In this document: piece after piece, positions 1 through 52,439 of the stretch
Position numbering within the stretch: position 1 is the first letter of the stretch
Layout: each line of letters starts with the position of its first letter
Assembly: GCA_016201065.1 (NCBI GenBank)
Contig: JACQDL010000048.1
Coordinates: 1-52,439, forward strand
Reading direction: 5' to 3'
DNA: 52,439 bases
DNA from: Actinomycetota bacterium
GTDB lineage: Bacteria; Actinomycetota; Actinomycetes; Mycobacteriales; JACQDL01
The notes under the pieces: generated by a model
The model's database searches: none
What the model was told of the DNA's origin: nothing
The model's input: the letters and a program-made list of their open reading frames with translations, nothing else
Translations under genes and position numbers: made by a program

Positions 1-76
1 CCAACACAAAAGAATCAGACCGCTTCTTCCACCGCAGCAGCGAATCCCACTCGGCAGGCTCAACCTCGATGACCAT
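1..76 (-). mobile_element. 5' end of an IS630-like transposase gene, cut by the window edge
   Basis: An ATG at 76 on the minus strand opens a frame of 25 codons that runs off the window. It reads MVIEVEPAEWDSLLRWKKRS and continues SDSFVL. This resembles the first residues of the helix-turn-helix module of actinobacterial IS630-type transposases, which have an E-W-x-x-L-x-R-W-K-R start. The DNA from 1 to about 130 is clearly less GC-rich than the rest of the window, as expected for a mobile element. Only the N-terminus is visible, so the family call rests on a short recalled similarity and could be wrong. Confidence 0.4.
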
Positions 77-139
77 ATGACAATGCTACGCCAACCCGAG
101 AATATTCGAGAATCCGGTTTTGTTTAATGTTCGCCATAC

Positions 140-481
140 GTGCCCACATCCCTTGTGCTGCAACGGATCGACGGCGTGGAGTCGTCCTTCCTCTCGCAGC
201 TCAACCAGTACGCCGACAAGCCCGGTCTGACGGTCATCCTGACCGGCCAGCCGCAACAGTCGGAACGGTGCGCTGCGGATCGCGGAGTCCGCAGCCGCTT
301 CCATCAGGGCGGGACGGCTGCCCGCGTGGTTGAGGACCGGCTGTACCGGGACGTGGCGCACCGGTTGAAGGATGCGGGTTACGCGGTGCTTCATCACGAG
401 GTCAAGGACGAGCCAGCCGAGGCGGTGGCGGCTGTGCTCCTGGACGCGATGCTTGAACGGCTCGGCCAGCACTCAGACTGA
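140..481 (+). pseudogene. C-terminal remnant of a thymidylate-kinase-like P-loop ATPase
   Basis: The 113 codons match the C-terminal half of dTMP-kinase-like proteins. There is a hydrophobic strand (LTVILTG) followed by the LID-like stretch with R-x-x-x-R-x-x-x-R-F, then an ERLYRDVAHRLKDAG helix and a final EAVAAVLLDAM helix. The N-terminal Walker A loop is missing, and an in-frame stop at 125-127 closes the frame just upstream, at the junction with AT-richer, transposase-like DNA. I therefore read it as a gene that lost its 5' half, probably by insertion of the neighbouring element. The GTG at 140 is only the first possible start of the surviving frame. It overlaps the convergent CYTH gene by 9 bases. 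Confidence 0.5.
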
Positions 482-1015
482 CGTTCGCGCGGCGCGCACC
501 AAGGAGTCGTAGGTCTCTTCGGTGCGCTCGGCCTCGATACCCAGGGACGCCACGAACACGGCCAGCCCAGCTTGTACAGCCTCGCTCGACACATCGCCCG
601 GCACCATGCGCTCCAGCTCCAGGAAGTGGCCGATGCCCTCGACCTCATCCACGCACAAGGAGAAGTCAGCCAGAACGGCCGTACGCCGAACCTTGGCGAT
701 ACGCACGGTCGGGTAGAAGCCCATGGTCAGGATGGCGCGGTGCATCTGCTCGCGGTCGGCAACAGCCGTCTCGTGCTCCTCGCAGGCGAGCGCGTTCTCA
801 GCCGGACGCTTGAGGGTAAAGGCGTGCCGACCGTCCACAGTGCGCAGGCGTACGAAGGACACACCGAGCTTGCTGTCACCGTACGACCAGCCCGTGGGCG
901 CATAAGCCTGGTCATCCTGGTATACCGGCGCGCCCAGTTCGATGCCTCGCGTCTTGAGCACCACCATGAGCGCTTCCGTGTCCTGGACGCGGTACTTGAC
1001 CTCGATCTCGCGCAC
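473..1015 (-). CDS. CYTH-domain protein (class IV adenylate cyclase / triphosphatase family)
   Basis: The 180-residue protein opens with REIEVKYRV, which contains the E-x-E-x-K signature of the CYTH superfamily (CyaB adenylate cyclases and thiamine-triphosphatase-like enzymes). Family features follow: a V-R-L-R-T strand, FTLKRP near residue 78, a basic pair at VRIAKVRR and an acidic HFLELE strand near residue 130. These residues line the triphosphate tunnel. The start is the GTG at 1015, chosen because GGAGG lies four bases upstream and the E-x-E-x-K motif begins at once; the longer frame to 1174 has no family sequence. Members act on ATP or small triphosphates with divalent metal. Which reaction applies here cannot be decided. 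In actinomycetes such genes can sit beside a dTMP-kinase-like ATPase, whose remnant is next door. Confidence 0.8.
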   Translation of the reverse strand: MREIEVKYRVQDTEALMVVLKTRGIELGAPVYQDDQAYAPTGWSYGDSKLGVSFVRLRTVDGRHAFTLKRPAENALACEEHETAVADREQMHRAILTMGFYPTVRIAKVRRTAVLADFSLCVDEVEGIGHFLELERMVPGDVSSEAVQAGLAVFVASLGIEAERTEETYDSLVRAARTSV

Positions 1016-1410
1016 GCCGCCTCCGTGCCGTTCTGTTACGAGCAGCCGGGGCCACCGTACACACGTGTGCCGGCAGAGGCAAAGCGGCGTAGCGCGTCGC
1101 GGGCGATCATTGCCTTGTCCTTCCACCCGGGCATGCAGCCACATGAGCGGATCAGACGGGCCCGTATGCGGCATATCGGGTACAAGTCACTTATCCGCAG
1201 ACTGTGCGCTCCGTAGTCAAGGCGACACTCCCGGCCCACGCTCCCCGACCGCACCCCAGTCGCTCAGGCTGAACAGGTACGGCGCGGGCAGCGCCGAACC
1301 CGGCAGCATTCTCCGGGAAATCCCTGACGCGCCGGGTCGTGTCGCGCGGCAGAATCTGCGTCGAGAAGCTTCAGGTGGTCGCTCCTAAGATGTCTCCGGG
1401 GGGAGATTCG
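1016..1410. other. Intergenic region between divergent CYTH and biosynthetic operon
   Basis: No gene is supported in these 395 bases. They hold the upstream regions of the CYTH gene (minus) and of the twelve-gene biosynthetic operon (plus). A TAAGAT hexamer at 1386-1391 could be a -10 element for the operon, but I see no good -35 at 16-18 bases, so no promoter is called. The ribosome binding site of the first operon gene is the G-rich run GGGGGGAG at about 1398-1404. Confidence 0.4.
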
Positions 1411-4795
<3,385 letters not shown>

Positions 4796-4855
4796 CGGGC
4801 CAGCCGTCACGCGGTGATCGGCTTCCGTTCCCTCTCCTGTCGAAAGGTTCACGCC

Positions 4856-6538
4856 ATGGTCTCGTTCGCGGCCACCGTCCTGTCCCCCGAGCAGCGTGTG
4901 GCGCTGGCTGCCGATCCCGGGGTCGGTGGGGGCAACCTGCTCCGGTCCGCCCTCGCCGCCAGCCCGCACCCCGATGAGCCGTTCATCTACTCGGCGACCG
5001 CGCTGCCGACCACGGACCACCGGCTGGTGCACCACCTCAGCCTGAACGACCTGGATCAGCTGGCGCAGAGCTGGTCGGCCTGGTACGTCGAGCAGGGGGT
5101 CCGGCCGCGGGACCGGGTTGCGGTGTTCCTCGCCGACTCCTTCGCCTACTCACTGCACTTCTACGCCCTGGCGCAGATCGGCGCCGTTGCCGTCCTGATC
5201 AACAGCAACGCCTCCCGGGCGATCAGCGAGTCCCTGATCGAGCAGACCCGACCGGTGGGCCTCTACACCGACCGCACCCGCCTGACGCTGCTCGACCGGA
5301 CGGCACCCGAGCTCGCCAGCCTGTGCTGGACCCGCACGGTCGAGGAGCTGCCGGCCCCGCCCGCCCGGGCACTGGACGAGCACTCGTGGTACCGGCACGA
5401 CCAGGAGGACCCGGTCGCGATCCTGCACTCCTCGGGTACCACGGGGCGCCCCAAGCCCACGATCCACACGCACCGGTCGATCGTCTCCGGCCCGAAGTTC
5501 CGGCTGGTCGACCACACCGAGACGCCAGGTGCCCTGATGCTGACGTCGCTGCCCCAGTCGCACCTGGGATGCATCGCCTACACCGCCTACGCTGTCCTCG
5601 GCGGCACGCCGCTGGTGGCCCTGCGCGACAGCACCGGTGCCGAGCTCGCCGCGGCGGTCGCGGAGCACCGTCCGACGGCCGTGATGTCGTTCGCGCACGG
5701 CTACGCGGAGCTGGCGGCGCTCGACGTCCGCCCCGGTGACCTGGACTCGGTGAACGTCTGGATCTCGATCGGGGACGCCGTTCACCAGGCACACATCACC
5801 CGAGTCCTCGCGCAGCGCAGCGCCGGGCTGCCGCCGGCCGCCTTCTACGACCGGTTGGGGACGACGGAGCTCGGCTGGGGTGTGCTGCTCCAGGTCCGGA
5901 CCCTCGCCTCGGAACGCAAGGACCGCTGTGCGGGAAGGCCCGTCGGTGTCGCCGAGGTGGCAGTCCTGCGACCGGACGGAACCCCCGCCGCGCCAGGTGA
6001 GGTTGGCCTGCTCGGGGCCCGCGGACCCGCCATCACGCCCGGGTACTGGAACGACTCGGCGACGACCCACGCCAGCCGGCTGGCCGGCTACTGGCTGACC
6101 GGTGACATGGCGCTCCGGGACGAGAACGGGGACCACTACCTCGTCGACCGGGCCGCCGACGCGATCCCGACCTCGTCCGGAATGGGCTACTCGGTGGCCA
6201 TGGAGGAGGTGCTGCTCGCCAGCCTCGCGCAGGTCAGCGACTGCGCCGTGGTCGCGGGCAGGTACGGGGAGGAGGTCGTGCCGGTGGCTGTGGTCACCAC
6301 GCACACCGGTGACGTCGACGCAGGGTTGCTGATGGCGGGTGCCAACGACGCGCTGCGGGCGGCCGGTCATCCTGAGCTCGCGCTGCTGGAGGTCGCCCGC
6401 ACGGAGCAGGACTTCCCCCTGGGCGTCACCGGGAAGGTGCTCAAGCGGCAGCTGCGTGAACGCTACGACGCGCTCGGGACGTACCTCGCCGGCGCCGGGT
6501 CGCGACACCGGGCGACGGCCCCCGCCCTGGTCCCCTGA
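4856..6538 (+). CDS. AMP-forming ligase (acyl-CoA synthetase superfamily), candidate CreM-like diazotase
   Basis: The 560-residue protein is an adenylate-forming enzyme: phosphate loop HSSGTTGRPK (191-200), YDRLGTTELGWG (331-342), GYWLTGD (411-417) and the catalytic-type lysine of VTGK (Lys527). The hinge region normally read G-R-x-K-D-x-I is VDRAADAI here, followed by an unusual SSGMGYSVAMEE instead of the glycine-rich G-x-x-V-x-P-x-E-V-E, so it is not a standard acyl-CoA synthetase. No carrier protein or CoA-dependent partner lies in the operon. Members of this superfamily such as CreM use ATP and nitrite to diazotise arylamines. Position between arylamine genes and a nitrate reductase suggests the same role, but this is inference. 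Start ATG 4856 with GAAAGG upstream; an earlier ATG at 4814 lacks a ribosome site. Confidence 0.75.
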   Translation: MVSFAATVLSPEQRVALAADPGVGGGNLLRSALAASPHPDEPFIYSATALPTTDHRLVHHLSLNDLDQLAQSWSAWYVEQGVRPRDRVAVFLADSFAYSLHFYALAQIGAVAVLINSNASRAISESLIEQTRPVGLYTDRTRLTLLDRTAPELASLCWTRTVEELPAPPARALDEHSWYRHDQEDPVAILHSSGTTGRPKPTIHTHRSIVSGPKFRLVDHTETPGALMLTSLPQSHLGCIAYTAYAVLGGTPLVALRDSTGAELAAAVAEHRPTAVMSFAHGYAELAALDVRPGDLDSVNVWISIGDAVHQAHITRVLAQRSAGLPPAAFYDRLGTTELGWGVLLQVRTLASERKDRCAGRPVGVAEVAVLRPDGTPAAPGEVGLLGARGPAITPGYWNDSATTHASRLAGYWLTGDMALRDENGDHYLVDRAADAIPTSSGMGYSVAMEEVLLASLAQVSDCAVVAGRYGEEVVPVAVVTTHTGDVDAGLLMAGANDALRAAGHPELALLEVARTEQDFPLGVTGKVLKRQLRERYDALGTYLAGAGSRHRATAPALVP

Positions 6539-6549
6539 CCCGTGAACCA

Positions 6550-8862
6550 GTGACCTCACCGGACGAACGAGGGAGTGCGGTCTCCCTGGCAGCCCAGGAT
6601 CTGGCAGCCCAGGATCTGGCAGCCCAGCATGGTGCCGGGGAGACCGTCGGCCGGGTCGCCACGCACTGCCCGTACTGCGCGTTGCAGTGCGCCACCTACC
6701 TCACCCCCACCGCCGGTGGTAACGGTTCCGGCGGCGTCGAGGTGAGCGGCCGGGACTTTCCGACCAACCGCGGCGGCCTGTGCCAGAAGGGGTGGACGGC
6801 GGCGGCCGTGCTGCGGGCAACGGATCGGCTGACCACGCCCCTGGTCCGGGAGCGGGCCGCCGACGGCCGGCGCGGCGAGCTGCGCCCGGCGTCATGGCCG
6901 GAGGCGCTGGACGTGGTGACGGCGGGGGTGCAGGCGGCGCAGGACGCGGGCGGTCCGGATGCGGTGGCGGTGTTCGGCGGCGGCGGGCTGACCAACGAGA
7001 AGGCCTACCTGCTGGGCATGTTCGCCCGGGCCGTGCTGGGCACCTCCCAGATCGACTACAACGGACGGTTCTGCATGTCCTCGGCGGCGGCTGCCGGGAA
7101 CCGGGCGTTCGGCGTCGACCGGGGGCTCCCCTTCCCGCTCGCCGACCTCGGCGGAGCGGACGCCATCCTGCTGGTGGGCAGCAACCTGGCCGAGACGATG
7201 CCACCGGCGTGCGGGCACCTCGCCCGCGCCCGGAGCCGGGGCGGGTTGATCGTCGTCGACCCGCGGCGTACGGCGACCGCGGCGCTGGCCGAGGACGCCG
7301 GTGGCCTGCACCTGCAGAACACCCCGGGCACCGACCTGGCCCTGATGCTCGGCCTGCTGCACGTCGTGGTGCACGAACAGCTGACCGACACCGGCTACGT
7401 CACCGAGCGGACCACCGGGTACCCGGCGGTGGTCGCCGCGGCCGGCGCGTGGTGGCCCGAGCGCACCGAGGGCGTCACCGGGGTGCCCGCGGCACTGATC
7501 CGCGGGGCGGCCCGCCGGTTGGCCGCGGCCGCCCCGGTGCACGGCGGCGCGGGCGGGTACGTGCTCACCGGCCGCGGCGCGGAGCAGCACACCAAGGGCA
7601 CCGACACGGTGACCGCGTGCATCGACCTCGCGCTGGCGCTGGGCCTGCCGGGCCGGACCGGAAGCGGCTACGGCTGCCTGACCGGCCAGGGCAACGGGCA
7701 GGGTGGCCGGGAGCACGGTCAGAAGGCCGACCAGCTGCCCGGCTACCGCCACCTCGGCGACCCCGCCGCCCGCGCCCAGGTGGCCGCCGTGTGGGGGGTG
7801 GACCCCGACCAGCTGCCCGGACCGGGCCGGTCTGCGGTGGAGCTCCTGCAGGCTCTCGGCACCCCGACCGGGCCGCGCGCGCTGCTGGTGCACGGCTCCA
7901 ACCTGGCGGTCTGCGCGCCCCGCTCGGGTGCCGTCACCGAACGACTCCAGGCCCTGGAGCTGCTGGTGGTCTGCGACGTGGTGCCGTCGGAGACCGCGCT
8001 CCTCGCCGACGTGGTCCTGCCGGTGGCCCAGTGGGCCGAGGAGGACGGCACGATGACCACCCTGGAAGGGCGGGTCGTCCGTCGCCGCCGGGCGGTCGCA
8101 GCACCACCCGGAGTACGTGACGAGCTGGACGTCCTCGCCGACCTCGCCGACCGCCTCGGCCGGCCCGGCCTCGTGCCGCGCGGGCCGCGAGCGGCGTTCG
8201 AGCAGCTGGCCCGCGCCAGCGCCGGTGGTCCGGCGGACTATTCCGGGATCAGCTACGACCGCATCGACGCGGGCGAGGCCCTCTACTGGCCCTGCCCGCG
8301 GACCGGTCCGGATGACGGCCCCGGCAGCCCCGACGGCGACGCCCAGCGGCACCCGGGCACGCCGCGGCTGTTCCTCGACGTCTTCGCGACGGTGGACGGG
8401 CGAGCCAGGTTCGTCCCGGTCGACCACCGCCCCCCCGACGACGACCTGCGCCCCGACGCTCCGCTGTACCTGATCACGGGCCGGGTGCTGCAGCACTACC
8501 AGTCCGGCGCCCAGACCCGCCGCGTCCCCGAGCTGAACCACGCCGTCCCGGGACCGTTCGTCGAGCTCCACCCCGACCTCGCGACCCGGCTGGGCATCGA
8601 ACCCCGCGATCATGTCGTCGTCAGCAACGCCCGAGGCCAGGCCACCGTCCCGGCCCGGATCACCGACACCATCCGGACCGACACCGTGTTCATGCCCTTC
8701 CACTGGTCCGGGTCCGGTGCCGCCAACGCGCTGACCAACGACGCCCTGGACCCGATCAGCCGGATGCCGGAGCTCAAGGTCTGTGCGGTCCAGCTCCGCC
8801 GGGCTGAGCCCGCACCCGACACCGGTCGGGTCGCCCGCACGCCCGCGGTGGGGACGGTGTGA
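6550..8862 (+). CDS. nasA: Assimilatory-type nitrate reductase catalytic subunit (Mo-bis-MGD, NasA/NarB-like)
   Basis: The 770-residue protein belongs to the molybdopterin oxidoreductases. Cys40, Cys43, Cys47 and Cys78 (C-P-Y-C-A-L-Q-C then L-C-Q-K-G) bind a [4Fe-4S] cluster, and NGRFCMSSA supplies the Mo-ligating Cys175 seen in Nap/Nas enzymes. GQGNGQGGREHGQKADQLPGY in the middle and TGRVLQHYQSG at the start of the C-terminal dinucleotide-binding domain are also of Nas/Nap type. It has no twin-arginine signal, so it should be cytoplasmic. Expected reaction: nitrate to nitrite, with electrons from the flavoprotein encoded next. No nitrite reductase (NirB/NirD) or nitrate transporter follows. 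It lies 11 bases after the ligase gene in one operon. The N-terminus carries a triplicated 15-base repeat, so the exact start (GTG 6550) is uncertain. Confidence 0.85.
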   Translation: MTSPDERGSAVSLAAQDLAAQDLAAQHGAGETVGRVATHCPYCALQCATYLTPTAGGNGSGGVEVSGRDFPTNRGGLCQKGWTAAAVLRATDRLTTPLVRERAADGRRGELRPASWPEALDVVTAGVQAAQDAGGPDAVAVFGGGGLTNEKAYLLGMFARAVLGTSQIDYNGRFCMSSAAAAGNRAFGVDRGLPFPLADLGGADAILLVGSNLAETMPPACGHLARARSRGGLIVVDPRRTATAALAEDAGGLHLQNTPGTDLALMLGLLHVVVHEQLTDTGYVTERTTGYPAVVAAAGAWWPERTEGVTGVPAALIRGAARRLAAAAPVHGGAGGYVLTGRGAEQHTKGTDTVTACIDLALALGLPGRTGSGYGCLTGQGNGQGGREHGQKADQLPGYRHLGDPAARAQVAAVWGVDPDQLPGPGRSAVELLQALGTPTGPRALLVHGSNLAVCAPRSGAVTERLQALELLVVCDVVPSETALLADVVLPVAQWAEEDGTMTTLEGRVVRRRRAVAAPPGVRDELDVLADLADRLGRPGLVPRGPRAAFEQLARASAGGPADYSGISYDRIDAGEALYWPCPRTGPDDGPGSPDGDAQRHPGTPRLFLDVFATVDGRARFVPVDHRPPDDDLRPDAPLYLITGRVLQHYQSGAQTRRVPELNHAVPGPFVELHPDLATRLGIEPRDHVVVSNARGQATVPARITDTIRTDTVFMPFHWSGSGAANALTNDALDPISRMPELKVCAVQLRRAEPAPDTGRVARTPAVGTV
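6586..6630 (+). repeat. Triplicated 15-bp in-frame repeat in nasA
   Basis: Three copies of ctggcagcccaggat (the third ends cagcat) lie head to tail and encode LAAQD-LAAQD-LAAQH in the N-terminal extension of the nitrate reductase, before the iron-sulphur motif. Being in frame and outside the conserved fold, it is probably neutral slippage. Confidence 0.95.
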
Positions 8863-10478
8863 TGACCCGGCCGGCCGACGACCAGGAGGCAGCCCCGTGG
8901 CGTGGGGCGACCGCACCCCAACGCGTGGTGGTGGTCGGGTTCGGGATGGCCGGTGGTCGGTTCGTGGACGAGCTGCTCACCCGCGAGGTGAACGGCCGGG
9001 CAACCCGGCGGAGCGCCGTGACCGTGGTGGGTGCCGAGCCCTATCCCGCCTACAACCGGGTCCTGCTGTCCGACGTGGTTGCCGGCCGGGCGGACGTCAC
9101 CGCACTCGGTCTGCGGGACCCCGGCCACCACGCCAGCCGCGGCATCGACATCCGCGTCTCCAGCCACGCCACCGGCCTCGACCTCCAGGTCGGCGCCGTC
9201 ACGCTGGACGACGGCAGCCGGCTGCCGTTCGACCGGTTGCTGCTCGCCACCGGGGCCGAGCCGGTGGTCCCGGCACTGGACGGCCTCGACCCGGACCGGT
9301 CACGGCCGGCGGGCGTGTACACCCTGCGCACCATCGACGACGCCCGCGAGATCGTCGCCGCCACGACCAACGCCAGCCGCGCCGTCGTTCTCGGTGGCGG
9401 TCCGCTCGGCCTTGAGGCGGCTCGTGGCCTTGCCCACCGCGGTCTGGCCGTGCAGCTGCTGCACGCCGGCGACCACCTGCTGGCGGGCGTGCTCGACCCG
9501 ACCGGCGGCATCGTGCTGTCGCGGGCGCTGCGCAGGCTCAGGATCGGGATCGACGTGCGCACCGGCACTGCCGTCACGGCGATCGAGGTACGTCGCGGCC
9601 GGCTCACCGGGGTCCGGCTGGCCGGAGCGTCCGGTGAGCCGGACGAGACGTTGCCGACCGACCTGCTGGTGATCGCCTGCGGCATCACGCCGCGCACACT
9701 CCTGGCCAGCGGTGCGGGGCTGGTCGTCGAGCGGGGCATCGTGGTCGACGACGGCCTCGCCACCGCAGACCCCCGGGTGCTTGCCATCGGCGATTGCGCC
9801 GAGCACCAGGGCCGGGTCCATGGCCTGGTCGCGCCGGCCTGGGAGCAGGCCCGCATCGCCGCGGACCTCATCACCGGTGCCGACCCCGCCGCCCGCTTCC
9901 TGGGCCACCGGCCATCGGTCCGGCTCAAGGCCGCGGACCTCGAGGTCGCCGTGATCGGCGACGCGCTGGCCGACCCGTGGTCCGAGGAGGACGGGGTCGA
10001 GGTGGTCCAGCTGCTCGACCCGGGTCGCGACCGCTACGTCAAGGCGGTGGTCCGTGCCGGCACGGTCGTGGGTGCCGCCGTGGTTGGCGACGCCCGCGCT
10101 GCCGCGGAGCTGCGCCTCATGGTGGAACGCGCCTCCCCTGCGCCCGCCGACCTGGCCAGCCTTCTCCTGCCCGGCACCCGGCGCACGGACCAGTACCCCG
10201 ATCGCACCGACGACCCCACCGCCATCCCCGACCGAACCACGATCTGCGGCTGCCACGGCGTCACCAAGGGCGCCCTGGTCAAGGCCTGGGCCGCGGGTGC
10301 CCGAAGCGCGCCGGACCTGTCCAGCGCCACCCGCGCCTGCACCGGCTGCGGCTCGTGTACCGACGCGGTCGCCGGGATGGCGCGGTGGCTCCAGCGGGTG
10401 CTGCCCGAGGCGGCGCCGACCCGTTCTCCGACCTCTCCGACCTCTCCGACCGCGACCCGAAAGCTGAGGACGATGTGA
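8862..10478 (+). CDS. nasB: FAD/NAD(P)H oxidoreductase with BFD-like [2Fe-2S] domain (nitrate reductase electron-transfer subunit, NasB-like)
   Basis: The 538-residue protein has an N-terminal FAD-binding fold (VVVVGFGMAGGRF near residue 18), the NYPAYNR-type YPAYNRVLLSDV segment of NirB-like reductases, a second dinucleotide site (VVLGGGPLGLEAA near 170) and the FAD-closing AIGDCAEH. The C-terminus carries C-G-C-H-G-V (residue ~461) and C-T-G-C-G-S-C (~493), the four-cysteine BFD-like cluster site. The sirohaem part of NirB is absent, so it should carry electrons from NAD(P)H to the catalytic subunit rather than reduce nitrite. ATG 8862 overlaps the nasA stop by one base; GTG 8859 is possible. 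The last residues are coded by three 9-bp repeats. Confidence 0.83.
   Translation: MTRPADDQEAAPWRGATAPQRVVVVGFGMAGGRFVDELLTREVNGRATRRSAVTVVGAEPYPAYNRVLLSDVVAGRADVTALGLRDPGHHASRGIDIRVSSHATGLDLQVGAVTLDDGSRLPFDRLLLATGAEPVVPALDGLDPDRSRPAGVYTLRTIDDAREIVAATTNASRAVVLGGGPLGLEAARGLAHRGLAVQLLHAGDHLLAGVLDPTGGIVLSRALRRLRIGIDVRTGTAVTAIEVRRGRLTGVRLAGASGEPDETLPTDLLVIACGITPRTLLASGAGLVVERGIVVDDGLATADPRVLAIGDCAEHQGRVHGLVAPAWEQARIAADLITGADPAARFLGHRPSVRLKAADLEVAVIGDALADPWSEEDGVEVVQLLDPGRDRYVKAVVRAGTVVGAAVVGDARAAAELRLMVERASPAPADLASLLLPGTRRTDQYPDRTDDPTAIPDRTTICGCHGVTKGALVKAWAAGARSAPDLSSATRACTGCGSCTDAVAGMARWLQRVLPEAAPTRSPTSPTSPTATRKLRTM
10425..10451 (+). repeat. Three 9-bp in-frame repeats at the end of nasB
   Basis: Three tandem copies of tctccgacc encode SPT-SPT-SPT in the tail of the flavoprotein, beyond the iron-sulphur domain. 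They precede the overlap with the cupin gene. Confidence 0.95.
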
Positions 10479-11269
10479 CCCAGAACGACCTCGCCACCGG
10501 TGCGGTGGTCCGCTCCGCCGAGCTCGTGTTCGAGCCGCACGACGGCTTCCTGACGGCCCGTGCCGTCGGTGAACGGATCGGTGCCAGGCTGGTGCGCCTC
10601 GACGTCGTGCGGCTGGCCGCCGGCCGTAGCTGGACCGTCCCCGACAGCGCGGACGAGCTCACCGTGGTGGTCCTCTCGGGCAGCGGCACCGGCCAGGTCG
10701 GTGACACCGCGAGGCCGGTCCGGTCGGCCTCCACGATGCATGGTCCGACCGGGAGCACCGTGCGGGTGCGGGCCGACGACCGGTCCGACATGGTGCTCTA
10801 TGTCTGGTTGAGCGGGCTCCTGCCCGGCCGCCCGACATCCGGCGCGCCGCGCCTGTTCGGGTCGCTCTGGGACACCGGGACCCAGCTGAGGAACTTCGCC
10901 GGCACCGGCCAGCTCAGCCCTGCCGAGCTGCCCGCCACGATGAACTTCATCTTCTGGCCGGGTACCGGCAGCGCCCAGCTCTGCCTTCACTGCGGAATCC
11001 AGGAGCCCGGCGAGACATTCAGCGTGCACCTGCACCCGGAGAGTGAGGACGCCTTCGTCGCGTTCGAGGGCGCCGGCCAGATGTACCTGCGGGACCGGTG
11101 GATCGACGTGCAGCAGGGCGACGTGCTGTTCGCGCCGCCGATGGTCCTGCACGGGGCGCGCAACCCACACCGCGGACGGCACGCTCGGCGGTTCGTCACC
11201 TGCGGCGGTCCCACCCCGTTCGACCCGTTCCTCTACGACGCCGCCGGCGCCTGTGCCGAGGTGCGTTGA
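10475..11269 (+). CDS. Cupin-domain protein with intact metal site
   Basis: The 264-residue protein looks like a bicupin. The first half is degenerate. The second has both classical cupin motifs: G-E-T-F-S-V-H-L-H-P-E-S-E (near residue 185; two His and a Glu) and G-D-V-L-F-A-P-P-M-V-L-H-G-A-R-N (near 215; the third His). A metal-dependent isomerase, oxygenase or binding protein is therefore expected. Known N-N-bond enzymes include cupins fused to or paired with MetRS-like proteins (hydrazine synthetases), but no MetRS partner is present here, so that link is only suggestive. The GTG start overlaps the nasB stop (ATGTGA), and AsnB follows two bases after its stop, which places it firmly in the operon. 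Confidence 0.8.
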   Translation: MTQNDLATGAVVRSAELVFEPHDGFLTARAVGERIGARLVRLDVVRLAAGRSWTVPDSADELTVVVLSGSGTGQVGDTARPVRSASTMHGPTGSTVRVRADDRSDMVLYVWLSGLLPGRPTSGAPRLFGSLWDTGTQLRNFAGTGQLSPAELPATMNFIFWPGTGSAQLCLHCGIQEPGETFSVHLHPESEDAFVAFEGAGQMYLRDRWIDVQQGDVLFAPPMVLHGARNPHRGRHARRFVTCGGPTPFDPFLYDAAGACAEVR

Positions 11270-11271
11270 CC

Positions 11272-13086
11272 GTGTGCCGGATCTTCGGGCACCTCTCCGC
11301 CGGGACGGCGCCGTACGAGCTGCGGATGGCTGCTGCCGCCCAGCGGCACGGCGGCCCTGACGCCCAGACCTGCGCGACCGGCCCGGGCTGGGGCATCGGC
11401 AGCAACCGGTTGGCCATCATGGACCTTGACGGCGGGCAGCAGCCGTACCGCCTGGGTGAGGTCCACGCGGTGTTCAACGGCGAGATCTACAACCATGACG
11501 CGCTGCGCCGCGACCTGCGCGCACGCGGGCACCGGTTCGCCGACCGCTGCGACGGGTCCATCATCCCAGCCCTGTACCTGGAGCACGGTACGGGATTCGC
11601 CGAGCTGCTCGACGGGATGTTCGCCATCGCCCTGGTCGACCTCCGGCACGAGCCGACGCTGGTTCTCGCGACCGACGACAGCGGCATGAAGTCCCTCTAC
11701 TACCAGTGGATTCCGGCGACGCAGGAGTTCTACTTCGCCTCCGAGATCCCCGGTCTGCTGTGTTTCCGCGCGGTGCAGACCGACCTGTGGCTCCCCGGGC
11801 TGGAGGAGTATCTCGCCACCAGGACGCCGTTCGGCGAGCAGACGATGCTGGCCGGAATACGGACCCTGCCGCCGGCCGCCACCGTGGTGTTCGACCGCTC
11901 GCACGGTCTGCGGATCACGCGGCGCGAGCGGGTGACCGATCTCAGCTGCCCGGCGACGGCGGCCGGCTGCGCCGAGCTGGTGGGTCGGCGGGTCAGCGCC
12001 GCGGTCGAGGCGTTGACCCGCGCCGACGTACCGATCGCCGCGATCACCAGCGGTGGCCTGGACTCCGGCTACGTGACCGCGCTCGCCAGCCGGGCCATCC
12101 CGGAGCTGCCCACGTTCAACATCGCGTACACGGGGACCTGGCCTGGCGACGAGCGGCACTACGCCAGCGAGATCGCCCGCCAGCTCGGTACCCGCCACCA
12201 TCAGGTGGAGATCGATCCCGCCACCTTCCCCGACCTGATCCCGGACGTCGTGTGGCATCTCGGTCAGCCCAACGCCGACCCGATCACGCTCAGCACGTTC
12301 GCGCTGTTCCGCGCGGTCCGCGACGCCGGATACACGGTGGCGCTCACCGGAGACGCCGCTGACGAGCTCTTCGGCGGCTACGACCGGCTCCGGGTGGCGG
12401 TCAGCGCGCCCGGCGACTGGGCCACGCCCTACCTGGACGCGCTCAGCGCCGTGGCGCCCGCCGTTCGGCATCGCCTCTACAGCAGCGACTACCGCGACTA
12501 TCTCGCCGGTGTCCACACCTACCGGAGCCGGTTGGCGGAGCTGCTCGCCCGCGACGACCGGTCCAGGTTGCAGCGGCTCAGCGAGGTGGAGCTGCGACAC
12601 CGGATGCCCGCCTACCACCTGCGCCGGGTCGACCACCTCAGCATGGCCCACGGCGTGGAGGCGCGGCTGCCCTACTGCCAGCGGGGCGTCGTCGACGTCG
12701 CGGCGGTCCTGCCCGACCCGCGGAAGATCGACGGGGGGCAGGTGAAGCGGGTGCTGTACGACGCCTGCCGCGGCACGCTGCCCGCGAGCGTGCTCGAACG
12801 CCCGAAACAACCGTTCACCCTGCCGGTGAGTGCGATGCTCCGGCCGGGCTCGACCCTGCTGACCTATGCCGAGGATGTCCTGCACCCCGACCGGCTGCGG
12901 CGCCGGGGACTGCTCGACCCGTCCGCGGTGCGGCAGCTGATCGAGGGCCAGCGGCAACGCCCCGACGATCGGCTCGCGCTGGCCATCTGGTCACTGATGA
13001 TCTTCGAGGTCTGGGCCGACCACTTCCTCTCCGCGACGGGCCCGAACCGGTCAGCGGCGCCCAGCATGGCGGGGGTGATGTCGTGA
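11272..13086 (+). CDS. Asparagine-synthase-like glutamine-dependent amidotransferase (AsnB family)
   Basis: The 604-residue protein starts GTG-Cys-Arg, so removal of the initiator leaves Cys as the N-terminal nucleophile of a class II glutaminase. The FNGEIYNH segment (~66) is the usual glutamine-pocket strand. The synthetase half has the PP-loop AITSGGLDSG (~257-266), a TGDAADELFGGYDR adenylate-site segment and the HRMPAYHLRRVDHLSMAHGVEARLP region in which AsnB enzymes bind the acyl adenylate. Such enzymes in antibiotic clusters amidate a pathway carboxylate with glutamine-derived ammonia rather than make asparagine. The third residue is Arg where housekeeping AsnB has Gly. It lies between the cupin and the PrpF-fold gene, with which it overlaps by four bases. 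Confidence 0.87.
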   Translation: MCRIFGHLSAGTAPYELRMAAAAQRHGGPDAQTCATGPGWGIGSNRLAIMDLDGGQQPYRLGEVHAVFNGEIYNHDALRRDLRARGHRFADRCDGSIIPALYLEHGTGFAELLDGMFAIALVDLRHEPTLVLATDDSGMKSLYYQWIPATQEFYFASEIPGLLCFRAVQTDLWLPGLEEYLATRTPFGEQTMLAGIRTLPPAATVVFDRSHGLRITRRERVTDLSCPATAAGCAELVGRRVSAAVEALTRADVPIAAITSGGLDSGYVTALASRAIPELPTFNIAYTGTWPGDERHYASEIARQLGTRHHQVEIDPATFPDLIPDVVWHLGQPNADPITLSTFALFRAVRDAGYTVALTGDAADELFGGYDRLRVAVSAPGDWATPYLDALSAVAPAVRHRLYSSDYRDYLAGVHTYRSRLAELLARDDRSRLQRLSEVELRHRMPAYHLRRVDHLSMAHGVEARLPYCQRGVVDVAAVLPDPRKIDGGQVKRVLYDACRGTLPASVLERPKQPFTLPVSAMLRPGSTLLTYAEDVLHPDRLRRRGLLDPSAVRQLIEGQRQRPDDRLALAIWSLMIFEVWADHFLSATGPNRSAAPSMAGVMS

Positions 13087-14195
13087 TCGGCGGAAGGACG
13101 GCGGTGGGTCACATCGCCGCCGCGCAGGGTGCGCCCTGCCCGACGCTGGTGCTCGACGGCAGGGACCTGCCCGCGGACCGGGAGGCTCTGGACGCGGCAT
13201 TGGGCGTGGCCAGAGCGTCACTGCGGGCCGCCGGGATGGGGCATGTCCTGAAGATCGCCCTGATCTCCCCCTCGTCGCATCCGATGTTCGACCTGAGCTA
13301 CCGGTTCGTGCAGTGCATCCCCGACCCCGCGGGTGAACGGTTCGATCATCTCGGCAGCTGCGGCCACTCCATCGTGGCCTCGACCCTGATCGCCGATCAG
13401 CTGGCCTGGGTGCCCCGGCTGGCGCCCGGCCACCGGATCAGGGTCGACGTGGTCAACAACAACGACCGTGTCGTGTGCGAGGTGGAGGAGGTTCGCCGTA
13501 CCGGCGGCGACCTCACGGTCCACTTCCTGCACGAGCCAGGTATCCCGCTGCCGGAGCTGCTGATCACCGGAGCGCCGGTGGAGACGCTGCGGGTCGGTTC
13601 CCGCGAGCATCGGGTCTCGCTGGTGTCGATGGGCAACCCCTATGTCTTCGTCCGGGCCGACAGCCTCGGCGTGCACAGCCGTGCGGAGCTCTTCGCCGAC
13701 GATCCCGGGCTGTTCGAGGCCATGGTGGCGCTGCGTCACCATGCCGCCGCCCGCTGGGGCTGGCCCGCCACCAGCGCCTTCCCGAAGATCGCGGTGGTGG
13801 GTCACCTCACCCCGGGCCACATCTCGGTGCGTGCCGTGTCGGTGCCCTGGTGGCACCCCACGCTTGCCCTGACCGGAGCGACCTGCCTGGCCGCGGCGGC
13901 GGTCGTGCCGGGCACGGTGGTGCACGAGGTGGCGCGGGAGGCCGGTACGGCGGCCGGTACGGCGGCCGGCCAGACGGCGGCCGGCCAGCTGGACATCGAG
14001 ACGCCGGGAGGAACGGTCGCGGCGATCCCGGTGCTACGGGGCACCGCGGACGCGCCCCACCTGTCGTGGGTGAGCGTCGCCGGAAAGCGTGCGCACTACG
14101 TCGGCGCGTTGACCGTCGAGCTGCCCGAGCGCTGTTTCCCAGTCCACTCACGGAGGAAGGAGCCGAAGCCATGGCGACCAGTCGTCACGGTCTGA
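13083..14195 (+). CDS. PrpF-family (diaminopimelate-epimerase fold) isomerase-like protein
   Basis: The 370-residue protein matches PrpF/methylaconitate-isomerase relatives: LGSCGHSIVA near residue 96 carries the active-site-type cysteine, GNPYVFVRA near 180 is the second-domain equivalent, and HPTLALTGATCLAAAAVVPGT near 258 is a PrpF hallmark. Family members shift a proton at a carbon next to a carboxylate (double-bond isomerisation; DapF relatives epimerise amino acids). A substrate cannot be named. D-cycloserine clusters also use a DapF-fold enzyme next to a CysK homologue and an ATP-grasp ligase, as here. GTG start overlaps the AsnB stop (GTGA). Near residue 287 there is a G-T-A-A-G tandem repeat. 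The 3' end overlaps the next gene by 25 bases. Confidence 0.8.
   Translation: MIGGRTAVGHIAAAQGAPCPTLVLDGRDLPADREALDAALGVARASLRAAGMGHVLKIALISPSSHPMFDLSYRFVQCIPDPAGERFDHLGSCGHSIVASTLIADQLAWVPRLAPGHRIRVDVVNNNDRVVCEVEEVRRTGGDLTVHFLHEPGIPLPELLITGAPVETLRVGSREHRVSLVSMGNPYVFVRADSLGVHSRAELFADDPGLFEAMVALRHHAAARWGWPATSAFPKIAVVGHLTPGHISVRAVSVPWWHPTLALTGATCLAAAAVVPGTVVHEVAREAGTAAGTAAGQTAAGQLDIETPGGTVAAIPVLRGTADAPHLSWVSVAGKRAHYVGALTVELPERCFPVHSRRKEPKPWRPVVTV
13941..13988 (+). repeat. In-frame tandem repeat in the PrpF-like gene
   Basis: Two copies of gccggtacggcg are followed by gccggccagacggcg and gccggccag, coding for a run of A-G-T-A, A-G-T-A, A-G-Q-T-A, A-G-Q in a surface-type insertion of the PrpF-like protein. 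The reading frame is preserved. Confidence 0.9.
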
Positions 14196-15358
14196 CGCAG
14201 AGCGAGCCGCACCGGTCAGGTCCCGTCGAGCCGGATGCGCCGGCGCGGTTCGCCGCCCGTCGGGCGGCGTTCATCGCCCAGCTGGCATCCGGCTCCACCG
14301 AGACTGACCAGGTCGCCGATGTGCCCCACCGGCCCGGCCCTGCGGTGCTCGCCAGCTTGCGGGGCTCCAGCCTCCCGGGCACCGTCATCCCCCGCAGCCA
14401 CGGCGGCACCGGCGGCGACGCCGTGCTCGCCAACGGGGTGGTCGCTGAGGTCGCCCGGCACCACCCGTCGCTGGCGATCGTGCTGTTCCAGCACCTCGCG
14501 GTGAGCGGTCGGATCACCGAATGGGGTACTCCGCGGCAACGCGCCGACCTGCTGCCGCCGCTGGCGGATGGCACCTGGCTGGCGGCCTCCGCCTGGAGCG
14601 AGCCGGGAGCCGGCGCGAACAAGCGGAACATCTCCACCACCGCGGTGCGGCAACCGGACGGCTCCTGGCTGCTCACCGGGGAGAAGAACCTCGCCACCGG
14701 AGCCGGCCTCGCGGATCTCTACCTGATCCTGGCCCGGACCGGTGCGGGAGTCGGGACCTCCGGCAGCTACGGCTCGACCGATCAGACCTTCTTCCTCGTC
14801 CGGGCCGGCACGGACGGCCTGCAGACGCAGGCTGGACCGGAGCTGGAAGGCATGCGCGCCTCGGCGACCGGACTGGTTCGGCTGGCTGGATGCCGGGTCG
14901 ACCCGCAGGACGTGCTCGGGGAGATCGGCGGGGCGGCGCGGATCATCGCCGGCGTCCGGGATTCTGGCGTGACGCTCGGAGCCGTCTCGGTGGGCATCGC
15001 CGAGGCGGCCTACCACCTTGCCGCCGAGCATCTCACCCGTGCCGGCGGGTTGGCCGACCAGGTGAGCCGGCATCGGCTGGTCGACCTGCGGGTCCGGGTG
15101 GAGGCCGCGCGAGCGGTCGTCGAGCACGCCGGCCGGCGGACCGGTGACGACCCGGGCCTGGTCACGCTCTACAGCAAGATCTTCGCCTCGGTGGAGGCCG
15201 AGCGGGTGTGCCGCCAGGCGCAGGGCCTGCTGGGCAGCGCCGGGTACCTGAGCTCCCACCCGATCAACCAGCTGGCCCGGGACGCCCGGGCGGTGGCCCT
15301 GATGGGGCCGACGAACGATCTCTGCCGCGAGCTGGTGAGCGCGTCATGGCAGTCCTGA
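14171..15358 (+). CDS. Acyl-CoA-dehydrogenase-like flavoprotein, catalytic Glu segment altered
   Basis: The 395-residue protein has the acyl-CoA dehydrogenase layout: helical N-domain, a beta-domain with WLAASAWSEPGAGAN and GEKNLATGAGLADLYLILA, and a helical C-domain with QAQGLLGSAGYLSSHP. In many family members the catalytic base is the Glu of a YEGT segment; here this place reads LMGPTND. It may therefore not be an ordinary alpha,beta-desaturase. ACAD-fold flavoenzymes include N-oxygenases (nitrososynthase type) and enzymes acting on N-N bonds in other pathways; either would suit the neighbours, but that is inference. Isovaleryl-CoA-type enzymes keep the base elsewhere, so loss of activity is not proven. 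ATG 14171 is preceded by GGAGGAAGGAG; the gene overlaps both neighbours. Confidence 0.8.
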   Translation: MATSRHGLTQSEPHRSGPVEPDAPARFAARRAAFIAQLASGSTETDQVADVPHRPGPAVLASLRGSSLPGTVIPRSHGGTGGDAVLANGVVAEVARHHPSLAIVLFQHLAVSGRITEWGTPRQRADLLPPLADGTWLAASAWSEPGAGANKRNISTTAVRQPDGSWLLTGEKNLATGAGLADLYLILARTGAGVGTSGSYGSTDQTFFLVRAGTDGLQTQAGPELEGMRASATGLVRLAGCRVDPQDVLGEIGGAARIIAGVRDSGVTLGAVSVGIAEAAYHLAAEHLTRAGGLADQVSRHRLVDLRVRVEAARAVVEHAGRRTGDDPGLVTLYSKIFASVEAERVCRQAQGLLGSAGYLSSHPINQLARDARAVALMGPTNDLCRELVSASWQS

Positions 15359-16851
15359 GCGGACCGCGCCACCTCGACGGCTCGCTGGGGGCAGCGGCAG
15401 GGTCGGACCAGCCCGGGTCCGGTGAGCCGGCCGACCTGGTGATCGCCAACGGCCGGCTGGTGCTGCCGACCGGGGTGGTCGAGGCGAGCGTCGCGGTCCG
15501 CGCCGGCCGGATCGAACGGATCCAACCTGCTGGTTCCAACCTCCCGGCGCGCCGGCTCCTCGACGCACGAGGTCGCCACGTGATGCCCGGCCTGATCGAC
15601 TCGCACGTGCACTTCCGAACCCCGGGGCTCACCCACAAGGAGGACTGGCGGCACGGCAGCCGGGCCGCGGTCGCCGGGGGCGTCACCACGGTCATCGACA
15701 TGCCGAACACGGTGCCACCACTGTTCGACCCGGCCCGGGCCGCAGCAAAGGCAGCGCTGATCGAGGGCAGCTCACTCGTCGACTTCCGGTTCCACCTGGG
15801 CGTCGACCCACAGCGGCCCGACCTTCTCGACACCGTGACCCCCCGCGAGGCGGTGAGCGCCAAGGTGTTCATGGCTGGACACCACACGGCACCGCATGTC
15901 GTCCGGGACGCCGCACAGCTGGAGCGGATCTTCCGGATCGCGGCGCGCAGCGGCCTGCGGCTGGTCCTGCACGCCGAGGACGATCGCGTGTTCGCGCTCC
16001 TGGACCGGTGGCGACCCGGGCCGAGCAGCTATGCGGACTATGAGCCCATGCGCCCGCGCAGCGGTGGGATCGTCGCTGCGGCGACCGTCATCGACCTGGT
16101 CGAACGCGCCGGGACGGCGACCCATGTCCTGCATGTGTCCAGCGCGGAGGAGGCCGACCTGTACGCCGCGGCAGCGGCGAGCGGGTTGCCGATCACCTTC
16201 GAGGTCACCGGGCACCACCTCTCCTTCTCCGACCACGACATGCTGCGGCTGGGCTCCCGGATCCGGCTCAGCCCGGCCATCCGTCAGCCGGCGGACCGGG
16301 AACGGCTGTGGACAGCCGTGTTCTCCGGACAGGCTGGCACGCTCGGCAGCGACCACGCACCGCATCTGCAGGCCGAGAAGTGCCGCCCCCCGGCCGAGGC
16401 CCCACCCGGGCTGCCGGGCATCCAGGAGCTGGCCTCCGCCGTCTTCACCGGCATGCGCCGGCGCCGTCCCGACCAGCCGGTGGACGAGCAGGTCGCCCTG
16501 CTCGCCAGGCTTGGCGCCACCGCACCCGCCGACCTCTTCGGGCTGGGCGGCCGCAAGGGCCGGATCGAGGTCGGCGGCGACGCCGACTTCGTGATCTTCG
16601 ACTCCCGGGCCACCTGGTCGTTGGGCGCCTCCCGGGTGCAGTCCAAGTGCGGCTGGTCGGCCTACGAGGGCTGGCTGTTCACCGGCCGGGCCGACCTGAC
16701 GATCCGCGCCGGGGAGGTCGTGCACGATGCCGCCACCGGCGAGTTCGGCGCGCCGTCGGGGCGTTGGTTGGCTGCCGAGCCCATGGCCGGTCCGGTTCCC
16801 GTTCCCGCGGGCGGCGGGCGGCCGCCCGACCGGGTCGGGGTGCGCCGGTAG
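15346..16851 (+). CDS. Cyclic amidohydrolase (dihydroorotase / allantoinase / hydantoinase-like)
   Basis: This 501-residue TIM-barrel amidohydrolase has GLIDSHVHFRTPG (two metal His near residue 85-88), a lysine in VSAKVFMAG (~172) that fits the carboxylated bridging Lys, HAED (~210), THVLHVSS (~262), FEVTGHH (~287) and LGSDHAP (Asp ~336). All metal ligands appear present, so an active enzyme opening or closing a cyclic imide or ureide is expected. No pyrimidine gene is near, so a pathway role is more likely than PyrC function: hydrolysis or formation of a dihydroorotate- or hydantoin-like ring. ATG 15346 lies in the end of the flavoprotein gene (13-base overlap). A 75-base gap, the largest in the operon, follows. 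Confidence 0.82.
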   Translation: MAVLSGPRHLDGSLGAAAGSDQPGSGEPADLVIANGRLVLPTGVVEASVAVRAGRIERIQPAGSNLPARRLLDARGRHVMPGLIDSHVHFRTPGLTHKEDWRHGSRAAVAGGVTTVIDMPNTVPPLFDPARAAAKAALIEGSSLVDFRFHLGVDPQRPDLLDTVTPREAVSAKVFMAGHHTAPHVVRDAAQLERIFRIAARSGLRLVLHAEDDRVFALLDRWRPGPSSYADYEPMRPRSGGIVAAATVIDLVERAGTATHVLHVSSAEEADLYAAAAASGLPITFEVTGHHLSFSDHDMLRLGSRIRLSPAIRQPADRERLWTAVFSGQAGTLGSDHAPHLQAEKCRPPAEAPPGLPGIQELASAVFTGMRRRRPDQPVDEQVALLARLGATAPADLFGLGGRKGRIEVGGDADFVIFDSRATWSLGASRVQSKCGWSAYEGWLFTGRADLTIRAGEVVHDAATGEFGAPSGRWLAAEPMAGPVPVPAGGGRPPDRVGVRR

Positions 16852-16926
16852 GACCACGACCACCACCTCGTCACCGCCCACCTTGCGCCGGACCACCGGC
16901 ACCGCTTCGACACCACGGAGGCACTC

Positions 16927-19149
16927 GTGCACCTCGGCGTTCTGGAGAGCAACCTGTCCGGTTCCGGCTTCGAAGGGCTGCGCCTGGCCAAGGATCGCGG
17001 GCTGCAGGTGACGTTCCTCACCCGCGACCTGCAGCGTTACCTCGACGTGCCCGGAGGGCCACGGTATTTCGACGAGTACGTCGACGAAATCGTCTTCTGC
17101 GAGACCAACGAGCTCACGCCGCTGCTGCGGCAGGTGCACTCGGTCGCAGAGCGGAGGCCGTTCGACGCCTTCATGACCATGGGCGAGTACGACGTCGTGC
17201 TCGCGGCCGAGGTCGCCCGGACGCTGCGGTTACCGGCACCGGACCCCACGGCGGTCGCCGTGGCCCGGAACAAGTTGTGGATGCGGGAGCGATGCGCCGA
17301 ACGCGCAGTGCCGATGCCGGCCTTCGGTGGGGCCGCGACCGTGACGGAGGCCCGCGAGGTGGCGTCCCGGATCGGTCTCCCCTGTGTCGTGAAACCCGTG
17401 GACGAGACCAGCAGCACCGACGTACTCCGCTGCACGAGCCTTGACCAGGTCGCCGACCATGTCGCCCAGATCCTCGCCAAGCCCGTCAACACCCGAGGTC
17501 AGGCGCGCTTCACCAGGGTCCTCATCGAGGAGTGCCTGCGCGGTCACGAGGTCAGTGTCGAGGTCCTCGGTGAGGGCAGCCGCTTCCGTGTGCTCGGCGT
17601 GACCGACAAGAGCGTCGCCGGCCAGGGACACTTCATCGAGATCGGACACTACTTCCCGTCCCTGCTGCCGCCCGCTGTCGTCGCGGGCTGCGCCCGGGTC
17701 GCCGTCGACGCCCTACGCGCCGTCGGGTTCAACCTCGGCCTGGCACATGTGGAGGTGAAGGTCACCGGCGACGGGCCACGGCTGATCGAGATCAACCCCC
17801 GGCCGGCCGGCGACAAGATCACCGAGCTGGTCGATCGCGTGCTGGGGCTGTCCTGCCTCGATCTCGTGATCGGCCAGTACCTGGGCGAGCGGGTGATCGA
17901 CGGGCTCTGCATCGAGGCACGTGGTGGTGCGGCGATCCACTACCTTTCCGCGCCACCCGGCCGGATCACCTCGGTCACCGGCGTGGAGGAGGCCCGCACC
18001 ATGCCCGGGGTGGCGGAGGTCGTGGTCAAGGTCGGACCAGGCGGTGAGGTGCGCCCGTTGCGTCGCAACGCCGACCGGCTCGGGCATGTGCTGGCCGTCG
18101 GACCGGATCCGTACAGCGCCCGGCGGGCCGCGGAGGCCGCCGTGCACGAAATCGCGATCCACACCGAACCCGCCACCACATCGGTCACCCGTGGCGTGGC
18201 CCGGACCATCTCCGATCTGATCGGGCGGACGCCGCTGCTCCGTCTTCCGACGCCCGACTCGGGTCCTGACGTCCAGGTCATCGCCAAGCTGGAGATGGCC
18301 AACCCGCTGTCCAGCGTCAAGGACCGCGCGGCGCTGTACATGATGCGGGCGGCCGAGCAACGCGGCCAGCTGATCCCGGGCAGCACCATCATCGAGGCGA
18401 CCTCCGGCAACACCGGGATCGCGCTCGCGGGTCTGGCGGCCGCGCGCGGCTACCGGTGCGTGATCGTCCTGCCTGACAGCGCAACCCCGGAGCGGATCAG
18501 CCTGCTGCGCGCGCTCGGAGCCACCGTGATCCAGACGCCACGCTCCGGCGGCTACCTCGGGGCGATCGACCGCGCCGAGGAGATTCACCAGGCAACGCCG
18601 GGGTCCTGGTTCCCGCGGCAGCACGAGAATCCCGACAACGTCCGCGCCCACTACGAGACGACCGGACCTGAGCTGTGGTCCGATCTCGCCGGGAGGATCG
18701 ATGCCTTCGTCTGCGGGGTCGGGACCGGAGGCACGCTGACGGGTACCGGCCGCTACCTCAAGGAGCGGAACGCGATGATCGAGATCGTCGCGGTCGAACC
18801 CGAACGGTCCCCGGTGCTCTCCGGCGGGGTCGGCGGCCTGCACATGATCCCCGGCCTCAACGGCGGGTTCATCGCACCCACCACCGATATCGGCTGCATC
18901 GACCGGATCGTCACCGTCACCGACGAGGACGCCGCCGCGACCACCCGTCACCTCGCCCGGACGCTCGGGCTGCTCGTCGGCATCTCCTCCGGTGCGGCGG
19001 CGCACACCGCCCTGCAGCTGGCGGGGCAACCGGACTACGCGGGCAAGGTGATCGTCACCTTGTTGCCCGATACCGGCGAGCGGTACCTCAGCTCGTGGCC
19101 GGCGGAGGTGACCACCTGTCAGTCCCCCGCCGGCGGAGTGGAGACCTGA
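16927..19149 (+). CDS. ATP-grasp ligase fused to a cysteine-synthase-like PLP enzyme
   Basis: One 740-residue open frame joins two enzymes. Residues ~1-410 are an ATP-grasp ligase: GLPCVVKPVDETSSTDV (~155-171), the RVLIEECLRG strand and EINPRPAGDKITE (Mg/ATP site, ~288). Residues ~425-730 are a CysK/OAS-sulphhydrylase homologue: ISDLIGRTPLLRLP, PLSSVKDRAA with PLP Lys465, EATSGNTGIALAG, GVGTGGTLTGTGRYL and GISSGAAAH. The CysK half should put a nucleophile on the beta-carbon of an activated serine; the ATP-grasp half should join the product through a carboxylate to an amine. A TTA codon lies at 17230-17232. GTG 16927 has GGAGG five bases upstream. Separate CysK and ATP-grasp proteins cooperate in D-cycloserine and dapdiamide clusters; fusion is unusual. 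Confidence 0.85.
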   Translation: MHLGVLESNLSGSGFEGLRLAKDRGLQVTFLTRDLQRYLDVPGGPRYFDEYVDEIVFCETNELTPLLRQVHSVAERRPFDAFMTMGEYDVVLAAEVARTLRLPAPDPTAVAVARNKLWMRERCAERAVPMPAFGGAATVTEAREVASRIGLPCVVKPVDETSSTDVLRCTSLDQVADHVAQILAKPVNTRGQARFTRVLIEECLRGHEVSVEVLGEGSRFRVLGVTDKSVAGQGHFIEIGHYFPSLLPPAVVAGCARVAVDALRAVGFNLGLAHVEVKVTGDGPRLIEINPRPAGDKITELVDRVLGLSCLDLVIGQYLGERVIDGLCIEARGGAAIHYLSAPPGRITSVTGVEEARTMPGVAEVVVKVGPGGEVRPLRRNADRLGHVLAVGPDPYSARRAAEAAVHEIAIHTEPATTSVTRGVARTISDLIGRTPLLRLPTPDSGPDVQVIAKLEMANPLSSVKDRAALYMMRAAEQRGQLIPGSTIIEATSGNTGIALAGLAAARGYRCVIVLPDSATPERISLLRALGATVIQTPRSGGYLGAIDRAEEIHQATPGSWFPRQHENPDNVRAHYETTGPELWSDLAGRIDAFVCGVGTGGTLTGTGRYLKERNAMIEIVAVEPERSPVLSGGVGGLHMIPGLNGGFIAPTTDIGCIDRIVTVTDEDAAATTRHLARTLGLLVGISSGAAAHTALQLAGQPDYAGKVIVTLLPDTGERYLSSWPAEVTTCQSPAGGVET

Positions 19150-19164
19150 TCCCGGCTCCACGAC

Positions 19165-19179
19165 GCTCCGGATCGGAGC
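19165..19179. terminator. Short hairpin between convergent genes
   Basis: GCTCCG-GAT-CGGAGC forms a perfect six-pair stem with a three-base loop between the end of the biosynthetic operon and the end of the convergent luxR gene. There is no T-run, so it would be a weak factor-independent or bidirectional terminator of actinomycete type. Confidence 0.5.
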
Positions 19180-19193
19180 CCGGTCATCGGAGC

Positions 19194-19454
19194 CTAGTCG
19201 CCCGGTGTGGCGCGTGCCGGATGGTTGAAGGCAACGGCGGCGGCCAGCGCGGCCCGGGACCGGATGTCGAGCTTGCCGAAGATATTCTCCATATGCCGCT
19301 CGACCGTCTTCACGCTGAGATGCAAGTCATCAGCGATGACCCGGTTGGTCAGTCCGCAGGCGACCAACGAGGCGACCTCAGCCTCGCGTGGGCTGAGTTT
19401 CTCAAGACTGAAGCGTGGCAGGCCGGGATTGGCCGCGTACTTTGGTTGAGCCAT
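19194..19454 (-). CDS. Small LuxR/GerE-type DNA-binding regulator without receiver domain
   Basis: The 86-residue protein consists almost only of a LuxR-type helix-turn-helix: LSPREAEVASLVACG, NRVIADDLHLSVKTVERHM and IFGKLDIRSRAAL. There is no receiver or ligand-binding domain. The start is set at the ATG at 19454 because the frame further upstream (to 19748) is low-complexity Arg/Pro sequence unlike any domain; GGGGA lies nine bases before it. It is convergent with the biosynthetic operon and divergent from the LAL regulator. It could be an independent single-domain regulator, or the remnant of a response regulator that lost its N-terminal domain. Confidence 0.75.
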   Translation of the reverse strand: MAQPKYAANPGLPRFSLEKLSPREAEVASLVACGLTNRVIADDLHLSVKTVERHMENIFGKLDIRSRAALAAAVAFNHPARATPGD

Positions 19455-19850
19455 TGTCACAGTCCCCAACTTCCGGTGCGGTTGAAATGGTGCGCGGGCC
19501 AGCCGTCCCGACCATCGCGAACGCGAAGGTCGGGGCTTCCGGCGCCATGACACCAGCATCGCCTCAGCGGACGGGCGGGCACATGGGTAGCGGGCTCCCG
19601 GATTAGCCGTGGCCGCCGGAAGCCGGTGCGGCCGGCATGGCCCACGGCGCGGTTCGCGCCCGCACCCGTCGCCGGGGTCGGTCGCCCGCATCCCACCCGT
19701 CCGCTCCACGTCACGCTGCGCATCCGCGTCACCGGGAGAAACCCCCACGGACCCTCGGTCGGGTGAAGTAATGTGGGTAACGGCTACCCAGATGGGTCAT
19801 GCCGTACATCACGCCGTCCGGGGGGACGTCACAGGTTGCGAGGACGTACA
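19455..19850. promoter_or_regulatory. Divergent regulator intergenic region with 17-bp palindrome
   Basis: These 396 bases separate the two LuxR-type genes. At 19774-19790, TGGGTA-acggc-TACCCA is an inverted repeat with six-base arms, 61 bases before the LAL start; palindromes of this size are typical of LuxR/GerE-type operators. The rest holds no supported gene; frames through it are Arg/Pro-rich. Confidence 0.45.
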
Positions 19851-22823
19851 GTGTGTCCGGTCGCGGGTCCGCCACCTGCGCGGACCCGAGCACCGCGGCT
19901 CGTCGGGCGGGCCATCGAGATACAGATGCTTGACAATGCTCTGGCGCGGTCCCGGGCCGGGCTCGGATCGGCCGTCTTCATACTCGGTGAGGCCGGAATC
20001 GGTAAGTCGCGACTATCGATGGAGGCCACCGGCCGGGCAGTCGCGGAGCGGACCGTGGTGATGCGCGGGCGAGCCAGCACGCTCGGCCCGGGTGTGCCGT
20101 TCCGGCCGATCACCGAAGCCCTGTTGTCGCTGTTGCGCAGGGGAATCTCCCCCACGGACAAGGACCTTGGTCCCTACCTGCCGGCGCTGGGCAGGCTCGT
20201 CCCGGAGTGGGCGATCTCGGGCACCGCGAATGTGGGCGGCTCGCTCATCGTGCTGGCCGAGGCGATCCTGCGGCTCACCGCCGCGGTCGGCGATGAGACA
20301 GGGTGTCTGATCGTGCTGGAGGATCTGCACGACGCCGATCTCGAGACGCTTGCCGTCGTGGAGTACCTCTGCGACAACCTGGAGCACCAGCCGACCATGC
20401 TGCTCGCCACCATGCGCACCGAGCAGGGCGCGGCGCTCGACCTCGCCAGGTCAGCCGAGCTGCGGCACGCCGGCACATCCATCGAGCTCACCCGACTCGG
20501 CCGTGACGCGACCCACGAGCTCGTCGTTTCCTGTCTCGGAGCGGGGGGGTGCGAGGTGCCCGCCGCGGTGTCCGAGCGGCTGTGGCACGACAGCGCCGGG
20601 GTTCCGTTCGTGGTCGAGGAGCTGCTCTTCGGCATGGTCAGCGGCGGCAAGCTGGTCCAGCAGAGCGACGGCGGCTGGCGGCTGCTCGACACCGGCCGGC
20701 ACCACCTGCCCAGCACCCTCGTGCGCAGCATCGGCCAGCGCACCGAGCGGCTCGGTCCGCAGGGCAAGGCGCTGTTGTCGGTGGCCGCGGTACTCGGCAG
20801 GCAGTTCTCGCTGACCGTCGTGCAGACGGTCCTCGACGTCGACGACCACCTCCTGCTCAGCCACCTGCATGCGGCGGTGGAGGCACAGTTGATCGCACCC
20901 GACGAACGCGGGCCGGACTGGTACGCCTTCCAACATCCGCTCACCGTGGACGCGCTGCTCGGCCAGCTCACCCCGGCTGACCGCGCGGAGCTGGCCCGGC
21001 GGGCCGCCGACGCGGCCGAGGCGCAGCACCCCGACCTCGAGGACGACTGGTGCCAGCTGGTGGCGATGTTGCGGATGAACGCCAACGACCACGTCGCCGC
21101 CGCTCGCCTGCTCACCGAGGCTGGTCGGCGGGCGTTGGCGTCGGGTGCGGCGGGCTCGGCGGTGGCCCTCCTCGACCGGGCCGAGCGGCTGCTGGTCGGC
21201 GCCGATGACCCGGTGGTCAGGGCGCAGACACTGGAGACGCTGCTCTACGCGTTGGCCGAGTGCGGTGAGTTCGACCGTGCCTTCACCCTCGCGGACGCCA
21301 TCGATGACCGGACCGCTGGCATCGACACGGGACATCGGATCGCGCTGCACGTGCGGCTGGCGTGGACCGCCCACCTGGCGGGCCGCTGGTCGGACGGAGC
21401 CAACCAGCTGGCCGCGGCGCGGGCGCTGCTGACCAGGGATACGACCGCGCGGGACACCGCGGCGATCGACGCCGCAGCGATCGACGCCGCAGCGATCGAC
21501 GCCGTGGCGGCCTATCTGGCGCTCGACGGGGTAGGCCCCGACCGCCTGCACGAGGCTGAGACCCTGGCCCATGGCCTGGTCCACAGCCCTGACGCGCCAC
21601 CACTGGCGAAATGCCAGGGCTGGCACGTCCTCGGCGTGGTGGCCCGAGAGCGCGACCTGGCCGAGGCGCATGACTGCTTCGACCATGCCCGCCGGATCGC
21701 CGAGGAACACCAGCTGCCGATCTGGCGGCTCTACGCGACGCTCGGTCTGGCGGGCAACGCGTGGCTGCGCACCAGCGACCTCACGGCACTCGAGTCAGCG
21801 CGCGACACCGCGCTGAGGTCGGGCGCGATCACGCTGGCGCAGAACATCGAAGCCACCATCGCCATGCACCACGTGCTGGTGGGGGACTTCGACGCCGCGG
21901 CGGCGCGGATCGACGCCTGCCTGCGCACGGTGGAGCGGCTGCGGATCACCAGCGTGGCCCGCTACCTGCACATGACCCGGGCGGCGCTGGCCGCGCACCG
22001 GGGCAGGCGGGAGGAGATGGAACAGGCGCTGGTGCGGTTCCGCGAGCACGGCGGTGACCAGTCGCAGGAGCTGACCCTCGCCTACGGCCTTGCCACGGCC
22101 TTCTGCGCGTTACTCAGGGAAGACCGCGCGCTCGGCGCGGCCGAGCTGGACCGGGTGGTCGCCGCCGAGGCGGAGCGACCCACGACCTACCACCTCGCTG
22201 GTTCGCACGGGCTGTGCCTGCTGCTCGGCGTGCTCGACGGCAGCGTGGACTGGGCGCGGTTCCGGGAGACCACCGCGGAGGCACCGGCATCGATGCGCTG
22301 GAACCATCAGTTCGTCCTGCTCGCCGAGGCGGTGCTGCTGGGGCGGGACGGGCACCTGGCCGAGGCGACCGACGCGGCTGCGCGGGCACAGGGCCTGGCC
22401 GCGCCGTACGGCATGGCTCGGCATCTGGGGCTGCGGCTGGTGGCCAGGACGGCCCACGACGACGGCTGGGGTGACCCGGTGGCCTGGCTCCGGTCCGCGG
22501 AGGAGTACTTCCACCGGGCGGAGGTGCCTGCGGTGGCGAGTGCCTGCCGGACGCTGCTTCGGCAGTTCGGGGTCCCGCTGCGGCAGCGCAGAACCGGCAC
22601 CGACCGGGTGCCCGTGGATCTGCGGACCGCCGGTGTGACGATCCGCGAGTTCGAGGTGTTCGAGGTACTCGCGGACCGGTTGAGCAACAAGGCCGTGGCG
22701 GGGCGGATGCACATCTCGCCACGGACGGTGGAGAAGCACGTGGCCAACCTGATCGTCAAGACCCGCAGTGCCGATCGGGCCGCGCTGGTCGAGTACGCCT
22801 GGTCGACGATGGCCGCCCGGTGA
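19851..22823 (+). CDS. LAL-type LuxR transcriptional regulator (large ATPase), likely cluster activator
   Basis: The 990-residue protein has the LAL architecture: AAA/STAND ATPase with Walker A GEAGIGKSRL (~49) and Walker B region CLIVLEDLHDAD (~152), a long helical TPR-like middle (residues ~400-880), and a C-terminal LuxR helix-turn-helix (ITIREFEVFEVLA-like TIREFEVF, NKAVAGRMHISPRTVEKHV). Such proteins are often pathway-specific activators. The start chosen is GTG 19851, six bases after GAGGA; an upstream GTG frame has no homology-like sequence. A TTA codon at 22110-22112 (Leu in FCALLRED) makes it a possible target of bldA control. It is followed by a strong hairpin. A triplicated 15-bp repeat lies in the middle domain. 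Confidence 0.87.
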   Translation: MCPVAGPPPARTRAPRLVGRAIEIQMLDNALARSRAGLGSAVFILGEAGIGKSRLSMEATGRAVAERTVVMRGRASTLGPGVPFRPITEALLSLLRRGISPTDKDLGPYLPALGRLVPEWAISGTANVGGSLIVLAEAILRLTAAVGDETGCLIVLEDLHDADLETLAVVEYLCDNLEHQPTMLLATMRTEQGAALDLARSAELRHAGTSIELTRLGRDATHELVVSCLGAGGCEVPAAVSERLWHDSAGVPFVVEELLFGMVSGGKLVQQSDGGWRLLDTGRHHLPSTLVRSIGQRTERLGPQGKALLSVAAVLGRQFSLTVVQTVLDVDDHLLLSHLHAAVEAQLIAPDERGPDWYAFQHPLTVDALLGQLTPADRAELARRAADAAEAQHPDLEDDWCQLVAMLRMNANDHVAAARLLTEAGRRALASGAAGSAVALLDRAERLLVGADDPVVRAQTLETLLYALAECGEFDRAFTLADAIDDRTAGIDTGHRIALHVRLAWTAHLAGRWSDGANQLAAARALLTRDTTARDTAAIDAAAIDAAAIDAVAAYLALDGVGPDRLHEAETLAHGLVHSPDAPPLAKCQGWHVLGVVARERDLAEAHDCFDHARRIAEEHQLPIWRLYATLGLAGNAWLRTSDLTALESARDTALRSGAITLAQNIEATIAMHHVLVGDFDAAAARIDACLRTVERLRITSVARYLHMTRAALAAHRGRREEMEQALVRFREHGGDQSQELTLAYGLATAFCALLREDRALGAAELDRVVAAEAERPTTYHLAGSHGLCLLLGVLDGSVDWARFRETTAEAPASMRWNHQFVLLAEAVLLGRDGHLAEATDAAARAQGLAAPYGMARHLGLRLVARTAHDDGWGDPVAWLRSAEEYFHRAEVPAVASACRTLLRQFGVPLRQRRTGTDRVPVDLRTAGVTIREFEVFEVLADRLSNKAVAGRMHISPRTVEKHVANLIVKTRSADRAALVEYAWSTMAAR
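21462..21506 (+). repeat. Triplicated 15-bp in-frame repeat in the LAL gene
   Basis: Three head-to-tail copies of gcgatcgacgccgca (last copy ends ccgtg) encode A-I-D-A-A three times in the helical middle of the LAL regulator. Together with the repeats in nasA, nasB and the PrpF gene it is the fourth in-frame tandem expansion in this cluster. Confidence 0.95.
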
Positions 22824-22830
22824 GACGCCG

Positions 22831-22866
22831 GTGCTCCCGCCCGGAGTGGGTCCGTTGCGGGAGCAC
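22831..22866. terminator. Strong hairpin between LAL gene and precursor-peptide gene
   Basis: GTGCTCCCGC at 22831-22840 and GCGGGAGCAC at 22857-22866 form a perfect ten-pair stem with a 16-base loop. It sits eight bases after the LAL stop and fifteen bases after the minus-strand peptide gene, so it probably ends transcription from both sides. Confidence 0.75.
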
Positions 22867-22880
22867 TCGGCACGCGTCTG

Positions 22881-23087
22881 TCAGGCAGTCCTTCCCACGC
22901 TGACCGTGGTGAACGGGTCCGCGTACATCGCACCTGCGACACCGCCGGTGGGCAGGCCCGCCAGCACGCTTGCCCGAGCGCCCACGTGTGTGTGTGACGA
23001 CGTCACGATCTCCCCTGCCGGGTGCCCCACCGGGACGACACCGGAGTTGACAACGGGCGTCAGGCCACGCTGTCTCGACGAGTTCAT
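22881..23087 (-). CDS. Candidate RiPP precursor peptide for the adjacent LanM (no cysteine)
   Basis: A 68-codon gene lies 75 bases downstream of lanM on the same strand. Its ATG is preceded by AAGGAGG with nine-base spacing, one of the best ribosome sites in the window, which supports real translation. The peptide begins MNSSRQRGLTPVV and ends TTVSVGRTA. It has a Ser/Thr-rich segment EIVTSSHTHVGARAS and a GLPTGG stretch, but no Cys at all, so lanthionine rings cannot form within it. It could be a dehydrated-only or differently cross-linked substrate, or an unrelated small protein. The leader shows no E-L-x-x-V-type or double-glycine site that I recognise, although GLPTGG-VAGAM could mark a cleavage region. 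Confidence 0.5.
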   Translation of the reverse strand: MNSSRQRGLTPVVNSGVVPVGHPAGEIVTSSHTHVGARASVLAGLPTGGVAGAMYADPFTTVSVGRTA

Positions 23088-23162
23088 CAGGTCGTTCCTC
23101 CTTGTTCTGTCAGACCATGCCACCCACGCCATGCGCGGCGGCTCTGCCAATGCTTCCATGGG

Positions 23163-26009
23163 TTATCGCCGTGCGTTCATCGAACCGACCAGCAACACCG
23201 AAGGCACCCGCGCGCCGAACCCGAGCCGCAGCAAGCCGTAGCCGATGCCGGCCACGCCGTTGAGCAACCCGGCGGTGGGCACCGCGCGCGGGGTGCCGCA
23301 TACCGGTCCGTACTGCTCGACGGCGCCGAGCAGCAACCCGCGGTCACGTTCGAGGCAGGCGGCCGCGCGTTCGTGTCCGGTCGCGGCCAGCTCGGCGAGG
23401 GCCTCCACCACACCGAACTCCCCGTGACACAGCGAGAAGTCCCAGCCGTACGCGCGGCCAGCGAGCTGGTCGACCGGGCCGTCCACCTCGTCATCGGACA
23501 GCCCGGGCGCGCGAGCGAGCGCGATCACCCGGCCCGCTGTCCCCGAGCACCAGCCGCTGCCCGCCGCGCCGAGCTTCTCCTTCCCGGCCAGCATCGACGT
23601 GGCCGCGTCGACGTGGCGGCGGTCGGCGAAGAACTCCCCAGCGCGCAGCAGCGCCCACGCGATCCCGGTGTCCCCGTGCAGGAATCCGCTCGCTGCGGGT
23701 TTCTCGCCCGCGGTCGCGGCAAGGGTGTCGGCGAAGGACCGGGCGAGCGTGGCGGCCCTGGCCGACCCGGTCTCGGCGTGCACCGCCAGCATCGAGACGA
23801 GTCCGCCCGCCAACCCGTCGGCCAGGGCGTGCTGGCCCGGGTCCGCCGCGCCGCCGGTGACGTCGAGCGCCGTGGCGAGCCAGTCGCCGAGATCGGCGTC
23901 GCCGAGCAGCACCGACAGCCGAGCCAGCGCGAAGCAGATGCCGCCCAGCCCCTCGAAGCCGCCGCAGCCGACCGCCGCGGCCCGCTCGGGACTCTCGACC
24001 AGCGACGCGAGCAGGCTCGGCACCGGCCGCAGTGCCTTTCGGGCAAGCTCGGTATAGCGGGCGGTCCCGGTCAGCTCACCGAGCTGGCCGAGGAAGAGCG
24101 CGACGCCGCAGTAGCCGCTTGCCAACCCTGCCCCCATCGGCAGCAGCGCCCAGTGCCGGTCGTCGATGACCTCAAGGCCGATCCAGTTGGCGCGGTGGTC
24201 GTCGTGCAGCGCCCGCGCGACCAGCTCGTCGCCGATCCGGCAGGCGGCGAGGAGGAACCGCTGCGGGTCGGGCACCCCGGCAACGGGCGGTTCGGGCAGC
24301 GGGCGGCACACTCGGTGCGCGACCCGGGCGGTCCGGCAGACGAGTGTCGCGGAGATCAGCCACTCCTGGTCGAGTCGGTCCGCCTCGCCCATCCGGCCGA
24401 TCTTGGCCACGACGGCGGGCATGCTGGCGCGCGGCAACGCCTCGGGCAGTCGCGCACCGCTGGCGGTCCACACGTCGCGGGAGTCGGGTCGGCAGGTGAA
24501 CGCCGGCACGTCGCCCTGCCGCAGGTCGGCGTGCTCATGTGGGGCCAGCGCGGTGAGGCCGGCGTCGAGCGGCTCGGACCACACCAGCTCCAGCAGCCGG
24601 TCGCGGGCGGCCTCGGCGCGCAGGATCTCGGGGTGGGTCGACTCGTCGAGGAGCTGGGCGTAACGCTGGCTGTTGCGCACGATCAGGCGGACCTCGTCGG
24701 CGGCGAACCGACTCAGTACGCCGCCGGGGGGCAGCAACTCCGCGCGGTGCGTCGCGATCGCGTCGTAGGCCGTACGGAACCCCACGACCAGGGCGGTGAG
24801 GTGCTCGTCCGGGTCCGCTTCGGTGTCGCCGACCCTGGGCCGGTTCGCCGCGCCCGGGAACCTCGCGTTGCTGCGGACCAGCCGCATCCGGTCGGTGCCC
24901 GCGCCCTCCCAGCTGGCGCCGTCCAGCGGCAGCGGCGCGCCCTTGTCCCCGCCCAGGCCGGAGATGTCGAAGGCACCGTGCTCGCCGAGCAGCATCCGCG
25001 GCAGCAGTGCGGTGCGGTGTACCGAGTGCGACAGTGCCTGGCCGGCCGGGTCGCTGCCGGTGCTGACCCGGGCCCCGAGAGCCGGGTGGAACAGGGTTTC
25101 CAGGTCCACCACGACGGGCTGGTCCCCCGCGGCGATGAGGTTCTCGAAGTGGATGTCGGTTGCGTCGAGGGCGTAGAGCGCGGCGAGCAGAGCACCCAGC
25201 CGCCGGTAGAACCGGTCGATACCGGCACGGTCCGCGCACCCCGCCTGCTCGACCAGCTCCATCCAGCCGTAGCCGCTGCGTGGCAGGCAGGCGGCGCCGC
25301 GGAGGCCGAGCTCGGGGACCTTGCCGTTGAGCCAGTCGACGAGCTCACCGAAGTGCCCGTGCAGGTCGAGCGACCTGGGCTTGTAGACCACCGACCGGCC
25401 GTCGGCGAAGCACAGCACGGAGACCGTACGCCCCTTGCCGTGCGGGTCGCCCTTGCCGGACTCCACCCGCATCAGCGGGCCAGGGTCAACCCCCGCCAGC
25501 AGGTGGGCGACGAGGTCGTCGCGGTCAGCGGCGAAGCGCCTGAGCAACTCGACCCGGGCCTCGACGGCGTGCTCGCACGCCTGATCGATCAGCCTGGCCA
25601 ACACCGGATAGCGCTGGAACAACCCGCTGATCCCGTCCCGGGACGCCGTCCGGCGCAGGAAGTCGATGAACCGTTCCCGCTCGGTGTGCCCCCGAAGTTC
25701 GCCGCGTTCCCTGCTGAGGTTCAGCTCAAGGACGAGGGTGCGCGCGGCGAGCCGGGCAAGGTGCCCGCCCAGCTCGGCAACGAGATGGGCGGACATCGCG
25801 GCGCCGTCGACCGCCGGTGGCCACCGCTCCACCCTGGCGGCCACCCGGTCGGCTGCCTGGGTGGCGAACGGACGGAGCGGCACGATGAAGGCGTCCACGC
25901 CGTCGGATCGGGCGGCGCCTGCCAACGCCCCTTCCACGGCGGCCAGCTGGTCGGTCCACCGCGCCCCGACCAGGGCACTGCCCCAGCCGGGGAGGGACGG
26001 CTCGCTCAC
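23163..26009 (-). CDS. lanM: Class II lanthipeptide synthetase LanM
   Basis: The 948-residue protein has both LanM halves. The N-terminal dehydratase (kinase-like fold) shows VVYKPRSLDLHGHF, YGWMELVE, D-I-H-F-E-N-L (catalytic DxHxEN type) and VVDLETLFHP, so Ser/Thr phosphorylation and elimination should work. The C-terminal LanC-like cyclase has FLHGDTGIA and the zinc ligands Cys821 (GWCSGTAG) and Cys861-His862 (LCHGEFG), so thioether cyclisation chemistry also looks intact. The start is GTG 26009. It follows tetR by 62 bases and precedes the small peptide gene. No transporter or protease of the usual lan type is nearby; the next exporter-like gene is the MFS gene near 34 kb. Confidence 0.92.
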   Translation of the reverse strand: MSEPSLPGWGSALVGARWTDQLAAVEGALAGAARSDGVDAFIVPLRPFATQAADRVAARVERWPPAVDGAAMSAHLVAELGGHLARLAARTLVLELNLSRERGELRGHTERERFIDFLRRTASRDGISGLFQRYPVLARLIDQACEHAVEARVELLRRFAADRDDLVAHLLAGVDPGPLMRVESGKGDPHGKGRTVSVLCFADGRSVVYKPRSLDLHGHFGELVDWLNGKVPELGLRGAACLPRSGYGWMELVEQAGCADRAGIDRFYRRLGALLAALYALDATDIHFENLIAAGDQPVVVDLETLFHPALGARVSTGSDPAGQALSHSVHRTALLPRMLLGEHGAFDISGLGGDKGAPLPLDGASWEGAGTDRMRLVRSNARFPGAANRPRVGDTEADPDEHLTALVVGFRTAYDAIATHRAELLPPGGVLSRFAADEVRLIVRNSQRYAQLLDESTHPEILRAEAARDRLLELVWSEPLDAGLTALAPHEHADLRQGDVPAFTCRPDSRDVWTASGARLPEALPRASMPAVVAKIGRMGEADRLDQEWLISATLVCRTARVAHRVCRPLPEPPVAGVPDPQRFLLAACRIGDELVARALHDDHRANWIGLEVIDDRHWALLPMGAGLASGYCGVALFLGQLGELTGTARYTELARKALRPVPSLLASLVESPERAAAVGCGGFEGLGGICFALARLSVLLGDADLGDWLATALDVTGGAADPGQHALADGLAGGLVSMLAVHAETGSARAATLARSFADTLAATAGEKPAASGFLHGDTGIAWALLRAGEFFADRRHVDAATSMLAGKEKLGAAGSGWCSGTAGRVIALARAPGLSDDEVDGPVDQLAGRAYGWDFSLCHGEFGVVEALAELAATGHERAAACLERDRGLLLGAVEQYGPVCGTPRAVPTAGLLNGVAGIGYGLLRLGFGARVPSVLLVGSMNARR

Positions 26010-26071
26010 AGCGGATGACCCTGCCAGGCCCGTGCCGCGGACGCATGGGTAGCGAATGCCCAGATTCCGTG

Positions 26072-26659
26072 TCAGCGGGTCAGGAGGGGAAGGACGACCT
26101 CGTCCACGATCTCGACGACCACCTGGTCGGGTATCGGGACGCCACCGAAGAAGAAGTGCTGGCGCAGCATCGCCTGCCCGACCTCCAGGCGGCGGGGGGT
26201 GATCGCGGTGCTGTCGATCTCGCCGCGTTCGACGGCGCGGCGGGCGATCTCCTGCATCGCCATCCGGCCGGCCCCCTGGGCATGCTGGCGTAGCTGGGCG
26301 GTGTGGGTCTGGTCGCGCAGCGCGTCGCCGAGCAGGCCGCGTATCGCCTCGCCGGCCGGCCCGGCCAGCAGTTCGGCGTTGCGGCGCAGCAGGGCGAGCA
26401 GATCGCCGCGCAAGGTGCCGGTGTCGGGTGGCGACGCGGGGTCGGGCAGCACGTGGTACACCGCATCCAGGGCGAGCTCCATCCGGCTCGGCCAGCGCCG
26501 GTACAGGGACGCCTTGCTGGCCTTGGCCCGTTCCGCGACCCGTTCCATGGTCAGCCTGGCGTAGCCGACCTCGGCGAGCTCGTCGAGGGTCGCCTGATAA
26601 ATGGCTGCGTTGAGCGCGTCGCCGCGCCGGCGGGGCAGCTTGCGGTGGTCGGTGACCAT
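26072..26659 (-). CDS. TetR-family transcriptional regulator
   Basis: The 195-residue protein has an N-terminal TetR helix-turn-helix (AIYQATLDELAEVGYARLTM, VAERAKASKASLYRRWPSR; residues ~19-58) and a C-terminal ligand domain of TetR_C type with LLRRNAELLAGPAGEAIRGL. It is encoded nine bases after the dikinase gene on the same strand, so the two are one transcript, with lanM following 62 bases later. The likely operator is the 23-base inverted repeat ahead of the dikinase gene, which would give autoregulation of the whole unit. The effector is unknown. Confidence 0.88.
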   Translation of the reverse strand: MVTDHRKLPRRRGDALNAAIYQATLDELAEVGYARLTMERVAERAKASKASLYRRWPSRMELALDAVYHVLPDPASPPDTGTLRGDLLALLRRNAELLAGPAGEAIRGLLGDALRDQTHTAQLRQHAQGAGRMAMQEIARRAVERGEIDSTAITPRRLEVGQAMLRQHFFFGGVPIPDQVVVEIVDEVVLPLLTR

Positions 26660-26668
26660 GATGGGATC

Positions 26669-29107
26669 CTATGAACTGCCGGGTGTTACCCGACCGGTGT
26701 TGCCGTCGACGGTCACGATCTGGCCGTCGGTGAGCACGCCGGTGCCGTCACCGGTACCCATGATCGCGGGGATGCCGTACTCGCGGGCGACGATCGCGGC
26801 ATGGGAGGCCGATCCTCCGGAGTCGACCACGACGGCGGCGGCCCGCTGGAACAGTGGGGTCCAGGAGGGGTTGGTGTACGGGCAGACGAGCACGTCGCCA
26901 CTGGTCAGCTTCGCGAACTCGGCGGGTTCACGGACGATCGTGACCGGGCCGGTGATGGTACCGGCGCTGGCGGGCGTACCCGCGACCAACGCGTCGCCGC
27001 GGTCCCGCGGCGGGAAGATCAGACTGGGATCGATGAGCCGGACCCCGGCGAGCTCGGCGCGTTTGGCCGCCCTGGCGTGTGCGGAGGCACGCAGCCGTTC
27101 CCGGTCGGCCGCCGCGAGCCCAACCGGGTCACGGATGCCCTCAAGCTCCTCCAACCGTAGGTGGAACACCTCCTGCGGCTCCTCCAGCACCCCCACGGCA
27201 CACAACCGACCGCCGATCTCCAGCAGGGATCGGCGAAGGATGGGCAGCGGCTTGGTGAAGTAGAAGTGGCTGTCCTCACGGAAAGCGAGACCGGCACGTG
27301 CCCCGTCGACCCAGCCAGCGAAGCGAGCCCGGTTCTTGCGGCCGCGCAGCAGCGGGTGGTCCACCAGCTCCGCCATGACCTGCCCAGCCGGTTCGGCGGC
27401 GGGCAGCGGTTCGGTACCGAGCACCTTGATCAACCCAAGGACGGTGTCGGGAGACTCCCCCTGGGTGGGCGGGGTGACCAGGAGCGGCGTTGCGGTCTCG
27501 CGGTGGCCGTACTCAGCGAGGAACGCGGTGAAGTTGGCATCGAAGTCGGCGAACTTCCTCAGCCGTCCCGCGTCGAGTGCATCGACGGCGTCCTTGAGCT
27601 GGGGGTTGAGCTGTACCTGGTGGGCCAGCGCCTGCAAGGCGCGGTTGGCGTCCGCGGTGCGGGTCGGAGTGCCGCGGATCAGCTCGCCCAGCAGCGCGGT
27701 ACGGCGCAGCAGCGTGAGCGCCAGCAGCAGCCGCAGGAAGGCCAAGCCGGTGCGCGGCAGGTAGTCGATGCGCAGGTCGATGACCGGCCGGACCAGGTCC
27801 AGGGCGCGTCTGGGGACCCGGATCAGCTGCGGCCACGGCAAGGTCGCCAGGTCCTCGTCGGCGAGGTCGCGCACCTGGCGAAGGAACTCGGTGAACCGTG
27901 GATCCTCCGTCCACCGGCCCGGATCGTGCCGCCTGGCGAGGGAGGCGATCCGGAACGGCGCCCACAGCGATCCGAAGGTGGGACGGGGGGCGGGTGGGAT
28001 CATCCGGTGGACGACACCATCCTCCTCCGGCAGCAGGCCCTCGAAGGCGATGCGGATCCCGAAGTGCGCCGCCGCCGTGGCCATCAGACCTGCCGGGCCG
28101 TGCGGCAGCCAGGTCGTCGTGTCGATCGGGTACGGGCGGTAGGGCAGGTACTCGAGAAGGATCGCGCCCACCCGCCGCTGGGCGCGGCTCAGGCGGACCG
28201 GCGGCGGCGGCAGCGCCGTCATCGGGCGGGCCTGCAGAAGCCAGACGCGGCCGTCCGCCGAGGCCCACTCGATGTCCTGTGGTCGCCCGAAGTGGCGGGC
28301 GACCGCGGTGCCCAGGCGGGCAAGGTCCCGCAACAGCTCCGCGGGCAGCCGCTCCACCTTGGTCGGGTCGCCGGCCTCCCGGGTGACGCCACCACCCGCC
28401 GCGCCTCTGATCACCACCTCACGTCGACCGGGCGTCCAGACCCGCACCGTGCCACCCGGGTCCAGCAGGTAGCGGTCCGGGGTCACCAGGCCGGAGACGA
28501 CCGCCTCACCGAGCCCGCTGCTCGCATCGATCACGATCTGCCCGCGGTCACCGGTGACCGGGTTTGCGGTGAACATCACTCCCGCCGTCTCGGCTTCGAT
28601 CATGCCCTGCACGACGACCGCGAGACGGATCTCGGCGGGGTCGATCCCGCGCCGGCGCCGGTAGGCGATCGCCCGGTCCGTCCACAGCGAGCCCCAGCAC
28701 CGCCGTACCGCGTCGATCACGGCCGCGTCCCCGACGACGTGGAGATAGGTGTCCTGCTGACCTGCGAACGCCGCTCCCGGCAGGTCCTCGGCGGTGGCAC
28801 TGGAGCGCACCGCGACCGGGCCGCCACCCAACCTGGCGTAGCCATCGGCGATCGCCTCAGCGAGGTCCTCGGGGATCGTGACCGCTTCGAACTCCGCGCG
28901 GATCGCCGCACCGTCGTCTGCCGCCAGCCGCTCGGCAGCGCGCAGGTCCACGGACCTGGCGATCACCGCGTAGGCGTCGGTCGTGACGACGAAGCCGTCG
29001 GGGACCATGAAGCCGGCCCGGACGAGCTCGCCCAGGTTCGCGCCCTTGCCGCCGGCGAGAGCGAGATCCGCCCTGCCGAACGCTCGCAGTGGTGCCACGA
29101 CACTCAC
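26669..29107 (-). CDS. PEP-synthase-family dikinase, rifampicin-phosphotransferase-like
   Basis: The 812-residue protein starts with an ATP-binding PEP-synthase-type domain (GGKGANLGEL ~18; GPVAVRSSATAEDLPGAAFAGQ ~98; AGVMFTANPVTGD). A long middle domain of no obvious catalytic motif follows, and the protein ends with the swivelling phosphohistidine domain (VDSGGSASHAAIVAREYGIP, His in S-A-S-H-A-A). A PEP/pyruvate TIM barrel is absent after the swivel. This order, ATP domain - middle - His domain at the end, is that of rifampicin phosphotransferases and not of PEP synthase. Such enzymes transfer the beta-phosphate of ATP via His to a substrate bound by the middle domain. Start GTG 29107 with AGGAG upstream. 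It leads a run with tetR, lanM and the peptide gene. Antibiotic inactivation or a tailoring role are both possible. Confidence 0.82.
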   Translation of the reverse strand: MSVVAPLRAFGRADLALAGGKGANLGELVRAGFMVPDGFVVTTDAYAVIARSVDLRAAERLAADDGAAIRAEFEAVTIPEDLAEAIADGYARLGGGPVAVRSSATAEDLPGAAFAGQQDTYLHVVGDAAVIDAVRRCWGSLWTDRAIAYRRRRGIDPAEIRLAVVVQGMIEAETAGVMFTANPVTGDRGQIVIDASSGLGEAVVSGLVTPDRYLLDPGGTVRVWTPGRREVVIRGAAGGGVTREAGDPTKVERLPAELLRDLARLGTAVARHFGRPQDIEWASADGRVWLLQARPMTALPPPPVRLSRAQRRVGAILLEYLPYRPYPIDTTTWLPHGPAGLMATAAAHFGIRIAFEGLLPEEDGVVHRMIPPAPRPTFGSLWAPFRIASLARRHDPGRWTEDPRFTEFLRQVRDLADEDLATLPWPQLIRVPRRALDLVRPVIDLRIDYLPRTGLAFLRLLLALTLLRRTALLGELIRGTPTRTADANRALQALAHQVQLNPQLKDAVDALDAGRLRKFADFDANFTAFLAEYGHRETATPLLVTPPTQGESPDTVLGLIKVLGTEPLPAAEPAGQVMAELVDHPLLRGRKNRARFAGWVDGARAGLAFREDSHFYFTKPLPILRRSLLEIGGRLCAVGVLEEPQEVFHLRLEELEGIRDPVGLAAADRERLRASAHARAAKRAELAGVRLIDPSLIFPPRDRGDALVAGTPASAGTITGPVTIVREPAEFAKLTSGDVLVCPYTNPSWTPLFQRAAAVVVDSGGSASHAAIVAREYGIPAIMGTGDGTGVLTDGQIVTVDGNTGRVTPGSS

Positions 29108-29165
29108 GAATGCTCCTTGACGTGCGCGTTGGTCCGGAGGGCCGCGCGGGAGGCACACCAGCTCT

Positions 29166-29188
29166 TTAGAGAACGAATCGTTCCCTAA
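29166..29188. promoter_or_regulatory. TetR-type operator (23-bp inverted repeat)
   Basis: TTAGAGAACGA and TCGTTCCCTAA flank a central A. The arms are complementary at ten of eleven positions, with a perfect GAACGA-A-TCGTTC core. It lies 58 bases upstream of the dikinase start, where the promoter should be, and the length and AT-rich ends are typical of TetR operators. The tetR gene two genes downstream is the obvious candidate to bind it. Confidence 0.7.
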
Positions 29189-29266
29189 GGACGCTAGCAT
29201 TCGCCGATTGGATACGCAACGTTTACTACGGCCAGGTCCTAGACTCGCGAAGCCACCCGCGGGCGC

Positions 29267-29701
29267 CTATGTCACCTTGAGCGGGTTGCGCCACCGCAGT
29301 CCCGGGAACCGACCGAAGTCGGCGTCGGCGGAGCACAGCGTCGCGCCGTGCTCGATGGCGAGGGCGGCCAGGTGGGCGTCGGTCACCAGGTTGCCCGCGG
29401 TGCCCACGGCGTCAAGCAGGCCGCGCAGAAGGGCGAGGTGACGCTGGGTCGGCTCGATCGGCACGACGTGCCGCCGCCCGAACCACCCCTCGACGACATC
29501 CGCGGCCTGCACGGCGCCGAGCGGCCGAACGAAGATCCGCGGGTTCGTGGTCAGGCGCAGGAACGCCAGTGCGGTCACCCACGGCAGGCCGATCGGTTCC
29601 CTGCCCTTCAGGGCTGAGCGCCACCAGGTGGCAGCTGTCTCGTGGTGGGGCGACCCTGAGTCGACGGCATAGAGCAGGAGATTGACGTCGGGGACGATCA
29701 C
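29267..29701 (-). CDS. vapC: VapC-type PIN-domain toxin ribonuclease
   Basis: The 144-residue PIN protein begins MIVPDVNLLLYAVD (first acidic residue Asp5). It carries TALAFLRLTTNP in the middle with LPWVTALAF, and ends with the acidic pair region LVTDAHLAALAIEHGATLCSADADFGRF, supplying the further Asp residues of the Mg-dependent nuclease site. The ATG overlaps the stop of the upstream antitoxin gene by four bases. VapC toxins cut tRNA or rRNA. The pair looks complete and functional. Confidence 0.9.
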   Translation of the reverse strand: MIVPDVNLLLYAVDSGSPHHETAATWWRSALKGREPIGLPWVTALAFLRLTTNPRIFVRPLGAVQAADVVEGWFGRRHVVPIEPTQRHLALLRGLLDAVGTAGNLVTDAHLAALAIEHGATLCSADADFGRFPGLRWRNPLKVT

Positions 29702-29961
29702 TTGCGCAGTTCCAGCTTGCGCAGGGTCTCCTCGTCCTCCAGCTCCGTCGCCAGATGGCGGGCTCGGATCAGATCGATGCCGGGCCGCAGACCGAGGTCG
29801 AAGGTCGGGGTCGGCGCCGTCTCGCTCCGGTCAGCGGAGGTGGGCATCAGGCCCGCCCGCAGTGCCTCGTTGACGAGCTGCTTGAAGGGGCGCCCGGTCT
29901 CGCGGGCGAGCCGCCGCAGCTGGGCAGCCAGGTCGTCGTCCAAGGTCAGCGTCGTGCGCAC
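29698..29961 (-). CDS. vapB: VapB-type ribbon-helix-helix antitoxin
   Basis: The 87-residue protein starts with a ribbon-helix-helix (RTTLTLDDDLAAQLRRLA, FKQLVNEALRAGL) for operator binding. An acidic, flexible tail with FDLGLRPGIDLIRARHLATELEDEETL follows and should wrap the toxin. Start is GTG 29961. A TATGAT -10-like box ends six bases before it, which suggests a leaderless transcript. Its stop overlaps the vapC start (ATGA), as usual for these pairs. Confidence 0.88.
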   Translation of the reverse strand: MRTTLTLDDDLAAQLRRLARETGRPFKQLVNEALRAGLMPTSADRSETAPTPTFDLGLRPGIDLIRARHLATELEDEETLRKLELRK

Positions 29962-29967
29962 GAAGGC

Positions 29968-29973
29968 ATCATA
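29968..29973 (-). promoter_or_regulatory. -10 box of vapBC, leaderless start
   Basis: Read on the minus strand, TATGAT lies with six bases between it and the vapB GTG. Transcription starting about seven bases after the box would begin at the start codon itself. No clear -35 hexamer is visible. The repeated GATGC around the box may be part of the VapB operator. Confidence 0.5.
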
Positions 29974-30082
29974 GCATCACACTCTTCGACATCACGGTGT
30001 CGACCTTGCCTCGTCGCGCAGGCGGCGGGAGCAGCTGGACCGCTTCACCCGCCGAGAGTAGCCGAGCGGTCCGCGGTCGTCC

Positions 30083-30113
30083 TTGACCTTCACCCAACGT
30101 CAAGATCTACCGT
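30083..30113 (+). promoter_or_regulatory. MerR-type promoter with 19-bp spacer and operator
   Basis: TTGACC at 30083 (-35) and TACCGT at 30108 (-10) are separated by 19 bases, the stretched spacing that MerR activators correct. Inside the spacer, TTGAC and GTCAA form an inverted repeat (30083-30103). The element ends 33 bases before the MerR gene, so it should be autoregulated. Confidence 0.65.
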
Positions 30114-30146
30114 GGCAGGCAACCGGGGAACCTGAAGGGAGGGGTC

Positions 30147-30905
30147 ATGGACTGGTCCATCCAGGAGATCGCCCGCCTGGCCAAGACGACCAGTCGCACG
30201 CTTCGTCACTACGGCGAGCTCGGGTTGCTGGAGCCGAGTCGTATCGGCAGCAACGGCTACCGGTACTACGACCAGCGGGCGCTGCTGCGGCTCCAGCGCA
30301 TTCTCCTGCTGCGGGACCTCGGCCTTGGCCTTGCCGCCATCGGCGAGGTGCTCACCCACGAGACGGACGAGAGACAGGCCCTGCGCGACCATCTCGACCT
30401 GTTGCGGCAGGAGCGGACGATGTTGGTGAGGCAGATCAGGTCGGTCGAGGACACGCTTGCGGCACTGGAGAGAGGTGAACAGCTCATGGCAGAGGACATG
30501 TTCAAGGGATTCGACCACGCCCAGTACCGGGAGGAGGTCGAAGAACGTTGGGGCGAGGAGGCATACGCCCGGAGCGGGTCCTGGTGGCGCGGGATGTCCG
30601 GGCAGGAAAGATCAGCCTGGATGCGGTGCGCCAGGCAGCTCGGTGACGACTGGCTCGCCGCGGTGTCCCAGGGCATCGCCGCCGACAGTGCGGAAGCCCA
30701 GCGACTCGCCCAGCGCCAGTTCGACTGGCTGCGGAGCATCCCCGGCACGCCGGGGGGTGGCACGACAGGACCAACTAAAGACTACTTTGTCGGACTTGCC
30801 GAGATGTATGTGACCGACGAGCGCTTCGCGGCTAACTACGGCGGCCGGGCCGGCGCCGAGCTCGTGCGGGACGCGATGACGGTCTATGCGGACAACGTCC
30901 TCTAG
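30147..30905 (+). CDS. MerR-family regulator with TipAS drug-recognition domain (TipAL-like)
   Basis: The 252-residue protein has a MerR DNA-binding domain (SIQEIARLAKTTSRTLRHY, NGYRYYD, residues 4-45), a coiled-coil dimer helix (~75-110), and a C-terminal TipAS-type helical domain. That domain starts MFKGFDHAQYREEVEERWG and includes YVTDERFAANYGGRAGAELVRDAM. TipAS binds thiopeptides and other ligands, turning the protein into an activator. GGGAGG precedes the ATG. The promoter upstream has the stretched MerR architecture. A TipA-like sensor a few kilobases from a lanthipeptide synthetase is worth noting, although TipA homologues are common in actinomycetes. Confidence 0.9.
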   Translation: MDWSIQEIARLAKTTSRTLRHYGELGLLEPSRIGSNGYRYYDQRALLRLQRILLLRDLGLGLAAIGEVLTHETDERQALRDHLDLLRQERTMLVRQIRSVEDTLAALERGEQLMAEDMFKGFDHAQYREEVEERWGEEAYARSGSWWRGMSGQERSAWMRCARQLGDDWLAAVSQGIAADSAEAQRLAQRQFDWLRSIPGTPGGGTTGPTKDYFVGLAEMYVTDERFAANYGGRAGAELVRDAMTVYADNVL

Positions 30906-31003
30906 TCGCGACGCCTCACAGCGGTTGATGTGTCGGGGCGAGCGGAGCGGATTTCGGGTCGATCGGCCTTTTCCCGCCCGCCTCGGCGGCTCATCATGGA
31001 AAT

Positions 31004-31888
31004 GTGGCGCCGGCCCGCATTTCCCTGCTCACCGCCGTGGTCCTGGTCGGTGCGGTCGCGGGCTGCGGGTCGGGTCGGCCGCCGCAGGCGGGTCCGTCCG
31101 GTTCCGGTGCCACGTCCAGCTCGACCAGCCGGCCAACCTCTCCGCCGGTACCGACGACGACGTCGGTACCGGCGGGCACACCGACGACCCCAGCCCCACC
31201 CACTACCACCGTCCGGCCGCCGACGGCCACCGCCCCACCCACCCTGGACCCGGCTCTGAGCGGCCGGGACTGGACCCGGATCCCCACCAGCCAGCACGTG
31301 GTCGCGTTGACCTTTGACGCCGGCGCCAACGCCAACGGCGTCCCCTCGATCCTCGCCACGCTCCGGTCGACCGGCGTGCCTGCGACGTTCTTCCTCACCG
31401 GCCGGTTCGCCGAGTCCTTCCCGACCAGCTCCCGGTCGATCGCCACCGCCGGCCACCGGCTGGGCAACCACTCCGTCGATCACCCGGACTTCACCACCCT
31501 GTCCGACGCGCAGATCCGAACGCAGGTGCTGAACGCCGCCACCACCATCCGGACCATCGCCGGGCGCGACCCCAGCCCGCTGTTCCGGTTCCCGTTCGGC
31601 GCCACCAACACCCGGACCATCGCCGCGGTGAACGGGGTCGGGTACGTGCCGGTGCGGTGGACCGTGGACACCCTCGGCTGGAAGGGCAGCGCAGGTGGTC
31701 AGAGCACGGCGACGGTGCTGGCGCGGGTGCTCGCCGCACTGACCCCGGGTGAGATCGTGCTCATGCACGTCGGCGCCAACCCCGACGACGGATCGACGCT
31801 CGACGCGGACACGCTGCCGGCGATGATCACGGCGTTGCGTGACCGCGGTTACGGCTTCGTCACCCTCGACGCGCTCATCGCGCGCTGA
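31004..31888 (+). CDS. Lipoprotein polysaccharide deacetylase (NodB domain, CE4)
   Basis: The 294-residue protein has an N-terminal signal with a lipobox (VGAVAGC), then about 60 residues of Ser/Thr/Pro linker, then a NodB domain. Motif 1 is LTFDAGAN (first Asp kept; the second position of the usual D-D is Ala, as in a known subgroup), motif 2 is NHSVDH (zinc His-x3-His) and motif 3 is RFPFGATN. EIVLMHVG near the C-terminus gives the last catalytic His. It should remove acetyl groups from cell-wall or other N-acetylated polysaccharide outside the membrane. GTG 31004 is chosen as it gives a short signal peptide; the ribosome site is weak. Confidence 0.85.
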   Translation: MAPARISLLTAVVLVGAVAGCGSGRPPQAGPSGSGATSSSTSRPTSPPVPTTTSVPAGTPTTPAPPTTTVRPPTATAPPTLDPALSGRDWTRIPTSQHVVALTFDAGANANGVPSILATLRSTGVPATFFLTGRFAESFPTSSRSIATAGHRLGNHSVDHPDFTTLSDAQIRTQVLNAATTIRTIAGRDPSPLFRFPFGATNTRTIAAVNGVGYVPVRWTVDTLGWKGSAGGQSTATVLARVLAALTPGEIVLMHVGANPDDGSTLDADTLPAMITALRDRGYGFVTLDALIAR

Positions 31889-31904
31889 CCGCGCCGGGCA
31901 GCCG

Positions 31905-32603
31905 CTACTCGCCGGTCATCGCGACGAACCTGCCGTGCCAGGTGTGGTACCAGATCGCGCCGGTGCCGGCGTTGACCGACATCATCCCGACGATCTTTCC
32001 GTCCTGCAGGGTGTGCATCGTGTAGTAGCCGGGAAACGCCTCAGGCTCGCCGGCGGTCATGCCGGGCCGCTGGCGGTCCAGCCACTGCCGGGCGAGCCGG
32101 GTGGCGTCAGCCGCGGACACCTGGCCGGAGCCGGCGAACGCAGCCGCGTGCATGCCGTAGCGGGTGTTCCACATCATCGCCGGGCCGTACTCGATACCGG
32201 CAGCGCCGCTGTTGGAACTGATCAGAACCTCGGTGGCACCCCGACCGTCGCTGGTCAGCAGCTCGGCGTAGAAGCCGTTGCTGAACTGCATCACCTCGCC
32301 TGCCCGCAACCCCATCCGGTCGCCGAACGCCTGGGCTCGTTGACGGGCCGCAGCCATCGTCGTCACCGGCTGACCGTCGCCGGCCAGCCCGTACCCGCCA
32401 CCCATCATCCCCGGACCGCGCCCGCCGCCCATCATCGGCCCGCCACCGTAGGACCAGGTGCCGGGCCCGGTCACGCCGTTGCCCGACAGCACGGCCGGTT
32501 CCCTGGCGACGCCCGCGGCGACCGCGGCGACGCTGCCGACCAGGGCCACCACCGCAGCGGCGAGGGCCGCGATCAGCCACTGCCTGCGGGTGCCGCCGGT
32601 CAC
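31905..32603 (-). CDS. Exported Met/Gly-rich protein of unknown function
   Basis: The 232-residue protein has one N-terminal membrane segment (LIAALAAAVVALVGSVAAV) and then a Gly/Met-rich stretch (GGGPMMGGGRGPGMMGGGYG, ~60-79). An alpha/beta region follows with VMQFSNGFYAEL, GPAMMWNTRYGM and, at the end, GYYTMHTLQDGKIVGMMSV and IWYHTWHGRF, giving a PepSY-like repeated strand-helix impression. The paired Met and His residues might bind metal, for instance copper, but nothing proves it. Its GTG overlaps the stop of the SHOCT gene (GTGA), so the two proteins are co-translated. No family name is assigned with confidence. Confidence 0.7.
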   Translation of the reverse strand: MTGGTRRQWLIAALAAAVVALVGSVAAVAAGVAREPAVLSGNGVTGPGTWSYGGGPMMGGGRGPGMMGGGYGLAGDGQPVTTMAAARQRAQAFGDRMGLRAGEVMQFSNGFYAELLTSDGRGATEVLISSNSGAAGIEYGPAMMWNTRYGMHAAAFAGSGQVSAADATRLARQWLDRQRPGMTAGEPEAFPGYYTMHTLQDGKIVGMMSVNAGTGAIWYHTWHGRFVAMTGE

Positions 32604-32851
32604 CGCTCGCCCCGGGCGGATGTCAGCGTGGCACGCTGCGCCTGGTAGGTCTCCACGTCGATCTCGCCACGGGCGAACCGTCGGCTCAGGATCTCCTCCG
32701 GCGTCTCCCGCCCGGCCGGTGTGCCACGCCCGCCGGACGGCAGCAGCCGGACCACCAGGTAGAGGATCAGCCCGAGCAGCGCCACCCAGAACACGCCCAT
32801 GAACAGCCACGATCCGGCACTCATCCCACCGGCGTACCAACCGCCCATCAT
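32600..32851 (-). CDS. Small SHOCT-domain membrane protein
   Basis: The 83-residue protein starts MMGGWYAGGMSAGSW, crosses the membrane once (LFMGVFWVALLGLILYLVVRLL, ~17-38) and ends in a SHOCT domain (TPEEILSRRFARGEIDVETY). SHOCT modules are short C-terminal oligomerisation segments found on many bacterial membrane proteins. It is coupled to the Met/Gly-rich exported protein by a four-base overlap, and both have Met-Gly runs, so they probably act together at the membrane. Confidence 0.85.
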   Translation of the reverse strand: MMGGWYAGGMSAGSWLFMGVFWVALLGLILYLVVRLLPSGGRGTPAGRETPEEILSRRFARGEIDVETYQAQRATLTSARGER

Positions 32852-33061
32852 CGCAAACTCCCCCTTCGGCTCCGAGCCGCCCGCCGCACCGTGGATCGGA
32901 TCGCAGCGCCACCTCGGTCACTGACCCGAGCGTGACCCGCCCGTTCGAATTTCCCAGGGGCGAACGACGAAGATTCCGCGAAGATCCATGCACCGACGAG
33001 GCCCCTGCCGCGCGGCCCGCCGGTATGGTGGCTCGACCGGACGGGTCGTGGAGGGGCGGGC

Positions 33062-33685
33062 ATGGGCAAGGCGGCACGGAGCGCGGAGCGCAGGGCACGG
33101 TTGGCAGCGACCGGTGCCGAGCAGCACCGTCAGGAGCGCAGGCGCACGCTGGCCTGGGTCGGCGGCACCGCAGCGGTCCTGCTGCTCGTGGCCGGGGCGA
33201 CGACGTGGACGGTGGTCAGCAACCGCTCGACGGGTACGTCGAACGCGCAGCCGGGCCTGACCACCTACACCAAGCTGTCCCGCGACCACGTCGGGGGGAA
33301 GGTGACCTACGCCCAGACGCCGCCCGCGGGCGGGGCGCACGCCGAGATCTGGCAGAACTGCGGCATCTACAGCACGCCGGTGTCCAACGAGACGGCCGTG
33401 CATTCCCTCGAACACGGCGCGATCTGGATCACCTACCGGCCCGACCTGCCCAGCGCCGAGGTGAAGGCCCTGCAGGCCGCCGTGCGTGGCCAGCCGTACG
33501 GGCTGCTCAGCCCCTATCCCGGGCTGCCCAGCCCGGTCGTGGCCACGGTCTGGGAGCTCCAGCTGAAGCTCCGCTCGGCCACCGACCCGGCGTTGGCGTC
33601 GTTCATCGCCAAGTACGCCGACGGCCGCCACGCGCCGGAACCGGGCGGCGAGTGCACCGGCGGCACGGGCAAGCCACAACCCTGA
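33062..33685 (+). CDS. DUF3105 membrane-anchored protein
   Basis: The 207-residue protein has a basic N-terminus, one membrane anchor (AWVGGTAAVLLLVAGATTWTV, ~31-51) and an external DUF3105-like domain. In that domain HAEIWQNCGIYSTPV and AVHSLEHGAIWITYRPDLP are conserved-looking, with a single Cys and His/Glu residues that could form a site. A C-terminal ECTGG adds a second cysteine. Function is unknown. The ATG start has GGAGGGGCGGGC upstream. The MFS exporter gene begins about 70 bases after its stop, on the same strand. Confidence 0.8.
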   Translation: MGKAARSAERRARLAATGAEQHRQERRRTLAWVGGTAAVLLLVAGATTWTVVSNRSTGTSNAQPGLTTYTKLSRDHVGGKVTYAQTPPAGGAHAEIWQNCGIYSTPVSNETAVHSLEHGAIWITYRPDLPSAEVKALQAAVRGQPYGLLSPYPGLPSPVVATVWELQLKLRSATDPALASFIAKYADGRHAPEPGGECTGGTGKPQP

Positions 33686-33755
33686 TCCGCGCCCCGGCAG
33701 CCGGCGTGCACGCCGTACCGGAGTGAAAGGTCGTCTGGCCGGGCGACGGCTGCTC

Positions 33756-35042
33756 ATGGACCTTCGGCCGCTGCGGGAGTCACCAGCCTTCCGGCGGTTG
33801 TGGGCAGGGTCGAGCCTGTCCGCGATCGGCAGTCAGATGACGAGTTTCGCGGTTGTGGTGCAGGTCTACACCCTCACCCACTCGTCGCTCGCGGTCGGGG
33901 CGATCGGCCTGGCCATCGCGGTCCCGCTGGTCGGGTTCGGGCTGGTCGGCGGGGCCGTCGCGGACGCCGTCGACCGCCGCACGCTGGTGCTGCTGAGCAG
34001 CGCGAGCCAGGCCGGTGTGTCGGTCGCCTTCGCGGTGCAGGCGTTCGCCGGGCTCCGCCAGCTGTGGCTGCTGTACTGCCTGATCGTGGCCCAGTCGCTG
34101 CTCAGCGCGGTGAGTGGGCCGGCGCGGCGTACCTTCCTGCCGCGACTGCTCCGCGCCGACCGGGTCCCCGCGGCCGCCGCGCTCACCATGTTCACCTTCC
34201 ACCTCAGCGTGACCGTCGGACCCGCGCTCGCCGGTGTCATCGTCACTGCCTGGGGGGTGAGGGCGTGCTACCTCATCGACGTCGTCACCTTCGCCGCCGC
34301 CCTGTACGGGGTCGCCCGCCTGCCGGCGATGTCACCCGAGGACGGTCCCGTGCGGCCCGGAGTGCGGGCCATCGGTGCGGCATTGCGGTTCATCCGCGGC
34401 GACCGGGTCATCGCGGGCGCGTTGCTCTCCGACCTGAGCGCCACGCTGCTCGGGATGCCGATGGCGCTGTTTCCCGCGATCAACGCCGCGCATTTCGGTG
34501 GCGGCGCGCACACGCTCGGCCTGCTCACCGCAGCGCCGGCGGTCGGGGGGATCGTGGGGACGGTGCTGTCCGGTCCGGTCGGAACCGTGTCCCGGCAGGG
34601 ACGCGCCATCCTGGTCGCGGGTGCGGTCTGGGGTGCCAGCCTCGCCGGATTCGGTCTGGCCCGCAGCCTGTGGCTGGCTCTCGTCCTGCTCGCCGTCGCG
34701 GGCGCCGTCGACGTCCTCAGCGTGGTGTTCCGCACCACCGTCGTCCAGGTCACCACGCCCGACCGGTACCGCGGCCGGGTCGCCGCCGCCGAGCTGATTG
34801 TCGGCATGGGCTTCCCGCAGCTGGGGAACTTCCGGGCCGGTGTCGTCGGCGCGCTGACGTCGCCCACGATCAGCGCGGTCAGCGGAGGGCTGACCGCGAT
34901 CCTCGGCGTCGTCCTGATCGGGCTCACCATGCCCGCCTTCGCCCGCTACCAGTCACCACCGGGGGTGGACGGGCCGCCGGGGGGCCGGCCCGGTGCGGGG
35001 TGCGGGTGCAGCGACCATGGTCAGAACCCGGGCTGTGGTTGA
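33756..35042 (+). CDS. MFS transporter, EntS-like exporter
   Basis: The 428-residue protein shows a twelve-helix major facilitator pattern starting LRESPAFRRLWAGSSLSAIGSQMTSFAVVV, with the loop 2-3 signature VADAVDRRTLV and the second-half FGLARSLWLALVLLAVAGAVDVLS. It resembles siderophore and drug exporters of the EntS group. The tail (GCGCSDHGQNPGCG) has four Cys and is unusual. GTG at 33723 would add eleven residues but sits only two bases from a GGAG, so ATG 33756 is preferred with moderate certainty. Confidence 0.82.
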   Translation: MDLRPLRESPAFRRLWAGSSLSAIGSQMTSFAVVVQVYTLTHSSLAVGAIGLAIAVPLVGFGLVGGAVADAVDRRTLVLLSSASQAGVSVAFAVQAFAGLRQLWLLYCLIVAQSLLSAVSGPARRTFLPRLLRADRVPAAAALTMFTFHLSVTVGPALAGVIVTAWGVRACYLIDVVTFAAALYGVARLPAMSPEDGPVRPGVRAIGAALRFIRGDRVIAGALLSDLSATLLGMPMALFPAINAAHFGGGAHTLGLLTAAPAVGGIVGTVLSGPVGTVSRQGRAILVAGAVWGASLAGFGLARSLWLALVLLAVAGAVDVLSVVFRTTVVQVTTPDRYRGRVAAAELIVGMGFPQLGNFRAGVVGALTSPTISAVSGGLTAILGVVLIGLTMPAFARYQSPPGVDGPPGGRPGAGCGCSDHGQNPGCG

Positions 35043-35046
35043 CTGA

Positions 35047-35460
35047 CCCGGTGCCCGTGGACAACGAGATCCGGAGGCGCTCGACGAGGCGCTGTGCTAC
35101 GGCTGGATCGATGGGCAGAAGCGCTCCGCTGACGACGGCTTCTGGCTCCAGCGGTTCACCCCGCGCCGCGCCCGGAGCAGTTGGTCGAAGATCAACCGGG
35201 AGAAGGTCGAGGCGTTGATCGCCGCGGTGCCAACGGCGGCGGCGTTCTTCGAGACCCTGGACCGCCTGAACCGCTATGCCCTCCTGTACCGGGTGCAGGA
35301 CGCCAAACACCCGGAAACCCGTCAGCGGCGCATCGCCCAGTTCGTCACCATGCTCGCTGAGCAGCGCACACTGTATCCGGAGGGCCGACAACGTGCCGAG
35401 CTACGCCGTGCTGCTCAAGGGAGTCAACGTCGGAGGCAAGAAGAAGGTCTCCATGACTGA
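35047..35460 (+). pseudogene. Decayed YdeI/OmpD-associated family gene
   Basis: The open frame after the stop at 35044-35046 has no start codon before recognisable family sequence. It reads EALDEALCYGWIDGQKR, then FWLQRFTPRRARSSWSKINREKVEALI, then jumps to AAAFFETLDRLNRYALLYRVQ and ETRQRRIAQFVTML. Intact YdeI-type proteins (~190 residues) have about 30 residues before the first block and about 40 between the second and third blocks. Both are gone, the inner part by an in-frame deletion. The 3' end runs into the next gene by about 70 bases. I regard it as a non-functional relic. Confidence 0.75.
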
Positions 35461-35932
35461 CCTCCGCGAGCTGCTCGCCAACCTCGGTTTCACGAACGTG
35501 AAGACGCTCCTGCAGAGCGGGAACGCGGTGGTGACCACCACCGAGACCGACCAGCGCGACGTCGTGCGGCAGATCGAACGGGGCATCACCGACCGGCTCG
35601 GGATGGACGTGCGATGCCTGACCAGGTCCGGTCCAGAGCTGCGGGCGGTGATCGCCGCCAACCCGCTGCGGGAGATCGCCACGAATGGTTCGCGGATGAT
35701 GGCGCTGTTCCTGTCCGCGGCTCCCGACCCGGCGGCGCTCGCCGCCAACGATCCGACCACGCTCGCCCCCGACACGATCAGGGTCGGTGACCGTGTCGTG
35801 TACCACTGGTGCCCGGACGGCGTGTTGGAAGCGCCCAACGTCAGTGCCTTCCTCGAAAAGCACCTCGCGTTGGTGGTGACCGGCCGGAACTGGAACACCG
35901 TCGAGAAGCTCAGCGCCGCGCTTCAGACGTAG
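35393..35932 (+). CDS. DUF1697-domain protein
   Basis: The 179-residue protein has the DUF1697 pattern: YAVLLKGVNVGGKKKVSM at the start, LRELLANLGFTNVKTLLQSGNAV (~24-46), and the C-terminal APNVSAFLEKHLALVVTGRNWNTVEKL. Members are widespread and uncharacterised. GTG 35393 is preceded by GGAGG at nine bases and lies inside the decayed YdeI frame. Its end overlaps the convergent V-ATPase subunit D gene by 23 bases. Confidence 0.87.
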   Translation: MPSYAVLLKGVNVGGKKKVSMTDLRELLANLGFTNVKTLLQSGNAVVTTTETDQRDVVRQIERGITDRLGMDVRCLTRSGPELRAVIAANPLREIATNGSRMMALFLSAAPDPAALAANDPTTLAPDTIRVGDRVVYHWCPDGVLEAPNVSAFLEKHLALVVTGRNWNTVEKLSAALQT

Positions 35933-36533
35933 TGCCGCGGGATGCCCAGCGCAGCCGGATCGCTTCGGCCCGGTCGAACTCCTCCAGCCGCTGGGTGAAG
36001 TCCCGCAGTGCCTCCTCCAGTCTCGGCGTCCACCGGTCGGTGATCGCCCGAAGCCGCCGGGTCGTCTCGGTCAGCTCCGACTCGACGGCACGCACCGCCG
36101 CGTCCGCGGCCGCGTGGGTGACGGCGGCGCTCACCGCGTGTCGGCATGCCACGCTCGCCTCGACCAGCGCCGAGCTGCCGGAGGGTCGGTCGGCGACCGG
36201 CGGGTGCCCAACACGTGTCTCCGCCGGGAGACGCACGCCCATCACGTCCGTCCACGACACGGTCACCTCGGCCAGCCGCGGTGGTGTGCCCAGCCGCAGC
36301 TCCCTTTCGCCACCCAGCACCACGGCACGGACCAGCCAGGTGTCGGCCACCTGATACGCCTGGGTCCATTCCACGGCCGCCCGTTCCGCGATCAAGCCCA
36401 GCCGGTCCCGTTCGGCGCGCAGGATCCGCACCTTGCGGTCCAGCAGCTCTGTGCCACGCCGCGCCGTCCGCAACCGCCGTTCCAGCCACAGCCGGCCGGC
36501 CCGTCCCGGCGGGACCCGCAACGGCCTAGGCAT
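35910..36533 (-). CDS. ntpD: V/A-type ATPase subunit D (central stalk)
   Basis: The 207-residue protein is the long antiparallel helical rotor shaft. Its start, PPGRAGRLWLERRLRTARRGTELLDRKVRIL, matches the P-x-x-x-x-x-L-x-x-L-x-x-x-G-x-x-L-L-x-x-K pattern of subunit D, and the C-terminal helix RLRAITDRWTPRLEEALRDF pairs with it. It is last in the nine-gene ATPase operon; ATG 36533 overlaps the end of subunit B by eight bases. Confidence 0.88.
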   Translation of the reverse strand: MPRPLRVPPGRAGRLWLERRLRTARRGTELLDRKVRILRAERDRLGLIAERAAVEWTQAYQVADTWLVRAVVLGGERELRLGTPPRLAEVTVSWTDVMGVRLPAETRVGHPPVADRPSGSSALVEASVACRHAVSAAVTHAAADAAVRAVESELTETTRRLRAITDRWTPRLEEALRDFTQRLEEFDRAEAIRLRWASRGTTSEARR

Positions 36534-37941
36534 CGCTGGCCGCCTCGGCACCATCGTCCGCGGCAGCCACCGTGCCGAGGTGCGCGGCAACCACCGTGGC
36601 CGGCAGCATGGTCAGCTCGGGCCGGGGCAGCGCGGCCAGCGCGCGCCACGCCCGGTCGAGGGTGTCGTCGAGGCTGCGCGCCTCGTCGACCCGCTGGTCG
36701 ACCAGGACCTGGGTGAACGCGTCCTCGAAGGTGAGGTAGCACCGGTCGGTCGCGGTGAGCGCGCCGCTGCCGACCAGCTCGGCGAGCTCCCGGACCTGCC
36801 GGGCCCGGGCGAGCGCGGCGAGCAGCTGCGCGGCGACGTCGAGATGGTCGTCGCGGGTGCGGCCCGGACCGGCGCCGTGGCGCATCAGCCGGGACAGCGA
36901 CGACAGCGGATCGATGGGCGGCGTGATCCCACGCCCGTACACCTCGGCCGACAACACGATCTGACCTTCGGTGATGTAGCCGGTGAGGTCGGGTACCGGG
37001 TGGGTGATGTCGCCGGCCGGCATGGTCAGCACCGGCAGGATCGTCACCGACCCTGGCCGGCCCCGGATCCGGCCGCACCGCTCGTACAGCGACGCCAGGT
37101 CGCTGTAGAGGTACCCGGGGTAGGCGTGCCGCGCCGGGATCTCACCCCGGGCGGCGGAGACCTCCCGGACCGCCTCGCAGTAGTTGGTCATGTCGGCGAC
37201 GACGACGAGCACGTGCCGGCCTAGGGTGAACGCGAGGTGTTCGGCGACGGTGAGCGCGATCCGTGGGGTGAGGATCCGTTCGATGACCGGTTCGTCGGCG
37301 GTGTTGAGCAGCAGCAGCAGCTCCCCGGCCGCGGACCGTTCCTCCAGCACGTCGCGCGCTGCTGCGGCATCGGTGTGGGTGAGCCCCATCCCGGCGACGA
37401 CCACGCTGAACGGTTCGCCGCCGACACTCGCCTGGGCGGCGATCTGGGTCGCCAGCTCCAGATGCGGCAGGCCGGCGACCGAGAAGATGGGCAGCTTCTG
37501 GCCCCGGACCAAGGTGGTCAGCGCGTCGATGGCGGAGATGCCGGTGAGCACCGGATCGGCCGGCGGCTGGCGGACGGTCGGGTTCAGCGGGGAGCCGTTG
37601 ACCGGGGCCGTCGTCGTGCCGACGATCGGTGGTCCGCCGTCGATCGGTACGCCGCGCCCGTTGCACACCCGCCCCAGCCACTGCGGCCCGACCGGGATCC
37701 GCAGCGGGGCACCGTCGAAGGTGACCGTGGCCGTCGCCGGGTCCAGCCCGTGGGTGTCCTCCAGGATCTGGACGACCGCGAGGTCCCCGTCCACCTCCAG
37801 CACCAGGCCGTGCCGCAGCTCCCCGGAACCGAGCCGGATCCGGGCGAACTCGTCCCAGCCGACGCCGGACACGCCGCGGACGATCACCAGCGGCCCGCGC
37901 ACCTCGTCGATGGTGCCGTACTCGATCGCCGGGCCGCTCAT
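36526..37941 (-). CDS. ntpB: V/A-type ATPase regulatory subunit B
   Basis: The 471-residue protein shows the non-catalytic nucleotide-binding subunit: EVDGDLAVVQILEDTHGLD in the N-terminal barrel, GISAIDALTTLVRGQKLPIFSVAGLPHLELA where the catalytic subunit has Walker A, GMGLTHTDAA, and TMPAGDITHPVPDLTGYITEGQI in the C-terminal half. It forms the hexamer with subunit A. ATG overlaps the subunit A stop by four bases (ATGA). Confidence 0.94.
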   Translation of the reverse strand: MSGPAIEYGTIDEVRGPLVIVRGVSGVGWDEFARIRLGSGELRHGLVLEVDGDLAVVQILEDTHGLDPATATVTFDGAPLRIPVGPQWLGRVCNGRGVPIDGGPPIVGTTTAPVNGSPLNPTVRQPPADPVLTGISAIDALTTLVRGQKLPIFSVAGLPHLELATQIAAQASVGGEPFSVVVAGMGLTHTDAAAARDVLEERSAAGELLLLLNTADEPVIERILTPRIALTVAEHLAFTLGRHVLVVVADMTNYCEAVREVSAARGEIPARHAYPGYLYSDLASLYERCGRIRGRPGSVTILPVLTMPAGDITHPVPDLTGYITEGQIVLSAEVYGRGITPPIDPLSSLSRLMRHGAGPGRTRDDHLDVAAQLLAALARARQVRELAELVGSGALTATDRCYLTFEDAFTQVLVDQRVDEARSLDDTLDRAWRALAALPRPELTMLPATVVAAHLGTVAAADDGAEAASDA

Positions 37942-39665
37942 CGCAGCTCAGCGAGCCCGGCCACGACCAGCTCCGCGCGGCGTTCGACCTGGCCGGCGTC
38001 GGTGGTCTCCTCCCGGGCCCGCAGCACCGGGGAGAAGTCCACCGCCTCGATCGTGGTGGCCGGCACCCCGGCCTCGATCAGGTCGCGGCACGCGGCGAGC
38101 ACCCCGAGCACCATGTCGGTCAGCGCGGCGGAGCGGTCCGGTGCGCACCGGGCGTCGGTCGGCGACAGCGCGCTCTGCTGCAGCACCCCCTCCCGGAGCA
38201 GGCGGGCCGCCAGCAGCACCATGCGTTCGGGGCCGGGCAGCGCGGTGACGCCGACCAGCTCGGCCATCGCGGCGAGCCGGTCGGCCTCGGCGAGCAGCGC
38301 GACGACGTGCGCCCGGCGGGACGCCCAGCCCGGGTCGCCGTGCTGGACGTGCCAGCCGCCGATCGCGTCGGCGTCCCGGCAGTACGAACCGGCCCAGGTC
38401 ACCGCCGGGTAGTGGCGGGCGTACGCGAGATCACGGTCCAGCGACCACAGGGTGCGGACGAACCGCTGGGTATGTGCGGTGACCGGCTCGGTCAGGTCGC
38501 CACCCGGCGGGGACACCGCGCCGACCACGGTCACCGAGCCCTCCTGTCCCGCTGCGGTGCTGACCCGCCCGGCGCGTTCGTAGAAGGCGGCCAGCGCGGA
38601 GGCGAGGCCGGCCGGGTAGCCCTCCTCCGCCGGCAACGCCCCGGTTCGGGAGGCGAACTCGCGCAGGGCCTCCGCCCAGCGGGAGGTGGAGTCGGCGATG
38701 ACGACCGCGTGGTAGCCCATGTCGCGGTAGAACTCCGCGACCGTGACGCCGGTGTAGATGCTCGCCTCACGCGCCATGATCGGCATGTTCGAGGTGTTGG
38801 CGATGATGACGGTCCGGTCCGCCAACCGGCCACCGGTGCGCGGGTCGGCGAGCTGGGCGAAGTCCTCGATGACGTCGGCCATCTCGTTGCCGCGCTCACC
38901 GCAGCCGACGTAGACGATCACGTCCGCGTCGCACCACTTCGCGATCTGCTGCAGCAACACGGTCTTCCCGGTGCCGAACCCGCCCGGGACGGCGGCGCTG
39001 GCACCCAGGGCGAGGGGGAACACGGCGTCGAGGACCCGCTGGCCGGTGGTCAGCGGCACGGCACCGTCCAGCCGGGCCCGGTACGGCCGGGCCCGCCGCA
39101 CGGGCCACCAAGTGGTCAGGTCGACGCCAGTGCCGCCGACCGTGGCGACCGGCTCGTGGGCCGGATACCGCCCGGCCGGCCGCACCGCCTCCAGCGTGCC
39201 GGCCAACCCTGGCGGGACGAGCACCCGGTGTGGGAGGGGTCCCGCGTCGGTCACCCGCCCGATCTCCTCCCCCGCCCCGAGGGGCTGACCGACCTCGGCC
39301 ACCGGCTCGAAGGACCACACCCGGTCGTCGGCGACCCGGGTCACGCCCGGGCGCAGCCACACCGGCGCCCCCGACAGCGGGCGCAGCAGACCGTCGAAGA
39401 CGCCCCCCAGCAGCCCCGGTCCCAGCGGTGCCGCGAGTGGGCGTCCCAGCGCCACGACCGGGTCACCCGGTGTGATGCCGCCGGTGTACTCATACACCTG
39501 CACGGTCACCCGATCGGGGCGGAGCGCGACGACCTCGCCGGGCAGCCGCGCCGCACCGACCTCGACGAGGTCAGCCATGGCGACCCCGCGCAGCCGCTCC
39601 ACCTCCAGCACCGGACCGTTGACCCGGCGGACCCGGCCGGCAGCACCCGCCCCGTCCCGGGTCAC
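37938..39665 (-). CDS. ntpA: V/A-type ATPase catalytic subunit A
   Basis: The 575-residue protein carries the catalytic Walker A FGTGKTVLLQQ (usual form FGSGKT), then YVGCGERGNEMADVIEDF, NTSNMPIMAREASIYTGVT, YRDMGYHAVVIADSTSRWAEALRE and the long non-homologous bulge region (~95-180) that marks V/A-type A subunits. The glutamate of G-E-R-G is the expected general base. Start GTG 39665 follows GGAGGAG and overlaps the subunit E stop (GTGA); a GTG at 39680 is less likely. Confidence 0.95.
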   Translation of the reverse strand: MTRDGAGAAGRVRRVNGPVLEVERLRGVAMADLVEVGAARLPGEVVALRPDRVTVQVYEYTGGITPGDPVVALGRPLAAPLGPGLLGGVFDGLLRPLSGAPVWLRPGVTRVADDRVWSFEPVAEVGQPLGAGEEIGRVTDAGPLPHRVLVPPGLAGTLEAVRPAGRYPAHEPVATVGGTGVDLTTWWPVRRARPYRARLDGAVPLTTGQRVLDAVFPLALGASAAVPGGFGTGKTVLLQQIAKWCDADVIVYVGCGERGNEMADVIEDFAQLADPRTGGRLADRTVIIANTSNMPIMAREASIYTGVTVAEFYRDMGYHAVVIADSTSRWAEALREFASRTGALPAEEGYPAGLASALAAFYERAGRVSTAAGQEGSVTVVGAVSPPGGDLTEPVTAHTQRFVRTLWSLDRDLAYARHYPAVTWAGSYCRDADAIGGWHVQHGDPGWASRRAHVVALLAEADRLAAMAELVGVTALPGPERMVLLAARLLREGVLQQSALSPTDARCAPDRSAALTDMVLGVLAACRDLIEAGVPATTIEAVDFSPVLRAREETTDAGQVERRAELVVAGLAELR

Positions 39666-40177
39666 GGCTCCTCCTCCCACCAGCCGCCCATCGCGGCCAT
39701 GGCGCGGTCGGCGTAGCCGACCAGGGACAGGTCCAGCCGCCGCCCGAGCGTCTCGCCGACGACCCCACCGTCGGGCATGTCGTGGATCGTGGCGTCCGGT
39801 CCGAGCGCCCGCCGGACCGCGGCAACCAGCTCATCCCGCAACCCGGCGTACCCAGGCTCGTCGCGGAGCCGCCGCACCGCCTGCCGGCACTGTTCGCCCA
39901 GCGACTCGTACCCATCCCGGCGGGCTCGCAGCACCAGGCCGCGGGCCCGCCGCCGGGCCCGGATGAGCTCGCGGGCCATCGCGGCGGTCGCGTCGGCGGT
40001 GCCACCCTCGCGGGCCTCGGTGAGGATACGGTCGGCCTCCGCCCGGGCGCCGGCCAACACCTGCTCGGACGCCGCGTCGGCCTCGGCGAGGGTCCGGCGG
40101 GCGTCGGCGCGGGCCCGGTCCCGGAGCGCCGTACTGACCGGTGTCAGGGCCGTGCCGATGTCCTGGCCGGCGATCAT
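39662..40177 (-). CDS. ntpE: V/A-type ATPase subunit E (peripheral stalk)
   Basis: The 171-residue protein has an Ala/Arg/Glu-rich N-terminal coiled coil (RADARRTLAEADAASEQVLAGARAEADRI, ~21-50) and a compact C-terminal domain (GPDATIHDMPDGGVVGETLGRRLDLSLVGY). It joins the membrane sector to the A/B hexamer with subunit G/H. ATG 40177 overlaps the subunit F stop by four bases, and its own stop overlaps subunit A. Confidence 0.8.
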   Translation of the reverse strand: MIAGQDIGTALTPVSTALRDRARADARRTLAEADAASEQVLAGARAEADRILTEAREGGTADATAAMARELIRARRRARGLVLRARRDGYESLGEQCRQAVRRLRDEPGYAGLRDELVAAVRRALGPDATIHDMPDGGVVGETLGRRLDLSLVGYADRAMAAMGGWWEEEP

Positions 40178-40395
40178 TCCGGCACCTCGGTGACCAGGGG
40201 CCAGCGCCTGGCGCGCGCGTCGTCGCCGAGCGCCCGGGCGGCCGCGCGGGTGACGATGACGACCGCGACGTCCGGCGGTAGCTGCCGCCACGCGTCCCGG
40301 ACGGCGGCCGCGTCGTCGGCCGGGTACACGACGGCACCGCCGAGCGCGAACCCCTGCACCGCCACCCGCTCACCGATTGCCGCGACCCGCCCCAT
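40174..40395 (-). CDS. V/A-type ATPase subunit F
   Basis: The 73-residue protein is short for subunit F (usually ~100) but has the fold's pattern: VAAIGERVAVQGFALGGA, a helix in the middle and the strand DVAVVIVTRAAA, ending with WPLVTEVPE. The gene follows the proteolipid gene by four bases and overlaps subunit E, which supports the assignment. Confidence 0.75.
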   Translation of the reverse strand: MGRVAAIGERVAVQGFALGGAVVYPADDAAAVRDAWRQLPPDVAVVIVTRAAARALGDDARARRWPLVTEVPE

Positions 40396-40399
40396 CTGC

Positions 40400-42163
<1,764 letters not shown>

Positions 42164-42177
<14 letters not shown>

Positions 42178-43087
42178 CGAGCACCTCCCGATGCCCGCCG
42201 CCGCGGGCGGCCAGCTCCAGCGCCGCCCGGACCTGCCAGGCGTCGGCCGCCATCACCGCGACCGTACCCAGCACGGCGGCGTCGCCGTACCGACTGGACC
42301 GCAGCAACGACACGCCGTCTGCGCGTAACCGTCGCCACCATCGCAGCTCGGCCGACCAGAGGTCGCTCGGCTCGGCGGTGCCGCGCAGCGCCCAGCGCGC
42401 CGAAGGTCCGACCCGCTGGGCCAGCTGCGGCAGCGTCGCCGACCGGGTCCAGTCCCCGCCGATCGTCCGGGTCGCCGCCCGGCGGACCGCCTCGGGCAGC
42501 GGCTGGCCGGTCACGAACAGCTCCCGCGCCAGGAGCAGCGCGACCGCGCCGGCGGCCCACGCCTCGGCGCGCGGGACGCCGGCCGCGACCCGCTCCGCCC
42601 AGGCGGCCCGCATCCCGAGCGTCAGCGACCGCGGATCGGCGCCACCCGGATCGCCCCAGGGTGTCCGTGCCAGGGTCGTGCGCAGATCGCCCGGTGACAT
42701 GGTCGCCGCCAGCGCGGGCCAGGCGGTGGCGAGGGCACCGAGCCGGAACGGCGGCTCGGCCGGCTCGCCGGCCAGCGCCTGCAGGTGCTCGTCGACGTTG
42801 GCGACCTCGAACCAGCCGGCGAGCAGCCGCAGCAGCGGCATGCCCCCGGCGGGCAGCCAGCCGGCGAGCACCCGCAGGTTCCACAGCACCGCCGCGGCGA
42901 CCGCGCGCTGCGCCTCGGCGAGGCTGGCAGCTGGCTGCAGGTGCCGCCCGTACGGTGACTGGCCCAGCACCGCCACGGCCTGGGCCAGGTCAGGGCTGGC
43001 GGCCAGCGACCGTACCGCTGCCACGCCCAGCTGCCGGCGCGCCATCGCCCGCGCCCGCACGTCGCCCGCTACCCATCCCATCCTCAT
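42164..43087 (-). CDS. ntpC: V/A-type ATPase subunit C (AC39-like)
   Basis: The 307-residue, mostly helical protein fits subunit C, the socket between central stalk and ring. It has RARAMARRQLGVAAVRSLAAS at the start, FEVANVDEHLQAL in the middle, which resembles the F-D-x-x-N-L-x-x-L pattern, and regular three-repeat helical structure. It is weaker in similarity than the other subunits; position between the G/H and I genes supports it. ATG 43087 has GGAG seven bases upstream. Confidence 0.72.
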
Positions 43088-43544
43088 GACTCGGCTCCAG
43101 CAGTTGCGCTGATACCAGTCCGGTCAGCTCCGCCCGCACCCGGTCGCGGACGTCCGCCACCAGGTCGGGCATCCGCCGCCGCACCTGCTGGCGGACCCGG
43201 ATCGCCTCCCGCTCGGCGCTGGTCGCCAGCTCGGCGAGCTCGGCCTCGGCGATCCGCTGGACGACCGCGGCCGCGGCGGCCGACTGCGCGGGTGCGTCCG
43301 CTCGGGCCCGGGCGACCAGGGCATGTGCCCGGCCGGCCGCATCGTCGCGCCGCCGCAGGGCCTCGGCGTGGGCGGCGGACCGGATGCCGGCGCACTCGGA
43401 CCCGACCGTCGCCAGGACGGCGAGCACCGGGGCCAGCTCGGCCTCGATGCTGGCTCGCCGGTCGGCCGGAACGCCAGCGGCTGTCGCGGCGCCCGGCACG
43501 GCAGCGGGGCGGAAGCGTGCGAGCAGCTCACGGATCGTCGCCAT
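42990..43544 (-). CDS. V/A-type ATPase G/H-like coiled-coil subunit
   Basis: The 184-residue protein is mainly a long Ala/Arg/Glu coiled coil (~30-145: IEAELAPVLAVLATV, EALRRRDDAAGRAHALV, EAELAELATSAEREAIRVRQQV), as in peripheral-stalk subunits. It starts the ATPase operon. The last ~33 residues run 98 bases into the subunit C gene and are Gly/Ala-rich, so the true end of the functional part is earlier. Subunit naming (G or H) is uncertain. Confidence 0.65.
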   Translation of the reverse strand: MATIRELLARFRPAAVPGAATAAGVPADRRASIEAELAPVLAVLATVGSECAGIRSAAHAEALRRRDDAAGRAHALVARARADAPAQSAAAAAVVQRIAEAELAELATSAEREAIRVRQQVRRRMPDLVADVRDRVRAELTGLVSAQLLEPSHEDGMGSGRRAGAGDGAPAAGRGSGTVAGRQP

Positions 43545-43638
43545 GCGTGCCCTCCGCGGCCAGCCTCCCAGGACGGTGACGCGGGGTGGCAGTGCCTTCT
43601 GCCTGCACGCCGTGGAGACTTTCGACCCCGGCGCGGTG

Positions 43639-44460
43639 TCAGCGGGACGAGGCGGCCCCGGCTGATCGCGTGTGGTCGCGGTTCCGCGCGCGGACGCTGC
43701 GCTCGGCGATCCCGATGACGATGCGGGTGGGCAGGTAGCGGGCCATGAGCGAGACGAGGGTGTTGCGGCGGCCGTCGATCACGGCCGGTCCTGACCGTCG
43801 CAGGCCACCCAACGCGGTGGCGACGACCTGCTCGGGGGTACGGCGCTTGCCGACGGCGGCCTCCTCGGCGCCGACCACGTCGAAGAACGGCGTGTCGGTG
43901 GCTCCCGGACACAGTGCACGCACCGTGACACCGGTGGGCCTGGTCTCCGCCCACAACGCTTCGGTGAACGACAGCACGAACGCCTTGGTGGCCCCGTAGA
44001 CGGCCATGTGCGGCACCGGCAGGAACCCCGCCACGCTCGCCACGTTGATGATCACGCCGCTGCGCCGGGCCGTCATGGCGGGCAGGAACCGGGCGGTCAG
44101 GTCGACCACGGTGGCGCAGTTGAGCTGTACCTCCTCCAGCAGGCGGGGCAGGTCGGCGTCGGTGACGTCGCCGTGCGTCGCGAACCCGGCGTTGTTGACG
44201 AGCACGTCGACCTGGCGGCCCAGCGCGTCGACCCGGGCGGCCAGCTCGGCGCCGGCCCCTGGCCTGCCGAGATCGACGGCCACGACGTCCACCCGGGCAT
44301 CGTGGTCTCGGGCCAGCTCCGCGGCGAGGGCCTGCAGCTTGTCCTCGCGGCGGGCGACCATGATGAGGTCCGCGCCACGAGCGGCCAGCTCCCGGGCGAA
44401 CTCCGCCCCGATGCCCGTCGATGCGCCGGTGACCAGCGCTGTCTGTCCGGTGAAGTCCAT
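43639..44460 (-). CDS. Short-chain dehydrogenase/reductase
   Basis: The 273-residue classical SDR has the cofactor motif TGASTGIGAEFA (~12-23), the DVLVNNAG strand (~85-92), the catalytic serine in INVASVAG, and Y-x-x-x-K in MAVYGATKAF. An arginine at VARRE suggests NADP preference. The C-terminus is a basic extension. The start ATG 44460 has GAGGAGA upstream. An operator-like sequence lies in front (see 44472-44493) and a TetR gene follows upstream, divergent in function but on the same strand. Substrate unknown. Confidence 0.9.
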   Translation of the reverse strand: MDFTGQTALVTGASTGIGAEFARELAARGADLIMVARREDKLQALAAELARDHDARVDVVAVDLGRPGAGAELAARVDALGRQVDVLVNNAGFATHGDVTDADLPRLLEEVQLNCATVVDLTARFLPAMTARRSGVIINVASVAGFLPVPHMAVYGATKAFVLSFTEALWAETRPTGVTVRALCPGATDTPFFDVVGAEEAAVGKRRTPEQVVATALGGLRRSGPAVIDGRRNTLVSLMARYLPTRIVIGIAERSVRARNRDHTRSAGAASSR

Positions 44461-44471
44461 CCCACTCTCCT

Positions 44472-44493
44472 CAGTACGTACTGGTCGGTTTGT
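44472..44493. promoter_or_regulatory. Operator-like site upstream of the SDR gene
   Basis: CAGTACGTACTG (44472-44483) is a perfect palindrome. It runs directly into GGTCGGTTTGT (44483-44493), whose reverse complement ACAAACCGACC also occurs just ahead of the tetR gene at 45203. The shared 11-mer resembles half of the recognition sites of ArpA/ScbR-like TetR proteins. The TetR encoded upstream probably binds both. Confidence 0.55.
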
Positions 44494-44540
44494 CAGCGTG
44501 GCGACCCGGAGCCGGACGGCGACCCCGGAGTGCCCGGTCC

Positions 44541-45191
44541 TTACCGCCTGATCACGAGGGCGGCCTCGACGAGGGTGAGCAGGGTCTGGGCCCGCTCGGC
44601 GAACACGGTCGCGCACCGTTCGCCGGGCTCCAGCACGTCGACCAGCGACTTCAGCCCGTCGAACGCGCCGACGAGGACGGCGCCGACATGGTCCGGGTCC
44701 AGCTCCGGGCGCAGGTCACCGTCGAGCTGGCCACGCCGGACGATGTCCCCGACGAGGCGCACCCACTCGGCCATCGGCTTGGCGACCTGCTCGGCCAGCG
44801 CCGGCTCGGCGGCCAGGTCCCTGGTCAGCCGGACGATGCTCCACGCCCCCGGCTCGGCGGCGAGCAGCTGGAGCATCACCGGGATCAGGGCGCGCAGCTG
44901 ATCGACCGCGCGGCCACCACCGAGCACCTCGTCCTCGATCCGCGCCAACCAGCGGGCGTCCTGGTCCCGCAGCACCGCCAGCGCCAGCTCCGACTTCGAG
45001 CGGAAGTGGAAGTAGAACGCCCCCTTGGTCAGCCCCGACGCCTCGATCAGCTCGTTCAAGGTGGTGTTGGCGTAGCCACGCCCGGCGAACACCCCCGCCG
45101 CGACGCGGAGCAGGAACCCCCGGGTCGCCTCACCCTTGGGCGTCGCCGGGGACGACGGACCCCCGAGCCGTTGCCGTCCTACCGATGTCAC
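44541..45191 (-). CDS. TetR-family regulator (ArpA/ScbR-like N-terminus)
   Basis: The 216-residue protein has a helix-turn-helix region of the type found in gamma-butyrolactone receptors: FLLRVAAGVFAGRGYANTTL, ASGLTKGAFYFHFRSKSELALAVL (residues ~26-73). The C-terminal domain is more divergent, with a VEAALV end. The start is GTG 45191; the frame upstream belongs to the degenerate neighbour. ACAAACCGACC twelve bases upstream of the start indicates autoregulation, and the same motif precedes the SDR gene, its probable target. Whether it binds a butyrolactone is open. Confidence 0.87.
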   Translation of the reverse strand: MTSVGRQRLGGPSSPATPKGEATRGFLLRVAAGVFAGRGYANTTLNELIEASGLTKGAFYFHFRSKSELALAVLRDQDARWLARIEDEVLGGGRAVDQLRALIPVMLQLLAAEPGAWSIVRLTRDLAAEPALAEQVAKPMAEWVRLVGDIVRRGQLDGDLRPELDPDHVGAVLVGAFDGLKSLVDVLEPGERCATVFAERAQTLLTLVEAALVIRR

Positions 45192-45586
45192 GAGCCGACA
45201 GTACAAACCGACCGCCTGGTATGGCAAGTGCTCTGGCCAAGCCGGGGTCGGGCGAGCCGGGCGAGCCGGCCGTCCCGCTCGGTCATGTGCACCACGACGA
45301 CCGGCATGTCCGCGACAGCGGCCAGCGGTAGGCCGGCGAGGTCGGTGCCGGTGTTGCCGACCATGCTGATCCGGTCGATGCCGAACGCGGTGCCGGGCGC
45401 GTAGTGGCTGCGGGACTCCTCGCGGGACATGTGCGGGGTGATCTCCGGACCGGGCAGTCCCGGGTAGGTCGTCATGCCGGCGGTGATCACGTGGTTGAGC
45501 TCCACCAGCCGGGCCGGTCGGGGTGCTGCGGCAGCCGGCTCGGTCAAGCCACGATGATCGCGCAGCACCGGCGCCGGCGGAAGCAC
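45188..45586 (-). pseudogene. Degenerate cyclase-family (kynurenine-formamidase-like) gene
   Basis: The frame begins with good family sequence: VELNHVITAGMTTYPGLPGPEI, then AFGIDRISMVGNTGT. In intact proteins the metal motif with H-x-D-x-P-x-H follows G-x-x-G-T; here GNTGT joins directly to DLAGLPLAAVADMPVVVVHMT, so about a dozen residues with the zinc ligands are deleted in frame. After VVHMT the sequence turns into Arg/Leu-rich text, and the remaining ~100 residues of the family are missing where the tetR gene begins. An active enzyme is not possible. The GTG at 45586 is the first start of the frame. Confidence 0.75.
45203..45213. promoter_or_regulatory. Shared 11-bp operator half-site ahead of tetR
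   Basis: ACAAACCGACC is identical to the reverse complement of 44483-44493 in front of the SDR gene. It lies where the tetR promoter or leader should be. A matching second arm is incomplete here (CCTGGTATGG). Confidence 0.5.
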
Positions 45587-45595
45587 GGCGCGAGC

Positions 45596-46417
45596 TCATG
45601 CTGATCCGCCTGGGTGCATGAATGGGGTCGTCGTGGCGAGCCGGACGAAGCCGAGACGCTGGAGGATCGGTCGGCTGTCCGGTGCGGCGTTGACCTGCAG
45701 GTAACGGAATCCTCTGGCCGCCGCCAGGGTGGCCCGGTGGGCCACCAGCGAACGGAACACGCCACGGCTCCGCCAGGCAGGCACCGTGCCGCCACCCCAC
45801 AGGCTGGCGAAGTCGGTGCCAGCGTGGAACTCCACGCGCGCGGCGGCGATGGGAGCGTGCTCGGCCCAGGCGACCACGGCCGCGGCGGTACGGGTCTGGC
45901 GCGCCAGACCTACCAGCACGCTCCTGCCCACGGCGGAGTGGTCTCCACCGAACACCTCGTCGTGCACCGACACGAGCGCCTCGACACCGGGCGTGTCGAG
46001 GACCGCCCGCAGTTCCACGCCCGGTGGTGGCGGCAGATCGAGCGTGAGGTCTGCGATCTCGGCAACGAGCAGGGCCTCGGCCGGTTGGGGCGCGAACCCG
46101 GCGGCGAGCAGCCGTTCGGGGAGGTCAGGGGGCTGGTCATAGGAGTAGTGCTTCCACTCCCAGGGGGTAGGTAGTTCCGCGAACCTGTGGATCTGCGCGG
46201 CGATGACGGCGTCGGCACTGGTGTGGTCCAGGTCGCACCAGGTCACCCCGGTCCACCCGCTCGCGACGGACACGTGCCGGATCACGCTCCCGTCGTGCTC
46301 GACGGTTCCGTCCGGCGGATCGGGCTCTGGGTGCCGTCGGATCTGCTCGTCGAAAGCCGCGAGTACCGCGTGTGGGTCCATCCGGGTAGCCGACCAGAAC
46401 CACGTCATCGCGGGCAA
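45596..46417 (-). CDS. GNAT-family N-acetyltransferase
   Basis: The 273-residue protein has a C-terminal GNAT domain (from ~residue 130): VAWAEHAPIAAARVEFH is the central sheet, GGTVPAWRSRGVFRSLVAHRATLAAARGF is motif A with the R-S-R-G acetyl-CoA loop, and LQVNAAPDSRPILQRLGF is motif B. The N-terminal half probably forms the acceptor side. Substrate unknown. ATG 46417 gives a TWFWSATR start; ATG 46381 is an alternative and neither has a good ribosome site. Confidence 0.83.
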   Translation of the reverse strand: MPAMTWFWSATRMDPHAVLAAFDEQIRRHPEPDPPDGTVEHDGSVIRHVSVASGWTGVTWCDLDHTSADAVIAAQIHRFAELPTPWEWKHYSYDQPPDLPERLLAAGFAPQPAEALLVAEIADLTLDLPPPPGVELRAVLDTPGVEALVSVHDEVFGGDHSAVGRSVLVGLARQTRTAAAVVAWAEHAPIAAARVEFHAGTDFASLWGGGTVPAWRSRGVFRSLVAHRATLAAARGFRYLQVNAAPDSRPILQRLGFVRLATTTPFMHPGGSA

Positions 46418-46506
46418 GTGACTTCCAGACGGTTACGCTTGGCGTTCGACTGACCACGCGACATCGAGGTGCGGTGCAGTGGGACGGCAATGGGGGTGGC
46501 TCTCCG

Positions 46507-46788
46507 ATGGGTGAGGTACTGATGCCGCTGGTGTCGGCGGCGGCGACCACCGCGGTCGGGTTGCTGGCGACCGCCCTATGGCGGCGGAGCGCGGACGGGA
46601 TGGGTCGGTTGTGGCGACGCGTCCACCCGGACCACGCGGAACCTGTCGGTGCTGGCGCCGGGACGGCGCCCGCCGTGCGGGCGTCGGAGCCGGTACGGCC
46701 GGCGCGGGTCGATGCCCGCGCGACGGCGTCCGGACAGGGCCGCGCGTACGCCGTCGGTCAGGGAACCCAGCACATCACCGAGCGGTGA
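46507..46788 (+). CDS. Small membrane-anchored protein coupled to the NB-ARC gene
   Basis: The 93-residue protein starts MGEVLMPLVSAAATTAVGLLA, a single membrane segment, followed by a basic loop. It ends with VDARATASGQGRAYAVGQG and then TQHITER. The same pattern, VDARAEARDHGRSYVVGDG then T, opens the next protein. ATG 46507 is preferred because of the GGGGTGG seven bases before it; GTG 46474 is possible. Its stop overlaps the next GTG (GTGA), so the two are co-translated. The family is unknown; the paired motif suggests that the two proteins interact. Confidence 0.6.
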   Translation: MGEVLMPLVSAAATTAVGLLATALWRRSADGMGRLWRRVHPDHAEPVGAGAGTAPAVRASEPVRPARVDARATASGQGRAYAVGQGTQHITER

Positions 46789-49007
46789 GCAACCTTCCGG
46801 GCCGCGTTGACGCCCGCGCCGAGGCCCGCGACCACGGGCGCAGCTACGTTGTCGGTGACGGCACGATGATCATCAATCCGGATCTGGAGCGGGCGCCGGC
46901 CGCGCCCGTCCTGGTGCGCATCCCCGCGCCGGAGGCGGCGCCGCCGGCGGTCTTCTGCGGCCGCGAGGAGGAGGCGGAGACGCTCCTCGGCTGCCTGGAC
47001 CCGGCCGCGAACGGCCCGGTCATCACGGTGCTACACGGCCTCGCCGGCGTCGGCAAGACGGCGCTGGCGTGGCAGGTGGCGTCTGCCACCGTCGGGCGTG
47101 GCTGGTTCCCGGGCGGGGCGGTCCTCACCGACCTACGTGGTTACGTCCCGCACGCGCGAATCGACGCCGACCAGGTGTACGCCCCGCTGTTGCGGGCCCT
47201 CGGCGCGGCCGGTGGGTACGTCCCGGCGACCACCGGTGAGCAGGCCGCCGTCTACCACCGCATGCTGGAGGCGTTGGCGGAGCAGAGCCGGCCGGTGCTG
47301 CTCTTGCTGGACAATTGTGCCGACCCTGACCAGGTCGCCGGTCTGCTGCCGACGCATCGCGCGCACCGGGTGCTGGTGACCTCCCAGGACCACCTCGGGG
47401 CGCTGCCGCACCGGCTCACCGCCGTCCCGCTGGACGTCCTCGACATCGCCGCGGCGATGTCGCTGCTCGAGGAGGAGCTGCGGCAGCGGGACCACGCCGA
47501 CCGTCGGGTCAGCCGCCACCCCGAGCAGGCCCGGGAGCTGGCCCGGATGTGCGGCGGGCTTCCGCTGGCGCTGCGGATCACCGGCGCGCTGCTCGGCGAC
47601 GACCCCGGCCTGACCCTGGCCGAGCTGGTGGAGGAGTTCACCGACGTCCGGTCCCGCCTCGACATCCTCGATGAGGTGGCGGCGTCGTTCGAGCTGTCCT
47701 GGCAGCACCTGGTCCGCCGGGACGCACCCGCCGCCCGCATCCTTCCCCGGCTCGCGCTCAACCCCGGACCGGACCTGTCGGTCGACGTGGCGGCCGCCCT
47801 CGCCTGGCAGGACCTGCCCGCCGTACGCCGGCAGCTGCGCACCCTGCGGCGCGCGCACCTCGTCGAGCACGACCCGGTCACCCGGCGATGGCGGATGCAC
47901 GACCTGGTCCGCCTGTTCGCCGGTCGGCTGGCCGAGGAACAGGTGTGCGCCGCTGACCGGGATGCGGCCTTCGGGCGGCTCCTCGCCCACTACCAGGACG
48001 GGGCCGACACCGTCGCGGCACGGGCCGAGCCACACCTCACCCGGCACACCCGCCCCGGTGCGATCACACCCCGGCACTATCCCGCGTTGGCGCAGCGGAC
48101 CGAGGCGTTGCACTGGTTCGAGCGGGAGAGCGCGAACCTGCTGGCCTGCCTCGACCAGGCCAGCGCCGGTGATCACCTGCTCGGCGCGGGGCGCGAGGTG
48201 GTCGCCCTGACCGACGCGGTCGCCGGGTGCCTGCGCAACGACGGACCGTGGGAGGTGGCCATCCGGCTGCACCGCCAGGCCGCTGGCATCGCCGAACGCC
48301 TCGGTGACCCGGTCGCCCAGGCGACGGCCCTCAACGACCTCGGCATCATGTGCCGGTTGATCGGCGACCACGGACAGGCCCGGCAGGCGCTCACCCGTGC
48401 CCACCGAATCTTCGCCGATCCCACCGGGCCCAGGGCAGCCGATCCCCGCGTCGGCCTGCTCGGCCAGGCGAACGCGCTCCACGAGTCGGGCATCGTGGCC
48501 ACCCTCGATGAGCGGCACGGCGACGCGACGGCGTTGCTGGACCAGGCGCTGGCGCTCTACCAGCGGGTCCCCGACCCGATCGGGGTGGCCAACGCCGCGA
48601 AGAACCTGGGGGTCGCCCGGCACCGGCTCGGCGAGGTCGGCCGGGCCGCTGCCCTGCTGGAGCTCGCCGGGGACACCTACCGCGAGATCGGCGACCTGCT
48701 CGGGGAGGCGGAGGTCGACAACCACCTCGGTCTGCTGCTGCGGCGGTCGGGCGCACCGGATGCGGCGTGGGAGAGGTTCCACGCCGCCGTCGAGCTGGCT
48801 CGGCTGACCTCAAGCCTGCTGGAACAGGCCCGGGCACTGGAGGGGATGGGGTGCTGCCGCGGCGACGCCGGTGATCTCGCCGGCGCCGGGCCCCTGCTCC
48901 GGCAGGCGGGCGGGCTGTTCAACCGGATCGGAGCGGTGACGGACGCCACCCGGGTGGCCCGGGAGCGGGCCCGGTTGGGGCTCAGCGATCCGCCGGGTCC
49001 GCGCTGA
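46785..49007 (+). CDS. NB-ARC ATPase with tetratricopeptide repeats (STAND protein)
   Basis: The 740-residue protein has a short N-terminal strand-like motif (GRSYVVGDGTMII), then an NB-ARC/STAND domain. Walker A is HGLAGVGKTALAWQVA (~85-100), Walker B VLLLLDNCADPDQV (~178), then the sensor region HRVLVTSQDHL, the GGLPLALRITGALL (GLPL) motif (~262) and a winged-helix end with WRMHDLVRLFAG (MHD). About six TPR units follow (~480-730). It lacks the SARP or LuxR DNA-binding domain of related regulators, so it may be a signalling or defence NLR-like protein acting with the small membrane protein upstream. It overlaps the convergent gluconokinase gene by 26 bases. Confidence 0.83.
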   Translation: MSNLPGRVDARAEARDHGRSYVVGDGTMIINPDLERAPAAPVLVRIPAPEAAPPAVFCGREEEAETLLGCLDPAANGPVITVLHGLAGVGKTALAWQVASATVGRGWFPGGAVLTDLRGYVPHARIDADQVYAPLLRALGAAGGYVPATTGEQAAVYHRMLEALAEQSRPVLLLLDNCADPDQVAGLLPTHRAHRVLVTSQDHLGALPHRLTAVPLDVLDIAAAMSLLEEELRQRDHADRRVSRHPEQARELARMCGGLPLALRITGALLGDDPGLTLAELVEEFTDVRSRLDILDEVAASFELSWQHLVRRDAPAARILPRLALNPGPDLSVDVAAALAWQDLPAVRRQLRTLRRAHLVEHDPVTRRWRMHDLVRLFAGRLAEEQVCAADRDAAFGRLLAHYQDGADTVAARAEPHLTRHTRPGAITPRHYPALAQRTEALHWFERESANLLACLDQASAGDHLLGAGREVVALTDAVAGCLRNDGPWEVAIRLHRQAAGIAERLGDPVAQATALNDLGIMCRLIGDHGQARQALTRAHRIFADPTGPRAADPRVGLLGQANALHESGIVATLDERHGDATALLDQALALYQRVPDPIGVANAAKNLGVARHRLGEVGRAAALLELAGDTYREIGDLLGEAEVDNHLGLLLRRSGAPDAAWERFHAAVELARLTSSLLEQARALEGMGCCRGDAGDLAGAGPLLRQAGGLFNRIGAVTDATRVARERARLGLSDPPGPR

Positions 49008-49503
49008 ACCGCGCCACGACCAGGCGCGCGATCTCCCCCGCTGGCGTGCCCGCGTCCACGGTGAGACCGGCCTCGTCCGGCCGGAGCGGTTCCAGGTCAC
49101 CGAACTGCGAGTCGACCAGCGACGCCGGCATGAAGTGCCCGGGTCGGCCGGCGACCCGGCGGGTGATGAGCTCCCGGTCGGCGGCAAGGTGCAGGAACCA
49201 CACCCGGGGGCTGGCCGCCCGCAGCACCTCCCGGTAACGGTGCTTCAACGCGGAGCAGGACACCACGCCGGCCGTGCCCGTGCCGTCCTGGCTCCGGACC
49301 CACGCGGCGATGGCCCGCAGCCACGGCGCCCGGTCGGTGTCGTCCAGGGGCTGGCCGGCGGCCATCTTGGCGACGTTGGCCGGCGGGTGGAAGGAGTCGG
49401 CCTCGGCGTACGGCGCTGGCAGCCGGTCGGCGAGCAGCGAACCGACCGTGCTCTTGCCGCAGCCGGCGACACCCATCACCACGACGATCGGTCCGGCGGG
49501 CAT
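48982..49503 (-). CDS. gntK: Gluconokinase
   Basis: The 173-residue kinase has Walker A GVAGCGKSTVG (~11-21), ADSFHPPANVAKMAAGQPLDDTDR (substrate loop, ~35-58), SCSALKHRYREVLR and GHFMPASLVDSQFGDLEPL, all hallmarks of GntK. It phosphorylates gluconate to 6-phosphogluconate. It stands alone; the usual permease and regulator are absent. ATG 49503 has GGAGGAG upstream. Confidence 0.94.
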   Translation of the reverse strand: MPAGPIVVVMGVAGCGKSTVGSLLADRLPAPYAEADSFHPPANVAKMAAGQPLDDTDRAPWLRAIAAWVRSQDGTGTAGVVSCSALKHRYREVLRAASPRVWFLHLAADRELITRRVAGRPGHFMPASLVDSQFGDLEPLRPDEAGLTVDAGTPAGEIARLVVARFSADPADR

Positions 49504-49682
49504 ACTCCTCCTCCTCGATCACTCCTCGTGGTCAGGCCGGTACGACGGTAGCCGCCCGCGCCGAGACGCTGCGGGCACTGACCTTGCCACGCCCGGCACA
49601 CCGCGTCGCCTGACTACGGCTGGACCACCGCGACGTTCCACGCCAAGGCGTCCACCGGCGACGGGAGCATTCGACCGGTACG

Positions 49683-50315
49683 TCAGCCTCCTGAGGCGTC
49701 GCGTGCCGCGACCTCCCGGGCGACCCATGCGTGCAGCAGGTCACCGGCCACCCGCCACGACGCGCCGGCGCATGCTGCGACGTCGGCGGCGACGTGTTTG
49801 GGCAGGACCCACCCCGGTTCCGCGCTCACTCCGGCGAACCGCTGCGCGGCCCACACGGTCAGCTCCTCCACGGTGATCGTGCACAGCACCACGCTGTGCA
49901 CCGCGAGTCCTGCCGCTTGCGCCTCGGCCCCGAGGTCGACGTGCGTGCCCGCCACGATGGTGGCCCCGCTCCGGGCTGCGGCTCGCCACCCCCACCACCG
50001 GAGGGCGGCCGGTGCCCGGTCCGCCTCGTCCCAGTAGACCAGCGGAGCGACCGGCAGCGGCCGCAGCCGCTGTATCCCCGGTGGCACGTAGCGCCACGGC
50101 CCGGGAGCGACGGCCCGCCACCGCTGCAGTGTGCTGGTCTTGCCCGCCCCCTTGACGCCGATCACCTGGACCAGCCGGTGCCGTCCAGGTTCGGCGGCCG
50201 CTGGCAGCCCGCGGTCCACCCAGCCCGCCGCGTCCTGCGGCCCGCCGTCGCCGTGCGCGAACGGGTTCGCCCGCAGTCCGCAGCGACGGTACGGGTCATC
50301 GTGGTCATCCACCAC
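49683..50315 (-). CDS. P-loop ATPase of a three-gene membrane-linked operon
   Basis: The 210-residue protein has GLRANPFAHGDG (residues ~13-24), which resembles the opening of ExeA/TniB-like AAA ATPases, then Walker A GVKGAGKTSTLQRW (~53-66), a Walker-B-like LVYWDEADRAP (~92) and ATIVAGTHVD (~118), a sensor-1-type strand. A helical C-terminal region follows. It overlaps the previous gene by eleven bases. Function is unknown; an energy-coupling or chaperone role for the two upstream proteins is a guess. Confidence 0.65.
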   Translation of the reverse strand: MVDDHDDPYRRCGLRANPFAHGDGGPQDAAGWVDRGLPAAAEPGRHRLVQVIGVKGAGKTSTLQRWRAVAPGPWRYVPPGIQRLRPLPVAPLVYWDEADRAPAALRWWGWRAAARSGATIVAGTHVDLGAEAQAAGLAVHSVVLCTITVEELTVWAAQRFAGVSAEPGWVLPKHVAADVAACAGASWRVAGDLLHAWVAREVAARDASGG

Positions 50316-50688
50316 GCCACCCCGGCGACCCCAAAGGCGGTAGCGCCCAGCCGCGCGGGAGCACCGTCAGCTCGACGATCGCCGACGCCGGGTGTCTCGG
50401 GATCTGGACTGCGGCCTGCCAGAGCAGCCGAAGTAGCTGCCCGTGGTAAGTGATCGGCCCGTATGGCGGAACGCAGAGGCGGAACCGCGCCTGGCCGGCC
50501 TCGTCGATGCCCAGGTCGCAACTGGCGACCACCGCGGTGTCGACGTCGCCGCGCCCCTGCGTCCGGTAGCGCAGCACGACTCCGACCCGCTTGCCCGTGC
50601 GGTTGCCCGACCAGCTCGCGGTGCCGATGACGGCGCCGCCGCACTCGGCGACGGTGTGGTCGAGCGTCAGCCCGGCCTGCGCGCTCAC
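50305..50688 (-). CDS. Hypothetical beta-rich protein
   Basis: The 127-residue protein alternates short beta strands (AVIGTASWSGNRTGKRVGVVLRY, ARFRLCVPPYGPITYHGQLLRLLWQAAVQI). This looks like an arrestin- or Ig-like sandwich, and the YHGxLLRxxWxxxV pattern recalls arrestin-N proteins. GTG 50688 overlaps the stop of the membrane-protein gene (GTGA). It probably works with that protein, which carries a similar RVIWSVQVRVQVP strand. Confidence 0.6.
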   Translation of the reverse strand: MSAQAGLTLDHTVAECGGAVIGTASWSGNRTGKRVGVVLRYRTQGRGDVDTAVVASCDLGIDEAGQARFRLCVPPYGPITYHGQLLRLLWQAAVQIPRHPASAIVELTVLPRGWALPPLGSPGWRGG

Positions 50689-51308
50689 TGCGGCGCCCCC
50701 GGCGCGCGGCCGCCTGCTCCACCGTCGCCGACCACCCGCGCGGCGACCACGGGCAGGACCGGAAGCGCGAACCTCCCCGTGTCGTCGGGGACACCCGGCA
50801 CCTGCACCCGCACCTGCACCGACCAGATGACCCGGTTGTGGGTCAGGGTCAGGGACGGTGGCGCGTCAACGGGCACCTCGATCACGACCTGCCCGGACAC
50901 CGTGTCCGGGACCTGGTCGGTCGTCACAGCCAGCTCACGGCGGTAGATCTCCTGCGTCACGGTGTGGTCGTCCGTCCCCTGCCGGTAGGTGACCCGCTCC
51001 TGGCAGACCAGGAGGGCGGACAACCGGGGCGTGCGCCGCGCGCGCGGCGTGCCGCCCGACCGGTGGAACCGCGCCACGAGCACGCCGCCCAGGCACAGCG
51101 GCTCCGCGAGCGGGACGACGAGTGTCGGCACCCCCAACACATGGCTGAGCCACAGGCGGCGAATGCCGCCGATCAGGAACGCCGCGCCAACGAGCGCGAA
51201 CGGGATCGGGACCGCGATCGCGAACGGGACCAAGAACACGCCGAGAATGATGAGTCCCAGGCTCCGGGCGCGCCGGGAGCGATCTGTGATCACCACGGTT
51301 CCCGCCAT
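50685..51308 (-). CDS. Hypothetical two-helix membrane protein with beta-rich tail
   Basis: The 207-residue protein has two adjacent membrane helices (LGLIILGVFLVPFAIAVPIP and FALVGAAFLIGGIRRLWL, ~17-55), then a cytoplasmic or external beta-sandwich with VTYRQGTDDHTVTQEIYR and SGQVVIEVPVDAPPSLTLTHNRVIWSVQV. The sandwich resembles arrestin-like domains. ATG 51308 has GAGGAGGGG just upstream. It leads the three-gene operon ending with the P-loop ATPase. Confidence 0.68.
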   Translation of the reverse strand: MAGTVVITDRSRRARSLGLIILGVFLVPFAIAVPIPFALVGAAFLIGGIRRLWLSHVLGVPTLVVPLAEPLCLGGVLVARFHRSGGTPRARRTPRLSALLVCQERVTYRQGTDDHTVTQEIYRRELAVTTDQVPDTVSGQVVIEVPVDAPPSLTLTHNRVIWSVQVRVQVPGVPDDTGRFALPVLPVVAARVVGDGGAGGRAPGAPQ

Positions 51309-51333
51309 GTCCCCTCCTCGCGGCAGCATCCCT

Positions 51334-51432
51334 CGACCGAATCGCGGCTTCCTGCGCGTCAAGGGCGGTGACCTGGCCGTCGGCGGAGGCACGGGCGTAG
51401 CCGATCGCCCGCACGGTCCGCAGGTCGGTCAT
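51334..51432 (-). pseudogene. N-terminal stub of a serine recombinase (resolvase)
   Basis: The frame from ATG 51432 reads VRAIGYARAS-ADGQ then LDAQEAAI, matching the first strand, catalytic Ser and first helix of serine recombinases (usual form Y-x-R-V-S-x-x-x-Q). After about 33 residues it runs into the ribosome site of the membrane-protein gene and loses similarity. It is a fragment of a former mobile element or an insertion scar. Confidence 0.5.
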
Positions 51433-51482
51433 TGTGCGGTCGTGACGGTGGCCGCGCCACGACCAGCGCCACCCCACTCAAC

Positions 51483-51513
51483 ATCAGGTAACTAAATGCT
51501 ACCTGATAGTTAC
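51483..51513. promoter_or_regulatory. Two interlocked inverted repeats in AT-rich DNA
   Basis: ATCAGGTA (51483-51490) pairs with TACCTGAT (51500-51507). The overlapping GTAACT (51488-51493) pairs with AGTTAC (51508-51513). Both are perfect and 9-14 bases apart, in an AT-rich patch upstream of the resolvase stub. This looks like a repressor operator, as in the control region of a plasmid or integrated element. From 51514 to 51675 I see no gene with support beyond a short minus-strand frame containing Y-C-H-G-C-G-K. Confidence 0.5.
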
Positions 51514-51675
51514 AGTCCGTCAACATCGGGAACTGGCCAAGCGGTCGACCCAGTCACTGGACGGCGGCTCGAGCGAGCAGTCCCGGCACTCGGCCCGCAT
51601 CCCACTACACACAGTCACACCCAAGCGTGGCCCGCGACCTTGCCGCAGCCGTGGCAGTAGCCACGCCACCAGAGT

Positions 51676-52311
51676 TCATGACGGGGCCTCGTCGGGTCGT
51701 CCGGCCGGGACGTAGCCCATGGTCGTGCCGTCGAGTTTCTGCCCCACGATCCGCCAGCCCTGGCCGTCGATATTCTGCATGACTGTGAGCATTCGGAGTG
51801 GCGAGAGAGGTTCGAGCCCGTCGAATCTTGGTGGCCCGTCCGGATAGCTCACGGCGCTCCCCCAGAAGATCACGCTCTTGTCCGGGAGGAGCCGCATCTT
51901 CGCGGGGTCGACACGGGAGGCGGCGGTCAGTTTTACGTCCGCGTCGGACGTGAGGCGCAGCAGCTGGTCAGCTTCCGATCGACATTCGTCGAGACTGCTG
52001 TAGACCATGCCTGGCCCTATCGCGTACGCCGCCAAGCAATAGGCGGTGGTGTCGTGCGCGGCCCACGGTATGCCTGTGCGGTACCACGCCTCCGCGGCCG
52101 CGGTCCGCTCATCGCCCCGCATCCACCACAGGACGCCCCCGGTGATCCCCAGGGCGACCACGACGGCAACCACCGACGACACCAGCCACAGCCGGCGGCG
52201 ACCGACCCGCCTCCCGGCGGGTGCGGGTGGGCTCTGCTGGCTGTGCGCCACGCCACCGCAGACGGCACACGGCACCGCATCCAGCGTTGCCGGGGCACCG
52301 CATTGAGGCAT
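51676..52311 (-). CDS. Hypothetical membrane protein with zinc-ribbon-like N-terminus
   Basis: The 211-residue protein begins MPQCGAPATLDAVPCAVCGG, a partial zinc-ribbon (three Cys seen; the first Cys of the usual four is missing). It crosses the membrane once (LWLVSSVVAVVVALGITGGVLWW, ~41-63) and has an extracellular domain with two Cys (AYCLAAYA, LDECRSEAD). The end LTVMQNIDGQGWRIVGQKLDGTTMGYV resembles NTF2-like or DUF4878-like domains, but this is not certain. Function unknown. Confidence 0.65.
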   Translation of the reverse strand: MPQCGAPATLDAVPCAVCGGVAHSQQSPPAPAGRRVGRRRLWLVSSVVAVVVALGITGGVLWWMRGDERTAAAEAWYRTGIPWAAHDTTAYCLAAYAIGPGMVYSSLDECRSEADQLLRLTSDADVKLTAASRVDPAKMRLLPDKSVIFWGSAVSYPDGPPRFDGLEPLSPLRMLTVMQNIDGQGWRIVGQKLDGTTMGYVPAGRPDEAPS

Positions 52312-52353
52312 TCCGCGTAACTGGTGCTCACGGTGTGTGATTGCCGGTGTGGG

Positions 52354-52437
52354 TCAGGTGGTGCGGTGGTGCTCGTGGTGAAGCAGGACCAGGGCTGCGG
52401 CGACGATATCGCCGATGCGTTGCGGGCAGCCACGCCA
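52354..52437 (-). mobile_element. C-terminal tail of a possible transposase, cut by the window edge
   Basis: The last 27 codons of a minus-strand frame entering from the right edge read WRGCPQRIGDIVAAALVLLH, then HEHHRTT and stop. The R-I-G-D-I-V-A-A-A-L-V-L-L-H-H-E style ending is what I recall from actinobacterial transposases, but only the tail is visible. Confidence 0.3.
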
Positions 52438-52439
52438 GC

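What the first reader, a model, noticed from the sequence alone, without database searches (positions are those of the whole stretch)
16927..19149. ATP-grasp ligase and CysK homologue fused in one protein
A single uninterrupted 740-codon frame contains complete motifs of both enzymes (Lys465 as PLP lysine; EINPRPAGDKITE as metal site). In known pathways such as D-cycloserine and dapdiamide these activities are separate proteins. Fusion suggests channelling: formation of a beta-substituted alanine and immediate amide or ring closure.
Basis: partly seen in the sequence, partly recalled or inferred. Interest (0 to 1): 0.72.

Follow-up and report, generated by a model that had tools for sequence, protein, structure and literature searches.

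The report
Fused amino-acid maker and peptide ligase
This is one real protein that joins a cysteine-synthase-like enzyme, which probably builds an unusual amino acid, to a ligase that probably links that amino acid into a small peptide; it sits in an undescribed antibiotic-type gene cluster that seems to attach a nucleobase-like ring to alanine instead of to sugar.

Summary
Window 16927-19149 (+) is one 740-codon gene: ATP-grasp L-amino-acid ligase (about 1-414) plus a CysK-type PLP enzyme (about 428-723), with the core residues of both. It is no frameshift: full-length orthologues (61-63% identity) occur in 7 of 392 Streptomyces genomes, and the same CysK family occurs unfused in about 40 more. 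The cycloserine/dapdiamide comparison fits poorly, and channelling has no evidence. The CysK half belongs to a well-supported clade whose 33 members all changed two active-site motifs (QF to QH; IQGIGAGF to IPG[LF][NT]GG), so its nucleophile is probably not sulfide. A cupin-AsnB-PrpF-acyl-CoA dehydrogenase-dihydroorotase module precedes it; PrpF lies near this CysK in 24 of 47 Streptomyces genomes, and elsewhere the module pairs with the C-nucleoside-forming glycosidase PsuG. Best reading: the module makes a nucleobase-like ring, CysK joins it to alanine, the ATP-grasp half makes a peptide bond. The operon also carries papABC, a diazotase-like gene and a duplicated nitrate reductase without nitrite reductase, apparently replacing the nitrosuccinate lyase found in all four relatives checked. 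Product and reactions are inferred, not shown.

The parts
16927..19149 (+). bifunctional protein: ATP-grasp L-amino acid ligase + CysK-type PLP enzyme, 740 aa
16927..18168 (+). N-half: ATPgrasp_N, ATP-grasp_4, LAL_C2 (residues 1-414); Lys156, Glu201/202, Glu276, Glu288, Arg292 aligned to solved L-amino acid ligases
18169..18207 (+). inter-domain linker, residues about 415-427
   Evidence: gap between LAL_C2 and PALP matches; unresolved in model
18208..19095 (+). C-half: CysK-type fold-type-II PLP enzyme (residues 428-723), PLP Lys465, altered QH and IPGLNGGF motifs
15346..16851 (+). dihydroorotase/allantoinase-type amidohydrolase; predicted ring closure
   Evidence: 47-62% identity to module genes elsewhere
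14171..15358 (+). acyl-CoA dehydrogenase-fold flavoenzyme; predicted desaturation
13083..14195 (+). PrpF-family isomerase; predicted tautomerase/isomerase
11272..13086 (+). AsnB-type glutamine-dependent amidotransferase
10475..11269 (+). cupin, 49-53% identical to the cupin directly before asnB in the PsuG-type clusters L144 and L138
8862..10478 (+). NasB-like FAD/NADH reductase with BFD [2Fe-2S] domain, no nitrite reductase domain; paralogue (57%) of the housekeeping gene on contig C62
6550..8862 (+). NasC-like molybdopterin nitrate reductase; paralogue (74%) of the housekeeping copy on contig C62
4856..6538 (+). AMP-forming enzyme nearest to AvaA6 aminoavenalumate diazotase (355.6 bits; below curated cut-off 975)
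3866..4795 (+). PapC-like (prephenate dehydrogenase family)
1755..3869 (+). PapA-like fused aminodeoxychorismate synthase
1411..1758 (+). PapB-like chorismate mutase
19194..19454 (-). LuxR-type regulator downstream of the operon (start uncertain; open frame to 19748)
19773..22823 (+). large AAA/LuxR (LAL-type) regulator

Best explanation
The protein is a bifunctional biosynthetic enzyme of an undescribed gene-cluster family. Shown: anatomy, conservation of the fusion, altered CysK motifs, and gene context. Inferred: the upstream cupin-AsnB-PrpF-acyl-CoA dehydrogenase-dihydroorotase genes build a small nucleobase-like ring (amidation, unsaturation, ring closure, tautomerisation). The CysK half forms the PLP aminoacrylate from an activated serine, most likely O-acetylserine, and the ring, not sulfide, adds to it, giving a beta-(heterocyclyl)-L-alanine. 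The ring probably adds through carbon, as it would with the C-nucleoside enzyme PsuG. The ATP-grasp half then activates a carboxylate as acyl phosphate and makes a peptide bond to or from this amino acid, giving a dipeptide, as BacD does for bacilysin. Confidence by step: architecture about 0.97; nucleophile other than sulfide about 0.75; ring module feeding the CysK half about 0.6; the whole chain as stated about 0.45.
For: Domains over curated cut-offs. Fusion conserved in 7 further genomes. CysK clade support 100/99; all members carry QH and IPG[LF][NT]GG where CysK1 has QF and IQGIGAGF. Relatives place the CysK next to an EpsC-type serine O-acetyltransferase over its cut-off (164.9 and 173 vs 150), 2-4 ATP-grasp genes and MFS genes. 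PrpF lies 2.8-27 kb from this CysK in 24 of 47 Streptomyces genomes; genome-level Fisher P 3.7e-17, not corrected for kinship. The same module (46-62% identity to the window) stands with PsuG (PF04227) and a HAD phosphatase, without CysK, in Streptomyces NBC_00212 and G793, and with both PsuG and CysK in Priestia pB2.1. In the Streptomyces fusion clusters the module's place is taken by an A-insert-T-TE-tautomerase protein, the architecture of MinA, whose product is joined to ribose by a C-glycosynthase (PMC8724604).
Against: No substrate or product is known. The window genome has no recognisable serine acetyltransferase (best 40.6 bits against a cut-off of 210.65; assembly 97.8% complete), so O-acetylserine supply is open. 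The CysK half just passes the CysK equivalog model (351.8 vs 350.95), so plain cysteine synthesis is not excluded. The Priestia CysK keeps QF and IQG and shares only LNGG. About half of the CysK-bearing Streptomyces genomes show no PrpF nearby.
Confidence: 0.45

Rival explanations
1. The CysK half is an ordinary cysteine synthase that supplies cysteine in situ to the fused ligase, giving a cysteine-containing peptide.
For: Just passes the TIGR01139 cysK equivalog cut-off (351.8 vs 350.95); nearest solved structure is M. tuberculosis CysK1; relatives carry a serine acetyltransferase beside it.
Against: Both active-site motifs are changed in all clade members. It would leave the conserved AsnB-PrpF-ACAD-dihydroorotase module and its PsuG alternative unexplained.
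Confidence: 0.2
2. The CysK half uses an amine nucleophile (amino acid or ammonia), making a 2,3-diaminopropionate-type residue as SbnA does, and the ligase caps it.
For: SbnA, EDDS and aspergillomarasmine pathways use CysK-fold enzymes with amines (established knowledge); the clade's motifs near the nucleophile are altered.
Against: SbnA model score 221.8 is far below its cut-off 349.95. It does not explain the ring-type module.
Confidence: 0.2
3. The nucleophile is N- or O-linked (for example hydroxyurea-like or an imide nitrogen), followed by intramolecular ring closure by the ATP-grasp half, as in D-cycloserine.
For: DcsD is a CysK-fold enzyme and DcsG an ATP-grasp enzyme (established knowledge).
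Against: Closer to CysK1 (309.7 bits) than to O-ureidoserine synthase (218.6). The ligase carries LAL_C2, as in dipeptide ligases. No arginase or hydroxyurea genes among the called genes of the operon.
Confidence: 0.1

Closest known systems
Cysteine synthase A (CysK/OASS; M. tuberculosis CysK1, 2q3b)
   Same: Fold, PLP lysine, TSGNTG loop, GTGGT phosphate loop, SSGA
   Different: QF to QH, IQGIGAGF to IPGLNGGF, EPTSG to EATSG; fused to a ligase; distinct clade
L-amino acid ligases BL00235 (3vot) and BacD (3vmm)
   Same: ATP-grasp core and the Glu and Arg positions of the metal/phosphate site
   Different: Distant (phmmer E 5e-18 and 4e-7); fused C-terminally to a PLP enzyme; substrates unknown
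Minimycin and showdomycin C-nucleoside pathways (MinA/MinB, SdmA)
   Same: Related clusters use a MinA-like A-Ox-T-TE-tautomerase protein, or the window's ring module together with PsuG
   Different: The window has no PsuG; a CysK-type enzyme stands where PsuG would be, so alanine replaces ribose (inferred)
Avenalumate/cremeomycin diazo pathways (AvaA6, CreM, CreD/CreE)
   Same: Diazotase-like AMP-forming enzyme in the operon; relatives carry nitrosuccinate lyase
   Different: Window genome has no nitrosuccinate lyase; a nitrate reductase pair is present instead
PRK02186 ATP-grasp/argininosuccinate lyase fusion
   Same: ATP-grasp ligase fused to a second metabolic enzyme
   Different: Partner enzyme is of another superfamily

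Membership tests
Cysteine synthase A (CysK) | Curated equivalog score TIGR01139 | tested here: met
   351.8 vs 350.95, marginal
Cysteine synthase A (CysK) | PLP lysine, TSGNTG and GTGGT loops | tested here: met
   Lys465, 492-497, 599-603
Cysteine synthase A (CysK) | QFxNP and IQGIGAGF active-site motifs | tested here: not met
   QHENP and IPGLNGGF, conserved in the whole clade
Cysteine synthase A (CysK) | Sulfide as nucleophile | not testable with these tools
   needs enzyme assay
L-amino acid ligase (ATP-grasp with LAL_C2) | ATP-grasp_4 and LAL_C2 over cut-off | tested here: met
   67.6 vs 27 and 91.8 vs 29.4
L-amino acid ligase (ATP-grasp with LAL_C2) | ATP/metal residues aligned with solved ligases | tested here: met
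   alignments to 3vot and BacD
L-amino acid ligase (ATP-grasp with LAL_C2) | ATP-dependent dipeptide formation | not testable with these tools
   needs enzyme assay
D-cycloserine enzymes DcsD/DcsG | closest to O-ureidoserine synthase | tested here: not met
   218.6 vs 309.7 bits to CysK1
Dapdiamide synthase DdaF | NF041595 cut-off | tested here: not met
   42.4 vs 840
SbnA 2,3-diaminopropionate enzyme | TIGR03945 cut-off | tested here: not met
   221.8 vs 349.95
C-nucleoside cluster | PsuG/C-glycosynthase in the cluster | tested here: not met
   none among the called window genes; present with the same module in L138, L140, L144
Diazo pathway | AvaA6-type diazotase over curated cut-off NF058622 | tested here: not met
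   355.6 vs 975, but best of all models by a wide margin
Diazo pathway | nitrosuccinate lyase NF052556 as nitrite source | tested here: not met
   best 39.8 bits in own genome; 777-802 bits in the four relatives checked

The most novel reading that the evidence does not exclude
A CysK-type PLP enzyme has taken the place of the C-nucleoside glycosynthase: it joins a nucleobase-like ring by a carbon-carbon bond to alanine, and a fused ATP-grasp ligase packs the resulting amino acid into a peptide. In the window's operon this is combined with a 4-aminophenylalanine-type diazonium branch fed with nitrite by a dedicated, duplicated nitrate reductase.
Probability: 0.35. Interest if true: 0.8.

Novelty: new variant of a known kind. 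Interest (0 to 1): 0.6.

Why it matters
If right, it exposes a widespread cluster family (47 of 392 Streptomyces genomes sampled carry the CysK) that makes nucleobase-like amino acids and peptides, a compound class with few known members, and gives a single-chain enzyme for making beta-heterocyclyl alanines and their dipeptides. It also gives a directly testable case of an assimilatory nitrate reductase recruited to supply nitrite for a natural product.

Tried and rejected
Frameshift or assembly artefact: rejected by seven orthologous fusions. Single origin of the fusion: not resolved; the CysK tree needs two label changes, the ATP-grasp tree is compatible with one (40% of bootstrap trees). 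Literature: searches for ATP-grasp with cysteine synthase, indigoidine synthetase, PrpF/AsnB, aminodeoxychorismate and diazotase terms found no description of this fusion or cluster in the open-access library; subscription journals are not covered. Channelling: AlphaFold from 7 sequences gave mean pLDDT 70 and pTM 0.47 with residues 321-433 unresolved; uninformative on packing. O-ureidoserine, SbnA and dapdiamide filings were tested and dropped. Repeats around the gene are weak and GC-driven.

Full report
Observation. The frame at 16927-19149 is a single 740-codon gene. Its first 414 residues carry ATPgrasp_N, ATP-grasp_4 and LAL_C2, and residues 428-715 the PALP fold, all over Pfam cut-offs. 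Both halves have coding third positions.

The fusion is real and recurrent. Among 396 genomes of the phylum, one other genome has the full fusion; among 392 Streptomyces, seven do (61-63% identity, same order), and about 40 more show the CysK part without a fused N-half. None of 60 nearer relatives has it. In a Solirubrobacteraceae MAG and in Streptomyces HNM0575 the two activities are separate but clustered. In Priestia aryabhattai plasmid pB2.1 an ATP-grasp gene lies directly before cysK, in the order of the fusion. The window's own genome holds an unfused paralogue of the N-half (58%) beside a second ATP-grasp and an MFS gene on contig C49. Trees place the nine N-halves in one clade (100/100) and the CysK halves in a clade of 33 (100/99); whether fusion happened once or twice is open.

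The CysK half is not an ordinary cysteine synthase by its motifs. All clade members read QH where CysK1 reads QF, and IPG[LF][NT]GG where CysK1 reads IQGIGAG. In OASS structures these positions lie near the nucleophile side of the active site (established knowledge, not computed here). The Priestia protein keeps QF and IQG but has LNGG, so it looks intermediate. The CysK equivalog model is passed by less than one bit.

Context gives the likely chemistry. The window operon runs 1411-19149, twelve genes with gaps of -25 to 75 bases: papB, papA, papC, diazotase-like, nasC, nasB-like, cupin, asnB, prpF, acyl-CoA dehydrogenase, dihydroorotase-like, fusion. The asnB-prpF-ACAD-dihydroorotase set recurs beside this CysK family: of 47 CysK-positive and 46 PrpF-positive Streptomyces genomes, 27 are shared and 24 have the two within 30 kb (Fisher P 3.7e-17, kinship not corrected). 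The same set, with a cupin 49-53% identical to the window's directly before asnB, forms a cluster with pseudouridine-5'-phosphate glycosidase (PF04227) and a HAD phosphatase, and no CysK, in Streptomyces NBC_00212 and in G793. Priestia has both PsuG and CysK with it. Identity of the module to the window is similar in PsuG-type and CysK-type clusters. In the Streptomyces fusion clusters the module is absent and an A-insert-T-TE protein with a C-terminal tautomerase stands there; its insert weakly matches NRPS oxidase BmdC. That is the architecture reported for MinA, which turns glutamine into a ring that the glycosynthase MinB couples to ribose through carbon (PMC8724604). Two different ring-making modules, each known or seen here with a C-glycosynthase, thus both occur with this CysK. 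The simplest account is that the CysK adds the ring to the PLP aminoacrylate, making an amino acid where PsuG would make a nucleoside. Each chemical step is inference.

Serine activation. Relatives place an EpsC-type serine O-acetyltransferase next to the CysK, which supports O-acetylserine. The window's genome lacks a recognisable one, so its electrophile is uncertain.

The ligase half most resembles dipeptide ligases. Fusion clusters in Streptomyces hold two more ATP-grasp genes and an MFS exporter, so the product there is probably a longer peptide. Channelling remains a guess; the model was uninformative.

A second finding in the operon. The AMP-forming enzyme at 4856-6538 is far closer to AvaA6 diazotase (355.6 bits) than to any other curated model (next 162.2), though below that model's cut-off; the related diazotase CmaA6 uses nitrous acid (PMC10777205). 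The four Streptomyces clusters with papABC plus this gene (50-69% identity) each have a nitrosuccinate lyase over the cut-off (777-802 bits) in the neighbourhood, whereas the window genome has none (best 39.8 bits). Instead the window carries a second copy of nasC (74%) and nasB (57%), whose housekeeping copies lie on contig C62 with a transporter-like gene and nirBD-like genes; only the two genes that end at nitrite are duplicated in the operon. A dedicated nitrate-to-nitrite supply is the natural reading, again untested. How the diazo branch and the CysK branch meet in one product is not known.

Novelty. No description of the fusion or the cluster family was found in the open-access library searched. 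The parts are known kinds; the combination and the probable replacement of a C-glycosynthase by a CysK make it a new variant.

Noticed in passing
window 6550-10478; G000 contig C62 (L110): Duplicated nitrate reductase pair (nasC 74%, nasB 57% to the housekeeping copy) without nitrite reductase, next to a diazotase-like gene; relatives have nitrosuccinate lyase instead.
   Followed up: yes
G000 contig C49, L017 1742-6445: Second, CysK-less locus in the same genome: unfused paralogue of the fusion's ATP-grasp half, another ATP-grasp, MFS and a PEP-mutase-family gene.
   Followed up: partly
L144 6200-20677 (Streptomyces NBC_00212 plasmid); L138 980-13095: Apparently undescribed C-nucleoside-type cluster: PsuG, HAD phosphatase, cupins, AsnB, PrpF, ACAD, dihydroorotase, flavin reductase.
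   Followed up: partly
L118 2389-4996; L120 13206-15955; L136 2246-4874; L141; L145: In many relatives a TauD dioxygenase, an HpcH/HpaI aldolase and a second CysK paralogue (SGNTG changed to SGSTG) precede asnB; role unknown.
   Followed up: partly
L140 6047-19859 (Priestia aryabhattai plasmid pB2.1): The whole module with both CysK and PsuG on a Bacillota plasmid, plus a dihydroorotate dehydrogenase that could be a self-resistance copy or a ring enzyme.
   Followed up: partly
G000 whole genome: No recognisable serine O-acetyltransferase and no CysK other than the fusion; only a CBS-type and a distant PALP homologue, so cysteine supply in this organism is unclear.
   Followed up: partly
L057 4954-5577: Mycothiol-dependent nitroreductase-like protein (Rv2466c family) beside the diazotase-like gene in the Streptomyces pap clusters; not seen in the window operon.
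   Followed up: no
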